A DNA stretch of 51,523 nucleotides, taken from positions 1 through 51,523 of IMG/VR virus record IMGVR_UViG_3300045135_002159; one strand, written 5' to 3'. The notes under the pieces were generated by a model. It was given only the letters and a program-made list of their open reading frames with translations. It was not told where the DNA came from and did no database searches. Source of the DNA: a virus. Numbering within the stretch: the stretch's first letter is position 1; each line of letters begins with the position of its first letter. Below, one piece after another: positions 1-51,523 of the stretch. A program made the translations under genes and the position numbers.

Positions 1-926
1 ATGTTATAGTCGATATAGAGCTGGTGGTTTTCTTTGTACAAGTTACGGAGGTTACCGTATTCTTCATACGACAGCTTCTTCTCGCCAAGAACAACGTAGC
101 CGATATGATCCAGCTTATACGATTCCTGTGCACCATAGCTATAGCCGAACTTCTGGAACAGATCGTAGTAGTCCAGCTGGGCAACGCCGATAATGTCGTA
201 CATGTCCATGTTTTTATTCTTGAACTGTACCGAACGTTTCTCGATCATACCCCACGGTGACAGCGACTTAGCAGCTTTTTCATCGCCAAGACGTGCAATG
301 CGGTTAATGATGTACGGCATATCGAAGAATCGTACGTTCCAGCCAGTAATAGCATCTGGGTAGTCTTTTTTCCAGAACGTAAGAAACTTGACCAACAGTT
401 CCACTTCAGACTTACACTTGTGGTACTGGATATTCAAATGCTGTAGCGGTGACTTAGTAAAGTCCCAGTCGCCAAGTGCGAACACGTGGTAGACACTGGA
501 CCGACTGGTCTTAATAGTGATTGCCGTGATTGGGTGTGCAGCTTCTTCTGGGGTCGGGAAGCCATCCTCGGAGTGGACCTCGATATCGAGATTGGCTACG
601 TTCAGATGCGAACGATTGAACTTGATCTCGCCAGGAAACTTACTGGTAATGAACTGATGGATGTAGTTCGTATTACCCCAGAACTTAAAGCCGACCACGT
701 CTTCGTACTGCTGTATGAAGTCACGTGCATCAGCCATGCTATTGAACTGCACAGGTGCTACTGGCTCACCTTCCATCGACTTCCAGTCAGACTCGTGTGT
801 ACCATTGTTGCGTACGTATAGTGTTGGCTTAAATTTGTATTTTTGTAAAACGGGTGTGCCGTTGTCAGTATATCCACGGTACAGAATCTGATTACCGTAC
901 CGACCCACATTGGTATAAAAAGTCAT
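1..926 (-). CDS. 43: DNA polymerase (gp43-like), N-terminal part, cut by window edge
   Basis: Family B replicative DNA polymerase of the T4 type; 308 complete codons are visible and the gene runs off the left edge. The ATG at 926-924 follows a strong GGAGG at 931-935 with 4 nt spacing. The N-terminus (MTFYTNVGRYGNQILYRGY) resembles the T4 gp43 start. The 3'-5' exonuclease site is present: the Asp-Ile-Glu motif at residues 114-116 (T4 D112/E114) and a GWN...FFD motif ending at Asp202. The polymerase palm lies outside the window. It should act with gp44/62 and gp45 encoded just upstream. A sigma70-like promoter precedes it. Confidence 0.95.
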   Translation of the reverse strand, partial: MTFYTNVGRYGNQILYRGYTDNGTPVLQKYKFKPTLYVRNNGTHESDWKSMEGEPVAPVQFNSMADARDFIQQYEDVVGFKFWGNTNYIHQFITSKFPGEIKFNRSHLNVANLDIEVHSEDGFPTPEEAAHPITAITIKTSRSSVYHVFALGDWDFTKSPLQHLNIQYHKCKSEVELLVKFLTFWKKDYPDAITGWNVRFFDMPYIINRIARLGDEKAAKSLSPWGMIEKRSVQFKNKNMDMYDIIGVAQLDYYDLFQKFGYSYGAQESYKLDHIGYVVLGEKKLSYEEYGNLRNLYKENHQLYIDYN

Positions 927-947
927 AGTACCTCCATAATTACAAGC

Positions 948-976
948 ATTATATCACAGATGGAAGCTACTGTATA
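948..976 (-). promoter_or_regulatory. Sigma70-like promoter of gp43
   Basis: Minus-strand TATAAT (948-953) is preceded directly by TGA, giving an extended -10 (TGnTATAAT). The -35 candidate TATACA (971-976) lies 17 bp upstream and matches TTGACA at four of six positions. It overlaps the end of the neighbouring small gene, so gp43 can be transcribed alone. Confidence 0.6.
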
Positions 977-979
977 CCT

Positions 980-1207
980 TTATTTTTCAGTTTTTTCTTG
1001 GTGATATTTTCGCATGATGTTATGATTCTCAACAATCTCCATAAGATTGCTTTGTGCCTCGATCGCTGTTAGAAATTCATATCCATCTTCGACATGGTTA
1101 ATGATATTCCAGAACATCTCTTTGTCTAGCTTACGATCCATAGAATACTCAGCAACTGCTGCCATAATGTAATCGAATTCGCTTAAGTCTAAATTATCGT
1201 CTGACAT
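980..1207 (-). CDS. Small acidic protein of unknown function
   Basis: 75 residues, acidic at the N-terminus (MSDDNLDLSEFDY) and otherwise predicted mostly helical. I do not recognise the family. The start is well supported: GGAGGTATTTTTATG gives a perfect Shine-Dalgarno. A late-type promoter (AATAAATA, 1239-1246) lies just upstream, and an inverted repeat (AATACCTC/GAGGTATT) surrounds the leader and could fold over the ribosome binding site. It lies between gp43 and two other small genes. No membrane segment or catalytic motif is visible. Confidence 0.75.
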   Translation of the reverse strand: MSDDNLDLSEFDYIMAAVAEYSMDRKLDKEMFWNIINHVEDGYEFLTAIEAQSNLMEIVENHNIMRKYHQEKTEK

Positions 1208-1238
1208 AAAAATACCTCCATGCCGGGTGACACAGAGG

Positions 1239-1246
1239 TATTTATT
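1239..1246 (-). promoter_or_regulatory. Late-type promoter (AATAAATA)
   Basis: Matches the T4 late promoter TATAAATA at 7 of 8 positions, 32 nt before the start codon of the 75-residue gene. The transcript would begin within an inverted repeat that includes the ribosome binding site. Confidence 0.45.
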
Positions 1247-1252
1247 ATTAGA

Positions 1253-1486
1253 TTAGTCTTTGGTAGAAACGAAAGAATACATTTCTTTTGCTTTAGCCAT
1301 AAGATCTTCCATAGAATACATCTTATAAGCTTCTTTCAATTGATCTTCAACCTCTTCACGTGCTTTTTTACCTTCAGCAATCATGTTCTCTAGGAACTGA
1401 ATATTCATATGGTATTGCTGATCCATATACTCTTTTGCCAGGTTAAGCATTTCTGCACGGATTTCAAATGGATTCTTATTGCTCAT
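1253..1486 (-). CDS. Small coiled-coil protein, unknown function
   Basis: 77 residues, rich in Glu, Lys and Met with heptad-like spacing (AEGKKAREEVEDQLKEAY), so probably a helical coiled coil. No enzyme motif. It overlaps the end of the gene upstream by 11 nt, suggesting coupled translation. Short helical proteins of this kind are common beside gp43 in marine T4-like phages, but I cannot assign a role. Confidence 0.75.
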   Translation of the reverse strand: MSNKNPFEIRAEMLNLAKEYMDQQYHMNIQFLENMIAEGKKAREEVEDQLKEAYKMYSMEDLMAKAKEMYSFVSTKD

Positions 1487-1676
1487 CTTTTTTCACCTTT
1501 GTCATAGTATCAAATGTATGCTTTACTACGGTTTCTGTATTATCAATTAGCATATGAGCAAAAGCTGTCTGTGCCTTGATATAGTTATGTGCTGCGTCAG
1601 CCAGAGTTTGGTCCTGAATAGTTTTACGAACAAAGTCTGATTTTGCATTTTGGAAATAGTTTACTAACATCTTCAT
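1476..1676 (-). CDS. Small helical protein, unknown function
   Basis: 66 residues starting MKMLVNYFQNAKSDFV and ending in a charged tail (TKVKKDEQ). Predicted helical, with no recognised domain. Its 3' end overlaps the start of the coiled-coil gene by 11 nt, so the two are probably translated together. The upstream spacer (1677-1715) contains a weak AAGAGA ribosome site. Function unknown. Confidence 0.7.
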   Translation of the reverse strand: MKMLVNYFQNAKSDFVRKTIQDQTLADAAHNYIKAQTAFAHMLIDNTETVVKHTFDTMTKVKKDEQ

Positions 1677-1715
1677 TGTAGTTCTCTTGTGTGTTGTGTG
1701 TGGTTATAATAAAAA

Positions 1716-2348
1716 TTACGCTACTCGTACTGCACTTAAGTCTTTAGAGATAGTTGGGAAGGTGAACTCAGGTTCGTCATGCTTTTCTCTACGTGGACGG
1801 TTTTCGTCTTTCCAACCAACGCCCATCAAAAGCATTACTTCATCTTCAACGCCCAGAACCTCGGCAACGCCGACTGGGTTGAAGCATGTGCAGCAACCTG
1901 TGGAATATCCCATCATAGTAGCTGAAAGGTTCAAGTAACCCGCAGCGATACCCAGAGCTAACTGTCTCTGTCTAATCTGCTCTTCAGTCTCTTCACCGAG
2001 CTCTCTTGCTTTTATTGCATTCAGTTCTCTGGTTTTTTCGTCTCTCATTACCTGACTATCTTTTACAAAAGCTACTAGAACATTTGCCAGAACCTGCGAG
2101 TTCTTTTTGTTGATAGGAGGAGTACGACCGAGACCGAAACCATCTGTGTGGTTATAGATCTTTTCAATTACCTCTCGGTTGGTAATGATGTATGGTTTGT
2201 AGTATGCGTAATTCTGTTTAGAAGGACATTGCGTAACGGCTGTTTCCATTACCTGAAGGTCCCGCTCAGGGACTTCTTTGGTAAGGTCCCAATTCCTTTG
2301 GCAGTGCTGACTCTTATGCACGGCCTTCTCAATCATGCTGTGAAACAT
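1716..2348 (-). CDS. Nitroreductase-family flavoprotein
   Basis: 210 residues resembling the nitroreductase/oxidoreductase fold, which binds FMN as a dimer and reduces substrates with NAD(P)H. Visible landmarks are the N-terminal helix with HKSQHCQRNWDL, the segment MET..TQCPSKQN (around residues 34-46) and the C-terminal helix LALGIAAGYLNLSATMMGYSTG followed by CCTCF. The true substrate cannot be read from sequence. It has its own late-type promoter at 2380-2387 and is a single-gene unit, followed by the small helical genes. Nitroreductase-like genes occur in other marine myoviruses as auxiliary metabolic genes; a role in redox or nucleotide metabolism is inference. Confidence 0.75.
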   Translation of the reverse strand: MFHSMIEKAVHKSQHCQRNWDLTKEVPERDLQVMETAVTQCPSKQNYAYYKPYIITNREVIEKIYNHTDGFGLGRTPPINKKNSQVLANVLVAFVKDSQVMRDEKTRELNAIKARELGEETEEQIRQRQLALGIAAGYLNLSATMMGYSTGCCTCFNPVGVAEVLGVEDEVMLLMGVGWKDENRPRREKHDEPEFTFPTISKDLSAVRVA

Positions 2349-2379
2349 AACGTGTTTCCCTTCTATAGCTTTATTAAGC

Positions 2380-2387
2380 TATTTATA
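2380..2387 (-). promoter_or_regulatory. Late promoter (TATAAATA) of nitroreductase gene
   Basis: Exact TATAAATA on the minus strand, 31 nt upstream of the nitroreductase ATG and directly after a terminator hairpin, so it defines a new transcription unit. Confidence 0.7.
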
Positions 2388-2399
2388 ATAAAAATAGTT

Positions 2400-2423
2400 A
2401 GACAGGCGGTTTCCCGCCTGTCT
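2400..2423 (-). terminator. Rho-independent terminator hairpin
   Basis: A perfect 10-bp stem (AGACAGGCGG/CCGCCTGTCT) with a 4-nt loop reading GAAA on the minus strand. On the minus strand it is followed by AACTATTTTT; on the plus strand by a run of eight T. It sits after the 61-residue gene and before the late promoter of the nitroreductase gene, and is probably bidirectional. Confidence 0.85.
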
Positions 2424-2433
2424 TTTTTTTCAC

Positions 2434-2619
2434 TTATAGACTTCTTGCTAGTCTGTAGCACTTGTCTGCTTCAGCTTGGTATCCTGCTCTTGAAAGTTCT
2501 CCTGCAGCTCTAAGATATCCGATCTTATGGAAAGAGCGACTGATCTTAGCAGCAAAAGAATTACCAAAATCACCGATACCATGAGTAAAATAAAGAATAG
2601 CTGCACTCATTATACCCAC
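2434..2619 (-). CDS. Small protein next to DUF1127 gene, unknown function
   Basis: 61 residues: a hydrophobic N-terminus (MGIMSAAILYFTHGIG), then a basic helical part ending ELSRAGYQAEADKCYRLARSL. The tail resembles short proteobacterial host proteins that pair with DUF1127 proteins, but the resemblance is weak. It overlaps the DUF1127 gene by 10 nt and is followed by a strong terminator, so it is the last gene of an hsp20-DUF1127 operon. Confidence 0.65.
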   Translation of the reverse strand: MGIMSAAILYFTHGIGDFGNSFAAKISRSFHKIGYLRAAGELSRAGYQAEADKCYRLARSL

Positions 2620-2837
2620 CCATCCAGGTTAGGGTTTCTGTGTGCAATAGCATAGATCTCACCACGGTTAATACCAATATCATTTAACTCTTTGTCAGTT
2701 AATTGACTTAACTCTTTAATAGTTTGGCGTGCGATTGCATTATGCTGGTGCATTTCTTTATATTTTTTAATTAAGCTAAACAGACCTTTAATTGGACTCT
2801 GTAAGTAATGTGCGATTGTCAGTGTTAAGTGTGTCAT
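2610..2837 (-). CDS. DUF1127 (YjiS-like) domain protein
   Basis: 75 residues. The C-terminal half carries the DUF1127 signature: TIKELSQLTDKELNDIGINRGEI (about residues 38-60), matching the family pattern L..L.D.EL.DIG..R..I. DUF1127 proteins are small, often RNA-associated proteins of proteobacteria, involved in phosphate or metabolic control in Agrobacterium and Rhodobacter relatives. The start is supported by GAGG 9 nt upstream. The gene overlaps the end of hsp20 by 50 nt. It suggests acquisition from a proteobacterial host; its role in the phage is unknown. Confidence 0.75.
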   Translation of the reverse strand: MTHLTLTIAHYLQSPIKGLFSLIKKYKEMHQHNAIARQTIKELSQLTDKELNDIGINRGEIYAIAHRNPNLDGWV

Positions 2838-3261
2838 TTGTGTTATCCTCGTAATGACCGATTTCGATTCTACGAGGACGCAGTTCTTCGGGGACTACGT
2901 ACTTCAGTTCGACTGACAGTATACCGTCCTTAAGATCCGCTCCGTTTACGTGTACGTGTTCAGACAGTCTAAAGGTGCGTTTGAACTTCTTCGTGGAAAT
3001 GCCACGGTGAATAAATTCGCGACCTCTGCTAACATGTTCGCCAGTCACGGTCAAAGTACGATCTTTGACCTCGATTGTAAGTTCATCTTTAGTAAAGCCA
3101 GCAACGGCCAATTCGATTAGATAATCGGTATCGCCAGTCTTTAAAATATTATGTGGGGGGTAATTGTCCTGGCTATGCTTTGCAACATAATCCAGTTCGT
3201 TTAACAGATGGTCGAAACCAACAAAAGATGAACGCGGGAATAGTGTTTTTACGCCTGTCAT
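2788..3261 (-). CDS. hsp20: Small heat shock protein Hsp20
   Basis: 157 residues with an alpha-crystallin domain over about residues 40-130: the core runs through the conserved ELAVAGFTKDELTIEV and ends with LKDGILSVELKYVVPE, and the C-terminal RPRRIEIG is the usual IxI-type tail. This chaperone holds unfolded proteins for refolding. An Hsp20 gene is a recurrent member of marine T4-like genomes, probably assisting assembly or host stress. The gene follows GGAG 6-7 nt before ATG, has a late-type promoter (3318-3325), and heads the operon with the DUF1127 gene. Confidence 0.93.
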   Translation of the reverse strand: MTGVKTLFPRSSFVGFDHLLNELDYVAKHSQDNYPPHNILKTGDTDYLIELAVAGFTKDELTIEVKDRTLTVTGEHVSRGREFIHRGISTKKFKRTFRLSEHVHVNGADLKDGILSVELKYVVPEELRPRRIEIGHYEDNTNDTLNTDNRTLLTESN

Positions 3262-3317
3262 ATTTTTCTCCTTTATACAAGCAAGAATGTTGTGGACCCG
3301 TTTCCGGCATCCGGTTG

Positions 3318-3325
3318 TATTTATC
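3318..3325 (-). promoter_or_regulatory. Late-type promoter (GATAAATA) of hsp20
   Basis: Seven of eight matches to TATAAATA, 57 nt upstream of the hsp20 ATG and directly after the regA terminator. An 18-bp palindrome (TTTATCTTTAAAGATAAA) overlaps it. Confidence 0.5.
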
Positions 3326-3334
3326 TTTAAAGAT

Positions 3335-3373
3335 AAAAAAGCAGCTATTCAATTACGGAATACCTGCTTTTTA
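3335..3373 (-). terminator. Terminator after regA
   Basis: A long hairpin: GCAG and flanking A run plus TATTC pair with GAATA and CTGC plus a T run, with one G-G mismatch and a 7-nt loop. On the minus strand the 3' arm reads CTGCTTTTTTATCTTT, giving the uridine tract. It separates the regA operon from hsp20. Confidence 0.8.
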
Positions 3374-3387
3374 TCTTTTAGGATAAA

Positions 3388-3798
3388 TTATTTGTTACCA
3401 ATATTATACTTGGGACACAGTTCCCATTCATTCTTTTCTTTGAATGGGATGATCTTAATTTGACGTAGAGGAGCACAATCTAATCCACCGCCGGCTGCAA
3501 GCTTAATCAAGCCCCAGTCGGATAGCAGGGTAGCAATTGTGTTTCTACGCTGTACATCATTCATCTCAAGGTTAGACTTCTTGCCGTCAAGCAAGAACAG
3601 TTCCTTAAAGTGAACGATAAAGTATCTGCCTTGTTTATGCAGAATATGGCAAGACTGGAATAGCTTTTTATCTTTCCGTGATGCAACACCGATACGGGTC
3701 AGGGTCTCACGTACTTTTAAGAAATCATCTGGCTCGTCTAAAATAACTTCGAGCATGTCTTGTGGTGTCCAGTGGACATTATTATTTTCTTCTACCAC
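3388..3798 (-). CDS. regA: RegA translational repressor
   Basis: 136 residues, closely resembling T4 RegA, an RNA-binding protein that represses translation of early phage mRNAs at their start sites. The conserved stretch LTRIGVASRKDKKLFQSCHI aligns with T4 MGIANNKDKVLYQSCHI, followed by the GRYFIVHFKELF block and the ending KNEWELCPKYNIGN. It follows gp62 with a 17-nt overlap, the T4 gene order, and is closed by a terminator. Confidence 0.95.
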   Translation of the reverse strand: MVEENNNVHWTPQDMLEVILDEPDDFLKVRETLTRIGVASRKDKKLFQSCHILHKQGRYFIVHFKELFLLDGKKSNLEMNDVQRRNTIATLLSDWGLIKLAAGGGLDCAPLRQIKIIPFKEKNEWELCPKYNIGNK

Positions 3799-4162
3799 CT
3801 TTGTATACCTTCTCTCTCAAATTCATAATCTGGTCGGACGAGAGGAGTGGTAGTACTTGTCTGGCCTTTTCATTGCTATAGCCATAATATTCTTTTACCA
3901 CTTCCACGTCGGATACCAGCTCAGGTTTATCCCATTTGGAGAAGCGTTTACGCTTCCTGATGATATTTATAAGAAAATGAAATTGTAGCTTTTTGTCAAG
4001 GTGGTGGTGTTTATTCATCTCGTTCGCTGCCAAGATGGTGTCATTAAAGTATGACAGCGAACGATTAATAGTGTACGGGACGTAGGCCTTTTCAGCCAAA
4101 TCGTCAATCATAATGTCTTTTTTGCCGGTGTTAATGGCGTTCACATACTCAAAGGGGTTCAT
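3782..4162 (-). CDS. 62: Clamp loader small subunit gp62
   Basis: 126 residues, shorter than T4 gp62 (187). Start MNPFEYVNAINTGKKDIM resembles the T4 family, as do KKLQFHFLINIIRKRKRFSKW and the C-terminal region ending in KGGRRK. With gp44 it forms the 4:1 clamp loader that places gp45 on DNA. It overlaps glutaredoxin by an ATGA junction and regA by 17 nt. A TATAAATA octamer at 3964-3971 inside the gene could drive regA but may be chance. Confidence 0.85.
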   Translation of the reverse strand: MNPFEYVNAINTGKKDIMIDDLAEKAYVPYTINRSLSYFNDTILAANEMNKHHHLDKKLQFHFLINIIRKRKRFSKWDKPELVSDVEVVKEYYGYSNEKARQVLPLLSSDQIMNLREKVYKGGRRK

Positions 4163-4431
4163 TCAATTCCACTATCCAAATTAGGCCAGACTACGCGCTC
4201 AATTCTATCACCAAGCTTCTCTTTTGTTAACTCGGTAGATTGTCCCTGTTGCACATCAACATCATTGTAATAAAGTTGAGGTACAGTCTTATGACCACGT
4301 TGTGTCATAAAATCCATTGCGCTAGGATCTTGATCTACGTGAATAGTAACGTAATCATAACCCCACTCATCCAGTTTCTTCTTCAGCTGCTTGCAGTAGA
4401 AGCACTTATCTTTACTATACAGTTTTAGCAT
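4159..4431 (-). CDS. nrdC: Glutaredoxin
   Basis: 90 residues with the thioredoxin-fold active site Cys10-Phe-Tyr-Cys13 after an N-terminal strand (MLKLYSKDKCFYC), and the cis-proline motif GHKTVPQLYY at about residues 46-55. It is a dithiol reductase, most likely an electron donor for ribonucleotide reductase, as T4 NrdC is. No reductase gene lies in this window. Its position between dexA and gp62 within the clamp loader operon is distinctive. The ATGA overlap with gp62 indicates coupling. The symbol is by analogy with T4 nrdC. Confidence 0.9.
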   Translation of the reverse strand: MLKLYSKDKCFYCKQLKKKLDEWGYDYVTIHVDQDPSAMDFMTQRGHKTVPQLYYNDVDVQQGQSTELTKEKLGDRIERVVWPNLDSGIE

Positions 4432-4441
4432 ATCACACCTC

Positions 4442-5050
4442 CTAGAAAGCCGTAACGGCTTGAACTAATGCTTGCATACGCATCACATCCATTGCAATGT
4501 CATGGGTAGGATCGTGCTTAACAAACTTATCCTCGAGACCTTCGGGAATAAAGCTTGAGTTCAGATCTACGCCATAAGACAAACCTTCGATATAACTAAT
4601 CGTATCACGGACACTCCACCAATCGTATGGCTCAGGATTGCCAGTGGCTTTCATAAGAGAAGTCATAAAGATCGGATCAAACGTATTACGCCTAGTATAT
4701 ACCTTATTTAGGTTGACGGGCTTGTTTACAATAAAGAATCCGTACAGATCTGCAATAGACTTATCCTCTGGACTAGGTGCTAGCTTTTTCTGTGCTTCCT
4801 TATTCTGCTGGCTCCACCATTCGAGTGTAGCCTTTTCAATCTTACGATTATAGTTCTTAACCTGATCTTCGACGTCGAACTTCATATAGTGTGTCTTATC
4901 CAAGATCTCTTGATAGGTATATGGGTTGTCAGCAAAACGCTGTGGATCATAGCTTGCCATAGCAAAGGAAACGACAACGCCATCTACTGGGTTCTGCGAC
5001 ATAGTTTCGAAGTCGTAAATGACACATGTGTCGATTCCACGAAAACTCAT
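4442..5050 (-). CDS. dexA: Exonuclease DexA-like (DEDD superfamily)
   Basis: 202 residues, near the T4 DexA size (227). The first catalytic motif is Asp13-Phe-Glu15 in VIYDFETMSQN; the last motif is near the C-terminus in HDPTHDIAMDV. WWSQQN (about 79-84) is also typical of the family. It is a 3'-5' exonuclease, probably acting in host DNA breakdown or RNA processing. The start ATG overlaps the stop of the tiny ORF upstream (ATGA). Confidence 0.85.
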   Translation of the reverse strand: MSFRGIDTCVIYDFETMSQNPVDGVVVSFAMASYDPQRFADNPYTYQEILDKTHYMKFDVEDQVKNYNRKIEKATLEWWSQQNKEAQKKLAPSPEDKSIADLYGFFIVNKPVNLNKVYTRRNTFDPIFMTSLMKATGNPEPYDWWSVRDTISYIEGLSYGVDLNSSFIPEGLEDKFVKHDPTHDIAMDVMRMQALVQAVTAF

Positions 5051-5148
5051 TGAATAACTCCTACAATTGCGGAATGCAAAGCTCGGAACAGCTGTGCATC
5101 ATTATAAATTAAAAGCCAAAGTACGATTAGTGCTAACATCCACTTCAT
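5047..5148 (-). CDS. 33-residue single-span membrane peptide
   Basis: A small ORF that exactly fills the gap between gp44 and dexA. The ATG (5148-5146) overlaps the gp44 stop as ATGA, and its own TGA (5049-5047) overlaps the dexA ATG as ATGA. The peptide begins MKWMLALIVLWLLIYND, a strong single transmembrane segment, followed by a short amphipathic tail ending GVIQ. The double start/stop coupling makes it very likely translated. Function unknown; a small membrane-acting phage peptide is one option. Confidence 0.75.
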   Translation of the reverse strand: MKWMLALIVLWLLIYNDAQLFRALHSAIVGVIQ

Positions 5149-6083
5149 TGAATCTGTACCTCCGACATAATCTCTGTCATGCAAGCCACAAGGTTTAGTT
5201 CGTGGTCTGCTACAAATGCTGCTTTATATTGGTAGTCAGCCAGAATAAGAACTAGCTGAGGAATAGACTGTGGCTGAACCTTTGTGTACATCTGATCGTA
5301 GACGCCACGAATAATTGCTGCGGTGTCCACATCCATATGATTCACCACCCACTTACGCATGTTCTTAAAGTCTTTGGATTTCAGGTAGGCGAAGAGATCG
5401 TCAAACCCAAGATCAGCATCAGTAGTATTACTGCTATTAATCCCAGCGCCACTGCTGCCCCAACGTTGTCCCTCATTTAGCACCCTCCGCCAGTCTGGAG
5501 CGTACTTCATGATCAGATCAGCAACAGCTTTCTTCTGATACGGTACGCCTTCTTGATCCAGTATATATGTGAATCTGGCAAAGAATTGTCCGGCAAGATC
5601 TGCTAAATCTTGCTTTGTGGTGTTAAATTCATAGACACCGCACCGACTATGTAACGGTTCGATGATACGGTTCTTAAAGTTACAAGTGAGGATAAAGCGA
5701 CAGTTATCAGAGAACTGTTCGATAAAACCACGGAGCGCAGGTTGGGTCGATTGTGGATTGAGGTAGTCTGCTTCGTCTAGGATAACTACTTTGTAGCCGC
5801 CAGAGAAAGAGACCGTCGAGGCAAACTGCTTGATCTTGCCACGGAGAGTATCAATATTACCCTCTTCTGAGCCGTTGATTACAATGTAATCGAGACCCAG
5901 CTCATTACACAAAGCCTTTGCTACCGTGGTCTTACCAAGGCCGGCAGTACCAGTGAACAACATATTCTGTAGTTCACCAGTGTCTACCATCTTCTGAAAC
6001 ACATCTTTTAGCCGATCTGGCAGAATAGTTTCAGCAACTGTTTTAGGGCGATATTTTTCTACCCAAAGAAAGTCTTTCGACAT
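5145..6083 (-). CDS. 44: Clamp loader ATPase gp44
   Basis: 312 residues (T4: 319), AAA+ ATPase of the clamp loader. Walker A GTAGLGKT at 45-52, Walker B ILDEADYL with DEAD at 103-106, and the arginine-finger SRC motif at 146-148. It hydrolyses ATP to open and load the gp45 clamp with gp62. An E..RP start region (WVEKYRPKTVAE) is typical. A clear sigma70-like promoter lies upstream. Confidence 0.97.
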   Translation of the reverse strand: MSKDFLWVEKYRPKTVAETILPDRLKDVFQKMVDTGELQNMLFTGTAGLGKTTVAKALCNELGLDYIVINGSEEGNIDTLRGKIKQFASTVSFSGGYKVVILDEADYLNPQSTQPALRGFIEQFSDNCRFILTCNFKNRIIEPLHSRCGVYEFNTTKQDLADLAGQFFARFTYILDQEGVPYQKKAVADLIMKYAPDWRRVLNEGQRWGSSGAGINSSNTTDADLGFDDLFAYLKSKDFKNMRKWVVNHMDVDTAAIIRGVYDQMYTKVQPQSIPQLVLILADYQYKAAFVADHELNLVACMTEIMSEVQIQ

Positions 6084-6109
6084 AGTAACTCCGATTCAAT
6101 TGAGATTTC

Positions 6110-6138
6110 ATTATATAATATTTGGAGTTAGATGTAAA
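6110..6138 (-). promoter_or_regulatory. Sigma70-like promoter of gp44
   Basis: TTTACA (6133-6138), 17-bp spacer, TATAAT (6110-6115) on the minus strand, 26 nt upstream of the gp44 start and outside the preceding gene. One of the best matches in the window to a host vegetative promoter. Confidence 0.8.
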
Positions 6139-6141
6139 CAA

Positions 6142-6327
6142 TTATTCTTCAGCTTCGTCCAATGATGCTTGTTCACATGCTGCTACCAGTTGCACACACT
6201 GGTCACGAAGCTGACCGATAGTGGTCAGTTCTTCACCGCGGAATCCACCGCGTTGTACGATAGTGTCAATGACTGCAATAGTGCTACGTGCGACACGGTT
6301 CGAGATATCTGTAATTTGGTTGCTCAT
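6142..6327 (-). CDS. Small protein between gp45 and gp44, unknown function
   Basis: 61 residues, MSNQITDISNRVARSTIAVI..., ending in an acidic tail. An upstream GTG-type extension exists, but the ATG at 6327 with GGAG about 5 nt before it and a start right after the gp45 stop is the likely start. Predicted helical; contains CVQLVAACEQAS. It lies between sliding clamp and clamp loader, a place where marine T4-like phages often carry a short uncharacterised gene. No known domain recognised. Confidence 0.8.
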   Translation of the reverse strand: MSNQITDISNRVARSTIAVIDTIVQRGGFRGEELTTIGQLRDQCVQLVAACEQASLDEAEE

Positions 6328-6328
6328 A

Positions 6329-7018
6329 TTAAGCTCCGTAAGTTGATGTTTTTTCAAGTGCAATCCAATAGTCCACATTCTTATCCGTGTGTGTGAACCG
6401 GGACATGAGTTTCGAAGACAGACCAACGTTATAGTCGCCGGGCAAGATCTTCAGGTTCTGGATGTTCAGAATGAAGTTAAAGTCTTCACTCTCATATGTA
6501 CCCGCCAATTCAATAGTGAATGTATTCGACGTGGTATTCTCTGGATCGAATACAGTCAGTGCAATCGATCCACTCGATGCCGTAACTGACACCGAGGTAT
6601 GTCCAAGAGCAGATGCTGCACGTTTAATCTTGTTCAGTGTGTCTTGGTCAAGGGTAAAGCTTACCTCGAAGTCATTCATCGCAGTCGCTTTTTCAAGCAT
6701 GGATGGATTCGGTGCAGTAAGCATATCTGTATCAGTAAAGAAGTACTTGATCTTGGAACGACCAGTAGCATCGCCAACAACAGCATATTTCTCTTCGATC
6801 TTAATCTGTGGCTCGTCTACCAACGACAGAACATCCAGGAACTCGTTTAGATCATAGATGCCGAAGTCAGATGGGAACTCCATGTCAATTGTAGCAGTCG
6901 ACAGGATGTTACGTGCCTCAGAGATCGTAGATACAACATTGCCTGTGTGGATTACGATGTTACTGTTGATACCAGAGTAGTTCTTCAGTACTTGTGTGGT
7001 ATATTCTGTAAGTTTCAT
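6329..7018 (-). CDS. 45: Sliding clamp gp45
   Basis: 229 residues (T4: 228), the trimeric DNA polymerase processivity clamp, which also activates late transcription together with gp55 and gp33. The start MKLTEYTTQVLKNYSGINSN and the segment SDFGIYDLNEFLDVLSL resemble T4 gp45 (GIYDLNGFL). A sigma70-like promoter lies just upstream. No other paralog is seen in the window. Confidence 0.95.
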   Translation of the reverse strand: MKLTEYTTQVLKNYSGINSNIVIHTGNVVSTISEARNILSTATIDMEFPSDFGIYDLNEFLDVLSLVDEPQIKIEEKYAVVGDATGRSKIKYFFTDTDMLTAPNPSMLEKATAMNDFEVSFTLDQDTLNKIKRAASALGHTSVSVTASSGSIALTVFDPENTTSNTFTIELAGTYESEDFNFILNIQNLKILPGDYNVGLSSKLMSRFTHTDKNVDYWIALEKTSTYGA

Positions 7019-7044
7019 AGCTCATCCTTTTTCATGATAAAAGC

Positions 7045-7073
7045 ATTATATAACAGATCAGGCAGCTTGTACA
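7045..7073 (-). promoter_or_regulatory. Sigma70-like promoter of gp45
   Basis: TATAAT (7045-7050) with TGTACA at 7068-7073, a 17-bp spacer, on the minus strand, overlapping the 3' end of gp46. The sequence just after the -10 (TATAATGCTTTTA) resembles the corresponding region of the gp43 promoter. Confidence 0.6.
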
Positions 7074-8794
7074 CCCCAATCCTTCATTTTCGAAAAGTTT
7101 TTCTCTTTAAAGAACTCCAGCTTGTTCTGGAACTTATTGTCCAGGATCTCACCCTTGTGGCTGATAACAAATACGTTTGTATCATCGTCCAGCGAGTACA
7201 GGATCTTCATCAAGTTCTCTACGCCGTCGTGGTCGAGTGACGAATCAAAGGTCTCGTCTAGCACCAACAGGTTAGTAGCAACAGAGTTCTTCATCTTAGC
7301 AATCATACGCCATGTGAACAGCAGTGCCAGGTCAATGCGTTGTTTCTCACCCTCCGAGAAGCTATCGTATGTGAATGCATCACGGTGACGAGACTTAATC
7401 GTTTCTTTGAACTCTTCGTCTAAATTGAAATGTACAAAGAAATCCAGGATCTGCAGATATTTGTTAACAAGGTTATTGATCACTGGAATGTACTGCTTGA
7501 TTACCTTAGTCTTAATGCCTGTATCTTTCAGCATCTCTGCCATAACAGTATTGTAAGACTGCTCTTCGTTCAGCTTCAGTCGTTCTTCCATGAACCGATC
7601 CTTATCAGCATTCATCTCAGATAGATCTGCGTTCGCGCCCGCGAGGTCGCCCGTACGCGAGGTCAGGCGGGCAATATCGTCGTTCAGCGATTTAATTGTA
7701 TTTTGGATACGCTGGATGGTACGGTTGTTACCATGGATAGCTGCTTGCTTCTCACGAATGATCTCTGCCGCGTTCGTATACTTCTCGATATTATCTACTA
7801 CGATCGCTGCTTCTTCATCTGCTTTTCGAATGGCCGATTGTAGTTCGGCTGCTTTTGCTTTAGCAGCTGCCAGCTTAGTGGCACGTGTGTCCGCGGCGAT
7901 CTGCTGAGAACACGTCGGGCACGCGTCGTTCTCCTCATAAAATTTTGCATCATTAACAACCGTTTTGATGTTGGATGAAAATGTAGCTTTATACTGTAAT
8001 AGGGATTGTTTACGATCGTGCGCTTTCTTGAGAGCTTGCTCGGTCTTTTCACTTTCTTGTTCGATGTAAGTGGATAGATCCGTATTCTCACGTATGAGCA
8101 TGGCGATCTCTTCTTCGCCTGTCTGGATCTGAGCTTTCTTTGCATTGATCTCCTCCTCATTCATAGCAGTAATATCACGGATATACTTCTTTTGGGATTC
8201 GATCTGATTCTTCTTCAAGTCCAGCTGATATGCGATATCCTTAAGCTTTTCCTTCAGTACTGCATTCTTCTCCTTGATCAGTGTATTCATTTTAGAGAAC
8301 ACGTTAATATCCAGAAGATCCTCGATAACATCACGCCGATGTTGTGCACTCAACTGCATGAAAGGAATAAAGGAGGAACTACCAAGAACAACAATCTGGT
8401 GGAAGCTTTTATGATTTAGCTTCAAGATATTTTGCTCGAGGATCTTCTGGTATTCAAGTGCTTTCGAATCCTGGTTAATCAGATTACCATTTTTCCAAAT
8501 CTCAAACACTTGTGGCTTCAGACCGCGTACGATCTTGAAGTCTGCTTTACCCACCTGGAACACAATCTCTACAAGACAGTTCTTGTTGTTAATAGTGTTA
8601 ACAAGCTGGGGTTTATTAATATTACGGTGGGCTTTGCCAAACAGTGCAAAGGACATAGCATCCAGCATAGTGGATTTACCTGCACCGTTGTGGCCAACAA
8701 TCAGTGTGGACTTATGCGATGTAAGATTAATCTCAGTCCAGTTATTACCGGTGGACATAAAGTTCTTCCACCGTAAGGTCTTAAATACGATCAT
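7058..8794 (-). CDS. 46: Recombination nuclease ATPase subunit gp46 (SbcC/Rad50-like)
   Basis: 578 residues (T4: 560). Walker A GHNGAGKS at 34-41, a zinc-hook CPTC at 292-295 flanked by long coiled coils, the ABC signature (FSEGEKQRIDLAL) and Walker B (LLVLDETFDSSLD) in the C-terminal quarter. With gp47 it resects DNA ends for recombination-dependent replication and degrades host DNA. It overlaps the end of gp47 by an ATGA junction. Confidence 0.97.
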   Translation of the reverse strand: MIVFKTLRWKNFMSTGNNWTEINLTSHKSTLIVGHNGAGKSTMLDAMSFALFGKAHRNINKPQLVNTINNKNCLVEIVFQVGKADFKIVRGLKPQVFEIWKNGNLINQDSKALEYQKILEQNILKLNHKSFHQIVVLGSSSFIPFMQLSAQHRRDVIEDLLDINVFSKMNTLIKEKNAVLKEKLKDIAYQLDLKKNQIESQKKYIRDITAMNEEEINAKKAQIQTGEEEIAMLIRENTDLSTYIEQESEKTEQALKKAHDRKQSLLQYKATFSSNIKTVVNDAKFYEENDACPTCSQQIAADTRATKLAAAKAKAAELQSAIRKADEEAAIVVDNIEKYTNAAEIIREKQAAIHGNNRTIQRIQNTIKSLNDDIARLTSRTGDLAGANADLSEMNADKDRFMEERLKLNEEQSYNTVMAEMLKDTGIKTKVIKQYIPVINNLVNKYLQILDFFVHFNLDEEFKETIKSRHRDAFTYDSFSEGEKQRIDLALLFTWRMIAKMKNSVATNLLVLDETFDSSLDHDGVENLMKILYSLDDDTNVFVISHKGEILDNKFQNKLEFFKEKNFSKMKDWGVQAA

Positions 8795-9852
8795 GCAACT
8801 TCCAATGCCTGTGCTTCTGCCAATAGATTACGCATATTTAATTTCAGTTTATCTTTATCTAAATCAGTATCCACCGCATCGACATAGCTATCGAGCAGCT
8901 CACTGGTCTCTTCCAGCGAGATGGATTCATCTTCTACATTCTCGCCCATGAACTCATTAAAGTTCTCGGCGATCTTCAGATCATGGATCTTCTGACCTTG
9001 TATTCTATCAATAAAACGGTCAAATGTAAATAGGTCTGATTTGTTAATTACCACCACTTTTACAAATTTATAGTCTAAGTGGCTGGTATCAAACATTCTG
9101 TAGTCTACCTTCGAATCGTCATAGACAATGCGTTCGAAGAGTGTATGTGGATTCACGATCTTCTCTAGCTCACGTGTCTCTGTGTCCAGTACATGGAAAC
9201 CTTTCTGATCGCCAGCATCACTCCAGAAGAACTCTAGCTGTGTACCAAGATAATGGATATTATCACGCTCAGAGCCAACGTGGAAGTGCCCGGATATTAC
9301 CTTTTCAAATCGTGAAAAGATGCTGTGGTTCAAACCATGGTGTGATTGTACACCACGTAGCACATCGAAGCCTTGTAGTTCTAAGTGGCCGCCGAGCCAG
9401 TCTGCTTTGCAGGTATTGATAAACTGCATTGACCGGTCGTAGTTCTCTTGTGCGATCCAGGGGAGGAGCGCAAGTTTGAAACCATCCAAATCGACAACAC
9501 TGGGTTCCATGTGGATAGTAACTTCGCCCATGTAATGACCAAGGAGTTCTTTGAGTGAGTTGAGTTCATTGGTGTTCTTATAGAATGTGTCATGGTTACC
9601 AGGAATAACATCCATATGGATGCCATATTCTCTTAGCTTAGTAAGAAATGATTTACGGAAGCGGTTAAGAGCGCGGAAGTTAATAAACTTCCGGTTATCA
9701 AAAACATCGCCAAGGTGAACGATACGACGAATATTATGTTCCAAAAGATAAGGAAAAAATACATCGCTATAGAATTTCTCTGCATTATCGAGAAATATGT
9801 CGCTGCTATTGCGGATACCAGCATGAGTGTCATTTAGGATTGCTACCTTCAT
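8791..9852 (-). CDS. 47: Recombination nuclease subunit gp47 (SbcD/Mre11-like)
   Basis: 353 residues (T4: 339), calcineurin-like metallophosphoesterase. Metal-binding motifs appear in order: DTH at 8-10, GDVFDNR at 48-54, GNHD at 85-88 and GHFH at 188-191. Forms the Mre11/Rad50-like complex with gp46. It overlaps the gp55 gene upstream by 4 nt, so gp55-gp47-gp46 are one translationally coupled operon. Confidence 0.97.
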   Translation of the reverse strand: MKVAILNDTHAGIRNSSDIFLDNAEKFYSDVFFPYLLEHNIRRIVHLGDVFDNRKFINFRALNRFRKSFLTKLREYGIHMDVIPGNHDTFYKNTNELNSLKELLGHYMGEVTIHMEPSVVDLDGFKLALLPWIAQENYDRSMQFINTCKADWLGGHLELQGFDVLRGVQSHHGLNHSIFSRFEKVISGHFHVGSERDNIHYLGTQLEFFWSDAGDQKGFHVLDTETRELEKIVNPHTLFERIVYDDSKVDYRMFDTSHLDYKFVKVVVINKSDLFTFDRFIDRIQGQKIHDLKIAENFNEFMGENVEDESISLEETSELLDSYVDAVDTDLDKDKLKLNMRNLLAEAQALEVA

Positions 9853-10451
9853 TTAAAGATTTCTCCCAGATCAGAATCAGAGCTAGACGCCGCTAGGTCA
9901 CGCTTCTTACGCTCTTTCTTCTTTTCTTCTTTTACGATCACGTCAAAGTAAGTATCTTTCTCCTTGAGCTGGTCGATCTTACCCTTCAGCTGGTCAACAA
10001 ACATGTGTGCAGCTGCAATCGATTCTTCATCAGCATCTGCCAGTGCAAACTCGTCGAATGGGCTCTGGGAGATATACTTCATCTTAATATCTTGCTGTTT
10101 CTTTTCCTTTGCAATGCGGCGAAGGAAAGCGTACCAACAAATCTGGGTAAAGTAAGCAAATGCGTTTGGATTACCAGATCTTGTAGCAGCATCGATATTG
10201 TAATTGCTAATCGCTTTCAGACAATTCTCAACTGCATCCATTACCATCTCTTCACGATAGGTGTAGCGAATGAAGTTTGACTTGTGCGATAATCCTTCAG
10301 CAATCTTAAGGAAGGACATAGCAATGTAATCTGTTACTTTGGGGATTTCTTTACCGGCTGATTCAGCTTCTTGGATAGTACGTACGTAATCGACTACCGC
10401 TTGACTGAAGTCACGGTTGTTGACGTAATGCGGTTTATCTTTAGGTTTCAT
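9849..10451 (-). CDS. 55: Late sigma factor gp55
   Basis: 200 residues (T4: 185), the divergent sigma factor that directs host RNA polymerase to TATAAATA late promoters. Start MKPKDKPHYVNNRDFSQAV and the central segment NAFAYFTQICWYAFLRRIAKE (sigma region 2-like) match the family. The C-terminal acidic end (DSDLGEIFK) fits the clamp-binding tail of gp55. It has its own promoter 26 nt upstream of the start. Its presence agrees with the many late promoters found here. Confidence 0.95.
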   Translation of the reverse strand: MKPKDKPHYVNNRDFSQAVVDYVRTIQEAESAGKEIPKVTDYIAMSFLKIAEGLSHKSNFIRYTYREEMVMDAVENCLKAISNYNIDAATRSGNPNAFAYFTQICWYAFLRRIAKEKKQQDIKMKYISQSPFDEFALADADEESIAAAHMFVDQLKGKIDQLKEKDTYFDVIVKEEKKKERKKRDLAASSSDSDLGEIFK

Positions 10452-10476
10452 AATATACTCCTAGCGTATGTTACTG

Positions 10477-10505
10477 ATTATAAATCAGAATCAGAGGATT
10501 GTAAA
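10477..10505 (-). promoter_or_regulatory. Sigma70-like promoter of gp55 operon
   Basis: Minus-strand TTTACA (10500-10505), 17-bp spacer, TATAAT (10477-10482). Start codon 26 nt downstream with AGGAG as ribosome site. Same architecture as the gp44 promoter. Confidence 0.8.
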
Positions 10506-10534
10506 CATATTTTTTTATGGGGGTGTGACAGTTT

Positions 10535-10568
10535 GGGGGATTTACATTTTTTGTAATCCCGATATAAT
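10535..10568 (+). promoter_or_regulatory. Plus-strand promoter with G-run, no evident gene
   Basis: GGGGGA directly before TTTACA (10541-10546), a 16-bp spacer, then TATAAT (10563-10568), pointing into the 3' end of the minus-strand gene at 10599-11006. An inverted repeat (GGGATTTACA/TGTAATCCC) covers the -35 region and a palindrome (ATAAAAG A CTTTTAT, 10569-10583) follows the -10. Downstream is a G-rich Shine-Dalgarno-like stretch and an ATG followed at once by TAG (10602-10607), so no protein. This 147-bp gap otherwise holds only the gp55 promoter. Confidence 0.6.
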
Positions 10569-10598
10569 ATAAAAGACTTTTATGGGGAGGGTGATATA

Positions 10599-11006
10599 TT
10601 AATGTAGTTTAGGTTTAAACTTGACGATACGATCGTCTTTCTTTTCATCTTCTGCTGCCATCTTATCAAGGAAGTCTTCAGCAGATGATTGTTGTTTCTC
10701 ACGTTCTTCCTTACGGAATGCCTCGATATGTTTTATATATTGTTCGATTACATTCTCATGTGGATTCGTCATACAGATTACAGATGCAGAGTTTAGCAGC
10801 AAGATATGAGATGGATCATATACGTGCATCATGAATGGTCGGAACGTATAGTAACGGAATCCATTCTCGAAGTCTTCTTGGGAGATTAGACTATAGGCAG
10901 CACGAATGACAAACGCTTCCCCGTCTTCGTCGTCATATTGTACATCGACCAGATCGCATAGGATCTCTTCGCCACCCAACAATTTCATTTGTTTAACATC
11001 TGTCAT
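10599..11006 (-). CDS. Conserved protein between uvsW and gp55, unknown function
   Basis: 135 residues, beginning MTDVKQMKLLGGEEILCDLVD. The N-terminal 85 residues look like a small beta-barrel, possibly Sm-like (short strands with GGEEI..., and SASVICMTNPHENV), followed by a charged helical tail (HIEAFRKEEREKQQ...). Marine T4-like phages often have a gene of this size here. It overlaps the uvsW stop by 4 nt. The Sm-like suggestion is only inference from strand pattern. Confidence 0.8.
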   Translation of the reverse strand: MTDVKQMKLLGGEEILCDLVDVQYDDEDGEAFVIRAAYSLISQEDFENGFRYYTFRPFMMHVYDPSHILLLNSASVICMTNPHENVIEQYIKHIEAFRKEEREKQQSSAEDFLDKMAAEDEKKDDRIVKFKPKLH

Positions 11007-12505
11007 TTGAGATCCACCTCATAGATTTTATAATCGAATTCTTGTTTTATATACATCTTTACACGTTCGGCCGAGTGTTCGAGTGTGTAGTTCTTTCGAC
11101 CTTTCCAGTGCAAGTCATCAGCAATATCATATAGTTTTGCGATTGATCCGTCATCACTTTTACGGAGACCGCGTCCAATCGACTGCAAGACTCTAATTTG
11201 TGATTTGCTAGGAGAAGCAAAGATGATGTTATGTAAGTTCCTAATGTTAATCCCAGTAGAGAAGGTACCAAGGCTAGCAACGATAATGGCATTCTTCTGT
11301 CCCTCTACAATCTTACGAATAGCTTCGCGGTCACTCGTATCGGTTTCACCTGACACAAAGAAGATCTTGCGATTCTCGTGTGCTTTATCTCGAATCATAT
11401 CGAATAGCGGTTTACCGTGCTTATCTACAAAGTTAAAAAGTACAAGGCTATTACCATCAAGGTCCAAAGCAAGATTAGTAATGAGATTATTCCTCGCGCT
11501 GTTTCGTACGATGTAATCGAGTTCTGCTTGATAATCTTGCTTACCCCAGTTCTTACGTACTTCTTCAGGGTGTTTAAGAAGCAGCATAGTAATCTTAAGC
11601 TTTGACAGCGTGTTTTCATCTTGGAGCTTTTTGGTAGTTGTCACATTATATATCTTCCCAAAAAGTCCTTGTAATACAAGTTCGTGCGTTTGCGAGCCGT
11701 CGAGCGTACCAGTTGTACCCCATCTGTATTCGGCTTCTTTGCACTTATCCATAATAGTGGTGAGTGACTTTGATTTAAAGCCGTGACATTCATCACCAAC
11801 GACAGCACCAAATTGTTCAAACCATTTCGGTGGTAATTTGTATATCGACTGCCAAGTTGAAATGACGACGTCTTTGTCAGTGTCTTTATCTCGTCCAGAA
11901 TAAATCCTATGGACAATGTCTTCGGCTGGCATTCCATAGTCTGCGAAGTCGTTGTACATCTGTTCAACAAGCGAAGTTGTTGGTACAATAACGAGGACTT
12001 TCCGATTTGCCTGCCGGAGCTTACAAAGATATCTTTGGACAAGCGTGTAGATAATAAGCGATTTACCAGAACCTGTGGGTGAGATAAGTACGGCTCTTTT
12101 TCTGTGTAATCCTTCACAGACTGCATCGAACTGATAGTCTCGGATCCCAATTGGCTTTCCCCTGGATTGTAGTTCAAGCCCATCGATAAACTCCTTCATC
12201 TCAGCTGGATCGATATCCACATTTGCATCTGGTCGACCGTAGTAGTTATTATGTTCTACTTCAATCTTATATCCACGGGGTTTTGCAAATTCTTTTAAGA
12301 ATGGATACAGACCTACAGGTAGTTCCATTTTATTAATATTAAACAGACGGATCTTTCCATCCCACACACGATTCTTGTATGCAGGCATAAATTTGTAACC
12401 GGGCACGAAGAAGGAGAAGAATTCACTAAGTTCATTCGCGATTCCAAAGTCACATCCAATGTGCATTACAGAGTGATTTTTATTTTTTACTTTAAGTGTG
12501 TTCAT
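11003..12505 (-). CDS. uvsW: UvsW DNA/RNA helicase
   Basis: 500 residues (T4: 502), superfamily 2 helicase that unwinds R-loops and recombination intermediates and switches off origin replication. Walker A PTGSGKS at 143-149, DECH box at 238-241, and the C-terminal motif VI SIGRGLRKSDDG near residue 450. The ATG at 12505 lacks a clear Shine-Dalgarno, so a weakly initiated or leader-poor mRNA is possible. Divergent from the plus-strand late gene at 12554. Confidence 0.95.
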   Translation of the reverse strand: MNTLKVKNKNHSVMHIGCDFGIANELSEFFSFFVPGYKFMPAYKNRVWDGKIRLFNINKMELPVGLYPFLKEFAKPRGYKIEVEHNNYYGRPDANVDIDPAEMKEFIDGLELQSRGKPIGIRDYQFDAVCEGLHRKRAVLISPTGSGKSLIIYTLVQRYLCKLRQANRKVLVIVPTTSLVEQMYNDFADYGMPAEDIVHRIYSGRDKDTDKDVVISTWQSIYKLPPKWFEQFGAVVGDECHGFKSKSLTTIMDKCKEAEYRWGTTGTLDGSQTHELVLQGLFGKIYNVTTTKKLQDENTLSKLKITMLLLKHPEEVRKNWGKQDYQAELDYIVRNSARNNLITNLALDLDGNSLVLFNFVDKHGKPLFDMIRDKAHENRKIFFVSGETDTSDREAIRKIVEGQKNAIIVASLGTFSTGINIRNLHNIIFASPSKSQIRVLQSIGRGLRKSDDGSIAKLYDIADDLHWKGRKNYTLEHSAERVKMYIKQEFDYKIYEVDLK

Positions 12506-12514
12506 GCGAGTATA

Positions 12515-12522
12515 TATAAATA
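12515..12522 (+). promoter_or_regulatory. Late promoter (TATAAATA), plus strand
   Basis: Exact TATAAATA on the plus strand in the 48-bp gap between uvsW and the plus-strand gene, 32 nt before its preferred ATG. It shows the gene is expressed late, presumably by gp55. Confidence 0.75.
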
Positions 12523-12553
12523 AGAAATATAGAAAAATTCAATGGAGAATCCG

Positions 12554-12925
12554 ATGCCTTATGAAGTAACTGAAGAAATCGAAAACAATACCAACATTGC
12601 ATTAGTAAATGAAAGTCAATTTTTTACATTTATGAAAGGTGTGAACGCCGAAGGTAAACAAAGAACCCTTGAAGAACAAGCTGAAAGAATGAGAGCTCAT
12701 GGTATATCTATGGGTTTATCTGAGGAAGATTGTAATGAGGTTAAGCAAGCAATCTTAGCATCTCCTGATAATAGTACACTAACAGATTTTGACATTGATA
12801 CACAGACAATTGTAAAAACAACTACATATCCATCTGAAACCACGTACAATAATATTGTAGCAATCAGAAATTCGCTTACAGGTGGTGGTGTATCGTGGAC
12901 AGTTATCAATAAGCAAACAGTTTAA
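12554..12925 (+). CDS. Plus-strand late protein of unknown function
   Basis: 123 residues from the ATG at 12554, chosen because GGAG lies 6 nt before it; an ATG 12 nt earlier lacks a ribosome site. Begins MPYEVTEEIENNTNIALVNE and is acidic, with an S/T-rich second half. No known domain. It is driven by a TATAAATA promoter and lies alone on the plus strand between uvsW and uvsY. Its stop codon shares the TTAA with the uvsY stop, with no terminator between. A virion or late accessory protein is likely; the function is not known. Confidence 0.75.
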   Translation: MPYEVTEEIENNTNIALVNESQFFTFMKGVNAEGKQRTLEEQAERMRAHGISMGLSEEDCNEVKQAILASPDNSTLTDFDIDTQTIVKTTTYPSETTYNNIVAIRNSLTGGGVSWTVINKQTV

Positions 12926-13368
12926 GCGCCAGCTTCAAACATTCTCCATTTAATCATGTTACCGATTGTTTGATGCCGCCATTTGATGTTATCGACAATT
13001 TCGGTTAAGGTTTCTACTACGACTTTCCATTGCTGGATCTTTAGTTCAGATTTTTGAATATCTGTATCTGAGTCGTAGTAGTAATCCATCTCACCTTTTA
13101 ATACACGTAGACCATCGAACGGATCGAACTCCCAACCACGGGATTCGATCTGTTCTTTTGACATCTTACCGTTGTAGTAAAGCCACTTGTCTTTTAGAAG
13201 AACCTTCTGTTCCATCTCTGCACGTTTCAGCTGCATCTTAGCTTCCGATAGTAAAGGCAGGTATTTTGCATGCAACATCGGTGACTGACGAGATGCTTCA
13301 TCAAGTGAGCTGTTATCGATCTTAGAATCTGTTTCCCACATCTTCAGGATAGTGTCAAGGTATTTCAT
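12922..13368 (-). CDS. uvsY: UvsY recombination mediator
   Basis: 148 residues from ATG 13368 (T4: 137), which loads UvsX recombinase onto gp32-coated DNA. GGAG 5 nt upstream sets the start; a TTG-initiated extension of 9 residues is disfavoured. Features: basic helical centre (EAKMQLKRAEMEQKVLLKDKW followed by YYNGKM) and the C-terminal IKWRHQTIGNMIKWRMFEAG, matching T4 ..IKSRGFAIKHIQDMRAFEAG. It has its own promoter with operator-like palindromes and a leader hairpin. Confidence 0.95.
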   Translation of the reverse strand: MKYLDTILKMWETDSKIDNSSLDEASRQSPMLHAKYLPLLSEAKMQLKRAEMEQKVLLKDKWLYYNGKMSKEQIESRGWEFDPFDGLRVLKGEMDYYYDSDTDIQKSELKIQQWKVVVETLTEIVDNIKWRHQTIGNMIKWRMFEAGA

Positions 13369-13394
13369 AATATCTCCTACAAGGGATAATTTCA

Positions 13395-13418
13395 AAATAT
13401 CTCTCGTAAGAGATATTT
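13395..13418 (-). other. Leader hairpin of uvsY mRNA
   Basis: Perfect 10-bp stem (AAATATCTCT/AGAGATATTT) with a 4-nt loop (TACG on the minus strand), 27-50 nt before the uvsY ATG and downstream of the promoter. No T-run follows, so it is more likely a 5'-UTR structure (stability or translation control) than a terminator, although it could also stop readthrough from the tube-like gene. Confidence 0.6.
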
Positions 13419-13460
13419 ACTCTACAGAGTAATTATACCATATTCACTCTATAGAGTAAA
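13417..13460 (-). promoter_or_regulatory. uvsY promoter with two operator-like palindromes
   Basis: Minus strand: TTTACT (13455-13460), 17-bp spacer, TATAAT (13432-13437) with TGG directly before it (extended -10). Palindrome ACTCTATAGAGT (13446-13457) lies across the -35 end and spacer; palindrome ACTCTACAGAGT (13419-13430, part of a TTACTCT..AGAGTAA repeat) lies just after the -10. Their centres are 27 bp apart. The layout is that of a repressor or activator operator pair. Confidence 0.65.
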
Positions 13461-13973
13461 TTAGTTAGTGATCGTGAATGTGGTATAGGCAAACGTGATA
13501 GGGAACGTCACATATTGTACAGCATCGGCGGTCGATTGGAAGTTAACAGTACCAATGCTGATTGGGAATGTGCTTTTATATCTGATGGTATCTATCGTGT
13601 TATTATGGCTGCTTAAAACCATCAGACTGATATCGTATGTGGTGATATCCTCATCACCGACTTTTGCAACGTTGGCAGGCTTATATTTTTGTTCAACAGT
13701 ACTTTTGAGCCACTCGTGCATTTCCTTATAGACGTTCATATTTTCGTCCATAATAGCGTCGATAGTCAGCGTACCATATTCAAGTTTATCTCCAGGTATC
13801 AAAGCATTTGTACCACGGAATTGTGCTACTGATGGTGCTACACTTAGATCAGGATGCTGTACAGATTGTGCAAAAAACTCTAGGTTCTTAAATCTTTTCC
13901 TAAGCACCACGACTTTAAAGCCAGTGGGTTGTAAGAAGTTTTGGGATTCTAATGTAGATTCTGTGGTAGCCAT
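13461..13973 (-). CDS. Tail tube-like protein (second gp19-family member)
   Basis: 170 residues, similar in size and pattern to the gp19 tail tube (174 residues at 20773-21297): KVVVLRKRFKNLEFFAQSVQHPDLSV, then PGDKLEYGTLTIDAIMDEN and a final hydrophobic TFPITFAYTTFTITN. It has its own late promoter and lies beside uvsY rather than in the tail cluster. Gp19-fold proteins form inner tail tubes and baseplate tube caps (gp48, gp54 in T4), so a tube or tube-terminator role is likely. Similar stand-alone genes occur in other marine T4-like phages. Exact role is inference. Confidence 0.7.
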   Translation of the reverse strand: MATTESTLESQNFLQPTGFKVVVLRKRFKNLEFFAQSVQHPDLSVAPSVAQFRGTNALIPGDKLEYGTLTIDAIMDENMNVYKEMHEWLKSTVEQKYKPANVAKVGDEDITTYDISLMVLSSHNNTIDTIRYKSTFPISIGTVNFQSTADAVQYVTFPITFAYTTFTITN

Positions 13974-13997
13974 GACTAATCCTCTGTTGCTTACATG

Positions 13998-14005
13998 TAT
14001 TTATA
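13998..14005 (-). promoter_or_regulatory. Late promoter (TATAAATA) of tube-like gene
   Basis: Exact TATAAATA on the minus strand, 24 nt upstream of the ATG of the tail tube-like gene. Confidence 0.75.
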
Positions 14006-14033
14006 TGAAAAAAATCTGAAAAAAATGCACAAG

Positions 14034-14067
14034 GGGGGTTTACATTTCAAATGAAAAGCCTTATATC
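14034..14067 (+). promoter_or_regulatory. Plus-strand promoter with G-run, kinase/phosphatase operon
   Basis: GGGGG(G) directly before TTTACA (14039-14044), a 17-bp spacer, then TATATC (14062-14067), 26 nt before the first ATG of the plus-strand operon. The G-run plus TTTACA block is shared with the promoters at 10535 and 34619. The -10 is a weaker match to TATAAT. Confidence 0.6.
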
Positions 14068-14093
14068 TACTATATCAACAAAAGGAACACACC

Positions 14094-14363
14094 ATGACCA
14101 AGTTCATCAAATCCGAATTTATCACTTCCGGCGAATACGTCTTCTACGGTTCTCGTGACATGAAGAACTTCGTCGCTCGCTTCAAGCACCGCGGGCCTTT
14201 CACCAAAGCTAAGTTCCTGAAAGAGCTTATCGCTAACCATACCGTCGAAGGTTACTTTGCTGAACTGGAAGCTGGAAAGGCTCCTCTGGCTATCCTTCGT
14301 GACGCTAACGAAGATTGGTACTATGGTATCCTCGAAGCATTCAGCGGACGTTCGTTCCGCTAA
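14094..14363 (+). CDS. Small protein, first gene of plus-strand operon
   Basis: 89 residues, start supported by AAGGA 8 nt upstream. MTKFIKSEFITSGEYVFYGSRDMKNFVARFKHRGPFTKAKFLKELI... mixes beta and helical segments; aromatic-rich ending EDWYYGILEAF. I do not recognise it. First in an operon with the phosphatase and kinase, so it may be linked to nucleic-acid repair or host takeover. Its 3' end overlaps a possible 33-codon ORF in the next frame. Confidence 0.75.
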   Translation: MTKFIKSEFITSGEYVFYGSRDMKNFVARFKHRGPFTKAKFLKELIANHTVEGYFAELEAGKAPLAILRDANEDWYYGILEAFSGRSFR

Positions 14364-14424
14364 CAAAAAGAAGTACGAAGAATTCTTGCGTTTGAAGGCT
14401 AAGTTTGAAGGAGTGGAAGAATAA
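14323..14424 (+). CDS. Possible 33-residue ORF overlapping the operon's first gene
   Basis: ATG at 14323, stop TAA at 14422-14424 that overlaps the phosphatase ATG (TAATG). The last two thirds (ANKKKYEEFLRLKAKFEG) look like a real helical tail. It overlaps the 89-residue gene by 41 nt. Two readings are possible: a small separate gene, or the natural C-terminus of the 89-residue protein, reached by a frameshift or separated by a mutation. No good ribosome site precedes its ATG. Confidence 0.35.
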   Translation: MVSSKHSADVRSANKKKYEEFLRLKAKFEGVEE

Positions 14425-14867
14425 TGCTGGTAGTATTCGATATTGATGGAACGCTGGCGAACATTGAACATCGTCTTGACTATGTTCGCAGTAAGCCAAA
14501 GAACTGGAAAGCCTTTGACGCTGGCATTCCTAATGACAAGGTGAACGAACAAGTCAAAGAAGTGTTCACAAGTATGATGTTTCGGAATGATATTGTTCTT
14601 GCAAGCGGTCGTAATGAGCGTAGTCGCAAAGCAACCGAGGATTGGCTGTGGGATAATCATATTCGAGGCTATCAGAAACTCTACATGCGCAAAGCAGACG
14701 ACTTCCGTAGTGATGATATTGTGAAGCAAGAAATTCTGGATCAAATCATTGCTGACTACGGTAAGAAGCCTGATATGGTGTTTGACGACCGTCCACGAGT
14801 TGTTCGTATGTGGCGTGATAACGGTATCTTTGTTTTCAACGTATACCAAGGTGAGGAGGACTTCTAA
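14424..14867 (+). CDS. Polynucleotide 3'-phosphatase (HAD family)
   Basis: 147 residues, HAD-superfamily phosphatase with the nucleophile motif Asp6-Ile-Asp8-Gly-Thr (MLVVFDIDGTLANIEHR), SGR as motif II (LASGRNERSR), and the late DDR motif (VFDDRPRVVRMW). It closely follows the phosphatase half of T4 Pnkp (IFDVDGTL, VVSGRES, AIDDRTQVVEMW). It would remove 3'-phosphates from nucleic acid ends for ligation. Here it is a free-standing gene, with the kinase encoded separately downstream. Ribosome site: GAAGGAGTGG. Confidence 0.85.
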   Translation: MLVVFDIDGTLANIEHRLDYVRSKPKNWKAFDAGIPNDKVNEQVKEVFTSMMFRNDIVLASGRNERSRKATEDWLWDNHIRGYQKLYMRKADDFRSDDIVKQEILDQIIADYGKKPDMVFDDRPRVVRMWRDNGIFVFNVYQGEEDF

Positions 14868-14995
14868 TGTTAACTTTACTATTTGGTATGTTTGTGTGTT
14901 TTGCTGGTGCGTTTCTACTCGCATGTTTAGATCCTATTTGGGGTCAACGTACCAGTATCAAAGATGCTATATCTGCAATCATAGACAAGGATTGA
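14867..14995 (+). CDS. 42-residue membrane peptide
   Basis: ATG at 14867 overlaps the phosphatase stop (TAATG), with GGAGGA about 8 nt upstream; stop TGA at 14993-14995, 4 nt before the kinase ATG. The sequence begins MLTLLFGMFVCFAGAFLLACL, one transmembrane segment, followed by a polar tail (about residues 24-42). Good coding context on both sides supports it. Function unknown; it could anchor or be an accessory to its neighbours, but nothing shows this. Confidence 0.7.
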   Translation: MLTLLFGMFVCFAGAFLLACLDPIWGQRTSIKDAISAIIDKD

Positions 14996-14999
14996 TCTA

Positions 15000-15548
15000 A
15001 TGTCTGAACCTATTTGCACTGTAATGGTTGGCTTGCCTGGTTTGGGCAAGTCGACTCTTGTGGAAGATCAACGCAAAGTATATGAACGCATCGACATGGA
15101 TGTGTTTGTCTACAGCACTGACAACTATATTGAAAGCGTTGCCTCTGCACAAGGCAAAACCTACGATGAAGTATTCGCTGATACAATCAAAGAAGCCACT
15201 GAAAACATGGAAAACTTTCTTCAATATGCAATTGAAGATGGTCGTGATGTTATTTGGGACCAAACGAACTTGGGTGTTGGCAAGCGCCGCAAAATCATCA
15301 ACCGCATGAAGCAGGCTGGTTATCAGGTTCGTTGCGAGTGTATTATCCCTCCTGAAGCAGGTTGGTTGGACGACCAGAAAGTGTGGGCTAACCGCTTACG
15401 CAATCGATCTGGCAAAACTATTCCGCAAAATGTGTTGACAAACATGATCGAATCGTTTACAATTCCTACTGTAGAAGAAGGCTTTGATATGATTACATTC
15501 TACAATATGCATGGTGCTATGTTGGACATGGATTTGGGAGAGAAATAA
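15000..15548 (+). CDS. Polynucleotide 5'-kinase (Pnkp kinase-like P-loop protein)
   Basis: 182 residues, P-loop at 11-19 (GLPGLGKST), Asp-Gln-Thr-Asn at 87-90 as in T4 Pnkp DTN, and a lid region with repeated Arg (NRLRNRSGKTIP, about 131-142). The arrangement and length match the kinase half of T4 polynucleotide kinase. It would phosphorylate 5'-OH ends, for example in repair of anticodon-cleaved tRNA. Spacing: 4 nt after the small membrane peptide. Followed by terminators. A host-like nucleotide kinase is the alternative. Confidence 0.75.
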   Translation: MSEPICTVMVGLPGLGKSTLVEDQRKVYERIDMDVFVYSTDNYIESVASAQGKTYDEVFADTIKEATENMENFLQYAIEDGRDVIWDQTNLGVGKRRKIINRMKQAGYQVRCECIIPPEAGWLDDQKVWANRLRNRSGKTIPQNVLTNMIESFTIPTVEEGFDMITFYNMHGAMLDMDLGEK

Positions 15549-15550
15549 AA

Positions 15551-15577
15551 AAGGAGCACCGTCGTCCAGTGCTCCTT
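15551..15577 (-). terminator. Terminator for gp23 transcript (minus strand)
   Basis: Stem AAGGAGCAC/GTGCTCCTT (9 bp) with a 9-nt loop; on the minus strand the stem is followed by a T-run (TTTTTTA). It lies 43 nt after the gp23 stop and faces the plus-strand terminator next to it. Confidence 0.85.
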
Positions 15578-15582
15578 AAGTT

Positions 15583-15610
15583 GGGAGGGGTTGGTTCCCC
15601 TCCCTTTTTT
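15583..15610 (+). terminator. Terminator of kinase operon (plus strand)
   Basis: Stem GGGAGGGG/CCCCTCCC (8 bp) with a TTGGTT loop and six T, on the plus strand. The two hairpins stand back to back, each ending one of the convergent units. Confidence 0.9.
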
Positions 15611-15620
15611 ATTATTAGAC

Positions 15621-16937
15621 TTACGCCAGGATGTTGTCCACGCGGAAGATTCTGTAGTACTGGTTGGTTTTTGCTGTTGCCAGACCGTCTGCAGGAGTTG
15701 CGCCAACGAATGGGTTTGAAGCCATACCGTAGCGAGTCTTGAAGCCGATTTTTGGCTGGAAGGTTTCTTCCGCAACGGCACGAACCATGGTCAGAGGTAC
15801 GTATGGGCAGTAGAATACACCTGCGTCATATGGGTTAGTACCTTTGTAGCCAACGTTTACGTAATCTGCAACCGCATATGGGTCGATGTAGATACGCGTA
15901 CGGCCATTCAGAACACCTGCGAAGGTGTTACCTGTGTCGTCAACGTTCAGTGCAGTTGACATTGCAGGAGCGTAGTCCAGCATGCCTGAAGCTGCAAGAG
16001 CTGATGCAACGTCTGAAGAAACGATTGCGAAGTTACCTTTACCGCGACGTGTTTCTTTCGCGATTACGTTAGCTTCACGCTCCAGCTGCAGGATCAGACC
16101 TTTGATCTTTTCAACTGACCAACGGCCATCTGCGTCTGTTGACAGATCGAAGATACCGTTAACAGCAGTGTTCGAAGTTGATGCACCAGTTTTAGCTTGG
16201 CTGTTGATGGTGCGGATAACTTCGCGGTTGATTTCTGCCAGGATCTCGGTTGACAGGATGTTCGCCAGCTCTGTCTCAGCGTCCAGACCGTGAATCGCTT
16301 TCAGGTCCTGTGCCAGTTCTAAGCTGTACTCTGCTTTCAGCGCGCGTGACTTTGCAGTAACGGTTGCTTTTTCGATGGTGAAGCCCATCTGGTTGAAAGT
16401 AGAAGCTGATGCACCCAGTGCTTCCGCGTCTGCAGTTGGCATAGCGCCGCCGAAGCCGTTAGTTACACGCTGGTCGTCCAGGTTAGAGTCTTGAGCAGCT
16501 GAGTCGATACCTGACAGACCTGATGGACCTGCAGTGCCTTGAGTTGCTGAAGAGTCACCTGAGAAGGTTGTGTCTGCTTCGTTGAACAGTGCTTCAGTCG
16601 AACCAGTTGTACCTGCACCGTAGCGTGACTTCATTGCGAAGATCAGGCCGGTTGGACCAGTCATTGGCTGAACGCCAGCAACGTCATATGCCATCATGTT
16701 TGGCATAGCGCGACGTACCAGTGAAATCAGAACTGGGTTCCAGTTAGCTGCAGAAGTTGTGTTGTTGGCTGGTGCTGCTTCGTTTAGGTAGTTCTGCTGA
16801 GCGGACTGCTGAGCGAATTCACGCTCTTGGTTTTCCAGAACAACAGCAGTAACTGCACGACGGTGTGCGTCTTTGATTTCAGTACCTTCGTTCAGTACTG
16901 GTGCCCATTTCTGGGTTAAGCGATCATAAGTTTCCAT
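15621..16937 (-). CDS. 23: Major capsid protein gp23
   Basis: 438 residues, T4-type HK97-fold capsid protein (T4: 521, marine relatives shorter). Recognisable segments are NWNPVLISLVRRAMPNMMAYD, GVQPMTGPTGLIFAMKSRYG and the C-terminal YRIFRVDNI. A prohead-protease cleavage site is likely at Leu51-Asn-Glu53 | Ala54 (L-x-E before a small residue), so about 53 N-terminal residues would be removed by gp21. Follows gp22 in the standard order. Confidence 0.97.
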   Translation of the reverse strand: METYDRLTQKWAPVLNEGTEIKDAHRRAVTAVVLENQEREFAQQSAQQNYLNEAAPANNTTSAANWNPVLISLVRRAMPNMMAYDVAGVQPMTGPTGLIFAMKSRYGAGTTGSTEALFNEADTTFSGDSSATQGTAGPSGLSGIDSAAQDSNLDDQRVTNGFGGAMPTADAEALGASASTFNQMGFTIEKATVTAKSRALKAEYSLELAQDLKAIHGLDAETELANILSTEILAEINREVIRTINSQAKTGASTSNTAVNGIFDLSTDADGRWSVEKIKGLILQLEREANVIAKETRRGKGNFAIVSSDVASALAASGMLDYAPAMSTALNVDDTGNTFAGVLNGRTRIYIDPYAVADYVNVGYKGTNPYDAGVFYCPYVPLTMVRAVAEETFQPKIGFKTRYGMASNPFVGATPADGLATAKTNQYYRIFRVDNILA

Positions 16938-16954
16938 TTTTATGGATCTCCTAA

Positions 16955-17881
16955 TTAGTATTTGGTTTTTCTGAGGGCTGCAAGATAAGCAGACATTGAT
17001 TCAGAAACTTCTTGTGTTTCTTCAGCAAGATCTTCTGCAGTATCTTCTACGATTGATTCAGTAGTTGCTTTCGCTTTTTTGAAATAAGCTTCTTTAATAG
17101 TAGCAACTTTTTCAGCGAAAGTTTCTTCGCTTACAAAGTCGATATCTTCAGAAAGCTTAACCAGCTTTTCAACTTCTGTTTCTGCTAGATCACGAGCTGC
17201 TTCACGGATTACTTCGTAACGCTTGTAAACTTCCAGCTCTTCTTTCATTGTGATCATTGCTTCGGTCTGTTCGTTCAGCTTAGCTTCAAGAGCTTCAGTC
17301 TGTTCGGCCAGATCGTCAACTAGGTCAACTTTGGAATCAGGAACAGCAATGTAGGACTCTGTGAACAGGGCCTGCAGTTTGTCCATGAACTCTTCTGCAA
17401 TCTCGGTACGCAGACCGTTATGAATTGCAACTTCGTTCTCTTTCATCCAATTTTCAACTACGTAGTTCAGATAACCGTCAACCTTCTCAACCATATCGGC
17501 TTTGAATGTGTCGACTTCTTCCTGAAGTTGGGTTGCATAATTTTCTTCGAGACGCTCTACTTCTTCTGACAGCTTCGATTTGATAGCTGCTTCAAAGATG
17601 ATTGCGGCTTTGCCTTTAAATCCTTCAGACAATGTAGCTTCCTCTGCAATCAGAGCTTCTAAATCGTCTGAGAAATCAACGTCTTCTGCCTTCATTGGGC
17701 CCTTTTCCATCTTCTCTGAGTTGGATTTGTCGCCCTTACGCTTTGGCGCGGTTTTACCCGCGTTTTCAGCTTTCTTGACAGAATCTACTGATTGATCTTC
17801 GGCAGTTTTAGGATCATGAGCTTCAACAAAATTCTCGTCTTCATTGAGCTCAACATCCTGGTCTTGGATTTGATCAGTCAT
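16955..17881 (-). CDS. 22: Prohead core scaffold gp22
   Basis: 308 residues, very rich in Glu, Lys and Ala with long coiled-coil helices (e.g. LEAKLNEQTEAMITMKEELE), acidic N-terminus, final YLAALRKTKY. Scaffold that shapes the prohead and is degraded by gp21. Position between gp21 and gp23 agrees with T4. Confidence 0.9.
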   Translation of the reverse strand: MTDQIQDQDVELNEDENFVEAHDPKTAEDQSVDSVKKAENAGKTAPKRKGDKSNSEKMEKGPMKAEDVDFSDDLEALIAEEATLSEGFKGKAAIIFEAAIKSKLSEEVERLEENYATQLQEEVDTFKADMVEKVDGYLNYVVENWMKENEVAIHNGLRTEIAEEFMDKLQALFTESYIAVPDSKVDLVDDLAEQTEALEAKLNEQTEAMITMKEELEVYKRYEVIREAARDLAETEVEKLVKLSEDIDFVSEETFAEKVATIKEAYFKKAKATTESIVEDTAEDLAEETQEVSESMSAYLAALRKTKY

Positions 17882-17893
17882 GTGACTCTCCTA

Positions 17894-18547
17894 TTATTTT
17901 TTAAGTAACGAGAGGAAATTCTTGAACTCACGAACTTGTGCCTCATAGAGGTCCGCTCTCGGAGTTTTTTTAATTTCAGTCTCTATTCTTTCAATTTCTT
18001 GAGCTTCGATAACGCCGTTATTCCAAACCCATTCGACACCTTCCATAATTCCATTAACGAAAGCTTGAGGTGCAGATGGATCTTGGACGATGTCTACGGT
18101 GTTTAACATGAAGTCATCCTTGACATACATAACGCCGTTTCTCTGTTCAAGACTTCCCATACCACGAGTTGAAACACCCAGTTGAACACCACCTTCTAGT
18201 AAACCCTTTACAATTTTACCCATAGGAGTATTCAAAATGCGTGCCTTACCCATCACATTATTACCTTCCATACGAAGATCGGTAATGAGATGGGATACTT
18301 TATCAAGGTTGACAGTTGGACCATCTGGATGGTTTAATTCTCCAACTGCACGTCCCTTGGAAACTTGGTCTTCGACGTATCTATTTACTGCGCCTTCCAT
18401 AACGCCTTTTGGATAGATACGACCGTTTCTATTCTTACCTTCGGCCTGAGCAAAAATACCTTCAATGACGAAGTTCTTCTCTCCGTCGTCTTTCTTTTCG
18501 ACGATGCATTGTACATCGTTTTCGGTATATTCTGTGATCAGCTTCAT
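17894..18547 (-). CDS. 21: Prohead protease gp21
   Basis: 217 residues (T4: 212), serine protease of the herpesvirus-assemblin-like family. Catalytic candidates are His73 in GELNHP and Ser126 in GVSTRG. The NRNGRIYP motif and the LNTPMGKIVKGLLEGGVQLG segment are typical. Matures capsid and scaffold after head assembly. Starts directly at the stop of the gp68-like gene. Confidence 0.95.
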   Translation of the reverse strand: MKLITEYTENDVQCIVEKKDDGEKNFVIEGIFAQAEGKNRNGRIYPKGVMEGAVNRYVEDQVSKGRAVGELNHPDGPTVNLDKVSHLITDLRMEGNNVMGKARILNTPMGKIVKGLLEGGVQLGVSTRGMGSLEQRNGVMYVKDDFMLNTVDIVQDPSAPQAFVNGIMEGVEWVWNNGVIEAQEIERIETEIKKTPRADLYEAQVREFKNFLSLLKK

Positions 18548-18765
18548 TATTTGCCTCCGGCCATTTTGATGAACTGTTCTGCTGCCTTTTTTGCATCGTT
18601 TAGAGAGTTATATGAATCTAACTTCTCCATATCGATATAAGCAACATACTTATTCTTTTCTTTATGTACCATTACTTTATACTTACCTACTTTGGCATCA
18701 TAGACATGCTCTCCGGGAGGCATGCCTTTATTCTTAGCTTCACGTATTTGAGCAAAAGTTTTCAT
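18547..18765 (-). CDS. Small prohead core protein (gp68-like)
   Basis: 72 residues from the ATG at 18765 (a GTG 9 nt earlier gives 75). MKTFAQIREAKNKGMPPG..., then basic KVGKYKVMVHKEKNKYVAYID and a C-terminal helix. Genes of this size between gp67 and gp21 in T4-like phages are core components (gp68). Late promoter TATAAATA at 18795-18802. Confidence 0.7.
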   Translation of the reverse strand: MKTFAQIREAKNKGMPPGEHVYDAKVGKYKVMVHKEKNKYVAYIDMEKLDSYNSLNDAKKAAEQFIKMAGGK

Positions 18766-18794
18766 ACAGTACACTTATGATTGATATTCGAGTT

Positions 18795-18802
18795 TATTTA
18801 TA
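18795..18802 (-). promoter_or_regulatory. Late promoter (TATAAATA) of gp68-gp21-gp22-gp23
   Basis: Exact TATAAATA on the minus strand, 29 nt before the gp68-like ATG, in the gap after gp67. Likely the main promoter of the capsid gene group, since no other lies between here and gp23. Confidence 0.75.
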
Positions 18803-18824
18803 TAAATTAACTTTTTTAAATTAA

Positions 18825-19136
18825 TTAAACTTCTTCGTCTTCATCATCAAAATTTTCTAGATCATCCATAGCAGCTTCTAATTCTTCATCAGAAACTTCC
18901 ATATCTTCATCTTCTTCGACGTCCGTATCTACCTCGTCTTCGAAGTCTTCTTCTTCAGGCGAGTGCATCGCTTGCGCGACTGCAACTTTTTCCTGGTCCA
19001 GGGCATCAGAAACCCTTTGACCAAGAACATCGTTAAAAATGTCATTTGCTTTTTGGAACTCCGACTGTGTAATATAATCAATCATATTTGACAGCGGATT
19101 TACTTCCGGTGTTTGCACTTCAGTATCTTCAGCCAT
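18825..19136 (-). CDS. 67: Prohead core protein gp67-like
   Basis: 103 residues ending in a long acidic tail (about residues 60-103, mostly Asp and Glu). MAEDTEVQTPEVNPLSNMID then a helical segment (QSEFQKANDIFNDVLGQRVS). Acidic core protein of T4-like heads (gp67), cleaved to an internal peptide. Immediately downstream of the portal gene, as in T4. Confidence 0.85.
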   Translation of the reverse strand: MAEDTEVQTPEVNPLSNMIDYITQSEFQKANDIFNDVLGQRVSDALDQEKVAVAQAMHSPEEEDFEDEVDTDVEEDEDMEVSDEELEAAMDDLENFDDEDEEV

Positions 19137-19145
19137 AACGACTCC

Positions 19146-20708
19146 TTATTTCGCTACTTTCAAATTAATAGTGTGGTTTGTACCACCATTATCTTGCTCT
19201 TGATCCTGCTGCTCAGGAGCTGGTTGCTCTTCTTCAGCTGGTTCTTCCTGTTCGATTTGTCCAGTCATCTGCTTGATCATATCATCATCGAAACGAAGAA
19301 CGTTCTTCATTACCCACTCTTTCGAGAAGTATTCACCAACGTACTGTTGTACTTGGTCAAGTGACTGTAATTTTTCTCTAAGCAGTTCTGCTTCTTTTAA
19401 CTCTGTAAAGTGGTTATCACGTACGAATTCAAAGTTGAGATCATTAGAGAATGTTTCCCAATCTTCCTCTGTAATGATGTTTTTAAGAACAAGTTGACGC
19501 TTCAGCATCTCTCTAAACATCATAGAGAATCTACGACGCAGACGATCAATAAACTTCTGAAACTTAAGCTCGTCACGAGTAATCTCAGATGAACGACCTA
19601 AGCTAAATTGTGACTCCTGTTCAAGACGATTTACTGGAACGTTTAACGCTCTATATAGTCTTTTTTGGAAGTACAGAATATCATCGATTTGACCAAGGTT
19701 TTCACCGCCAGGCAACGTGCTGATCTCTGTACCACGACCGCCTTCACGACGTGGCAGCCAGAAGTCTTCAAGCATTGACATATGCTTGCGATCATCTTTA
19801 ATTTCACCAGTGCCAGCATCGTAAACAAGTTTGTTCCGATAGCGGGTCATGATGCCTTTCATATACTCTTCAGCTTTACCTTTTGGTAAGTTACCTACGT
19901 CGATATAGAAGATACGACGTTCAGGAGCACGTGCAAGGCGATAGATTACAAGTGAATCTTCCATCATGCGAAGCTGGTTAATCGGCTTCAGTGCTTTATG
20001 GAGATATGAAATAACATTCTTCTGTGATGCATCAAGTAAACCAGATGTGGTATAAACAACGGAATCTTTAGTTAGTTTAATGCCGCTGTTCTGTTGCCCC
20101 GGCTTTTCTTGATAGATGTAATATTCATTCTGGCCTTCGATAATATTTGCGCCAGTAATAGGATCTTTTTTCTTAACAATCTCTTTTACTTTACGAATCT
20201 TAGCTGCATCAATAGGACGAATATCCTGAATACCTTTCTTAGGATTCTTTTCGTCAACTACCAGATGGTAAACTTTTCTACCGTCAATATACCACGATCT
20301 AAAGATATCGTGTCCAAGATCACCGAATCTTAGCATATAGAGAATATCGTCAAACTCGTCTTGGATCTTACTTTTAATTGATTTAGAAAGTTCGGTATTG
20401 TCAAGATCTAGACGAACGGCCAATTCATCACCGCCAGAAACAGCCTCGTTAGTAATATCCTCAATAGCAGCATCTACTTCTGGGTGAAGTGCGACACCAC
20501 GGTACTTTTGAATAAGGGTAGAATTATCCTTAGACTTATCGCCGTGGATATCGATATATTGACCGAAGTGCGATCCAGAAGCGGTAACATAACCTGCACC
20601 GTCTTCGTCCACCTGCGGGACAATGGATCTTAAATTCTTATCTTTTGTTTCTTGTGCTTTGGATCTACGGATCTCAAAACCAAAGAGCTTTAAACTGTTA
20701 TCGGCCAT
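19146..20708 (-). CDS. 20: Portal vertex protein gp20
   Basis: 520 residues (T4: 524), dodecameric portal through which DNA enters the head and to which the neck attaches. Landmarks: VDAAIEDITNEAVSGGD, GGRGTEISTLPGGENLGQID, VPVNRLEQESQFSLGRSSEITRD split over residues about 345-380. C-terminus is Glu/Gln-rich and then LKVAK. Standard order upstream of gp67. Confidence 0.97.
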   Translation of the reverse strand: MADNSLKLFGFEIRRSKAQETKDKNLRSIVPQVDEDGAGYVTASGSHFGQYIDIHGDKSKDNSTLIQKYRGVALHPEVDAAIEDITNEAVSGGDELAVRLDLDNTELSKSIKSKIQDEFDDILYMLRFGDLGHDIFRSWYIDGRKVYHLVVDEKNPKKGIQDIRPIDAAKIRKVKEIVKKKDPITGANIIEGQNEYYIYQEKPGQQNSGIKLTKDSVVYTTSGLLDASQKNVISYLHKALKPINQLRMMEDSLVIYRLARAPERRIFYIDVGNLPKGKAEEYMKGIMTRYRNKLVYDAGTGEIKDDRKHMSMLEDFWLPRREGGRGTEISTLPGGENLGQIDDILYFQKRLYRALNVPVNRLEQESQFSLGRSSEITRDELKFQKFIDRLRRRFSMMFREMLKRQLVLKNIITEEDWETFSNDLNFEFVRDNHFTELKEAELLREKLQSLDQVQQYVGEYFSKEWVMKNVLRFDDDMIKQMTGQIEQEEPAEEEQPAPEQQDQEQDNGGTNHTINLKVAK

Positions 20709-20731
20709 TTCTCATCCTATCATTTAAGGAA

Positions 20732-20751
20732 GCTGGGCGTTTCCGCCCAGC
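20732..20751 (-). other. GAAA-tetraloop hairpin between gp19 and gp20
   Basis: Perfect 8-bp GC-rich stem (GCTGGGCG/CGCCCAGC) with loop GAAA on the minus strand, 22 nt after the gp19 stop and 24 nt before the gp20 ATG. No T-run follows (TTCCTTAAAT), so it is more likely an mRNA processing/stabiliser or partial attenuator than a full terminator. Confidence 0.75.
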
Positions 20752-20772
20752 CTGATCTTATATATCCACTTA

Positions 20773-21297
20773 TTAGGAAGTGGTATTTGACTCCCAGTAC
20801 TGGACTTGGAACTCAACGGTGAATCTTTCGATCTCGTCGTTAGTACCGTATGTCAGGTCAATTGGTGAGATGTTAGTTGGGAAGCAGCCTCTGAAGTTAT
20901 ATGTCTTCAGAACTGTTTCGTCTCTATCTAACTGTTCAACCAGAAGGTCTGCCTGATAGTCAACAGGGTTAGTTAAACCAGTGTTTGCTGCGTGTGCATT
21001 TACACCGTTCATCCAGCGTTCCATTGCGTTACGAACACGGAAATCTGTATCGTTGATAATGGTTGGTGACCATGTATCAAAGGTACGATCGCCGGCGATC
21101 TTCAGCTGTCTACCACGGAATGGAACAGTGATAACACCCATGACTGACCCAGGAAGCTGTGCGGCTTCACAGAGGAACGACGTAACTTCTACGTCGCCCC
21201 CTGCATATGCTGGGAAGTTAATGGTGGCCTTGAACAGGTTTGGTCTAGCGCCACCGCCTCTTAGTTTGGCTTTAAAATCGTCTACTGCGAGAACCAT
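20773..21297 (-). CDS. 19: Tail tube protein gp19
   Basis: 174 residues (T4: 163), major tail tube subunit. Typical segments: ARPNLFKATINFP, AAQLPGSVMGVITVPFRGRQ, IAGDRTFDTWSPTIIND, RGCFPTNISPIDL and TVEFQVQYWE at the end, matching T4 VAGDRTFDDWTVTVMND and LALDYWE. Follows the sheath gene, as in T4. Confidence 0.96.
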   Translation of the reverse strand: MVLAVDDFKAKLRGGGARPNLFKATINFPAYAGGDVEVTSFLCEAAQLPGSVMGVITVPFRGRQLKIAGDRTFDTWSPTIINDTDFRVRNAMERWMNGVNAHAANTGLTNPVDYQADLLVEQLDRDETVLKTYNFRGCFPTNISPIDLTYGTNDEIERFTVEFQVQYWESNTTS

Positions 21298-21320
21298 TTT
21301 TTATCTCCTTAGCGCTCTAC

Positions 21321-23075
21321 TTATACCGTACCTACGACTTCTTCAAAGTCCACGCCAGTTCTAACTGCGACAAAGTTCAGTGTCACGAAGTTAATTGAAC
21401 GAGCTGGTTTGATGAAGATCGAACATACGAATTCGTTTCTGTCAATAACCGCCGGTGTGTTATTTGTCTCATCTGCGACAACACGGAAGTCGGTGATACC
21501 ACGTCTACCTTGAACTTCTCTTAAGAAAGGTTCAACAACGTTGACGAACTCGGCGCGAGTAAACTCATCGTTGAATTCGAACATAACGTTACGAGCAGCA
21601 ATGGCAATTGCTCTTTCCAGTACCAGGAACAGACGACGTACGTTAATACGGTCGAATGCGCTTGGACGTGCCATATGGGTTTTATCGCCGTAAAGCAGAA
21701 TACCCTGACCTGGAATATTAGCAACTGGGTTTACACCGTTTCTATAGAGAAGATCTCTTTCAGTTTTATTTGGTGTATAAGCCAGTCTTATTACACCCAG
21801 ATAAGCACCACGTCTTTGACCTGCTGGTGAGTACCAAGCTGCAGTGTTATTATCAGAAGCTGCCATCAGGCCTGCGGTCGAGGAAGCTGCTGGAATGTGG
21901 ATGTACTGATCGTTATACTTATCGTAAACTTTTAGGTAGTTATTGTCTACAAACAGGTAAGACGAGTAAGTGAATGTTTTTGCCGTCGCGATAACGTCAG
22001 TGTTTGGTGTAGTCGAGCTTAAGATATCGGATCTTGCTGGACTTGCAACAACCACGCAGTCTTTACGCTGACCCTGTGCAATAGCAACCAGATCGTTAAC
22101 GACCGTTGTCTGTTGAGTTCTAGAACCCATACCAGGTGCAATCAGGAAGTCTACCTGAACCTGATCTTTATCTTCAAACTTATCGAAGCCAGTTGCATAT
22201 TCACCTTCATCGAATGCTGCAGAGTTAGCTGCGCCTTGAAGTGAAAGTGTTTTAACTGCTGGAACACCGATCTTATATTCTTTACCATCGGTTACTACTG
22301 TACCAGCGTTTGCGTCCCAACCTGACCAATCTGAATCGGCGTCATTGGTAATACCAAAGCCAGCTAACCAGACATAGCGTGAACGGTTGTTGATTACGTC
22401 AAGAACGTAGTTCGATGTACCATCTGCTGATTTTGCATCTGATGCAATTGAGCAGAACGGGAATGCTTCCAGAACTGTTCCCTTTGTGCCTGTGAATGCG
22501 CCGTCTTGGTCAACGACTACAACGTGAACTTCATCTGCGCTCGCACCGCGTGCAGAAGCGTAATCTGAAGTAAGAGGTGCACCCTCGAAGTTATCCTGAT
22601 ATGCCCAACCAGTGAACACTGGATCTTCAGCGCTATCAACTGCGCCTAACCACTGCACCGAAAGCGAGTTACCTAATGTGCCAGGATATTTAGCAATGAA
22701 GGTATGATTGTCGGAATCAAGTGCTGCCTGCTGGTAGTCGAATGATTCTAGGTTTTTAACTCGAATACCGCCTGCTGCTTTGCTATCGAAGGCGTTAATG
22801 CTTTCGTTTGTGCCTTCAGTTGCTTCCCTGACCACGTACAATGAGTTAGCATATCTTAAGAAATATGCAGCTGAGTGGAAGTCGATTGAATTATCTTTTG
22901 ATGGGCTACCGAAAATAGATACAAGACCTGCTTCGTCCGAAACTAAGATTGGAGAATCGACTGGACCCCAATTAAAGTTACCTACGAAAGCGCCGGTTGT
23001 TGAACCAACATTAGGAACAACACCAGTAAGGTCGATCTCTTTGACGGTAATTGCCGGAGATTCTGATACTGCCAT
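21321..23075 (-). CDS. 18: Tail sheath protein gp18
   Basis: 584 residues (T4: 659), contractile sheath. N-terminal MAVSESPAITVKEIDLTGVVPN and VGNFNWGP are family typical; the C-terminal third has the conserved INVRRLFLVLERAIAIAARN and FEFNDEFTRAEFVN..PFLREVQGRRGI. Own late promoter at 23137-23144. Confidence 0.96.
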   Translation of the reverse strand: MAVSESPAITVKEIDLTGVVPNVGSTTGAFVGNFNWGPVDSPILVSDEAGLVSIFGSPSKDNSIDFHSAAYFLRYANSLYVVREATEGTNESINAFDSKAAGGIRVKNLESFDYQQAALDSDNHTFIAKYPGTLGNSLSVQWLGAVDSAEDPVFTGWAYQDNFEGAPLTSDYASARGASADEVHVVVVDQDGAFTGTKGTVLEAFPFCSIASDAKSADGTSNYVLDVINNRSRYVWLAGFGITNDADSDWSGWDANAGTVVTDGKEYKIGVPAVKTLSLQGAANSAAFDEGEYATGFDKFEDKDQVQVDFLIAPGMGSRTQQTTVVNDLVAIAQGQRKDCVVVASPARSDILSSTTPNTDVIATAKTFTYSSYLFVDNNYLKVYDKYNDQYIHIPAASSTAGLMAASDNNTAAWYSPAGQRRGAYLGVIRLAYTPNKTERDLLYRNGVNPVANIPGQGILLYGDKTHMARPSAFDRINVRRLFLVLERAIAIAARNVMFEFNDEFTRAEFVNVVEPFLREVQGRRGITDFRVVADETNNTPAVIDRNEFVCSIFIKPARSINFVTLNFVAVRTGVDFEEVVGTV

Positions 23076-23136
23076 GACTCTTTCCCTTTGAGTTGAATTA
23101 TATGTGTTTCATAATACGAATTTTATCAATTACTTC

Positions 23137-23144
23137 TATTTATA
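23137..23144 (-). promoter_or_regulatory. Late promoter (TATAAATA) of gp18
   Basis: Exact TATAAATA on the minus strand in the 81-bp gap between gp17 and gp18, 61 nt before the gp18 start. Confidence 0.75.
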
Positions 23145-23156
23145 AGAATTCGTATT

Positions 23157-24776
23157 TTAGAAATCTACGTGGTCGTAATCAATAGCCCACGGTTTACCTT
23201 TATCGTCTTCTCTCTGTAGCTCGTTTATTCTATCAGAACCATCGTCAATAAACCCAAAAGGTACAAGGTCATTTTCAATCTGCTGCATACGATCCTTAAA
23301 CATCATTTCCTTTAGATTAATGTTTGTCATATCAGCAAACATCTCTGTAGTAGCAAAGTAACCGAACATTACTAGGTTCATCATTAAGTCGTCGTGGTTA
23401 CCATCGCTCGCTTCATATGACTGACCTTTTGCTACGAATGTAGAACATTCCATAATGGTCTCGGTGTCGTTGATCTTTAGCTTATCGTTCTCAATGATAT
23501 CTTTAATACCGGAACAACCAAGACGCTTGACCTTACGAGTCATTTCAATACCGATACCGTTCGACTTCAATGCAGAAGTAACGTGCATATTTTCATATTC
23601 TAATTCGTGATATAATCCCTGTGTAACTAACACACCTTGGTCATTCGATTCTACAATAACATATGCTTGATTGTAAGAAGTTGCATACTTATAAATAATA
23701 TCAGGGAAGAGTATTGGAGATATAGAGTTACATCGATAAACTGCCACCTGGTTAAAAGGTCTACACGTTACATCGATCACATTAAATGTAGAGTAATCCT
23801 GTCCTCTTCCCTTACTAACATCCACACAAACAATATATTCGTGACCTTCCTTGGCCTCTTCGTAGACAAGCATATCTCCGCCTTCTAGGATTCGAATAGG
23901 ATCTATTGCTTTCATTTTCATAAGAGCTTCTGCACCAATTAATGTATCACCAGTACCGAAGAATGTATTACCAAATTCCTGGTCAAACTGAAGTTGTGAC
24001 GTGTTATTAATTGTTTCACGCTTCCATTCTTCGTCACGTCCAGGAACGTCCCACCAGTCAACACGGAATGGTTTATACGCATTCGTACCTTGGATAGCAC
24101 CTTGCCAGATCGTATAGAAGATGTTACCGATACCATTTGCCGTAGAGGTAATAATAACCTTCGTATCTTTACCAGATGAAACAACGGGATAGGTTGATGT
24201 ATAGAACTCTGTTGCATTTTCAACGAATGCAAATTCGTCGAGATACAGCAAGTTAACCGATTGACCACGAATAGAGCTACCAGATGTAGCAGCAGCAAAT
24301 ACCTTAGAGTTATTACTAAACTCGATCGAACCTTTATTGAGTGCCTTTGTACCCGGCTGTAAAAAGAAAGGTAAGTTCTCCAACATCAGTGTGATACGTG
24401 AAAGCATTTCACGAGCTGTTGCACCTTTGTTTGCTAGGATAGCAATATTCTTTTCCGAATGAAAAATTGCATACCAAAGTAGGTACGCAACAGAGCTGAT
24501 CGACTTACCAGACTGGCGACAAGCAAGAACAATAGAGAATCGATTATCGTTGAAGTGTTGGAACATCTTCTCCTGATAAGGATATAGCTTAAAGTTAACT
24601 AGACCTTTATCAAGCGAGATAATCTTACAGTAAGTGACAGCAAAATACGCAGGATCTTGCATGCACTTCATATATTCTTGGATTGTTTCTTCGGACCAAC
24701 CCTGGATTACACCGTCACGTTTTACATTATTATTTCCTAAATAACCGTTTTTAGGATCTTTAGCATCACTTATCAT
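23157..24776 (-). CDS. 17: Terminase large subunit gp17
   Basis: 539 residues from ATG 24776; a GTG 27 nt earlier is less likely. ATPase: Walker A CRQSGKS at 86-92, Walker B YLDE with Asp180/Glu181, coupling motif STANG (211-215). Nuclease: Asp319 in VCVDVSKGRGQDY. Packages DNA into the prohead and cuts concatemers. The start lies inside the end of the HNH gene (11-nt overlap), in the sequence ATGATAAGTGA. Confidence 0.96.
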   Translation of the reverse strand: MISDAKDPKNGYLGNNNVKRDGVIQGWSEETIQEYMKCMQDPAYFAVTYCKIISLDKGLVNFKLYPYQEKMFQHFNDNRFSIVLACRQSGKSISSVAYLLWYAIFHSEKNIAILANKGATAREMLSRITLMLENLPFFLQPGTKALNKGSIEFSNNSKVFAAATSGSSIRGQSVNLLYLDEFAFVENATEFYTSTYPVVSSGKDTKVIITSTANGIGNIFYTIWQGAIQGTNAYKPFRVDWWDVPGRDEEWKRETINNTSQLQFDQEFGNTFFGTGDTLIGAEALMKMKAIDPIRILEGGDMLVYEEAKEGHEYIVCVDVSKGRGQDYSTFNVIDVTCRPFNQVAVYRCNSISPILFPDIIYKYATSYNQAYVIVESNDQGVLVTQGLYHELEYENMHVTSALKSNGIGIEMTRKVKRLGCSGIKDIIENDKLKINDTETIMECSTFVAKGQSYEASDGNHDDLMMNLVMFGYFATTEMFADMTNINLKEMMFKDRMQQIENDLVPFGFIDDGSDRINELQREDDKGKPWAIDYDHVDF

Positions 24777-25281
24777 TTCTAACCCATCCTGGGAATTTTT
24801 CACTATTTACTCTGTTATAAACTGTTTGTCTAGATATCCCATATTCTTCACAAATTTGTTTAAACCCGCTATAGTTTTTACCTTCTATAGTAAATGAAGA
24901 AATTTCTTGCCATGGTCTTACTTTTAAATTCCCCCAATATTCTCTATTTTTTTCAGAAATTATTTTTTTAGTTTCTTCTTCATGGGATTGACCAGACCAA
25001 ATCTCATTACCTTTTTTACCATTATTTAAAGTAGCTTTTAACCACTCTCCGGATCTTTTTCCTGAAGCTGCCATTTTTCTAATTAACTGAGATCTTTCAA
25101 TGTTTGTTATTTGTCGGGATAAAGATAGCCATGCAACTTTATCCTGCCATCTCCCATATTCTAGATATAACTGCCTATGCGCTTCAGCATGTTCTTCTAC
25201 TGATAATTTTACCAAGTTGTTTTTATCGTCAGATCCGCCAGCGTGTCTAGGAATAATATGGTGCATATGATAAACTGTCAT
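24766..25281 (-). CDS. HNH homing endonuclease
   Basis: 171 residues. N-terminal HNH motif: HMHHIIPRHAGG, KNNLVKLSVEEHAEAH (His-His ... Asn ... His). C-terminal DNA-binding helix-turn-helix (ISSFTIEGKNYSGFKQICEE then GISRQTVYNRVNS), as in NUMOD/IENR1 modules of free-standing T4 endonucleases. Inserted between the small and large terminase genes, with its own late promoter. The codon use and A/T-rich look differ from the neighbours, suggesting recent transfer. Confidence 0.9.
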   Translation of the reverse strand: MTVYHMHHIIPRHAGGSDDKNNLVKLSVEEHAEAHRQLYLEYGRWQDKVAWLSLSRQITNIERSQLIRKMAASGKRSGEWLKATLNNGKKGNEIWSGQSHEEETKKIISEKNREYWGNLKVRPWQEISSFTIEGKNYSGFKQICEEYGISRQTVYNRVNSEKFPGWVRNDK

Positions 25282-25299
25282 AGTAATCCCTTTTACTTT

Positions 25300-25307
25300 T
25301 ATTTATA
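25300..25307 (-). promoter_or_regulatory. Late promoter (TATAAATA) of HNH gene
   Basis: Exact TATAAATA on the minus strand, 18 nt before the HNH ATG, in the 45-bp gap after gp16. Confidence 0.7.
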
Positions 25308-25326
25308 CGTTTGGGATTCCTAAAGC

Positions 25327-25692
25327 TTATTCTTTATCATTCAACCTCGGTGTAATATCCACCACATTATTTTCTTTTGCTTGCTGTTGCAGCATACGTT
25401 GTAAGTCTGTAGTCGAGCCGACAAATAGATTGTTTGTGGTATTACCGCCAACAGCCGGCTTTTCTTCTTTCTTATTAAACTCTTTATGTTTCTTATTTAG
25501 ATCCATAAGTTTATCGTTTACATCAGCAACGTTTTTAATTAGTCCTGATAATACTTCGAACGCACGTGGGTGCTCGCTCTCGCGTGCGACCTCAATCATA
25601 TCCTCAAGAGCGTTACGACCTTTATTAATTAGGTCGAATAATGTATCTCTAGAATATTCATAGTCGTTTTTAAATCTATCTGAATCAGCCAT
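25327..25692 (-). CDS. 16: Terminase small subunit gp16
   Basis: 121 residues from ATG 25692, shorter than T4 gp16 (164); the longer reading frame upstream is out of context, overlapping gp15. MADSDRFKNDYEYSRDTLFDLINKGRNALEDMIEVARESEHPRAFEVL... agrees with T4 gp16 (central coiled coil for ring formation). Its ATG overlaps the gp15 stop by 8 nt. Confidence 0.9.
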   Translation of the reverse strand: MADSDRFKNDYEYSRDTLFDLINKGRNALEDMIEVARESEHPRAFEVLSGLIKNVADVNDKLMDLNKKHKEFNKKEEKPAVGGNTTNNLFVGSTTDLQRMLQQQAKENNVVDITPRLNDKE

Positions 25693-26527
25693 ATGTTCCA
25701 TCGCTATCACCATCTTCATAACTGTAAATGTTTGTTGTAAATCCATAATCGCTATCAGGAGAAGCATTCAATGGATTCGGTTCTACTGTAATTCTAACTG
25801 ATGGGGTAAAGTAAGCAAACGCGCCATCAGAGTCAATAGTGCTGTAATTCAATTGTCCGTCAGAGTCTTTCAGAGAATGTGTAGTGTACATATCTACAAT
25901 AGACTTGCGAATAATAGCAGTCTCTGTAATCGGACCATAGAAATTCGCTGTCATTGTAAAATCTAACGTATACTGAATGATACGTCTATTGTCTAAAGCA
26001 CCTTCATAAGCGTCTGAATAGGTAAGACCATTTAGAGTAATTGGAACATCTTCTTTGATATCGGTATAATCAGCAAATGGTTTGATCGTTAAGGTATACT
26101 GTGGCGCAAAGTAAGGAATGATTTGTTCTACAATCTGTAGTGCATCATCCTGGGTCTTAGCATATACATTCAGTTGGAATCCAATGATGTACGGTGTATA
26201 GGTGTAAATTTTATTACGGGTATTACCAGTGCCTTTGTTAAGATTGTTAACCTTTGATAGCTGACGCTGAGAATCGTATTGAAAAGAAATAATCTCAAAT
26301 GACATACGCGGTAGTTTAATTGCTACCTTTGTATCATTCTGTAGATCTGGGTTCTCCCGAATACGATCTAAGAAGCTTGAACTCGGCGCATATGATAATG
26401 GTACACGGGCTTGGCTAATAACTTTATTTGTACTATCCTTACGCACAACATAGATATTATTAAAAAGCGAGCCGAAGAGAGCTACACTTTTACGGATTCT
26501 TTCATGGTAAAAATGGTTGCCTAACAT
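25685..26527 (-). CDS. 15: Tail sheath stabiliser gp15
   Basis: 280 residues (T4: 272), the terminator ring at the tail top. MLGNHFYHERIRKSVALFGSLFNNI, RVPLSYAPSSSFLDR and IVEQIIPYFAPQYTLT match T4 (LFSNI, RVPITYASKEHF, IVEQILPYFQPHF). Shares its start region with the gp14 stop. Confidence 0.95.
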   Translation of the reverse strand: MLGNHFYHERIRKSVALFGSLFNNIYVVRKDSTNKVISQARVPLSYAPSSSFLDRIRENPDLQNDTKVAIKLPRMSFEIISFQYDSQRQLSKVNNLNKGTGNTRNKIYTYTPYIIGFQLNVYAKTQDDALQIVEQIIPYFAPQYTLTIKPFADYTDIKEDVPITLNGLTYSDAYEGALDNRRIIQYTLDFTMTANFYGPITETAIIRKSIVDMYTTHSLKDSDGQLNYSTIDSDGAFAYFTPSVRITVEPNPLNASPDSDYGFTTNIYSYEDGDSDGTYG

Positions 26528-27444
26528 TATTGTGGATCTCCAAACGGATTACTTTCACTGAAGTCTAAGAATCCTAAGTCTGTTTGAGTTGTGTCAAAGA
26601 AATCGTTCTTTTCGTTTTCTGCTAATTGATTGTTCTCGGTAACGGCTGTCACAGAGGCTACTGAATATCTAGCAAGAGGAATTGATCCATCTGAGTCTTG
26701 GTCAGTTGTACCAACAATTTTTCTACCAGTAACAAATGTGTGATAATTACCATCGTCTGCACCAGCATGGATAACGTGTAGGATCTTATCGGAATCTGAC
26801 CAACCAGAAACCTCACCAGACATAACCACTCCATCCGCAAGGGTCTGGTTTACGGTCTCGCCAACTATATAACCAAACGATGCACTATCAAGGGTTAATT
26901 GATATTCATATGCATATCTACGCTCGATATCATCTATTACATCTACACCGGTGTCAAGATCTTCACCACCGTATTCAAACAGTTCACAACGTAGTTTATA
27001 TGTGGGCAAGTTGCTCAGTTGGTAGAATGGTTGTTCGTGCTCTACGGCCATAATCTGGAACATAGAGTTTGATAACGGAAGATAGATTACATCACCTTCG
27101 AGTGGGCGAATACCCTGAATCTCATTATCATAACGAGAAACAGTTTGGTTCCAACGTCTACGGGATACGATAAATGTTGCTTGGTCACGAATCTCTACAC
27201 CGAACTTAGTAAACAGATCACCTTCGCCGTCAAAGCCTTCGGTGTTCTCAATGTACATCTCTACTTTATAAGCAGAGTTAAATCTTGAAGGAACATCTTC
27301 ACCAAGAATCTTATCTTCGTTTACTAAATCTCTCGGCAGATAATAGACGTCTTGACCATAGATCTTAAGAGATTCTATGATAATATCTTCGTATAGGTTT
27401 TGTTCCGATTTAACCTTTTGGTTAAAGTAGTGATTCGTTGCCAT
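26527..27444 (-). CDS. 14: Neck protein gp14
   Basis: 305 residues (T4: 256). MATNHYFNQKVKSEQNLYEDIIIESLKIYG followed by DVYYLPRDLVN. Part of the neck that connects head and tail. Order gp13-gp14-gp15 as in T4, with a 1-nt overlap with gp15. The extra length is in the C-terminal half. Confidence 0.93.
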   Translation of the reverse strand: MATNHYFNQKVKSEQNLYEDIIIESLKIYGQDVYYLPRDLVNEDKILGEDVPSRFNSAYKVEMYIENTEGFDGEGDLFTKFGVEIRDQATFIVSRRRWNQTVSRYDNEIQGIRPLEGDVIYLPLSNSMFQIMAVEHEQPFYQLSNLPTYKLRCELFEYGGEDLDTGVDVIDDIERRYAYEYQLTLDSASFGYIVGETVNQTLADGVVMSGEVSGWSDSDKILHVIHAGADDGNYHTFVTGRKIVGTTDQDSDGSIPLARYSVASVTAVTENNQLAENEKNDFFDTTQTDLGFLDFSESNPFGDPQ

Positions 27445-27447
27445 CTC

Positions 27448-28203
27448 TTATCCTACGAAGAAGTCTGCTGGCATCTCAAAGTCTAGACGGATCTTTTCTC
27501 TTAGCTTTTCAATTTCGTTTGTAGCATCATCGAAAAGTTGTCTACCGTTGAGGGTTACGCCACCAGGTAATTGCATTCCTTCAAACTTAATTAGGTTTGA
27601 TCCCCACTGTTGTTTAATTAGCGCAGTGGTGTATTCTTTTAACCACATATCGTTCCATACCTTAGTATGTGCTGATGGGTTAACTGTCTTCCACGCTTCA
27701 TATACGATATAATCGCCGGCTTGAACATCTTTATCATTGAAGTCGCCGTGGAGATATAAACGATCCATTTTACGAGAATATGTGGTCTGAGGTTCACCGT
27801 TTAATTTCATATCTAAAAGGGAAAGATATTGATTTAACTGTTCGTAATATGCAAGATCACCCGCAAAGTTCTGAAGATCAGCAATATCATTTAGCATCAT
27901 TTGATACTTAATATCAAAGAAGTTAAACGATGTATTAAACGTTGATGAAATACGGAACAGTTTACTTACGTAAATTACATCAGTTGGAACAGTAACGTAC
28001 TCATTCGATACATCACTGTCACCGACCAAATGAGAAATATAAGTTCTATAAGTCGCATCGGAGTGATACTCCTGCCAGTATTGTAAAGCTTCGTCGACAC
28101 GATCCTCTAGCTGATCAATATCAACATTGATCTCAATAACCGGATCACCCAGTCTTCTTAAACAGTAATCAATAAGGCCTTGTCTGCTAGAAGGATTTGC
28201 CAT
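27448..28203 (-). CDS. 13: Neck protein gp13
   Basis: 251 residues (T4: 309). LIDYCLRRLGDPVIEINVD, then DRVDEALQYWQEYHSD and a C-terminal KLREKIRLDFEMPADFFVG-like ending, typical of gp13. Own late promoter at 28224-28231 starts the gp13-gp14-gp15-gp16 unit. Confidence 0.93.
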   Translation of the reverse strand: MANPSSRQGLIDYCLRRLGDPVIEINVDIDQLEDRVDEALQYWQEYHSDATYRTYISHLVGDSDVSNEYVTVPTDVIYVSKLFRISSTFNTSFNFFDIKYQMMLNDIADLQNFAGDLAYYEQLNQYLSLLDMKLNGEPQTTYSRKMDRLYLHGDFNDKDVQAGDYIVYEAWKTVNPSAHTKVWNDMWLKEYTTALIKQQWGSNLIKFEGMQLPGGVTLNGRQLFDDATNEIEKLREKIRLDFEMPADFFVG

Positions 28204-28223
28204 GTCTTATTCCTATTTTATAC

Positions 28224-28231
28224 TATTTATA
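28224..28231 (-). promoter_or_regulatory. Late promoter (TATAAATA) of gp13-gp16
   Basis: Exact TATAAATA on the minus strand, 20 nt before the gp13 ATG, in the 33-bp gap after the fibre gene. Confidence 0.75.
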
Positions 28232-28236
28232 TTAGC

Positions 28237-30543
28237 TTAGGTGCTAATACCATTAATGGTTTTTAGTGCTGTACCAGCAGAATTGTAGATAGTTAACGAA
28301 GAACCTTGTGTAAGGTTACCATCATGCCACACCTTTCTCCATGTGTTCCATGATCCGCCTACCCCATCCCTGAAGTACAATTCACCCCATGTTGATGTAT
28401 GCGCTGTACCACTTAACTGCCAAGCTGCATAGTTAGTTCCGTTCCAACCTTTTGTTGTTAGTACGCCGGACCAACCCGCACCGCCCTGACTATAAGAGAA
28501 TATAGTCTTAGTAGAATTATCAAGCCAAGAGTCATTTGCGTTAGGCATATAGGTATTGGCCCCAGTAGTACCTGGCACTTGGGCAGAATATCTTACATCC
28601 CAAGACTTTATTCGAGTGACTTCACCATCAATATAACCAGTAACATCTAAATTACCCGAAATCGTGCCACCAGATGTCTTCAAAAGCGTACCGTCGTTGC
28701 CTTCATCCCAAACTTTATTGCCATTTCGTCTCAATTCAGAAGCGTTGTCGAAGTTCATAATAGCGTCGGTAGCGTCATCTATAGCGTAAAGGTGTACGTT
28801 GGTAGTTCCTCGGAAAAGCACGCCTTCACCTGGATCATTGATTTGAAGCTGATTAACCCCAGTAATGTTACCATTACTCATTGCAATGGTACTTGAACTA
28901 ATTGTGCCTGTTATATTAATATTACCAGTCCCGGTAATATCGTTAGAATTTAAATCAAGATTTCCGCCTAACTGTGGGGTAGTATCTTCTACAACATTAG
29001 AGATAGCACTAGCGCCGCCAGTTGACCAACTAAATGAGCCATCCCCATCAGAGATAAGGAATTGACCTGCTGTACCATTACCTGAGACATTTAATTCATT
29101 AGCACCAACTGCATTCGCCGCGATCTGAGCATTAATAGAGGTAGTGCCAGAACCACTTAAATCACCAGATAAAGTAATTGTCTGGTTTCCAGTTAAATAT
29201 GATCCTGCCGGTTGAATTCCTGCTTCAGCTAATGTATTATTAACCCAAGCGCTTCCATTCCATTTTAAAATTTCGCCAGACGTGTTACTTGTAATAGTAG
29301 TATTTGATAAACCGTCTAATGTGTGGTTATGAGAAGTCTGAGAGAAAGAACTTGCCTGAATACCATCCAATGTATCGGCATCAAGACCCGAACCTGAACC
29401 ATCTACTGTTTTTATAAGTGTTAAGATTTCAGAAGCTGTTTGATCGCCAGTTGCTCCTGCTTCGATACCATCCAATTTTGCGCCGTCAGCAGAAACATCA
29501 CGACCATCAAAGGTTTGTCCTGCTGCAAAAGTAATAGCACCGGTCATAGTACCACCAGCAAGTGGTAGTTTAGTACCAATACTGTTTGATACCGTAGTAG
29601 CAAAGTTAGGGTCGTCACCTAATGCTGCAGCAAGTTCATTAAGTGTATCCAGTGTACCAGGTGCTGCATCTACAAGATTGGATACCGCGGTGCTAACAAA
29701 TGCTGTCGTAGCAATCTGGGTTGTATTAGTCCCAGCTATAGCAGTTGGTGCTGCTGGTGTTCCTGTAAATGTTGGGCTAGCCAATGAAGCATAATAACTT
29801 CCATGCTGACCATCTAGTAAATCAGCATCGAGACCGGAAGTAGCACCATCGACAGTCTTAATAGCTGTAAGAATCTCACTTGCGGTTTGATCCGCAGTAG
29901 CGCCTGTCTCGATGCCTGCAAGCTTGGAAGCTTCAGTGGATGTATATCCCTGATAACCAGTTGAATATGTAATAGCCAAAGTACCACTGGATGTAATAGG
30001 TGAACCGGATATAGAAAACCCAGTTGGAACAGTAGCAGCAATGGAAGTCACCGTACCGGTATTTGTTGTATAGCCATTAGGATTTGAAGCTGCATAGTAA
30101 TATGACCCGTGCTGACCGTCTAATAAATCAGCATCAAGCCCGGAAGCAGCACCATCTACAGTTTTGATTGCAGTAAGGATTTCTGAAGCAGTCTGATCTG
30201 CTGTGGCTCCTGATTCAATACCTGCTAATTTAGAAGCTTCAGTCGACGTATATCCCTGATAACCTGCTGAATATGTGATAGCCAAAGTACCACTTGTAGT
30301 AATCGGGCTTCCTGATATTGCAAACCCAGTTGGAACAGTAGTTGCTACTGATGTAACTGTACCAGCATTTGTTGTATAACCAGCACCGTTTGTTAATTGG
30401 TTATTATTTGTTGGAATTGTCGGAGTATTAGTAAAGTTATTATAATCTAAGTAGTGCGAGGCAGCATGCCCGTCAAGTTTCACGGCACCAGTAGAATCTA
30501 TGTGATTATGAACTTGGGATAAGTCAAAGGATCTTGAACTCAT
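28237..30543 (-). CDS. Tail fibre/adhesin with internal repeats
   Basis: 768 residues, Gly/Ser/Thr-rich. A 102-residue repeat occurs twice (residues 58-159 and 160 to about 251), each with GYQGYTSTEASKLAGIE and the DADLLDGQHGSYY motif; TFTGTP, LDTLNELAAALGDDPNF and LPLAGGTMTGAI are phage tail-fibre typical. The C-terminal part has a pyocin-knob-like block (TWGELYFRDG, KVWHDGN). It ends with LTIYNSAGTALKTINGIST, a motif shared with two other proteins here. Likely a receptor-binding fibre. Confidence 0.85.
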   Translation of the reverse strand: MSSRSFDLSQVHNHIDSTGAVKLDGHAASHYLDYNNFTNTPTIPTNNNQLTNGAGYTTNAGTVTSVATTVPTGFAISGSPITTSGTLAITYSAGYQGYTSTEASKLAGIESGATADQTASEILTAIKTVDGAASGLDADLLDGQHGSYYYAASNPNGYTTNTGTVTSIAATVPTGFSISGSPITSSGTLAITYSTGYQGYTSTEASKLAGIETGATADQTASEILTAIKTVDGATSGLDADLLDGQHGSYYASLASPTFTGTPAAPTAIAGTNTTQIATTAFVSTAVSNLVDAAPGTLDTLNELAAALGDDPNFATTVSNSIGTKLPLAGGTMTGAITFAAGQTFDGRDVSADGAKLDGIEAGATGDQTASEILTLIKTVDGSGSGLDADTLDGIQASSFSQTSHNHTLDGLSNTTITSNTSGEILKWNGSAWVNNTLAEAGIQPAGSYLTGNQTITLSGDLSGSGTTSINAQIAANAVGANELNVSGNGTAGQFLISDGDGSFSWSTGGASAISNVVEDTTPQLGGNLDLNSNDITGTGNINITGTISSSTIAMSNGNITGVNQLQINDPGEGVLFRGTTNVHLYAIDDATDAIMNFDNASELRRNGNKVWDEGNDGTLLKTSGGTISGNLDVTGYIDGEVTRIKSWDVRYSAQVPGTTGANTYMPNANDSWLDNSTKTIFSYSQGGAGWSGVLTTKGWNGTNYAAWQLSGTAHTSTWGELYFRDGVGGSWNTWRKVWHDGNLTQGSSLTIYNSAGTALKTINGIST
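29791..30372 (-). repeat. Two direct repeats of about 306 bp within the fibre gene
   Basis: Codes for two 102-residue units (first unit 30067-30372, second 29791-30066 partly). The two copies are similar at DNA level (many silent differences), suggesting duplication with later drift. Confidence 0.7.
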
Positions 30544-30553
30544 TTTCTATACC

Positions 30554-31195
30554 TTATGTTGTCGGGCTGTACATAGTTTTCAGAGCCGTACCAGTAGAAT
30601 CGTAAATTGTTAAAGTCTGAACTGCTGCGAAATTTGAACTAGTAATTGATGCAATATTAAAAAGAGAAAACGCAATTACCTGAAGATCATCACCAGCTGA
30701 TGCGCCACTGTTTAAAACGACGCTAGTACCATTACTAGCAGTATAATCGTCACCCGGTCTTAACACAACACCATTCAATGAAACAATTATGGCATTTACT
30801 GTATATGCTAATACTTCTGCATTGTCATCTGAACCAGTAAATGTAGTTTGCCCACTGGTTGCAGTATATTCGTATGTTTTTAATGTTTGGGTCGTATCTT
30901 CGAAAGATAAAGTGCCAGAGCCATTTGTTTTTAATACTTGACCATTTGTTCCATCGGATGTTGGAAGCGTGAAGTTATTAACAAAGGTTGTTAGGTTTGC
31001 ATCGTACGCTTGAATAGTAGATCCAATCTTACTATCAATAAGATCCGAATCTACAAAATTCTTAATTACGTTTGAGGAATTTTTATAGTAAAGTCTACCA
31101 TCAGCATAGTTGAGGGCAACTTCGCCGTATTCTAGATCACCAGTTCCTGGTGCATTACTAGATACTGAGGATTTTTTAAGTAGGACTTTTGCCAT
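30554..31195 (-). CDS. Virion/fibre-associated protein
   Basis: 213 residues. Starts MAKVLLKKSSVSSNAPGTGD..YGEVALNYADGRLYYKN, a common N-terminal module of phage tail proteins. Middle: QTLKTYEYTATSGQTTFTG and ALAYTV. Ends TIYDSTGTALKTMYSPTT, nearly the same C-terminal motif as the fibre downstream. A late promoter (31260-31267) and a hairpin (31226-31253) precede it. Probable part of fibre or fibre connector. Confidence 0.75.
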   Translation of the reverse strand: MAKVLLKKSSVSSNAPGTGDLEYGEVALNYADGRLYYKNSSNVIKNFVDSDLIDSKIGSTIQAYDANLTTFVNNFTLPTSDGTNGQVLKTNGSGTLSFEDTTQTLKTYEYTATSGQTTFTGSDDNAEVLAYTVNAIIVSLNGVVLRPGDDYTASNGTSVVLNSGASAGDDLQVIAFSLFNIASITSSNFAAVQTLTIYDSTGTALKTMYSPTT

Positions 31196-31225
31196 AGTAA
31201 TTCCTTAAAAAAGGTTTTAGTTTAG

Positions 31226-31253
31226 AGTCTGGGATATAAAAATACCCCAGACT
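31226..31253 (-). terminator. Hairpin upstream of fibre-associated gene
   Basis: Stem AGTCTGGG/CCCAGACT (8 bp, 12-nt loop) between two fibre genes. On the minus strand it is followed by a mixed CTAAACTAAAACCTTTTTT; it may terminate readthrough or lie in the late-transcript leader. Confidence 0.5.
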
Positions 31254-31259
31254 TTCAGT

Positions 31260-31267
31260 TATTTATA
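31260..31267 (-). promoter_or_regulatory. Late promoter (TATAAATA) of fibre-associated gene
   Basis: Exact TATAAATA on the minus strand, 64 nt before the ATG of the 213-residue gene. Confidence 0.7.
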
Positions 31268-31269
31268 AC

Positions 31270-32853
31270 TTAGAATGTGCCACCGTCGATCGTGGCAAGA
31301 ACAACTGCACCAGAGGTAACCGTAAACTCATTTGCATCAAAACTTGCAACACCCTTGTTAGAAGAGCTAGCAAGCTCTGCTGCAAAAGTGATTGTACCAG
31401 CGCCATCGTCATATGTAATGTCGAGGCCTTCGCCTTCGGCAAAAGTGCTGCTAACAAGGTGATCTTCTAGTACTTCTTTCCAATCAACGCCAGCAAACTC
31501 GAGTGATGTAGAACCTGTCATATTCAGGGTCTTGTTCATCTCCCATTCGTCGTTTGCACCGTTGAATGTAAAGGTAGCTTTTGTGCCTGAATAAAGTGCA
31601 CCCCCGATTGTAATACCAGCACCATCTGCTGCTGCAGCGTTACCAGCTGAATCGGCAAGAACCATATTCAGATCATTGATGGAAACTGTAGTCGAGTTAA
31701 CTGTTGTCGTAGTACCTTGTACTGTAAGGCTACCACGGATAATAACGTCACCACCATCAGAATCGATTGGGTTCGGATCAAGATAAAGGATACCCGTCGA
31801 AGATGCAACAGTATTATCAAGGATTCTAATATTATCAACATCAATTTGAGTTAAGCCAGCAAGAGTTGTTGATGTAGCACCTAAAGCAATATTAGTAGAA
31901 CCGATAGTTAAACTCGAGTTAGCGAGTTCAGCGTTAGCGACACCACCATTTTTAATCGTAACTAAACCAGATGAAACCGCAAAGTTATCTGAGCTAAATT
32001 GTGCAACACCTTTTGCTGAGGTAGAAGCATTATCACCAGCAACGGTAACAGTATTATCAGTTACTGTTGTAGTAATACCAGTGCCACCTGTAAAGGTTAG
32101 GGTATCTGAGGAAGTAACAGTATCTGTACCAGTGTCACCAGCAATAGCCAAATCTGTAGAGATTGCTGCAGTGCCTGCTGCTGTTAGGCGACCTTGCTGA
32201 TCAACTGTAAAGGTTGGAATAGCAGTTGAAGAACCGTATGAACCTGGAGTAACTGCTGTATCATCCAGATCAATGGTGATAGTGTTATTGGTAACTGTAG
32301 TTGTAATACCAGTATCACCAGAGAATGTAACAGTCTGTTGACCGGCAACTGCATCAGGTGTACCACCATCTGCTGCTAAAGTGAAGATGGTTGAACCACC
32401 AGCAAACTGGTCATCAACATATTTCTTTGTAGCAGCATCTTGGTCAGCTGTTGGATCAACGACACTTGTAATTTTAGATGTAGCAACGTCTACTGTACCA
32501 GTACCATTCGGGCTAAGTGTTAAGTTACCGTTGGTATCTGTTGTGCTAATAGTGTTGCCGTTGATATCGATATTGTCGACTTTTAAGTTATCGATTTTAC
32601 TCGATGCATCAACGATAATTGCACTGGAAGCTGTAAGCGTACCAGCGACATGGTCGAGCATATTGGTAAAATATTCACCGCCAACTACGACGATTGATGT
32701 TGCGTTACCTGAACCATCGTCACCCTTACCAAAGAACAGGCGATCGCCTGAATTGGCCTGGGTGCCTGTTCCCATTGCATAGGCTATCTCGGCCGTTTTT
32801 AGGGAGCCTGGTGCCGAGGTGCCCGTAGATCTTTTGATTCTAATTACGGCCAT
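31270..32853 (-). CDS. Structural repeat protein (tail fibre-like)
   Basis: 527 residues. Start MAVIRIKRSTGTSAPGSLKTAEIAYA is a common marine-phage tail-fibre start. Contains repeated TVTFSGDTGITTTVTNNTITID-like units and a VDVATSKI..DPTADQDAATKKYVD segment, typical of fibre shafts. C-terminus TSGAVVLATIDGGTF. Beta-rich, Thr/Ser/Gly rich; most likely a long fibre or fibre shaft component. Ends 4 nt before the TATAAATA promoter region. Confidence 0.8.
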   Translation of the reverse strand: MAVIRIKRSTGTSAPGSLKTAEIAYAMGTGTQANSGDRLFFGKGDDGSGNATSIVVVGGEYFTNMLDHVAGTLTASSAIIVDASSKIDNLKVDNIDINGNTISTTDTNGNLTLSPNGTGTVDVATSKITSVVDPTADQDAATKKYVDDQFAGGSTIFTLAADGGTPDAVAGQQTVTFSGDTGITTTVTNNTITIDLDDTAVTPGSYGSSTAIPTFTVDQQGRLTAAGTAAISTDLAIAGDTGTDTVTSSDTLTFTGGTGITTTVTDNTVTVAGDNASTSAKGVAQFSSDNFAVSSGLVTIKNGGVANAELANSSLTIGSTNIALGATSTTLAGLTQIDVDNIRILDNTVASSTGILYLDPNPIDSDGGDVIIRGSLTVQGTTTTVNSTTVSINDLNMVLADSAGNAAAADGAGITIGGALYSGTKATFTFNGANDEWEMNKTLNMTGSTSLEFAGVDWKEVLEDHLVSSTFAEGEGLDITYDDGAGTITFAAELASSSNKGVASFDANEFTVTSGAVVLATIDGGTF

Positions 32854-33125
32854 TAGAAGTTGCCTCCGTTAAATGTAGTATTTGTATTTGTTAATTCAAC
32901 TTTGGATTCAAAGTTTTGTGTTCCATCATTATATACGAGTAGCGCCCCATCGGTCGCGCCTGTGATATCAATTCCTTGTAAACTTCCTAATTGAATATCC
33001 CCGGCGGCAACTCTTCGTACGATTCGAACCGGAGTCCCAACCGTAACTTTCTTAATGGTAGTTTGACTACCGGTAACAGCTGTACGGCTGACGCTGCTTT
33101 GACCTGTAGTAATTCTAATTGCCAT
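32853..33125 (-). CDS. Small virion-associated protein
   Basis: 90 residues, MAIRITTGQSSVSRTAVTGSQTT. The C-terminus FESKVELTNTNTTFNGGNF resembles the ending of the neighbouring 527-residue protein (GG-F end). Basic and beta-rich. It shares a 1-nt overlap with the fibre gene. Possible fibre or baseplate accessory. Confidence 0.7.
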   Translation of the reverse strand: MAIRITTGQSSVSRTAVTGSQTTIKKVTVGTPVRIVRRVAAGDIQLGSLQGIDITGATDGALLVYNDGTQNFESKVELTNTNTTFNGGNF

Positions 33126-33127
33126 TC

Positions 33128-33484
33128 TTACCTCGTGACCGACGGTGTTACTTCAAGATTTCCTTCCAATACTCTTTCAATAATAGTGTTTCCATCACTA
33201 TCATTATAAGAGATCTCTACATCATAAACCCAACGGCCAGGCTTCATAGCATCTGTCTGGGTGTTGGTTAATTCTAAAATAAGTTTTCCGAGGGGTCTAT
33301 TGACGGCCGTGAGGGTCGAAGTAAAGTTTACCGTATTATCACTATCTGCGTTATACGATCTTTTTGCCTTAGCTGCTGCACTGAAACCATTCAGATTTTT
33401 CACAGATCCATCTTTATCGAGTAGTTCTAACTCGATTGCTACATCAGCACCTTGGTCGATAGTGAATTCTTCGAATTGAGCCAT
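33128..33484 (-). CDS. Beta-sandwich virion protein (BppU-like in pattern)
   Basis: 118 residues with acidic start MAQFEEFTIDQGADVAIELEL, then LDKDGSVKNLNGFSAAAKAKRS and KLILELTNTQTDAMKPGRWVYDVEI, an Ig-like or baseplate upper-protein pattern. Common in marine T4-like fibre clusters. Own late promoter (33510-33517). Confidence 0.75.
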   Translation of the reverse strand: MAQFEEFTIDQGADVAIELELLDKDGSVKNLNGFSAAAKAKRSYNADSDNTVNFTSTLTAVNRPLGKLILELTNTQTDAMKPGRWVYDVEISYNDSDGNTIIERVLEGNLEVTPSVTR

Positions 33485-33509
33485 AGTATCCTCTTGAATG
33501 TGTTACCAT

Positions 33510-33517
33510 TATTTATA
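33510..33517 (-). promoter_or_regulatory. Late promoter (TATAAATA) of the 118-residue gene
   Basis: Exact TATAAATA on the minus strand, 26 nt before the ATG of the Ig-like protein, directly after the radical SAM island. Confidence 0.75.
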
Positions 33518-33524
33518 ATACTTT

Positions 33525-34616
33525 TCATTTGAAGATATCGACTAATTCAGGATGAATGTCAAAAATATCAAAGCCTCTAACTTTATTCATAGACTCGGTA
33601 TAAAGGAAAAATCCTTTTATTAACTGAGAACGTCTTGGTTCTGGTGTAGGTGTAATGTTCCAGAGATTCTTAGAGATGTTTTCAGTATTGTGTTCATATT
33701 GTTGCAACAATAGTTCCCTCATCTTATCTGTTTCGATCAGCGCTGGTGACAGATACACGGGTGATATCACTACATTATAGAAATTCTGCGTATAACCGTC
33801 GAACATCTCTTGGGTTTTTCTTAGATTAAAAATATTGTACAAAGAAATACACATATTAATGCTAACCCGTACGCCTAGTCTTTGTTGAAATTCTACGATG
33901 TTGAAATACGTATTCTCGAAATCACCCCCTCGGATCCAATCGTAGGTTTTTCCAATGCCATCCACGCTTGCGCCGATTATAAGATTTTTTAATCTTGAAA
34001 GAGGGTCAAACCATTCTTCAGGAATATGTTGGAAGTTACTTGTGATGATTACTTCGCACTCTGGGTTAGTCTCTGCAACCTTAGTTAAGATCTTTAGATT
34101 GTTCTTATCTGCAAACGGTTCACCGCCTTTAATATTCAAATAGCCGAGGGTAGGAATGACTCTTAAAATTTTCTCTATAGATTCATCAGACAGTGCAGAA
34201 GTTGAATGCTTAGCTTGTGACCAAGCTGGGAACTGACTTTCTATCTTTTTCCATTTGGTGCTAAAATAGCTACTACACATAGCACAGGTTTGGTTACAAA
34301 CATTACTCGTTGTAACTTCAAGATATCGGATATTCAGATCTTCACTTGGTGTATATCGATCGTAGTTGTAGATCTCATCCATCGCACCTTTCTTAACCGA
34401 TGCGGAACATCTCCAGCATTCTTTGATACCATCAATACCATCGCTTGACATTTTGTTTCGAAGCTGTTCATATTGCTTATCCCGAAAGAATTCGGTAAGA
34501 TCTTCAACGTCAGTGATTCTAGTATTAAACTGTCGTCTATCCCCTGTGTTACAGCACATTGTGATCAGGCCGCCTGGGTCGATAGTTAATCCAACAAAAG
34601 GTGCTTTACATAACAT
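33525..34616 (-). CDS. Radical SAM enzyme with N-terminal SPASM/twitch-like cluster
   Basis: 363 residues. Radical SAM core CxxxCxxC at Cys107, Cys111, Cys114 (SNVCNQTCAMC). An N-terminal Cys cluster (Cys3 in MLCKAPF, Cys21-Cys22, Cys67/Cys70) fits a twitch/SPASM auxiliary Fe-S site. GGEPF (about 160-165) is the SAM-binding motif. Substrate is not readable; SPASM enzymes often modify peptides or proteins, others sugars. No clear Shine-Dalgarno before the ATG at 34616; the gap upstream holds the plus-strand G-run promoter. Last gene of the island. Confidence 0.85.
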   Translation of the reverse strand: MLCKAPFVGLTIDPGGLITMCCNTGDRRQFNTRITDVEDLTEFFRDKQYEQLRNKMSSDGIDGIKECWRCSASVKKGAMDEIYNYDRYTPSEDLNIRYLEVTTSNVCNQTCAMCSSYFSTKWKKIESQFPAWSQAKHSTSALSDESIEKILRVIPTLGYLNIKGGEPFADKNNLKILTKVAETNPECEVIITSNFQHIPEEWFDPLSRLKNLIIGASVDGIGKTYDWIRGGDFENTYFNIVEFQQRLGVRVSINMCISLYNIFNLRKTQEMFDGYTQNFYNVVISPVYLSPALIETDKMRELLLQQYEHNTENISKNLWNITPTPEPRRSQLIKGFFLYTESMNKVRGFDIFDIHPELVDIFK

Positions 34617-34618
34617 TG

Positions 34619-34651
34619 GGGGGTTTACAATCCTATTTTTTACGGTATAAT
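34619..34651 (+). promoter_or_regulatory. Plus-strand promoter with G-run, no evident gene
   Basis: GGGGGG directly before TTTACA (34624-34629), 16-bp spacer, TATAAT (34646-34651), in the 44-bp gap between two minus-strand radical SAM genes. Same layout as the promoter at 10535. Transcription would go against the 34661-35719 gene; no plus-strand ORF with a ribosome site is seen, so an antisense RNA or a relic is possible. Confidence 0.6.
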
Positions 34652-34660
34652 ATAATAGGC

Positions 34661-35719
34661 TTATTCGGAAGGGGTTGATACATAACTATCCAAGAGCCAA
34701 TTCTTAATCTGGTTATGTACTAAGTGCTCTGCCACATGGAGGTTATTCTTTTTTCCTCTAATCGGATTACGTTTATATTTCTCTAGTCTCTCGGAAAGAC
34801 CTTCGTAGATCTCTTTCAGTTGATCACTTGGAAGATTCCAGATAGCCCATTCTTTCGGATATAGAATAGTGTTGTACCAGAGATTAACACCATGACGATC
34901 GGCAAACTCTACGAAGTCAATCATCTCAAACCAATTATTACGCATGGGGTTAACCATTACCGATAGTTCTTTTTCATCGCCACAATACTGCTTATAGATT
35001 TCAAAGTTCTTAAACACGTCGTCAAGGTTACCGTTAATACGTATTTCCGAATATCTTTGGTGATCGAGACTATCTATGCTGACATTAATATGTACGTTAT
35101 TCTGCGTAAGGATTTTCTTTGCTCTCTTATGATACACCGTACCGTTCGTAGCCATATTGATCTTTAAGTCAGGATTTACCTCTGCAACCATATCGCAGAT
35201 ATCGAGAACAATCTTCTGCGCAAATGGTTCGCCGCCGTTGAATCTCATTTCTTTTAAATGAGGAACAAACTCTTTTAGTTCTTCTACGAACTTATCGGTG
35301 TATACTTGAGGCAGTGGGGGTAAGCCTTCCCTATTCTTACGAATACCTGAGCTTAATTCACCGGAACACATTACACATTCCAGATTACACTGGTTGCTTA
35401 ATTCTAGTTCCATAAGGGAAGGATATTGATTTACCGGATATTCTTGATAAGCTTTAGCAAGTGGCCAGACTTCATTCTCGATCTCAGTCTCACACTCTTT
35501 ACACCTTCCGATAAACTGACACTTCTTAAGTGCATCACGATACATCTGAAACTTGTCGCCGAACCAGATATCCTTGATCGATCTTTCTTCTGACCACTGA
35601 TCACACATACCAGGCAGTTTCCAGCAAGGACTGACTTTACCTCTTACCGTAAAATACATATTGTTAAAAGGAGCATTACAGGGTGTGTCCACCCCATAAA
35701 GCGTTTTTACTTTATTCAT
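34661..35719 (-). CDS. Radical SAM enzyme with N-terminal SPASM/twitch-like cluster
   Basis: 352 residues. Core cluster Cys111, Cys115, Cys118 (SNQCNLECVMC); GGEPF motif around residue 162. N-terminal auxiliary cysteines: Cys14, Cys32, Cys39, then Cys67, Cys73, Cys76. Shares general layout with the two other complete enzymes in the island, so they are paralogs. The gene upstream overlaps by 8 nt. The reaction is unknown. Confidence 0.87.
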   Translation of the reverse strand: MNKVKTLYGVDTPCNAPFNNMYFTVRGKVSPCWKLPGMCDQWSEERSIKDIWFGDKFQMYRDALKKCQFIGRCKECETEIENEVWPLAKAYQEYPVNQYPSLMELELSNQCNLECVMCSGELSSGIRKNREGLPPLPQVYTDKFVEELKEFVPHLKEMRFNGGEPFAQKIVLDICDMVAEVNPDLKINMATNGTVYHKRAKKILTQNNVHINVSIDSLDHQRYSEIRINGNLDDVFKNFEIYKQYCGDEKELSVMVNPMRNNWFEMIDFVEFADRHGVNLWYNTILYPKEWAIWNLPSDQLKEIYEGLSERLEKYKRNPIRGKKNNLHVAEHLVHNQIKNWLLDSYVSTPSE

Positions 35720-36878
35720 TATACATTACCAATGCTGCCCATTCTGGAAATACCTCGGCGAAGCTTTCATTTCGAATCTTATCAAGGTGACGGATTTGAT
35801 CGTGGAATTTAGCGGTAAGATCCTCGTCATCACTTCTTATATATTTAATAATATTCTGATATTCTTTACGGTCCTTATACTTCTCTTCAATCTCGTCCTT
35901 GATCAAGGGATGTAGCTTTCTAGGAGAAAGATATGCTGGCTCATATACGAATCCATAACTCACAAATGGAGTTAGCTTCCTGAATTCTTCCATTGCTTCA
36001 TCAACATACCAAACATTGTAGTTATTAACGGTACAATAGATCTCGATCTTTACCCCAGGGAGTTTCTCTTTTGCTTTAATAATATTCTTTCTGATAAGCT
36101 CCCAGTTAGCACCGGATCTATGATAATACAACCGATCACCAATGTCATCCACACTGAATGCGACACTTACCCCTCGATATTGTTTTAGCATATTAACAAT
36201 ATCATCCCCCATAAACATACCATTTGTGTTAAAGTGTAGATCGATCTTTGATGCATAACCTAGCTCGATCATTAAACGAAGCATATCTTTATTCTCTTTA
36301 CCCATAAATGGTTCGCCGCCGGTAAAGGTAATCCTATCGATATGTGGCAACCACTTTAAAAAGATCTCTTCGTCATCTGTCTCCAGGAACTTATTCTTAT
36401 GCCAATAGTCGTCTGGTCTAAACTCGGGATTATGTTTTTCTTCCTCTTTTTGGATCAAGCTGGAAGTCATTGGACTACACATACGGCATTTTAGATTGCA
36501 GACATTAGACAGCTTCAGATCCAAGTAGAAGGGTGATTCGGATACGGTAGATGTAAAATCATATCTTTCAACTTGTTCTGGATAAAGATCGTACAGATAT
36601 GAATTCAATACTCTTCTGTAACTGAAAAGACCTGCTTTTTCTTCATTCCAGCATTGACGACACTCAATCGGCTTTTTACCGTCGATGAAAGCCTGTCTGA
36701 GTCTCTGCATCTCAGGACCATTCCAGGATTCGGCCAAACGCTGACTTCTCATATCAGTCAGTTTATAATCTGTTTGCAGATCGCTTTGTTCGTATTTACA
36801 ACAAGGCCGAATAGTTCCATCTATGTTCTGAGAGATAGAAGTCCATGGGGCTGTACAAAAGGTATTATTTTTATCCAT
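35712..36878 (-). CDS. Radical SAM enzyme with N-terminal SPASM/twitch-like cluster
   Basis: 388 residues from ATG 36878 (a GTG 9 nt earlier gives 391). Start TFCTAPWTSISQNIDGTIRP and CC is the twitch-domain signature (Cys8, Cys26-27, then Cys73/Cys76); core CxxxCxxC at Cys127, Cys131, Cys134 (SNVCNLKCRMC); GGEPF follows. Its ATG overlaps the stop of the SPASM fragment gene (ATGGATAA), and its end overlaps the 352-residue gene. Confidence 0.87.
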   Translation of the reverse strand: MDKNNTFCTAPWTSISQNIDGTIRPCCKYEQSDLQTDYKLTDMRSQRLAESWNGPEMQRLRQAFIDGKKPIECRQCWNEEKAGLFSYRRVLNSYLYDLYPEQVERYDFTSTVSESPFYLDLKLSNVCNLKCRMCSPMTSSLIQKEEEKHNPEFRPDDYWHKNKFLETDDEEIFLKWLPHIDRITFTGGEPFMGKENKDMLRLMIELGYASKIDLHFNTNGMFMGDDIVNMLKQYRGVSVAFSVDDIGDRLYYHRSGANWELIRKNIIKAKEKLPGVKIEIYCTVNNYNVWYVDEAMEEFRKLTPFVSYGFVYEPAYLSPRKLHPLIKDEIEEKYKDRKEYQNIIKYIRSDDEDLTAKFHDQIRHLDKIRNESFAEVFPEWAALVMYNE

Positions 36879-37203
36879 TTTTATCACACATCATTACGCA
36901 AATCCTATGCGGGTTATTACCAGTCCATGAGTTAGGTAAGGTTTTAGTAAACCACTCATGATTTAATATATCATCCAGAGAGTGATTATTGATATTTAGC
37001 TCATCTTCATGCTTCCAGTATTCTTGCATTACCGGATTGACGATATCATCAACACCACGCGCAATCAGATCAGGGTCGTTCCATTTGCCATTCTGTTTAA
37101 ATTTAAAACCTTGATTTGCAAGATAACAGCAAGGCCAAACCTGACCATCCGGGTTTACGAGAAACTTATTCTCTTTTGCCCATATACATTCTATACACGC
37201 CAT
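36871..37203 (-). CDS. SPASM-like fragment, C-terminal part of a split radical SAM enzyme
   Basis: 110 residues, no CxxxCxxC core. MACIECIWAKENKFLVNPDG, then VWPCCYLANQ with Cys25-Cys26, and Cys102/Cys106 near the end: the Cys pattern of an auxiliary Fe-S (SPASM) domain. Its ATG overlaps the TGA of the radical SAM core gene upstream (TGATG), so it is one nt out of frame. Most likely the second half of one enzyme, separated by a frameshift or made as two chains. Confidence 0.75.
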   Translation of the reverse strand: MACIECIWAKENKFLVNPDGQVWPCCYLANQGFKFKQNGKWNDPDLIARGVDDIVNPVMQEYWKHEDELNINNHSLDDILNHEWFTKTLPNSWTGNNPHRICVMMCDKNG

Positions 37204-38000
37204 CAGAAATTCCTATCCTTATGCGATTTTTCATTACTCGTATCTTTATTGTAGATCATTTGGTTGCCACGTTCTTCCCACCACTTATGATCTCTATGTG
37301 GCGCTGGAAGTACGAATCTCGGATCATCAATACCTAACGAGGTTTCTTCTAACTGAAACTGTTTACCGTCTTCATCAGTATATTCTTCAATAGGATCTTT
37401 GTTAAATCTATTTGATGGCTGTACAAGATGGTCAGTCATACCAAGTTCGTTGTAACACATATCCAATATATCTTCAATATAATCTTCATTATGCTTAAAT
37501 ACAATTACATGGGCAAATGCATTCCCACCCGCTGCAGTAAATGACTGAATATTTAATTTGAGTTTCTCGAAGTCTACCTTACGTCGATAGTGTGAATGCA
37601 TCTCTTGGTTAATACCTTCAACGTCGAAGATTACTTGCATTCGATCTCTACCGATTAATCCTAACTCCCACCAGAAGTCGTCGTCTCGGAATCCACCATT
37701 TGTATTCAATTGAATCCAACAATCACTATTATCGATAATATACTTACAGATCTCGAATATATCTTTGGTCATAATGGGATCCCCCCATGTACCACAGATC
37801 TCGAATCTTTCAATCATATTCATAACTTTAGGTGGATAAGCATTCTTGAATTGCTTAAGATCCCATCTGATCAATGGAAGCCAGCCAACCTTACCTAATC
37901 CGTTCGGATCTGTTCTATGACACTGTGGACAACCTGCATTACAATATGTACTAAGGTCAATCCAAGCAACTAGCTTTTCTTTTAAATCATAAATGCTCAT
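37203..38000 (-). CDS. Radical SAM core protein, SPASM part split off
   Basis: 265 residues. CxxxCxxC at Cys20, Cys24, Cys27 (STYCNAGCPQCHRTDPNGLG). EICGTWGDP takes the GGEP position. Lacks the C-terminal auxiliary cysteines, which are in the next ORF. The C-terminal tail (about 220-265) is polar and lacks an evident domain. Ends TGA overlapping the start of the SPASM fragment; start ATG at 38000 overlaps the glycosyltransferase gene by 4 nt. Confidence 0.82.
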   Translation of the reverse strand: MSIYDLKEKLVAWIDLSTYCNAGCPQCHRTDPNGLGKVGWLPLIRWDLKQFKNAYPPKVMNMIERFEICGTWGDPIMTKDIFEICKYIIDNSDCWIQLNTNGGFRDDDFWWELGLIGRDRMQVIFDVEGINQEMHSHYRRKVDFEKLKLNIQSFTAAGGNAFAHVIVFKHNEDYIEDILDMCYNELGMTDHLVQPSNRFNKDPIEEYTDEDGKQFQLEETSLGIDDPRFVLPAPHRDHKWWEERGNQMIYNKDTSNEKSHKDRNF

Positions 38001-38674
38001 GAGAAATTCTTATAGTTTTTCCATTCGTGAGGTTTATTCGTACTGCGGGTAAAGTGTACAATCTTTATATCTTCATGGAAGTCGTTACCGTCCCACAAAC
38101 GATTGCCCGTGATTTCGAAATATTTATCCTCGATATTTTTAGTGCTAGAACGGCTATCGCTGATCCATCGGGTAAACCAAGCATCTGGCATAAGCTTTAG
38201 ATCCATACCATACAAGCTATCTTGGACAAACATAAACTCACCATTTACTGGTCCAATAGTTAAACCAGCTTTGATATAATAGTTTGTATAGTATGGAATA
38301 TCACTCATAAATTTTTCGTAGATGTGCTTTGTTCTACTAGGCCAGAACTTATAGAAACCGCCGCTCATCTTAAATGGCGTACCGTTAAAGTTCCACCAGT
38401 ATGGAATAGAAACAAATTCGTTCTTTGCACATGGATAGTTAATTACTTCGTGGTAATCGTGAATAAGAAGCTTATCGATATCCATTACAATTACAGGTTC
38501 ATCGATATCCATATTGAATACCTGTAGCTTATTCCATTGAAGTGGAACCCACTTATGAAAAGGTTCACGAATCCAATGGACGTCGTGACCTTCTAACTTA
38601 CTATTGATATAATCTTCATATTCAGGACCGTACTTAGTTCCGATCCTTACACAGAATACTTTCAAAGGAACCAT
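37997..38674 (-). CDS. Glycosyltransferase-like protein
   Basis: 225 residues. A metal/sugar-nucleotide motif Asp65-Ile-Asp67 in VIVMDIDKLL; N-terminal KVFCVRIGTKYG and QWNKLQVF recur in the protein at 40129-40767, so these are paralogs. Small GT-A-like fold expected. Ending includes GNRLWDGNDFHEDIKIVHFT, a typical C-terminal His motif of such enzymes. Acceptor unknown; with neighbours it may decorate a virion or cell-surface glycan. Confidence 0.7.
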   Translation of the reverse strand: MVPLKVFCVRIGTKYGPEYEDYINSKLEGHDVHWIREPFHKWVPLQWNKLQVFNMDIDEPVIVMDIDKLLIHDYHEVINYPCAKNEFVSIPYWWNFNGTPFKMSGGFYKFWPSRTKHIYEKFMSDIPYYTNYYIKAGLTIGPVNGEFMFVQDSLYGMDLKLMPDAWFTRWISDSRSSTKNIEDKYFEITGNRLWDGNDFHEDIKIVHFTRSTNKPHEWKNYKNFS

Positions 38675-39534
38675 TCCATCTTTTTGTTGATACAGTGATA
38701 CATCTTTGCATTCTTATCGCATGCATTCCTATTTCTTTTTTTCTCGTCTACGATATAATGCCAATCGCCGTTTAAGTATTCAATGGCGATATCTTTTGAA
38801 TGGACCAAATAAGAAAATAAAGTTTCATTATCGTAACCAAATACACGGCGGATGTTATATGGATACATCGAGTCTTCATCTTTTTTAAGCTCAGTCATAA
38901 GATCTAGATTCTCTCTGAAGTTATCGAAGTAACCTAGATTTTTAACAACATCTGCAGATGCAACCATAATGCCGGTATTGAACACATCATTGTCAGGTTC
39001 GTGACCTTCTTCTAAAAGCATTGCATGTGCATTCCAATACTTCGTAGACGGATTACGAATACACGTATTATAATTCTTCGGGTCTACTTTCTTGCCCCAC
39101 TCAGCAAGGGCATTAGAATGCGCGCAACCAAACTTATTATTAATATCATGAGCTTCGAATATATCGTCAGTTGTATTTGGAATTACGTCAAAGTCGAGGT
39201 AACAAATAGCATCGTAGCTATCTGCTAACTTCCTCATTGTCCAATGCTTATAGAAGTTTACGATATCGTAATGGGAAACTTCCGGGTAATCAGACTCGAA
39301 CATCTCTACAAACTCTTGGTATTTTAAATCCCACTTATAGAGTTTGTAATCTGCACCAATTGCTTCTGCGTACTCTTTATGCCTTGCAACGATCGCATCT
39401 TGATTCTGTAACAATGCTATCTTAGTCTTAAGACTTTTATCAGTTTTAATCTGAACACCATTTTCAAACCAGCCAGGATTATCTAACTTATCATCTGGGA
39501 TGTTAACAAAAATGCTGTAGACTATCTTTTTCAT
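38662..39534 (-). CDS. Glycosyltransferase-like protein
   Basis: 290 residues. Asp114-Phe-Asp116 in ICYLDFDVIPN is a DxD motif; ARHKEYAEAIGADYKLYKWD matches the N-terminal part of capsular/galactosyl-type GT-A enzymes. Middle FGCAHSNALAEWGKK... and GIMVAS. Overlaps the genes on both sides by 13 and 4 nt. Substrate unknown. Confidence 0.75.
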   Translation of the reverse strand: MKKIVYSIFVNIPDDKLDNPGWFENGVQIKTDKSLKTKIALLQNQDAIVARHKEYAEAIGADYKLYKWDLKYQEFVEMFESDYPEVSHYDIVNFYKHWTMRKLADSYDAICYLDFDVIPNTTDDIFEAHDINNKFGCAHSNALAEWGKKVDPKNYNTCIRNPSTKYWNAHAMLLEEGHEPDNDVFNTGIMVASADVVKNLGYFDNFRENLDLMTELKKDEDSMYPYNIRRVFGYDNETLFSYLVHSKDIAIEYLNGDWHYIVDEKKRNRNACDKNAKMYHCINKKMEWFL

Positions 39535-40166
39535 TTTCCAATTACCATATGTCTATTAAAGTCGCCAAGATCAAGTGTTCCGGTATAAGCAATATATTCT
39601 AATCCCAGTGAATCGGCAAACGTCTTTGCACCAGGCCAACAATTAATATGTGCATCGAGTAGTGTGTAATCATTTGTTTGAAAACAGATCCAAGTATCAG
39701 CTGGTTTTCTTTTAATGATATTAACAAGATCTTCTTGTTCCATATGTTCGCAACTTGTGTTAATGATTGCTGTATATGGCGAGTAATCTATTTCACTATT
39801 TACATCTAATGTTTCGAACGCAATATCTTGATCGTAAAATAACTTATAGCCATAGTAATCACACATCGGATCCATATCACTTGAGGTAATATTCATACTA
39901 GGGTTTGGCCATAGCTTTCTAAGTTGATATGCCATCATACCATACCAACCACCAACAACTAGAATATTACCATCCTGGTGGTTATAGTGCTTATAGAATT
40001 CTTTAGCTAACCACTCTTTACCTTCCCAGTGGTTCTTATCTACGGAATGTACAATATCTTTAATACGATAGAGGTCGTCAACCCCATACATCGACTCATT
40101 ATAGATTTCTTCCGAAAGCTTAAGGGATCTATATAAGATCGTCGATTCCAACGTCAATCTCCTCAA
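39531..40166 (-). CDS. Methyltransferase-like protein (class I fold)
   Basis: Up to 211 residues. The N-terminal glycine-rich loop of a SAM-binding Rossmann fold is seen at VVGGWYGMMAYQL (about 70-82) followed by SSDMDP. The start is uncertain: the longest frame begins with TTG at 40166, a GAGGAG suits a TTG at about 40151, and the first ATG is at 40091. It overlaps the next glycosyltransferase by 38 nt. Substrate unknown; a sugar or small-molecule O/N-methylation is possible. Confidence 0.6.
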   Translation of the reverse strand: MRRLTLESTILYRSLKLSEEIYNESMYGVDDLYRIKDIVHSVDKNHWEGKEWLAKEFYKHYNHQDGNILVVGGWYGMMAYQLRKLWPNPSMNITSSDMDPMCDYYGYKLFYDQDIAFETLDVNSEIDYSPYTAIINTSCEHMEQEDLVNIIKRKPADTWICFQTNDYTLLDAHINCWPGAKTFADSLGLEYIAYTGTLDLGDFNRHMVIGK

Positions 40167-40767
40167 ATGTTAAAACGCAAGCCTCATAGTCTACTTCACG
40201 CTGGTATTTCCACGATTGGATATATTTCTTCTCGAAGACGAAATATTTTAAATCTTCATGTACGATGTACCGATCAATACCTACGTATTTACGCATAAAG
40301 TAATCACGGAATCCGCTGTTAAAATGATTCCATAATTCTTGCATATGAGGAAGAGAAGCATCCCACGTCATTACTGAACTATTAATGCGTACATCATAGT
40401 TAGCTAGTCGATCGTATACCTTTGCGTACTTCCAGTGTGAATGCACAAGAGTAAGCTGTTCCCAATCTCTTGGGTCTTCATGTATGAGGGGATCTTTTAG
40501 GATTTTTACATCAAGGTCGAAATAGTAAGTCTTGCCTTCTAATCCCATAGCAGGATCAAATAAACGTAACTTATTCCAAACACCTTTTAACGTAGGACGA
40601 CCAAGAGGAAGAATGATATTAACTTCTGGTATGATTCCCTCTGGGTCATCGGTGTAACAGAAGAACTTAAATTCTGCTTTTGTTAATCTTTTAATATCAT
40701 TATAAAGCTTGTTTACGAAGTCGGCACTATACTTAGTGCCAAACTTCACGCAAATCACATTATACAT
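40129..40767 (-). CDS. Glycosyltransferase-like protein
   Basis: 212 residues. MYNVICVKFGTKYSADFVNKL, VWNKLRLFDPAMG, then DxD Asp84-Leu-Asp86 (YYFDLDVKIL). Clear paralog of the 225-residue protein (shared CVxxGTKY and WNKLxxF). Later HEDLKYFVFEKKYIQSWKY. First enzyme gene of the island, starting at the stop of the 208-residue gene. Likely glycan-modifying; specificity unknown. Confidence 0.7.
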   Translation of the reverse strand: MYNVICVKFGTKYSADFVNKLYNDIKRLTKAEFKFFCYTDDPEGIIPEVNIILPLGRPTLKGVWNKLRLFDPAMGLEGKTYYFDLDVKILKDPLIHEDPRDWEQLTLVHSHWKYAKVYDRLANYDVRINSSVMTWDASLPHMQELWNHFNSGFRDYFMRKYVGIDRYIVHEDLKYFVFEKKYIQSWKYQREVDYEACVLTFEEIDVGIDDLI

Positions 40768-41393
40768 TAAGAAGCTCCTTTGGCCTCTCCGTAGAATTTA
40801 AGTAGTTCGAAAAGTGTTTTAGATTTACGGATCGAAAGCTTTAAAGCTTTATCTTTTGACTTACCAATTAGTGGATCTTCCAATATACCCACTTTAAAGT
40901 TAAACACGAAATCATTGTCTTCGTTTCTTTTAGTCAAGTAATTGAAAATGTCTTTCGGAGACATATCTTCAATTCCTAAAGTTCGATTGCTTAAAAATTC
41001 ACTCTGATATTTTGAAGCCAGATCACTTTTCATCGTGTCTTTATAATTATCTACTTCTTCATAGGCCTTTTTAGTTCTATCGTCTTGATATCTGTCAATC
41101 TCTTCATAGGCCTTTTTAATCTTTTCGGCTTCTAATTCCCAGAGTTCGTTTACTTTTTGGATAACAGCATCATTAAAAACTTTAGCGGCTAAATTAACTT
41201 CTTCCTGGGAGTTCTTTTCTATTTCTTCTAAAGTAATTTCTTTTAGAAGATCATTGAAGTCGTCAGAAGTAAAATCGACTTCCATTTGATATGGAACTAG
41301 TTTTCCGGTTTCTTCATACAAAATCTCGATGATCATGTTGTTTGGATAATCAAGAAACTTTGCCGTAACTACCTTATCACTAAAAATAGCCAT
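40767..41393 (-). CDS. Coiled-coil protein next to fibre genes
   Basis: 208 residues. N-terminal beta-rich part (MAIFSDKVVTAKFLDYPNNM) then a charged helical part with a 15-residue repeat (KKAYEEIDRYQDDRT / KKAYEEVDNYKDT, about residues 93-120). C-terminal KALKLSIRKSKTLFELLKFY. A structural or fibre-associated protein is likely; similar proteins lie beside fibre genes in marine T4-like phages. No enzyme motif. Confidence 0.65.
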   Translation of the reverse strand: MAIFSDKVVTAKFLDYPNNMIIEILYEETGKLVPYQMEVDFTSDDFNDLLKEITLEEIEKNSQEEVNLAAKVFNDAVIQKVNELWELEAEKIKKAYEEIDRYQDDRTKKAYEEVDNYKDTMKSDLASKYQSEFLSNRTLGIEDMSPKDIFNYLTKRNEDNDFVFNFKVGILEDPLIGKSKDKALKLSIRKSKTLFELLKFYGEAKGAS

Positions 41394-41420
41394 TATATTT
41401 CATCCTCTAGAATAATAAAA

Positions 41421-42353
41421 TTAAGTTTGAGTGATCCTCAGATAATATGTTGAGATCGTAGTAGGAGACGCATTATAGTCTGGGGTTTCCTGTGCACGAT
41501 AATCGTTGGTATTTACCTGGTAAGTTAGATACTTAGAACCAGTCAGACGAGTATCAAGCATGGCTGTACCACGGTTATTACCTGTGCCGTTAATACTATA
41601 ACGAATACGAGTTCCAGTTACAGCACTAGCAGCATGACGAATATTTGTTTGCAAAGCTGTTTGGAATGTCGCTTTTGCTATTTGACGAAGATTAGTTCCG
41701 CTTTTAAGATAACATATCGGTAATTCAAAAGCTGCCTCAGCTGCACCATTAACTCTATAAAGATAATAATTCGTAATTGTCGTAGGCTGGTCTCGTGTTT
41801 CCAGCAATCCTGCAGCGGTATAAGCAGCAGCATCTGCTCGGGTATCGGTATAAACTGGGGTTGCTGATACTCGTGTAGCTCCACTAACCGAAGTTGCAGA
41901 TGATATAAAGTATGTTCCAGCTTGTGCGGTAGTAGTCGAGCTAGTAGTCATTGTATCAATAGCTGGCTTAATGAAAGTATCTAGAAAGTCAGTTTGAGTC
42001 ATTTCTCTTAGGTCACTACCATCAAAATATAGCGGATAAGAATATGTAGCATCAGACCAATACGATGTAGATGCTGCAGTTTCATCAATCTTATCATAAG
42101 AAACGGATACGTTTGAAACGTTCTGTAATTCTGCTGTGGTAGCAAATCTGTCCACTCTTGTTTGTCCGGTACCAGCTTGTTGTCTAGTATCAGTCATACC
42201 AGTAAGACTTCCACCTGAAGCGACCACCGATAGAGTAACCGCCGGATTTGCAGCATATTGACGAATCGCTTCGGTCCGAAGATCAGCAATCTCACCCGAA
42301 GACATTTCTTTTAAATCACTACCAGCTAATTTTAAAGGTGTTCTAACTGCCAT
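41421..42353 (-). CDS. Virion protein with three internal repeats
   Basis: 310 residues. A short unit recurs three times: PLKLAGSDLKEMSSGEIADL, PLYFDGSDLREMTQTDFLDTF and PICYLKSGTNLRQIAKATFQ (about residues 5, 106 and 216). Beta/Thr-rich between. Probably a fibre or baseplate accessory with repeated domains. Adjacent to the 227-residue fibre gene with a 1-nt overlap. Confidence 0.7.
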   Translation of the reverse strand: MAVRTPLKLAGSDLKEMSSGEIADLRTEAIRQYAANPAVTLSVVASGGSLTGMTDTRQQAGTGQTRVDRFATTAELQNVSNVSVSYDKIDETAASTSYWSDATYSYPLYFDGSDLREMTQTDFLDTFIKPAIDTMTTSSTTTAQAGTYFISSATSVSGATRVSATPVYTDTRADAAAYTAAGLLETRDQPTTITNYYLYRVNGAAEAAFELPICYLKSGTNLRQIAKATFQTALQTNIRHAASAVTGTRIRYSINGTGNNRGTAMLDTRLTGSKYLTYQVNTNDYRAQETPDYNASPTTISTYYLRITQT

Positions 42354-43036
42354 TATAAACTCCCAGCAGCATAAAGCGTTCTTAAAGCTGTTCCTGCGCT
42401 ATCATATATTATAAATGTTTCTACTGATTTTAGTGCTACACTGCCGCTAGTGATAGCAATACCATTACCCGCACTAAAGTGTGCTCTTACTTCAGATGCA
42501 CTTGGACCTGTGTATGTAATAACACCTGAGGTTGAATTGTATGAAAGCGATCCATCACCACCAGCATCTGTTACAGAGATTTTACTACGAATCGTAGCAT
42601 CTGAAATACTAAATTGACCTGATGCATATGTTGTATTAGTACCGGCACTGAAATGTGCTCTAACTTCCGTTGCACTTGGGCCTGTATACGTAATAACACC
42701 GCTTGTAGAATTATATGTTAATGAACCGTCGCCGCCAGCATCTGTTACTGAGATATGAGCTCTTGCTTCAGTTGCTGAAGGACCGGTGTAAGTGATTACG
42801 CCAGTTGACGAATTATATGTTAATGAACCGTCGCCGCCAGCATCTGTTACAGAAATTTTACTTCTAAAATCGGTATCGCTATCAATTAGATTATAGATTG
42901 CAGTAAGGATATTGACAACATCACTCTCACCGGCAATATCTAAATCAGTTACCGAACCTACCCCAGCAGAAAGTTCATTAAATTTAGATACTAATTGAAC
43001 GAAGGTATCTGTTACATTAATTGTTACTTGCGCCAT
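42353..43036 (-). CDS. Fibre protein with three 34-residue repeats
   Basis: 227 residues. ISVTDAGGDGSLTYNS...GVITYTGPSATE(V/A)RAH occurs at 61-94, 95-128 and 153-186. This repeat is frequent in marine phage fibres. C-terminus FIIYDSAGTALRTLYAAGSL carries the motif shared with two other fibre proteins. Receptor contact or fibre shaft. Confidence 0.8.
   Translation of the reverse strand: MAQVTINVTDTFVQLVSKFNELSAGVGSVTDLDIAGESDVVNILTAIYNLIDSDTDFRSKISVTDAGGDGSLTYNSSTGVITYTGPSATEARAHISVTDAGGDGSLTYNSTSGVITYTGPSATEVRAHFSAGTNTTYASGQFSISDATIRSKISVTDAGGDGSLSYNSTSGVITYTGPSASEVRAHFSAGNGIAITSGSVALKSVETFIIYDSAGTALRTLYAAGSL
42479..42856 (-). repeat. Three repeats of 102 bp in the fibre gene
   Basis: Units of 34 codons (42755-42856, 42653-42754, 42479-42580), the first two adjacent and the third after a 24-residue spacer. 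Copies differ mostly at silent positions. Confidence 0.75.
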
Positions 43037-43037
43037 T

Positions 43038-43247
43038 TTAGCTCTTCTCTATTAGCTGCGTGAGGAGGCTCTTAATTTCACTCATATCATTTTCTAATTT
43101 ATCCAGCCTCGCCTTTTCTTTTAGCTTAGCTGCTCTTAAGATTTGCCTCTTTTCCTTTTCATCACTATTTATACTAATTATGGCGCCAGATACTTTATCA
43201 CGTACTAGATCTTTATGTCCTTCAACCGGAATATATCTATCACTCAT
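43038..43247 (-). CDS. Small coiled-coil virion protein
   Basis: 69 residues: beta N-terminal MSDRYIPVEGHKDLVRDKVSGAIISI, then helical KEKARLDKLENDMSEIKSLLTQLIEKS. Such short proteins precede fibre genes in marine T4-like clusters. An internal TATAAATA (43166-43173) could drive the genes downstream; its position inside a coding region makes it doubtful. Confidence 0.75.
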   Translation of the reverse strand: MSDRYIPVEGHKDLVRDKVSGAIISINSDEKEKRQILRAAKLKEKARLDKLENDMSEIKSLLTQLIEKS

Positions 43248-43257
43248 TTCTTATCCA

Positions 43258-44850
43258 TTAAAATGCTTGATCTGCACCAAGTGCAATTGTTCTTAAGTCT
43301 GTAATTCTTGGGATCTTTGCTGAGTTAGTAGAAGTCATTACGACTTTAATTTGATATTGGTTAAACTCTGGAAGTGTATTTGCAAATGTTCCACCGATAG
43401 TGTATCTATATTCGCTATATTCTTCTGGATCAACGTTAGCTGCAGGCTCTACCCCAACAGTTGCTTTCGTAAATGGCTTTTTAAGAATATCGGAATCAGT
43501 TCCTTCGAGGGTTGTTCTATAATATAGATCGATGTCTGCTTCTTCTGGTCGATTGGCGCCTAAAATAACCACAATACCTGAAGCTGACTGAGCAAGTGTA
43601 ACCGGCTTAGTGATATGTTTAGCTAGTGCTGAACCGCCTTCAGCTGCAGTCTCTGGGACAAAGTTTAATGGAACGTTAAACCCAGTAGTTGCAGCAGAAT
43701 CAGGATTATCAATCCAGTTTTGCATCATTAACAAGTGCGCTCTTTGTGTATCAATATATGGTGCAACTCTCGTGCTACCATCAGGTCTACGCATTACAGC
43801 ACGGATGATACCTGATTCATCATAACCCGAAAGATGTAATGATTCATTAGAATCGGTTGCAATAACGTGAGGGGCATCAAGTGGTCTGTCGACATTATTT
43901 CTTAATTTGATATTTGTAGTTCTGGCATATGGTGTCTGAGTACCGGCATATGCTTTACTTGTGGTAAAATCGCCTTCATAATTAACTAAGGTTGCACCTG
44001 GTTTATAATCTTGTACCTGTAGCTGAACAGTATCGAATTTAATCTGTTTAGTAACCGAAATATCAGATCCACCGAAGAACAAATCACTGTCAAATGCACT
44101 ATCGGCATAGAAAGTATATCCATGACCATCAATTCTACGAATTGTTCTAGATCCTAAAATACTTTTAGCAAGAACGCCGTTATACACCTGATCGGAATCA
44201 AGACCACTGATATTGACTTTATCATTTACAATAAAGCCATGCTTTGCGTGGGAAACGAATACTTCAGCACTATCAGCATATGCAAAGAGAGGATTTGCTG
44301 ATAAATTTTCTCTTGGAGGTTGTGCAGTTCTAAAGACCGCAGTTGTACTAGAAGCAGTATTAAATAATGCTCTATAAATTGTATATTTTAAATCTTCATT
44401 AGAAGAAGGCGAATAGATCAATCCTTCCTGAGCTTGGTAAAGAGCACCTTTTTCTGGATTTTTCGTAACACGAGATTCAGTAGTTCCGAGATTAAAGTCA
44501 CCCGCTTTTGCTGACCATAAGAAATATTCGTTTCTTGCAGGGGATTTAATACAGAATGCATACGGACGATTACCTTCTAAATAGATTGGTTCGTCAAATT
44601 CGAAAACTGTTTCTACGCTTGCATCAGCCGAAGCTTTTCCACTCATTTGTGATGCGGTTTTAGTAACCACCGAATCAGGAATAATTTCAATTGAGTTTGG
44701 CGCGCCTTGTTCAGCGTTTCTTAATTCTAAAGTCACAGGTGCCGTTGCAGACACCTGGGAGAAGTATAAACCTATTTTTGTTATGTAAATACCATCTGCT
44801 TCTTCTACGTAAAAAGTTTGTGCTAATGGATCAATACGACCTAATGACAT
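43258..44850 (-). CDS. Baseplate/fibre protein, apparent C-terminal half of a large family
   Basis: 530 residues. Begins MSLGRIDPLAQTFYVEEADGI, then YITKIGLYFSQ and VTLELRNAEQG. In related marine-phage large structural proteins a DP(L/I)AQ(T/S)F segment of this kind follows in the same chain after an ILSTR segment; here ILSTR lies in the upstream 1700-residue protein. So this ORF appears to be the detached C-terminal half. It starts one nt after the stop of that gene. Beta-rich, with no repeats noticed. The family attribution is from memory. Confidence 0.75.
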   Translation of the reverse strand: MSLGRIDPLAQTFYVEEADGIYITKIGLYFSQVSATAPVTLELRNAEQGAPNSIEIIPDSVVTKTASQMSGKASADASVETVFEFDEPIYLEGNRPYAFCIKSPARNEYFLWSAKAGDFNLGTTESRVTKNPEKGALYQAQEGLIYSPSSNEDLKYTIYRALFNTASSTTAVFRTAQPPRENLSANPLFAYADSAEVFVSHAKHGFIVNDKVNISGLDSDQVYNGVLAKSILGSRTIRRIDGHGYTFYADSAFDSDLFFGGSDISVTKQIKFDTVQLQVQDYKPGATLVNYEGDFTTSKAYAGTQTPYARTTNIKLRNNVDRPLDAPHVIATDSNESLHLSGYDESGIIRAVMRRPDGSTRVAPYIDTQRAHLLMMQNWIDNPDSAATTGFNVPLNFVPETAAEGGSALAKHITKPVTLAQSASGIVVILGANRPEEADIDLYYRTTLEGTDSDILKKPFTKATVGVEPAANVDPEEYSEYRYTIGGTFANTLPEFNQYQIKVVMTSTNSAKIPRITDLRTIALGADQAF

Positions 44851-44851
44851 T

Positions 44852-47800
44852 TTATACTTCCTTAACTTTAGAGGTTATTGATTTACCGATTGCTCTTGAA
44901 ATTGGGTGACCGATGATCATAAGAGCCTTACCAATCATATTTGACTTATATTCTTCAGGCTTCATGATATGTGCCATCTCTTGCGCCCATGCTTTTGCCA
45001 GCGGAGCTACAATGCTAAGAGCGATCTTAGATCCGATAGTGTTACCTTTTATATATTCAGCAACTGGTGTTGCCCATAGACGATAGCCATCACCAAGCTC
45101 TGGATCTTTTAGGTTAACCATTTGACCAAACTGGGAATCCAGATTGTAGATATCTTCTGGAAGCATACCCATTTCATATAGTGCAGTACAGATAACTTTA
45201 CCACCACCTTTGTTATGCACAAGCATACCATTAGCGATATAGGTACGAGCTTTACCCTCGAGGATGAAGTTATAAACCTGCTGGTTTGCCGCATCATGTT
45301 CTTCGATCGATTCAATAACAAAATGGCTTCCATCTGCTTTTACGATCTTATCACCAACTTTCAAGTTATCGATCATCAGTTTAGCCATTGAGCTGTTTTC
45401 TTCAATGGTCTTTTTGATATCAATAGCTTTCCAGCCTTCAGTTGTCATGAATGGGTGTTCAGCAGTAACGAATGCTTTACCACCATTGAAGCCATAGAGT
45501 TTACGAAGTCCTAACATAGGACGATCGAAGGCGAACACTTTACTTAGTTTACCATCTTGACCCATAAGTTCATCGCCGATCTGTACTTCTTCGATAACCT
45601 TAATTGAGCCATCTGCCATAGTAATTTCAGTGCCTGCTACGAAGCAAGATCCGTCACCACCTGTGTTACCGCAGCCGCCTGTCGATCCATTGCCATTGGC
45701 ACACTTATTGTGTACGAGAATGTTTTCGGCGTAGTAGGTGTTGTTGCCGTTAAGTAATAAGTTATAAAGCTGCGTATCTTCAGGTAATTCTACAACTTCG
45801 AATTTTTCAAGTTTTTCTGTACCGCTCGGCGTGATAAGCGTATGACCAATTGAAAGGTCTTGAATATCTTTCAATTCTTCCTTTACAATATCATCATAGG
45901 TATGCCATTCCCATTTCTTCAGTAGTTCAACGTTAATTGCTGCCCAGCCGCCTTCAATTTTAACCGGGTGTTCTTCTGACATAAATGGTTTTCTACCGTT
46001 GAAACCGTATACTTTTCTAAAGCCAAGTTTAGGTGTTTCAATACCGATAACCGTGTTACCGTGATACTCGCCACAGTCTTTACATTTACTACCCATAACA
46101 ATGTCACCAATCTCAATTTCAGATATTGGTTTTAATTTACCATCTGACATAGTGACCATTGTCTCTGCAGTAAAGCAGCTATATTCATATGAAGGCTGAG
46201 GTGGTAGGTCGGGGTGATCTCTTCCATTTACTGGGGTAGGGAGAATCTGCACAGGCTGAGTAATCACCGGGGCTGGGGTCGGCGGAGTAATATCAATTAG
46301 TGTTCTATTCATTACTTCTGGCGCAAGAGGTGTGGTTTCAGTAGCTGTCTGAACTACTCTCGTCGAAAGAATCTCATCCTGAAGTTCTCTTAAGATACCA
46401 GTGCTTTCAAAGGTTGCAGTGGCATATGATAGACCTGCAGTAACATCCATCACTGAAACGTCATTCAGCTTGAATTCAATTTTTCCGCTAGAGATTTTAA
46501 ACTGATCGTTATTAGGGATTAAGAAATAACCCGATACAGTTCCATCGCCATCAGTAACAATAGTAGTTTTTCCGCCAAGTTTTGCCGGGAATTCATAAGT
46601 TGTAGCAAATTCAGTACCAGCATCGAGATAAGGGGAATTTCTATCTAAAGTTCCGAAGAAATTAAACCCGCTTGGGCCACCCACCGTATTCACATAATCA
46701 TCAATTCTAATGTCATTTAAGAATGGGAAGTACTGGGTATTCGGTCTCAATCCAGTTGCTTTAAACGATACGAATTTGGATCTAGCATAAGGTATAGAAC
46801 TTTGATCTCTTACGAAAGTTCCTAAATTTTCTCTCCTAGTACCAACAGCAACAATTTTTTGAGTTTTTCTACTTCTTTTCTTATATGTTGTAACTGTTTT
46901 AGTATTTCCGGAAGTTGAAGATTTTTTATATGTATCACCATATACTTCTGATTCGGAAATAACATCACCGATTTTCGGGCCGAATGGCGAAGCTTCGTCT
47001 TCTGATAAAATACCGGACCAATTAGTGTTATGGCTGTTTGGATCTTTTTCCAAATCAGCATTAATGTATTCTTTGGTATTTGGAATAATCTTCTTAGGTA
47101 ATGTTTTAGTATCAATCCAGTTATCAGAAGATGGTGATAGTTTAATATCGCCACCGATTCTTTGAACCTCAAACGGATTAACTGTAACAGATCTTGAAGC
47201 AGTGGATTGTTGTTTATAAACAGTATTCTTGAACTTTTGGTATATGTTATCGCCTTTTCTGATAGTATCAGTAGAAAGGTCTGAATCGTATACTAATTCA
47301 ATGGTTTGTCTATTAACCAGCGGTCTAACTTCACCACGGATCATATCAACAGATGCTCTATAATCTGGTAAGCTCATATCAGAGAATGAGTGATCATTAA
47401 ATGGATCAGCAGTAATACCAGATTTGAATCTAGATAAACCATCACTGTCTAGGATGTCAACAGATTTCGCATCCACTTCTAATAATGTAAGTGAAGTTAA
47501 TTCCTCAAGATCGGTAAGTCTTTTATCAAGAACACCGATATCTCTCATTGTATAACGACGGTTGTCGATATACTGAATGCTATAATCGTCTTCATTTACC
47601 ATATATGGATACCAAGTCCATTTGGCAATTTCCATTACTTGACCGGTAGTTTCACCTGGTACTGAAGGATACACTGGTTCGGTAGAGGGATCTCCTAGGA
47701 AGTTACCCCACCAACCTTCTCTTGAAATAACTGTTCTACCTCTTAGACCAAGATAGAATTCTTCATCATAATTAATTGGCTCGTTGTTTCTCGGAAGAGG

Positions 47801-49954
47801 AATACGAACAGAACCAGTAGAAGTGAAGTTAGTCCCAGCATCACTTTTTCTTGATCTAAAATCAAGAACATCTCTTAAGTTGAATGATTCGCCGTTGGCT
47901 TGTCTATAGTCTGGAATATCTTTATAATCGACTTGACCTGAATAAGATTGAGCGCAGAAGAAGTCCCCTGAGGCGCCGTGTACAAAATAATCAAAGTCGA
48001 CGTAAACATCACCAGCTGGAGCAGTCTGACCATCTTTTAAGATAAGTTTACCTGGGCCATAGAAGTTATCTCTTTGACCATCATCGAGAGTATATTTGTG
48101 AGTAATTACGTTGCCGGTTGAAGAACCTGCACGGATCTCATTAATTCTATAGATATCAGCTTTACCAAGCTTTACATCATTATTGCTTTCAGGTGTAATA
48201 GTGGATGTAACGTTAGTTAAGGTTTTTAATTTTACACCAGTTGAACTTGACGTAGATTTAGTCTGATATGTTAAGAATGTATAGCTAGCTGGAGACGGAT
48301 CCAAGCCTGTGATATCAGCTGTTGCCCCATTATTAGTAATACCCCAGCCTGATGCAATCGAGCCATCTGATTCTTTTACTACGATCCAAAGAGCAGTATC
48401 TGAGAAAACGTGACCAGCCGCTGCAGCAATTGTTACATTGCCGGAACCATCAGTTCCCTGTCCAGTAGTTTTCTTTTGAACAGTTAATTCGATATTAGAG
48501 AAAGTTTTTGGTCTTAGATATGGCAGTGTAAAGAATAGGTTATTTTCTTCTTTATTTTCAATCTCTGCAACACCTGAAGAACCGATTACTATATCTGCGT
48601 TCCATTGTCCGCTTGAATATGTCGTGCCAGTACCAATGCTTCTAACAGAACCAAAGTTCTGCCCGACATTCATATTAATATCAAACAGATAGATTCTATA
48701 ATTTGAGCTACCAGTTAATGGTTCGATATGACGAACACGGGCAGTACCAATAGTAGAACCACCATATGTTGCTGCAGATCTTAAATTAGCAGTTGCAAAA
48801 GTATCAATAGCTGGCGCACCCGCTAAACTGGATACGTCAATATAATTACCATAGACTGCAAATGAATTTTGATCCGTTTTAGTTTCGGTGGTTCTCGGCT
48901 TATCTTCGATGATTCTTGTAGCATTTCTAATGTGAATTCTTTCACCATGGATATAGGCTTTACCATCACTAATTTCTACGACGATTTTATCATCATTACC
49001 AGCAAGAGTCCCAAAATTCAGGGTAAAGTTGCGGGTTGCATAGTTTCCAGCTTGTTCGTAATTATAGGTATTAAATACCTGTTTGATAGTTCCTAGACTT
49101 TTTTGAACTTCATTGGCATCTTTAGATATTTTACCTTCAACGACTTCACCTAATTTAATATAATACTGATTTGCTAATACATCAGTACCTTTAGTAAAGG
49201 AAAGAGAGATTTTATAACGGTCAGCGCCAGGCGATGCTCTATTTAAGTTAACACCAGAGTTATCATAAAGATTCTCATTGTCAGTTGCAGTGATAATAGA
49301 TTCCGATACAATAAACCCGATAGAATCTGTTGGGTAGGTGTCGTATTTGTCTAATACCACATCCTGAGAAGCCGAGAAAACAAAGTGTCCGTTGATAAAG
49401 AATTTACCAGAATTAACAAATGCAATACAACCATATCCAATAGCTGGATTTGCAGTAGTATTTGTAGTTTGAATTGTCAGTGTTGTTCCTGAAGTTTCGC
49501 CAATTAAATTTCTTCCTGGAGTAGCTCTAATAGAAGTTGATCCACCGGATATGTTATTGTTGTCGATATATGTGACGTAAATGGTTGCAGGATCACCGGA
49601 TGCTGCTGGTAAAACTTTATAAACTCTTAAGCGAATCCCGCTTACGGATTCTTCAAAAACTTCGCCTTCTAAACTTTCATAGTCTGTAGGAAGAGCATTT
49701 ACTGTAGTATCTAGTTTGATAAAGTCAGCTTTGTTATCTACACGGATTTCACCACCAAGAGCAGCAGCGCCTTCCCTAAAAGTTTTTTGGCTACTAGTTC
49801 TTTGATCCTGATTAAGAATAGTTTGAAGCTGGTTTAATTCGCGCTGCTGAAGAGCACGTCCACTGTTAAACAAGATCTGATAATAGTTGTCACTGTCTCT
49901 ATAATCGTCTCTATAGACATTTTTAAAAGTATTCTGAATTACGGTATCAGCCAT
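44852..49954 (-). CDS. Large baseplate/fibre protein with two tandem Hint domains
   Basis: 1700 residues. Residues 1 to about 1240 resemble large DUF4815-type structural proteins of marine phages (start DTVIQNTFKNVYRDDYRDSD; later GLRPNTQYFPF). After a Pro-rich linker come two Hint (Hedgehog/intein) domains: Cys1260 to Asn1416 (CFTAET..., His1329 in EEHP, end VHN) and Cys1437 to Asn1581 (CFVAGT..., His1500 in AEHP, end VHN), separated by a 20-residue Gly-rich linker with two Cys. The first also has CKDC (1291-1294). Residues 1582-1700 form a helical C-terminal module (ICTALYEMGMLPEDIY...). The residue after HN is Lys in both, as in bacterial intein-like domains rather than standard inteins, which need Cys, Ser or Thr there. 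Confidence 0.9.
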   Translation of the reverse strand: MADTVIQNTFKNVYRDDYRDSDNYYQILFNSGRALQQRELNQLQTILNQDQRTSSQKTFREGAAALGGEIRVDNKADFIKLDTTVNALPTDYESLEGEVFEESVSGIRLRVYKVLPAASGDPATIYVTYIDNNNISGGSTSIRATPGRNLIGETSGTTLTIQTTNTTANPAIGYGCIAFVNSGKFFINGHFVFSASQDVVLDKYDTYPTDSIGFIVSESIITATDNENLYDNSGVNLNRASPGADRYKISLSFTKGTDVLANQYYIKLGEVVEGKISKDANEVQKSLGTIKQVFNTYNYEQAGNYATRNFTLNFGTLAGNDDKIVVEISDGKAYIHGERIHIRNATRIIEDKPRTTETKTDQNSFAVYGNYIDVSSLAGAPAIDTFATANLRSAATYGGSTIGTARVRHIEPLTGSSNYRIYLFDINMNVGQNFGSVRSIGTGTTYSSGQWNADIVIGSSGVAEIENKEENNLFFTLPYLRPKTFSNIELTVQKKTTGQGTDGSGNVTIAAAAGHVFSDTALWIVVKESDGSIASGWGITNNGATADITGLDPSPASYTFLTYQTKSTSSSTGVKLKTLTNVTSTITPESNNDVKLGKADIYRINEIRAGSSTGNVITHKYTLDDGQRDNFYGPGKLILKDGQTAPAGDVYVDFDYFVHGASGDFFCAQSYSGQVDYKDIPDYRQANGESFNLRDVLDFRSRKSDAGTNFTSTGSVRIPLPRNNEPINYDEEFYLGLRGRTVISREGWWGNFLGDPSTEPVYPSVPGETTGQVMEIAKWTWYPYMVNEDDYSIQYIDNRRYTMRDIGVLDKRLTDLEELTSLTLLEVDAKSVDILDSDGLSRFKSGITADPFNDHSFSDMSLPDYRASVDMIRGEVRPLVNRQTIELVYDSDLSTDTIRKGDNIYQKFKNTVYKQQSTASRSVTVNPFEVQRIGGDIKLSPSSDNWIDTKTLPKKIIPNTKEYINADLEKDPNSHNTNWSGILSEDEASPFGPKIGDVISESEVYGDTYKKSSTSGNTKTVTTYKKRSRKTQKIVAVGTRRENLGTFVRDQSSIPYARSKFVSFKATGLRPNTQYFPFLNDIRIDDYVNTVGGPSGFNFFGTLDRNSPYLDAGTEFATTYEFPAKLGGKTTIVTDGDGTVSGYFLIPNNDQFKISSGKIEFKLNDVSVMDVTAGLSYATATFESTGILRELQDEILSTRVVQTATETTPLAPEVMNRTLIDITPPTPAPVITQPVQILPTPVNGRDHPDLPPQPSYEYSCFTAETMVTMSDGKLKPISEIEIGDIVMGSKCKDCGEYHGNTVIGIETPKLGFRKVYGFNGRKPFMSEEHPVKIEGGWAAINVELLKKWEWHTYDDIVKEELKDIQDLSIGHTLITPSGTEKLEKFEVVELPEDTQLYNLLLNGNNTYYAENILVHNKCANGNGSTGGCGNTGGDGSCFVAGTEITMADGSIKVIEEVQIGDELMGQDGKLSKVFAFDRPMLGLRKLYGFNGGKAFVTAEHPFMTTEGWKAIDIKKTIEENSSMAKLMIDNLKVGDKIVKADGSHFVIESIEEHDAANQQVYNFILEGKARTYIANGMLVHNKGGGKVICTALYEMGMLPEDIYNLDSQFGQMVNLKDPELGDGYRLWATPVAEYIKGNTIGSKIALSIVAPLAKAWAQEMAHIMKPEEYKSNMIGKALMIIGHPISRAIGKSITSKVKEV

Positions 49955-49969
49955 ATTTTTCTTTCCTAA

Positions 49970-51331
49970 TTACATCTGTAAGACGATTTTAATGTCTTCT
50001 GTTTGGCTTGAGGCTCTTACCACCGCTGCCCTATTTTCAATATAAAGTAATTCACCAGTGAATGGATCTGCAACTGGTTCTAGTATATATGATGCGGAAT
50101 CAGCCACCAAAGTGCCGGTGCCAGAAGCGTCGTCCTCAACACCTTCACCGACTGACCATTGGGCGAATCCAGTTGTTTCATTCTGGTGATAATAGATTAA
50201 GTCAGAATCTAATTTATCGATGATTGCATTAGCGCCACTGGTTAATCCGGTAAGAGTTGCGCCAACTGTGAATCCTGATGTTGCTGCTGCCCCGCCTTGA
50301 AGCTTCAATGCATATAGCATATTCAAGGTTGTTCCAGTATAACGATCTGCCGAATCGAACAGAAGAGGATTCTTAAGTAAACCAATCTGACGGAAATCAT
50401 TATCAATCAACCATTCGCCGCCTTCAGTACCACTAGGCTGAATGTCAACCATAACTGCGCGAGCTCTTAGGTCATCTCTTGGATCAGCGCCAAATCCAGC
50501 TTTCGGAGAAAGATTTGGTCTAGCTGATGCACCGGTACCTCCACCACCGGTGAATGAAACACTTGCCTTTGTATATCCGCTACCACCATAGAATACGTCA
50601 GCGCTGTCAATAATTTCAACTTTAACAACGGATCCACCGGAGACAGTAGCACGGGCTTGCGCACTAGTTCCGTCCCCTACGATAGTTACTGTTGGGGCAG
50701 ATGTATATCCTGTACCACCGCTGATCAAAGTGATATTGTTAATTTGTCCAGCAATTGCAGCATTCTGAATGCCATATTGTTCAATGTCGGAAGCTAGATC
50801 ACCAACACCAGCGGAATCCACGAATTTAACTGGCATCCAAGCAGAAGACAGGAATTTATTTGCAGACGCTGTAGGGATTGTATATAAGAACTTCCAGACG
50901 TATCCATCTGAAGTAAATACAGGATCTGTGCTAATACCAGTCGGCTTAATTGTTGAAACTTGTGCAACACCAAGCGAGTTCTTAGCTTGTTTTAAGCAGA
51001 TATAAACTTGGTTTTCGTCAGTAATTACATAATAGTCGGTAATAGAGGTAGCTGCAGCATCATCATACGGTTTATAAACCCTACCAGTAATCCAGTTCGT
51101 TCTAGGAACAACAAAAGAATAATCCGTGACCAATTTGATAGACTGCATTCTTGCTCTGAAGTTTCTTTCTTCACGATCCGTTGATACTGGGGTTCCAGCT
51201 ACGTCAGAGTCATTCCATTGCTCTGACATACCAACGCCAATATAATATCTGGTGTTAGCCGAATCATCAATGTCGTTAAACAGATGTTTAGCTAATTCCC
51301 TTTGTAATTCTCTAGTAATAACTCCGGCCAT
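49970..51331 (-). CDS. 8: Baseplate wedge protein gp8-like
   Basis: 453 residues (T4 gp8: 334). MAGVITRELQRELAKHLFNDIDD, YYIGVGMSEQWND (T4 FGRSEPW), SDGYVWKFLYTIP (T4 GDGYVWEYLFEIP), RQIGLLKNPLL (T4 RQISIITNPL), and the end FTGELLYIENRAAVVRASSQ, TEDIKIVLQM (T4 GEMIYMENRPPIIMAMDQTEEINILF). Inserted mid-part with two GYT.APTVTIVGDG-like repeats (about 200-265). Core subunit of the baseplate wedge. Confidence 0.9.
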   Translation of the reverse strand: MAGVITRELQRELAKHLFNDIDDSANTRYYIGVGMSEQWNDSDVAGTPVSTDREERNFRARMQSIKLVTDYSFVVPRTNWITGRVYKPYDDAAATSITDYYVITDENQVYICLKQAKNSLGVAQVSTIKPTGISTDPVFTSDGYVWKFLYTIPTASANKFLSSAWMPVKFVDSAGVGDLASDIEQYGIQNAAIAGQINNITLISGGTGYTSAPTVTIVGDGTSAQARATVSGGSVVKVEIIDSADVFYGGSGYTKASVSFTGGGGTGASARPNLSPKAGFGADPRDDLRARAVMVDIQPSGTEGGEWLIDNDFRQIGLLKNPLLFDSADRYTGTTLNMLYALKLQGGAAATSGFTVGATLTGLTSGANAIIDKLDSDLIYYHQNETTGFAQWSVGEGVEDDASGTGTLVADSASYILEPVADPFTGELLYIENRAAVVRASSQTEDIKIVLQM

Positions 51332-51343
51332 ACCTTATTCCTG

Positions 51344-51523
51344 TTATGCTACGGTGACTTCACCTTGGTTGCCAATCAGATGCCAATTCGATCCATCCCA
51401 GATCACTTGGCAACCATCATTTGTTGCTAATGCGAAAGAGGTGCCTTGTGCAAAGCTAGTTGGTGTTACTGTGGCTACACCAGCACCTTTATTCGTAAAG
51501 ATTTTATATTCACCTACCACTGT
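51344..51523 (-). CDS. C-terminal end of a structural protein, cut by window edge
   Basis: The final 60 codons of an ORF open to the right edge, stop TAA at 51346-51344. Reads TVVGEYKIFTNKGAG..., then GCQVIWDGSNWHLIGNQGEV and TVA at the end. This WDGSNW..GNQG pattern is common at C-termini of marine-phage baseplate/fibre proteins. Only the fragment can be judged; 12 nt separate it from gp8. Confidence 0.7.
   Translation of the reverse strand, partial: TVVGEYKIFTNKGAGVATVTPTSFAQGTSFALATNDGCQVIWDGSNWHLIGNQGEVTVA

Follow-up and report, generated by a model that had tools for sequence, protein, structure and literature searches.

Why should three tail-fibre-like proteins of one phage end in the same short peptide? 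The window analysed here, a stretch of 51,523 nucleotides from an uncultured ocean phage (IMG/VR record IMGVR_UViG_3300045135_002159), holds three copies of this tag, each within the last ~20 residues of its protein and all on the minus strand (Table 1). The first-pass annotation had described a common C-terminal motif in three virion proteins whose remaining sequences differ. The motif is confirmed, with the ends as it quoted them: the back-translated pattern IY[DN]S.GTAL[KR]T has exactly three matches in the window and none in 100 dinucleotide-preserving shuffles, and a looser protein pattern applied across the window ORFs gave no further tag-bearing ORF. That the rest differ is nearly right, but the products of the 42353 and 30554 genes are weakly alike outside the tag (33% over residues 42–223, 24.7 bits). 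Their description as virion proteins was an inference that PHROG tail-fibre families bear out strongly for the 28237 gene alone (E 7e-61); the match of the 30554 gene is weak (E 4e-8) and the 42353 gene has weak PHROG matches only. Pfam matches of ten window proteins all lie under the curated cut-offs.

Table 1. Tags, tagged fibre genes and neighbouring genes in the window.
Feature	Position	Strand	Remarks
Locus-1 fibre gene (227 aa)	42353..43036	-	Conserved N-terminus, variable repetitive body, C-terminal tag A
Tag A, ETFIIYDSAGTALRTLYAAGSL	42356..42421	-	Last 22 residues (206-227) of the locus-1 fibre (42353 gene)
Locus-2 fibre gene B (213 aa)	30554..31195	-	Carries tag B
Tag B, QTLTIYDSTGTALKTMYSPTT	30557..30619	-	In the 30554 gene product, residues 193-213
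Locus-2 fibre gene C (768 aa)	28237..30543	-	Matches tail-fibre PHROGs; next gene is the head-tail adaptor; carries tag C
Tag C, SSLTIYNSAGTALKTINGIST	28240..28302	-	In the 28237 gene product, residues 748-768
p69, phrog_473 virion structural protein	43038..43247	-	Constant gene ahead of the locus-1 fibre
p310, protein of three repeats; candidate for a tip protein or a chaperone of the fibre	41421..42353	-	One-base overlap of its start with the tag-A gene's stop codon
p208, conserved, follows p310	40767..41393	-	
Island between the two tag loci: glycosyltransferase-like, methyltransferase-like and radical-SAM-like genes	33525..40767	-	Names from sequence features
Fibre-assembly protein homologue	33128..33484	-	phrog_3304 'L-shaped tail fiber protein assembly', E 1e-15
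Head-tail adaptor Ad2 homologue	27448..28203	-	Fixed gene behind locus 2

The tag occupies two fixed places in T4-like 'host-recognition' islands, and it is more general than the first pass had seen. An unanchored DNA pattern that contained no stop codon, run over 2.9 million viral contigs, returned 37 stretches, and in 34 of these the tag is C-terminal (typical end ...IYNSAGTALKTLYGAGS-stop; one stretch, L011, has no ORF placement). The identical scan of 84,980 bacterial and archaeal genomes returned three stretches, none of them C-terminal. Tag matches of at least 20 bits among 11,664 ORFs comprise 43 distinct C-terminal occurrences and no internal one; 217 loci obtained outside the motif scans, some of them via protein queries with tag peptides among the probes, show 17 C-terminal tags and again no internal one. 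The survey sample is non-random, most loci having been obtained by tag, p310 or neighbour queries. The fibre bodies are variable (128–1556 aa) and the tag is retained, a single genome carrying the same tag on up to three fibres. The tag is a conserved, phage-specific C-terminal element, independent of the fibre body in front of it. A literature search of titles and the opening lines of abstracts found no description of such a shared C-terminal fibre motif. Neighbouring fibres also have modules in common, and fibre islands recombine.

Where tags of one genome agree in a residue, the codon agrees as well in 48 of 143 comparisons (34%), against 38% expected from window codon usage. Since tag codons of one genome are no more alike than chance, the tag is kept by protein-level selection; gene conversion between tags is rejected. 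Amino acid identity of the tags is 0.73 within and 0.68 between genomes (permutation p = 0.011), a weak difference from a statistic that ignores relatedness.

At locus 1, the gene after the tagged fibre is nearly always p310. Of the 31 distinct tails that immediately precede p310-family ORFs, 28 are tagged (the weakest of these tags at 6–12 bits), one has the tag with an extension and two are tandem p310 copies. The tagged fibre–p310 pair is found at locus 2 in three short contigs; in the window, tags B and C have no adjoining p310. The diverged p310s of G025 and G034 lie behind fibres with diverged tag ends. A partial Mantel test of tag against p310 given p69 yields r = 0.28 and p = 0.025; Mantel p values here are only marginal, and the tag of L196, one of the 28 triples, is out of register.

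The repeats of p310 are related by hhalign at 94% (repeats 1 and 3) and 74% (repeats 1 and 2), the relation of repeats 2 and 3 being weak (10.7%). Its fold is predicted with high confidence by AF2 (pLDDT 94.2), the model having three helices ~100 residues apart. No close PDB match was found: Foldseek on the PDB and BFVD gave no convincing relative among the matches listed, VIA-align 2 gave none either (best Z 3.4, perforin-2 P2 domain), such absences carrying no proof, and the p310 profile produced only chance matches to PDB chains. Relatives of p310 with long glycine-and-aromatic repeats look structural.

A shorter relative of the tag, ...IYDSAGTLLN-stop (type 2), is widespread in contigs without p310 proper. 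This goes half of the way to the contrary case that the first-pass annotation had named, a widespread fold element of phages that lack the partner. As the type-2 pattern contained the stop codon, the C-terminal position is there by construction; an independent count gave 12 at the exact end and none internal. Of 89 distinct type-2 ORFs, five have a p310-like start downstream, 79 have none and five lie at a contig end. Beside shorter ends at locus 1 there would be other branches of the p310 superfamily (hhalign 93–96%, controls < 1%).

We propose that the tag is a C-terminal β-hairpin with two tasks, closing a trimeric fibre distally and providing the seat of p310, much as in T-even gp37–gp38, a reading to which we give slightly less than an even chance. 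The hairpin would consist of a strand L-x-I-Y, a turn D/N-S-x-G and a strand T-A-L-K-T-L-Y, followed by a short G-A-G-S end. A model of the tag-A fibre predicts it with modest confidence (strands 201–211 and 217–226; the model is poor overall, pLDDT 64.3, pTM 0.27). The hairpin would form the seat for a fibre-tip protein, and the likeliest partner in the window phage would be p310, whose gene comes immediately after that of the tag-A fibre. Each of the three tandem repeats of p310 could correspond to one fibre chain, in the way that a single S16 gp38 sits on the gp37 trimer, and because several fibres of a virion would have the same seat, one p310 could serve them all. The fibres would be trimers that bind p310, which might either stay in the virion as an adhesin or leave as a chaperone. 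A wider scheme, which we put forward tentatively and hold to be rather doubtful, is that marine T4-like phages place a common 20-residue socket on several unrelated fibres and fit it with one exchangeable three-repeat tip of the p310 superfamily, shafts and tips being swapped independently; the shorter ...IYDSAGTLLN ends would then represent alternative sockets, each paired at locus 1 with a different branch of that superfamily.

The hairpin could also act alone, trimerising the fibre and setting its register like a foldon, with p310 a neighbour that has some other job. The predicted short C-terminal hairpin would suit this, as would the position of locus 2, which the gp13-like adaptor gene follows directly and which corresponds to that of wac in T4, the lack of an adjacent p310 at tags B and C, and the type-2 ends found without p310 proper. 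Such a cap would leave unexplained the strict adjacency of p310 at locus 1 and beside tagged fibres at locus 2 in three contigs, however, and the conserved G-A-G-S end probably exceeds the needs of a hairpin; the tag profile (A1) gave only chance matches among PDB chains and none to the foldon, its best hits (E 1.5) being unrelated proteins. We consider it unlikely that the tag is such a cap and nothing else. A handle for a fibre-folding chaperone that gathers three C-termini and departs, as proposed for T4 gp38 on gp37, appears to us more improbable still. The position of p310 directly behind the fibre would fit a chaperone, for which the phrog_3304 homologue is the other candidate, and Pam3 gp25 is described as embracing the distal parts of a fibre trimer at 3:3 (PMC9608196). 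Against this, p310 matches such chaperones neither by sequence nor among the best Foldseek PDB chains, a non-match that is not decisive, and its relatives with long glycine-and-aromatic repeats have the look of structural proteins.

Least weight falls on two further readings. As a leftover of fibre gene duplication or of recombination hot-spots, devoid of special function, it would sit well with the recombining islands and common modules, but the chance-level codon agreement, its persistence while bodies are replaced and the 43 C-terminal against no internal occurrences already disfavour this, and we think it extremely improbable. The first-pass annotation had also offered the tag as a signal for modification by the neighbouring enzymes, that is, a recognition or acceptor site. 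The glycosyltransferase GT2 is encoded by 12 of the 14 records that bear the tag and by 1 of the 18 that do not (both 12, tag only 2, GT2 only 1, neither 17), and the best-kept residues of the class-A alignment are the T (19/20) and K (18/20) of KT. In this GT2 and p310 are exactly alike, so co-occurrence does not single out p310. Radical-SAM enzymes are disfavoured as partners by their poor tracking of the tag: 5 of the 14 tag-bearing records lack the gene, and 4 of the 18 untagged ones have it. No residue is an invariant acceptor, and natural tags show replacements at Y, at N, at S and at the T of GT; the alternating hydrophobics and invariant turn glycine suit a fold better, and GT8-type enzymes of such islands are interpreted as host-LPS enzymes (PMC7029224). 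The modification signal finds no support and is very unlikely. The other suggestion of the first pass, that the motif serves in assembly or in docking to a shared partner, agrees with the strict C-terminal position, the protein-level selection, the presence on up to three fibres per genome and the candidate partner p310 at locus 1; its interpretation is, overall, partly supported.

Few genes are as hard to annotate as those for the fibres of ocean phages, whose bodies diverge past recognition. With a strict C-terminal tag, fibre ends can be located from sequence alone and the fibres of one virion grouped. The tag also points to p310, a candidate host-recognition protein that has no name in the records examined, a confident model and no close PDB match. 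If fibres do end in a common socket, this would explain the separate exchange of shafts and tips and would provide a compact C-terminal module, open to direct tests of what it does in fibre assembly.

The island of the window is of the same kind as the pelagimyophage 'host recognition cluster', in which tail fibres, glycosyltransferases and radical-SAM cassettes lie between VrlC and gp14 (PMC7029224); the searchable text of that paper describes no C-terminal motif ('C-terminal', 0 occurrences). Among 50,697 phage records, p310 has a match at E 0.01 in Pelagibacter phage Mosig EXVC030M only (46%), and tblastn with short tag peptides against 50,697 records gave nothing or one weak match, also in Mosig. 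QOI69062, encoded just before the p310 homologue, ends VTLQILNSSGTVVKTLYGAGA, the one tag found in the whole Mosig genome, and both genes are annotated only as hypothetical proteins. T4 fibritin (wac) is encoded next to gene 13, and its foldon is a short C-terminal β-hairpin unit. The tag would resemble it as a short C-terminal β-hairpin (predicted here with modest confidence, residues 201–226); it is likewise found beside a gp13-like gene and differs in standing at a second locus too. The pattern IYDxxGxxV presumably resembles hairpins of bacterial secreted proteins.

In T-even phages gene 38 directly follows gene 37, and the same order of a tip gene directly downstream of a fibre gene holds at locus 1, not for tags B and C in the window. 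No sequence relation between p310 and gp38 was detected, gp38 is not among the fold matches listed, and the polyglycine sandwich motifs of gp38 are absent from the window p310, which has no glycine run longer than GG. The accounts of the T2 and S16 tips describe a separate protein that caps the C-terminal end of the trimeric fibre, a single cap making contacts of a threefold-like kind (PMC6851490; PMC12892980), one gp38 docking in three symmetry-equivalent pockets of trimeric gp37 (PMC6851490); by analogy, p310 would be the separate protein capping the C-terminal end of a trimeric fibre here. The T-even system has one fibre type with a given end, whereas here the same end stands on several different fibres.

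The motif IY[DN]S[AT]GTAL[KR]T ends three minus-strand genes of the window (42353, 30554 and 28237) and is absent from every other protein of the window. The pattern occurs three times there versus none in 100 shuffles, so the shared C-terminal ends proposed in the first-pass annotation are confirmed, and they are strongly extended in related viral contigs. The 51.5 kb IMG/VR record has a T4-like gene order and its terminase is closest, among 50,697 phage records searched, to that of phage C48C1 (72%; Kyanoviridae according to the record taxonomy). Judged by eye, two intein-like stretches seem to lie within its 1700-aa protein of the baseplate region, and a small HNH-like ORF overlapping the terminase gene start is a possible homing endonuclease.

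Features in the window and in related contigs (L numbers)
Record	Coordinates	Feature
Window	24766-25281	small HNH-like ORF (MHHIIPRHAGGSDDKNNLVKL...)
Window	31270-32853	C-terminal IDGGTF
Window	32853-33125	C-terminal NGGNF
Window	33525-38000	several radical-SAM-like genes and short cysteine-containing companion (p110), between fibre loci
Window	44852-49954	1700-aa protein, two intein-like stretches (SCFTAETMV..., SCFVAGTEI..., each ending VHNK)
L056	2464-3489	p310-superfamily relative
L071	1014-2951	p310-superfamily relative
L094	810-3281	p310-superfamily relative
L196	8067-8558	locus-1 fibre with extended tag

A degenerate DNA pattern for IY[DN]S.GTAL[KR]T, written without a stop codon, matched viral contigs in 37 stretches. 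In 34 of these a stop codon comes 4-7 residues after the motif; in two (L006, L033) the motif is internal, and in one (L011) it could not be assigned to an ORF. The 34 include several near-identical contigs and hold 20 distinct tags, the window's three not counted. In 84,980 genomes of bacteria and archaea the same pattern matched three stretches, and just one of the three lies in an ORF, 446 residues before its end. Run against 11,664 ORFs with a cut-off of 20 bits, a profile built from 20 tags, variants such as LLIKDVNGTTLKTIHGAGA and LQILNSSGTVVKTLYGAGA included, gave 43 distinct C-terminal matches and no internal one. Across 217 loci retrieved by routes other than motif scans, some of which came via protein queries with tag letters in the probe peptides, the tag core is C-terminal 17 times and never internal.

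Selection on the tag acts at the level of the protein. Among 17 tags from seven genomes, identical residues share a codon in 48 of 143 comparisons within genomes (34%) and 472 of 1249 between genomes (38%), where the window's codon usage predicts 38%. Since agreement is no higher within genomes, recent copying of the tags from one another is ruled out and a role as DNA or RNA elements is unlikely. In the class-A tag alignment the turn glycine is invariant (20/20), I and the T of KT are each found in 19/20 and K in 18/20, the variable positions being Y, N, S and the T of GT; this sequence pattern fits a hairpin.

Tagged fibres lie at two fixed loci. Locus 1 is the gene flanked by p69 (phrog_473) and p310, and locus 2 comprises the final fibre gene or genes ahead of the head-tail adaptor Ad2. 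The tagged bodies (128 to 1556 aa) are often unrelated and the tag end is constant. Three tags each are carried by the window, contig 3300045135_000745 (G001) and L148, and two each by G004, G005, G007, G009 and L123. The island between the loci contains glycosyltransferase-like, methyltransferase-like and radical-SAM-like genes, the last differing in number and type between relatives.

Many marine phage fibres end in a shorter relative of the tag, ...R-I-x-I-Y-[DN]-x-x-G-T-L-L-N-stop. A stop-anchored pattern matched at least 120 stretches; the short end is present in 77 of 80 loci inspected (50 distinct tails) and, with motif-fetched loci set aside, is found 12 times at the exact end and never internally. 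L200, a close relative of the window (adaptor 91% identical), has it in place of the long tag at locus 2. The 40 distinct tails at p69-anchored locus 1, classed by reading of the listing and many of them fetched by tag or p310 queries, comprise 29 of the long type or a variant, 8 short and 3 of neither type. Proteins related to p310 follow short-type fibres at locus 1 and two long-type variants (hhalign to p310 92.9, 93.4 and 96.0% for three groups; nine control proteins below 1%), and outside locus 1 the short end mostly precedes other genes (79/89). In marine viral contigs L278-L396 (e.g. L325, L294), many fibres with unrelated bodies share the end IYDSAGTLLN-stop. Another C-terminal signature, [DN]GG-x-[FY]-stop, is represented in the window by the ends NGGNF and IDGGTF; among the 217 loci retrieved without motif scans it lies at the exact end in 45 distinct tails versus 53 elsewhere.

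An upstream ORF accompanies 51 of 55 p310-family ORFs, giving 31 distinct tails. The tag is present on 28 of them (on three at 6-12 bits only), two are tandem p310 copies and one (L196, tag FKVFNSTGTVLRKLYAP) continues about 20 residues beyond the tag, perhaps a frameshift or read-through variant. In L226, L229 and L246 a tagged fibre and p310 are located at locus 2. The two are concordant in 29 of 32 records (both 12, neither 17). Of the three discordant records, two have the tag only and have probably lost locus 1: G003 starts within the adjacent methyltransferase gene, and the 34.9 kb fragment G019 has just 8 kb ahead of its locus-2 tag. The third, G025, has p310 only, behind a fibre ending FSIKDSVGTIILGGYLLSTDSDVTIP. 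Seven further records add one with both (G030), five with neither and one (G034) with a diverged p310 behind a fibre whose end, LLTVKNEAGTIVLTGYFLTTNSDIGIA, the tag profile does not match.

The p310 protein consists of three homologous repeats (hhalign probability r1-r3 94.3%, r1-r2 74.2%, r2-r3 10.7%). AlphaFold2 models it with high confidence (pLDDT 94.2, pTM 0.88) and places helices at 19-35, 120-135 and 227-244; Foldseek found no match to this model in PDB or BFVD at E 0.001 or better. Superfamily relatives, which reach 823 aa, carry long glycine-and-aromatic repeats (e.g. FTGSFTGFFTG or NYAGNYAR), and phage C48C1 has a 3347-aa protein with similar repeats and a similar end.

Co-occurrence with the tag does not single out p310, because the island glycosyltransferase GT2 gives an identical table (both 12, tag only 2, GT2 only 1, neither 17; Fisher p = 5e-6 for either, on records neither random nor independent). 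The radical-SAM gene gives both 9, tag only 5, gene only 4 and neither 14. Modification of the tag is a possible alternative role. In partial Mantel tests (28 triples, one mis-registered) the tag correlates with p310 given p69 (r = 0.28, p = 0.025) and with p69 given p310 at r = 0.12 (p = 0.15); adjacency, repeat number and this test weakly favour p310 as the partner. The best reading is a putative assembly or docking tag.

For the 42353 protein AlphaFold2 gives a model of poor overall quality (pLDDT 64.3) that places two strands, 201-211 and 217-226, across the tag. According to PMC3004832, trimeric fibrous proteins depend for their folding on a chaperone module, which can be a small domain within the chain or a protein of its own, and T4 gp38 may bring the gp37 C-termini together; in S16 a single gp38 sits on the gp37 trimer via three equivalent pockets (PMC6851490). 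From the two predicted strands and these precedents, we take the tag as a putative hairpin that closes the fibre trimer and as the seat to which p310 would bind, presumably as a tip protein rather than as a chaperone. The island between the two loci resembles the pelagimyophage 'host recognition cluster' (PMC7029224).

Follow-up and report, generated by a model that had tools for sequence, protein, structure and literature searches.

Unexplained radical SAM and glycosyltransferase genes have long been known in marine phages, where they are usually labelled as auxiliary metabolism or O-antigen modification. What do such enzymes act on when they are encoded amid tail fibre genes? The 51.5-kb record of a marine bacteriophage analysed here, hereafter the window, raises this question through a minus-strand run of genes (40767-33525) for three GT-A-type glycosyltransferases, one methyltransferase-like protein, three radical SAM enzymes, and a fourth radical SAM enzyme accompanied by a separate SPASM subunit (Table 1).

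Layout of the enzyme island

We verified the gene coordinates of the initial annotation and, with them, its description of a run with mostly overlapping ends lying between two sets of fibre genes. Overlaps of 1-38 nucleotides join the genes from U208 through rSAM2, and F227 and F310 overlap by 1 nucleotide. The island is flanked by fibre or fibre-assembly genes: F227 and F310 precede it, and V118 and F527/F213/F768 follow. The T4-type late promoter upstream of F227 is the only occurrence of the consensus TATAAATA until 33517, and a late promoter that opens the next unit, as first proposed, does lie at 33517-33510 on the minus strand. This promoter layout and the gene overlaps suggest that the island enzymes are co-transcribed with F310 from one late unit. 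A scan for sigma-70-like promoters gave hits no more numerous than in shuffled sequences.

Table 1. Positions of the island genes, their fibre neighbours and the late promoters in the window
Feature	Position	Strand	Basis or remark
Late promoter, T4-type consensus TATAAATA	43166..43173	-	137 nt before F227, inside U69
F227, short fibre-like protein with conserved C-terminal tail (VETFIIYDSAGTALRTLYAAGSL)	42353..43036	-	Tail fibre PHROG match
F310, conserved fibre-region protein, module anchor	41421..42353	-	AlphaFold2, contig comparison
U208, coiled-coil-like, conserved F310 neighbour	40767..41393	-	
GTa, glycosyltransferase	40129..40767	-	DLD motif; weak PHROG 1962 glycosyltransferase match
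MT, class I methyltransferase-like	39531..40166	-	Motifs GGWYG, D.DP, NTSCEHM
GTb, predicted GT-A fold glycosyltransferase	38662..39534	-	DFD motif, predicted fold
GTc, glycosyltransferase-like	37997..38674	-	DID motif
rSAM4, radical SAM core without own SPASM	37203..38000	-	CNAGCPQC; Pfam Radical_SAM only
Stand-alone SPASM subunit	36871..37203	-	Pfam SPASM only; 1-nt overlap with rSAM4
rSAM3, N-terminal twitch and radical SAM	35712..36887	-	NF033640 member, 331.9 bits
rSAM2, N-terminal twitch and radical SAM	34661..35719	-	NF033640 132.6 bits, under cut-off
rSAM1, N-terminal twitch and radical SAM	33525..34616	-	NF033640 member, 200.2 bits
Late promoter TATAAATA, start of next unit (V118)	33510..33517	-	
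V118, island's downstream border	33128..33484	-	Similar to 'L-shaped tail fiber protein assembly' PHROG
F213, fibre-like, same C-terminal tail as F227	30554..31195	-	
F768, fibre-like, same C-terminal tail as F227	28237..30543	-	

The same genes recur, with their order kept or rearranged, in many independent contigs, and dN is far lower than dS wherever dS could be estimated. Judging from this recurrence and constraint, the gene set is beyond what chance would assemble.

The site itself is already known. In pelagimyophages, VrlC and gp14 bound a host recognition cluster that holds fibre genes and glycosyltransferases, and radical SAM cassettes are a noted difference between two such genomes (PMC7029224). 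The window's island occupies the same position, between 44852-49954 (DUF4815, at the place of VrlC in Pelagibacter phage Mosig) and the gp14 neck protein side at 26527-27444 (PF11649 T4 neck, E 1.7e-37); it shares with that cluster its tail fibre genes and its glycosyltransferases, which vary among relatives. We found no description in the literature of how tightly the enzyme genes are linked to a single fibre unit, and the available part of PMC7029224 mentions neither a fixed F310-GTa-MT-GTb unit, nor the common C-terminal tail, nor the splitting of radical SAM and SPASM into a gene pair.

Enzymes of the island and its relatives

All radical SAM and SPASM matches of the whole record are confined to five genes of the island. 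rSAM1 to rSAM4 have an intact CX3CX2C motif and score above the cut-off for PF04055. The three complete enzymes with SPASM/twitch-like clusters that had been announced are rSAM1, rSAM2 and rSAM3, each above the Pfam cut-off for Radical_SAM and for an N-terminal SPASM domain. NF033640, a family of N-terminal-twitch radical SAM proteins with a curated cut-off of 170 bits, includes rSAM1 and rSAM3; rSAM2 has the same architecture and, with 132.6 bits over 11-322, is not filed as a member. The split pair is equally present, as rSAM4 and the SPASM protein that follows it. We rejected a local frameshift as the cause of this split, since it is conserved in many related loci; a fused form occurs in one locus (L013). 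A single-sequence search of IMG/VR with rSAM3 gave no match, and alignments were needed to find its relatives.

Some matches point to carbohydrates. The twitch region of rSAM2 matches the aminocyclitol dehydrogenase BtrN (E 6e-9), and cytosylglucuronate decarboxylase is among the matches of rSAM4. These carbohydrate-enzyme matches are weak, and MoaA, viperin and SkfB stand alongside them.

The three glycosyltransferase-like proteins of the initial annotation keep their DxD motifs among relatives. Modelled with AlphaFold2 (pLDDT 94.6), GTb has fold matches among GT-A enzymes, including LARGE1, XXYLT1, LgtC and domain 1 of A064R from chlorovirus PBCV-1; the GT-A (GT8-like) assignment follows from predicted fold and DFD motif for GTb, and from the DxD motif only for GTa and GTc. 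MT can likewise be retained as methyltransferase-like, on a weak profile match to the class I structure 3dtn alone (E 7e-4).

Related islands hold further genes of glycan metabolism (carbamoyltransferase, NAD epimerase, DegT aminotransferase and UDP-sugar dehydrogenase), together with PF05118 (LpxO-family) hydroxylase and desaturase genes. One bacterial cluster with radical SAM and MT genes also encodes a carbamoyltransferase, an epimerase and a radical SAM/oxidoreductase fusion. Bacterial relatives of MT in Ensifer and Mesorhizobium occur in a different context, where the other island genes are absent.

F310, the conserved tail and the glycosyltransferases

Is the enzyme set attached to a particular fibre gene? 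We collected 34 non-redundant contigs, found via F310 alone and with sufficient flanking sequence. A glycosyltransferase adjoins F310 in 33 of them, a methyltransferase and a glycosyltransferase are present in 31, and both occur with a radical SAM gene in 27. The co-occurrence with a fibre protein anticipated at the outset thus holds for the glycosyltransferase/methyltransferase set, and we found the genes neither scattered without co-occurrence nor identifiable as nucleotide-modification enzymes. F310 sits at the border of the variable island in T4-like contigs, which makes its association with the enzymes partly positional. A second group of contigs carries an ORF of ~62 amino acids, F310, a U208-like gene, radical SAM, GTa, MT and GTb away from T4-like baseplate genes. 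We found no T4-like terminase, gp23 or sheath gene on these contigs, two of which have a gp8-like gene, tens of kb away.

The radical SAM genes are not a fixed core: rSAM1, rSAM2 and rSAM3 are each present in only 2 to 9 of the 34 F310 islands, whereas GTa and MT are found in 31. We lean towards assigning them a variable, tailoring part in a glycan pathway.

After removal of the baseplate gene gp8, the divergence of F310 tracks that of GTb (partial r 0.33, p 0.001) and of GTa (partial r 0.21, p 0.01). Its co-divergence with MT or rSAM4 is not significant beyond the backbone.

The protein that precedes F310 ranges from 60 to 1128 amino acids and, whatever its length, nearly always ends in the same short C-terminal segment, with an invariant Lys and near-invariant Gly, Ser and Thr. 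This tail is absent from 138 radical SAM loci that lack F310 or the MT and glycosyltransferase pair; radical SAM alone is thus not tied to it. As for F310, its AlphaFold2 model (pLDDT 94.5) resembles three repeats by eye, a fold search of PDB and BFVD gave no meaningful match, and the model is possibly that of a new fold.

Candidate substrates and related phage systems

In the reading that we favour, and to which we give an even chance, enzymes expressed late assemble a glycan on the fibre of the virion and tailor it. One late transcript would provide F227 with its partner F310, as well as U208 and the enzymes; the cytoplasmic GT-A enzymes GTa, GTb and GTc would assemble a short glycan on the fibre (an F227-type tail or F310), MT would cap or methylate it, and the radical SAM enzymes would apply C-H chemistry to a sugar, oxidising, epimerising or decarboxylating it in the manner of BtrN or BlsE. 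Swaps of radical SAM, carbamoyl-, amino- and epimerase genes at this hypervariable site would then give each phage a distinct fibre glycan. We infer the fibre to be the acceptor, sugars to be the radical SAM substrates, and the biological role to lie in altered adsorption or shielding. In favour of fibre decoration we count the co-occurrence with F310, the second contig group, the tail, the co-divergence with GTb and GTa, the putative late co-transcription, the scarcity of membrane helices, the glycan-enzyme context, the BtrN and cytosylglucuronate decarboxylase matches and the A064R precedent; against it stand the partly positional association, the missing co-divergence of MT and rSAM4, the existence of soluble LgtC-type enzymes, the PF05118 and desaturase genes and the weakness of the carbohydrate matches. 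The initial annotation had proposed that radical chemistry and sugars modify a fibre, capsid or host envelope component: we favour sugars on the fibre, with the host envelope as a serious rival target, and the capsid found no support.

More tentatively, a fibre scaffold (tail protein and F310) may form a transferable unit with its own glycan pathway, whose sugar is tailored by radical SAM enzymes. Such a unit would mean a radical-SAM-tailored virion glycan; in abundant marine phages, enzyme swaps would diversify the surface of the fibre. The link to one fibre unit offers a specific and testable alternative to the usual labels, namely that phages modify their own fibres chemically; if they do, enzymes as well as fibre sequence would shape host range and the recognition of phages.

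Remodelling of the host envelope is a serious rival, although we consider it somewhat unlikely. The enzymes would change a surface glycan of the infected cell, be it lipo-oligosaccharide or another, and so block superinfection or adsorption to debris; the glycosyltransferases of the host recognition cluster have already been read as O-chain modifiers (PMC7029224). The likeness of the GTb model to LgtC, among others, fits this idea, as do the bacterial clusters in which the same families accompany GT2 and the PF05118 hydroxylases and desaturases of related islands, which could serve lipid A chemistry. However, the set is apparently transcribed late together with the fibre gene, it stays with F310 in a second genomic context, and the islands are nearly devoid of membrane proteins. 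A membrane helix is predicted in only 19 of 918 island ORFs, by a test that flags all three of the P22 control genes gtrA, gtrB and gtrC; no flippase, polymerase or undecaprenyl-phosphate transferase was seen in the islands, and no window-island protein has the membrane helix expected of gtrABC-type O-antigen conversion (membrane flippase, bactoprenol glycosyltransferase and membrane glycosyltransferase). Yet the missing helices are compatible with an envelope target: LgtC and similar enzymes of GT8 type use lipo-oligosaccharide as their substrate although they are soluble.

Could the radical SAM enzymes instead act directly on fibre side chains, forming RiPP-like crosslinks or epimers in the tail, with glycosylation parallel or later? 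Peptides are frequent substrates of SPASM/twitch enzymes, the tail is short and highly conserved down to its invariant Lys and near-invariant Gly, Ser and Thr, and certain minimal versions of ~62 amino acids look like precursor peptides. We nevertheless hold this to be improbable: the window's island has no dedicated small precursor gene, its overlapping genes leaving no room for one, the tail is missing from the 138 loci mentioned above, and the bacterial context is one of sugar chemistry. Least probable is that the island serves host takeover, unrelated to virions, by making a cofactor, a modified nucleotide or some other small molecule, as suggested by Campylobacter phage radical SAM arrays read as metabolism boosters (PMC2853527), by the 12 radical SAM genes of a marine T4-like genome, which were considered in connection with Fe-S metabolism (PMC5332604), and by a QueC-like protein near some relatives, since this accords poorly with the tight fibre-gene linkage, the late transcription, the three glycosyltransferases and the lack of nucleotide-modification enzymes in the window's island.

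Campylobacter phages CP220 and CPt10 carry a swappable five-gene radical SAM module; in CP220, two genes for nucleotide-diphospho-sugar transferases accompany it in the vicinity of baseplate genes (PMC2853527). Unlike the window's island, this module includes an amidinotransferase; tblastn with two window radical SAM proteins retrieved a distant relative of rSAM4 (30%) from these phages, and F310 was not found in them. We know of no radical SAM enzyme in the PBCV-1 capsid glycan pathway or in mycobacteriophage virion glycosylation, two systems that resemble the proposed fibre decoration. In PBCV-1, a eukaryotic virus, virus-encoded and largely soluble glycosyltransferases and a methyltransferase (A064R/A061L) act on the N-glycan of the major capsid protein, A064R combining two glycosyltransferases and a methyltransferase (PMC9614988). 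Mycobacteriophages place phage-encoded glycans on the C-termini of virion proteins (Freeman 2023, as cited in PMC12619734), on capsid and tail tube and in other hosts.

Among 50,697 INPHARED phage records, the tail, F310, MT and GTb occur together only in Mosig. The tail is not a generic marine T4-like trait, as tblastn found it in Mosig only; a nucleotide search of INPHARED gave no match. Like the window, the Mosig (EXVC030M) island (MT647606, 55-74 kb) encodes F310 (QOI69061) preceded by a tail-bearing protein (QOI69062), homologues of MT and GTb, and radical SAM (MoaA-like) genes; the enzymes of Mosig include hydroxylases, nitroreductases, aminotransferases and a carbamoyltransferase, where the window instead has its array of N-twitch radical SAM enzymes. 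Mosig is a cultured phage, grown on Pelagibacter HTCC1062, that bears key parts of the unit.

Layout and genomic site of the island

The gene order from 43036 to 33525, re-derived here, confirms the coordinates and gene calls of the initial annotation. The minus-strand enzyme run (see table) is a real, conserved and functional-looking island. Its gene ends had been described as mostly overlapping, and overlaps of 1-38 nt are indeed present at every junction from U208 to rSAM2; F227 shares 1 nt with F310, and gaps of 27 and 44 nt separate F310 from U208 and rSAM2 from rSAM1. The promoter motif TATAAATA occurs ten times on the minus and twice on the plus strand, against an expectation of about 2-3 for either. 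It is absent between 43173 and 33517, so we assign the enzymes to a single late unit together with F227 and F310, although the copy at 43173 sits within gene U69. Between close relatives, GTc, MT, GTa and rSAM4 have dN of 0.06-0.16 and dS of 1 to 5, the high dS values being saturated.

Genes of the island in 5' to 3' reading order
Gene	Coordinates	Strand	Remark
F227	43036-42353	minus	fibre-like; first in order
F310	42353-41421	minus	conserved fibre-region protein
U208	41393-40767	minus	coiled-coil-like
GTa	40767-40129	minus	glycosyltransferase
MT	40166-39531	minus	methyltransferase-like
GTb	39534-38662	minus	glycosyltransferase
GTc	38674-37997	minus	glycosyltransferase
rSAM4	38000-37203	minus	radical SAM
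SPASM	37203-36871	minus	stand-alone subunit
rSAM3	36887-35712	minus	radical SAM
rSAM2	35719-34661	minus	radical SAM
rSAM1	34616-33525	minus	radical SAM; V118 (tail-fibre-assembly-like) next

The island sits in what is known in pelagimyophages as the host recognition cluster, flanked by a VrlC-like protein (44852-49954, DUF4815) preceded by a Gp8-like gene, and by gp14 (26527-27444, PF11649). Such genes are not new here, since an earlier report already notes glycosyltransferases and radical SAM cassettes in this cluster (PMC7029224). Campylobacter phages CP220/CPt10 carry a swappable module of five radical SAM genes (PMC2853527), and one marine T4-like genome has 12 (PMC5332604). The variable island itself is thus known; what is new is the tight link of the enzyme set to a fibre unit and its tail.

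The VrlC-like structural protein (minus, 1700 aa) contains two tandem Hint/intein-like domains towards its C-terminal end, at residues ~1257-1420 and ~1437-1581. Both terminate in LVHNK; self-processing of this baseplate protein is possible. An HNH-endonuclease-like gene (24766-25281, minus), 26 nt downstream of a late promoter motif, directly precedes the large terminase gene and overlaps the start of its frame.

Linkage with F310 and a shared tail

Many islands were found by searching with rSAM4, rSAM2 and MT, and show the recurrent order F310-U208-GTa-MT-GTb-GTc-rSAM4-SPASM-rSAM3-rSAM2-rSAM1-V118. To avoid bias, we searched with F310 only, obtaining 53 non-redundant loci, and counted the 34 with at least 6 kb beyond F310. 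A glycosyltransferase is present in 33 of these, and a radical SAM gene joins MT and a glycosyltransferase in 27; rSAM4-type genes occur in 25, rSAM3, rSAM2 and rSAM1 in 9, 5 and 2. The conserved co-occurrence with a fibre protein that the initial annotation had proposed to look for is there: MT and a glycosyltransferase adjoin F310 in 31/34 loci. Content is stable while gene order and strand differ. From these counts we take GTa/MT/GT as the core and radical SAM genes as frequent, variable additions. F310 divergence tracks that of GTb and GTa beyond the backbone, and does not so track MT or rSAM4.

In a second contig set, a compact unit comprises an ORF of ~62 aa, F310, a U208-like gene, a radical SAM gene, GTa, MT and a 570-aa GTb. 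T4 baseplate genes are absent within 10 kb of it, and T4-like terminase, gp23 and sheath were not found on these contigs, which are fragments; on two of them a gp8-like gene is present, tens of kb away from the unit. On phage contig L109, a tryptophan-halogenase-like gene (PHROG 2928; 19109-20308) lies close to the F310 module.

The protein directly before F310 varies from 60 to 1128 aa (101 distinct cases), and nearly all end in a shared tail of ~19 residues, such as LIIYNSAGTALKTLYGAGS. Among the 74 aligning without gaps, Lys is invariant and Gly, Ser and Thr nearly so. The tail is found in 144/153 loci with F310 versus 6/160 without (redundant contigs included); a reversed-sequence control gave 7 matches versus 160. 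By tblastn, Pelagibacter phage Mosig EXVC030M (MT647606) is the only one of 50,697 phage records with tail, F310, MT and GTb. In the window, F227 and the fibre-like F213 (30554-31195) and F768 (28237-30543), all minus, carry it and flank the island on both sides. Three different fibre-like proteins thus have one common tail in a single genome, a tail otherwise rare among sequenced phages. The F310 model is confident; no structural match to it was found in PDB or BFVD. The tail might be a docking segment for F310 or a site of modification.

Enzymes and probable chemistry

Three complete radical SAM enzymes with an auxiliary domain and one split pair had been proposed, and Pfam, CX3CX2C and cysteine spacing bear this out. 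Four proteins pass the Pfam cut-off for Radical_SAM and four for SPASM, with no further such domain elsewhere in the record; CX3CX2C is preserved in all four radical SAM proteins. In rSAM1, rSAM2 and rSAM3 the auxiliary-cluster domain (C-x17-C-x40-46-CxxC) is N-terminal to the core; the scores of rSAM1 and rSAM3 exceed the threshold of the N-terminal twitch radical SAM family NF033640 (NCBIfam), and that of rSAM2 falls below it. BtrN, an enzyme that oxidises an aminocyclitol, has an auxiliary domain that aligns with the rSAM2 twitch (E 6e-9); rSAM3 and rSAM1 match BtrN more weakly, and MoaA, viperin and SkfB are also matched by rSAM1-3. rSAM4 lacks an auxiliary domain and adjoins its SPASM partner, a split kept in many relatives and fused in L013. 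Its sole match among solved structures is cytosylglucuronate decarboxylase (E 5e-4), which, with BtrN, weakly suggests carbohydrate substrates.

GTa, GTb and GTc have conserved DxD motifs and no Pfam match; GTa and GTc weakly match a glycosyltransferase PHROG. The predicted GTb fold (pLDDT 94.6, very high confidence) matches GT-A enzymes including LARGE1, XXYLT1, LgtC and PBCV-1 A064R domain 1. MT is a weak class I match.

Relatives' islands recurrently contain a carbamoyltransferase (38 loci), a PF05118 hydroxylase, a DegT aminotransferase, a desaturase and an NAD epimerase that often adjoins F310; wider relatives have a UDP-sugar dehydrogenase. In a Gammaproteobacteria MAG, MT and radical SAM genes adjoin a carbamoyltransferase, an epimerase and a radical SAM/oxidoreductase fusion. 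Judged by gene family, the predicted chemistry is that of glycans.

Is the target a fibre or the host envelope? The likeliest reading, its chances about evenly balanced, is glycosylation of a fibre with tailoring by the radical SAM enzymes. Soluble viral glycosyltransferases and a methyltransferase decorate virions in PBCV-1 (PMC9614988), and mycobacteriophage C-terminal glycans are a further precedent, as cited in PMC12619734. Host envelope modification ranks second and is rather unlikely. Membrane helices are predicted in 19/918 island ORFs, while the P22 gtrA/B/C controls were all flagged, which counts against lipid-carrier pathways, although soluble LgtC-like core transferases remain compatible with so few helices.

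Mosig carries ~20 consecutive tailoring enzyme genes at 55-72 kb adjoining its F310 homologue, including hydroxylases, nitroreductases, a desaturase, a MoaA-like radical SAM gene and a carbamoyltransferase. The 'Candidatus Pelagibacter' MAG contig PAFP01000047 resembles a Mosig-type phage island binned with its host. A separate recurrent phage island (L141 11962-14502, L137 6132-6974 and similar loci) has no F310; it encodes a DUF6071 protein of ~280 aa and a B12-binding radical SAM protein of ~850 aa, alongside an rSAM2-like gene and some three N-twitch radical SAM genes.
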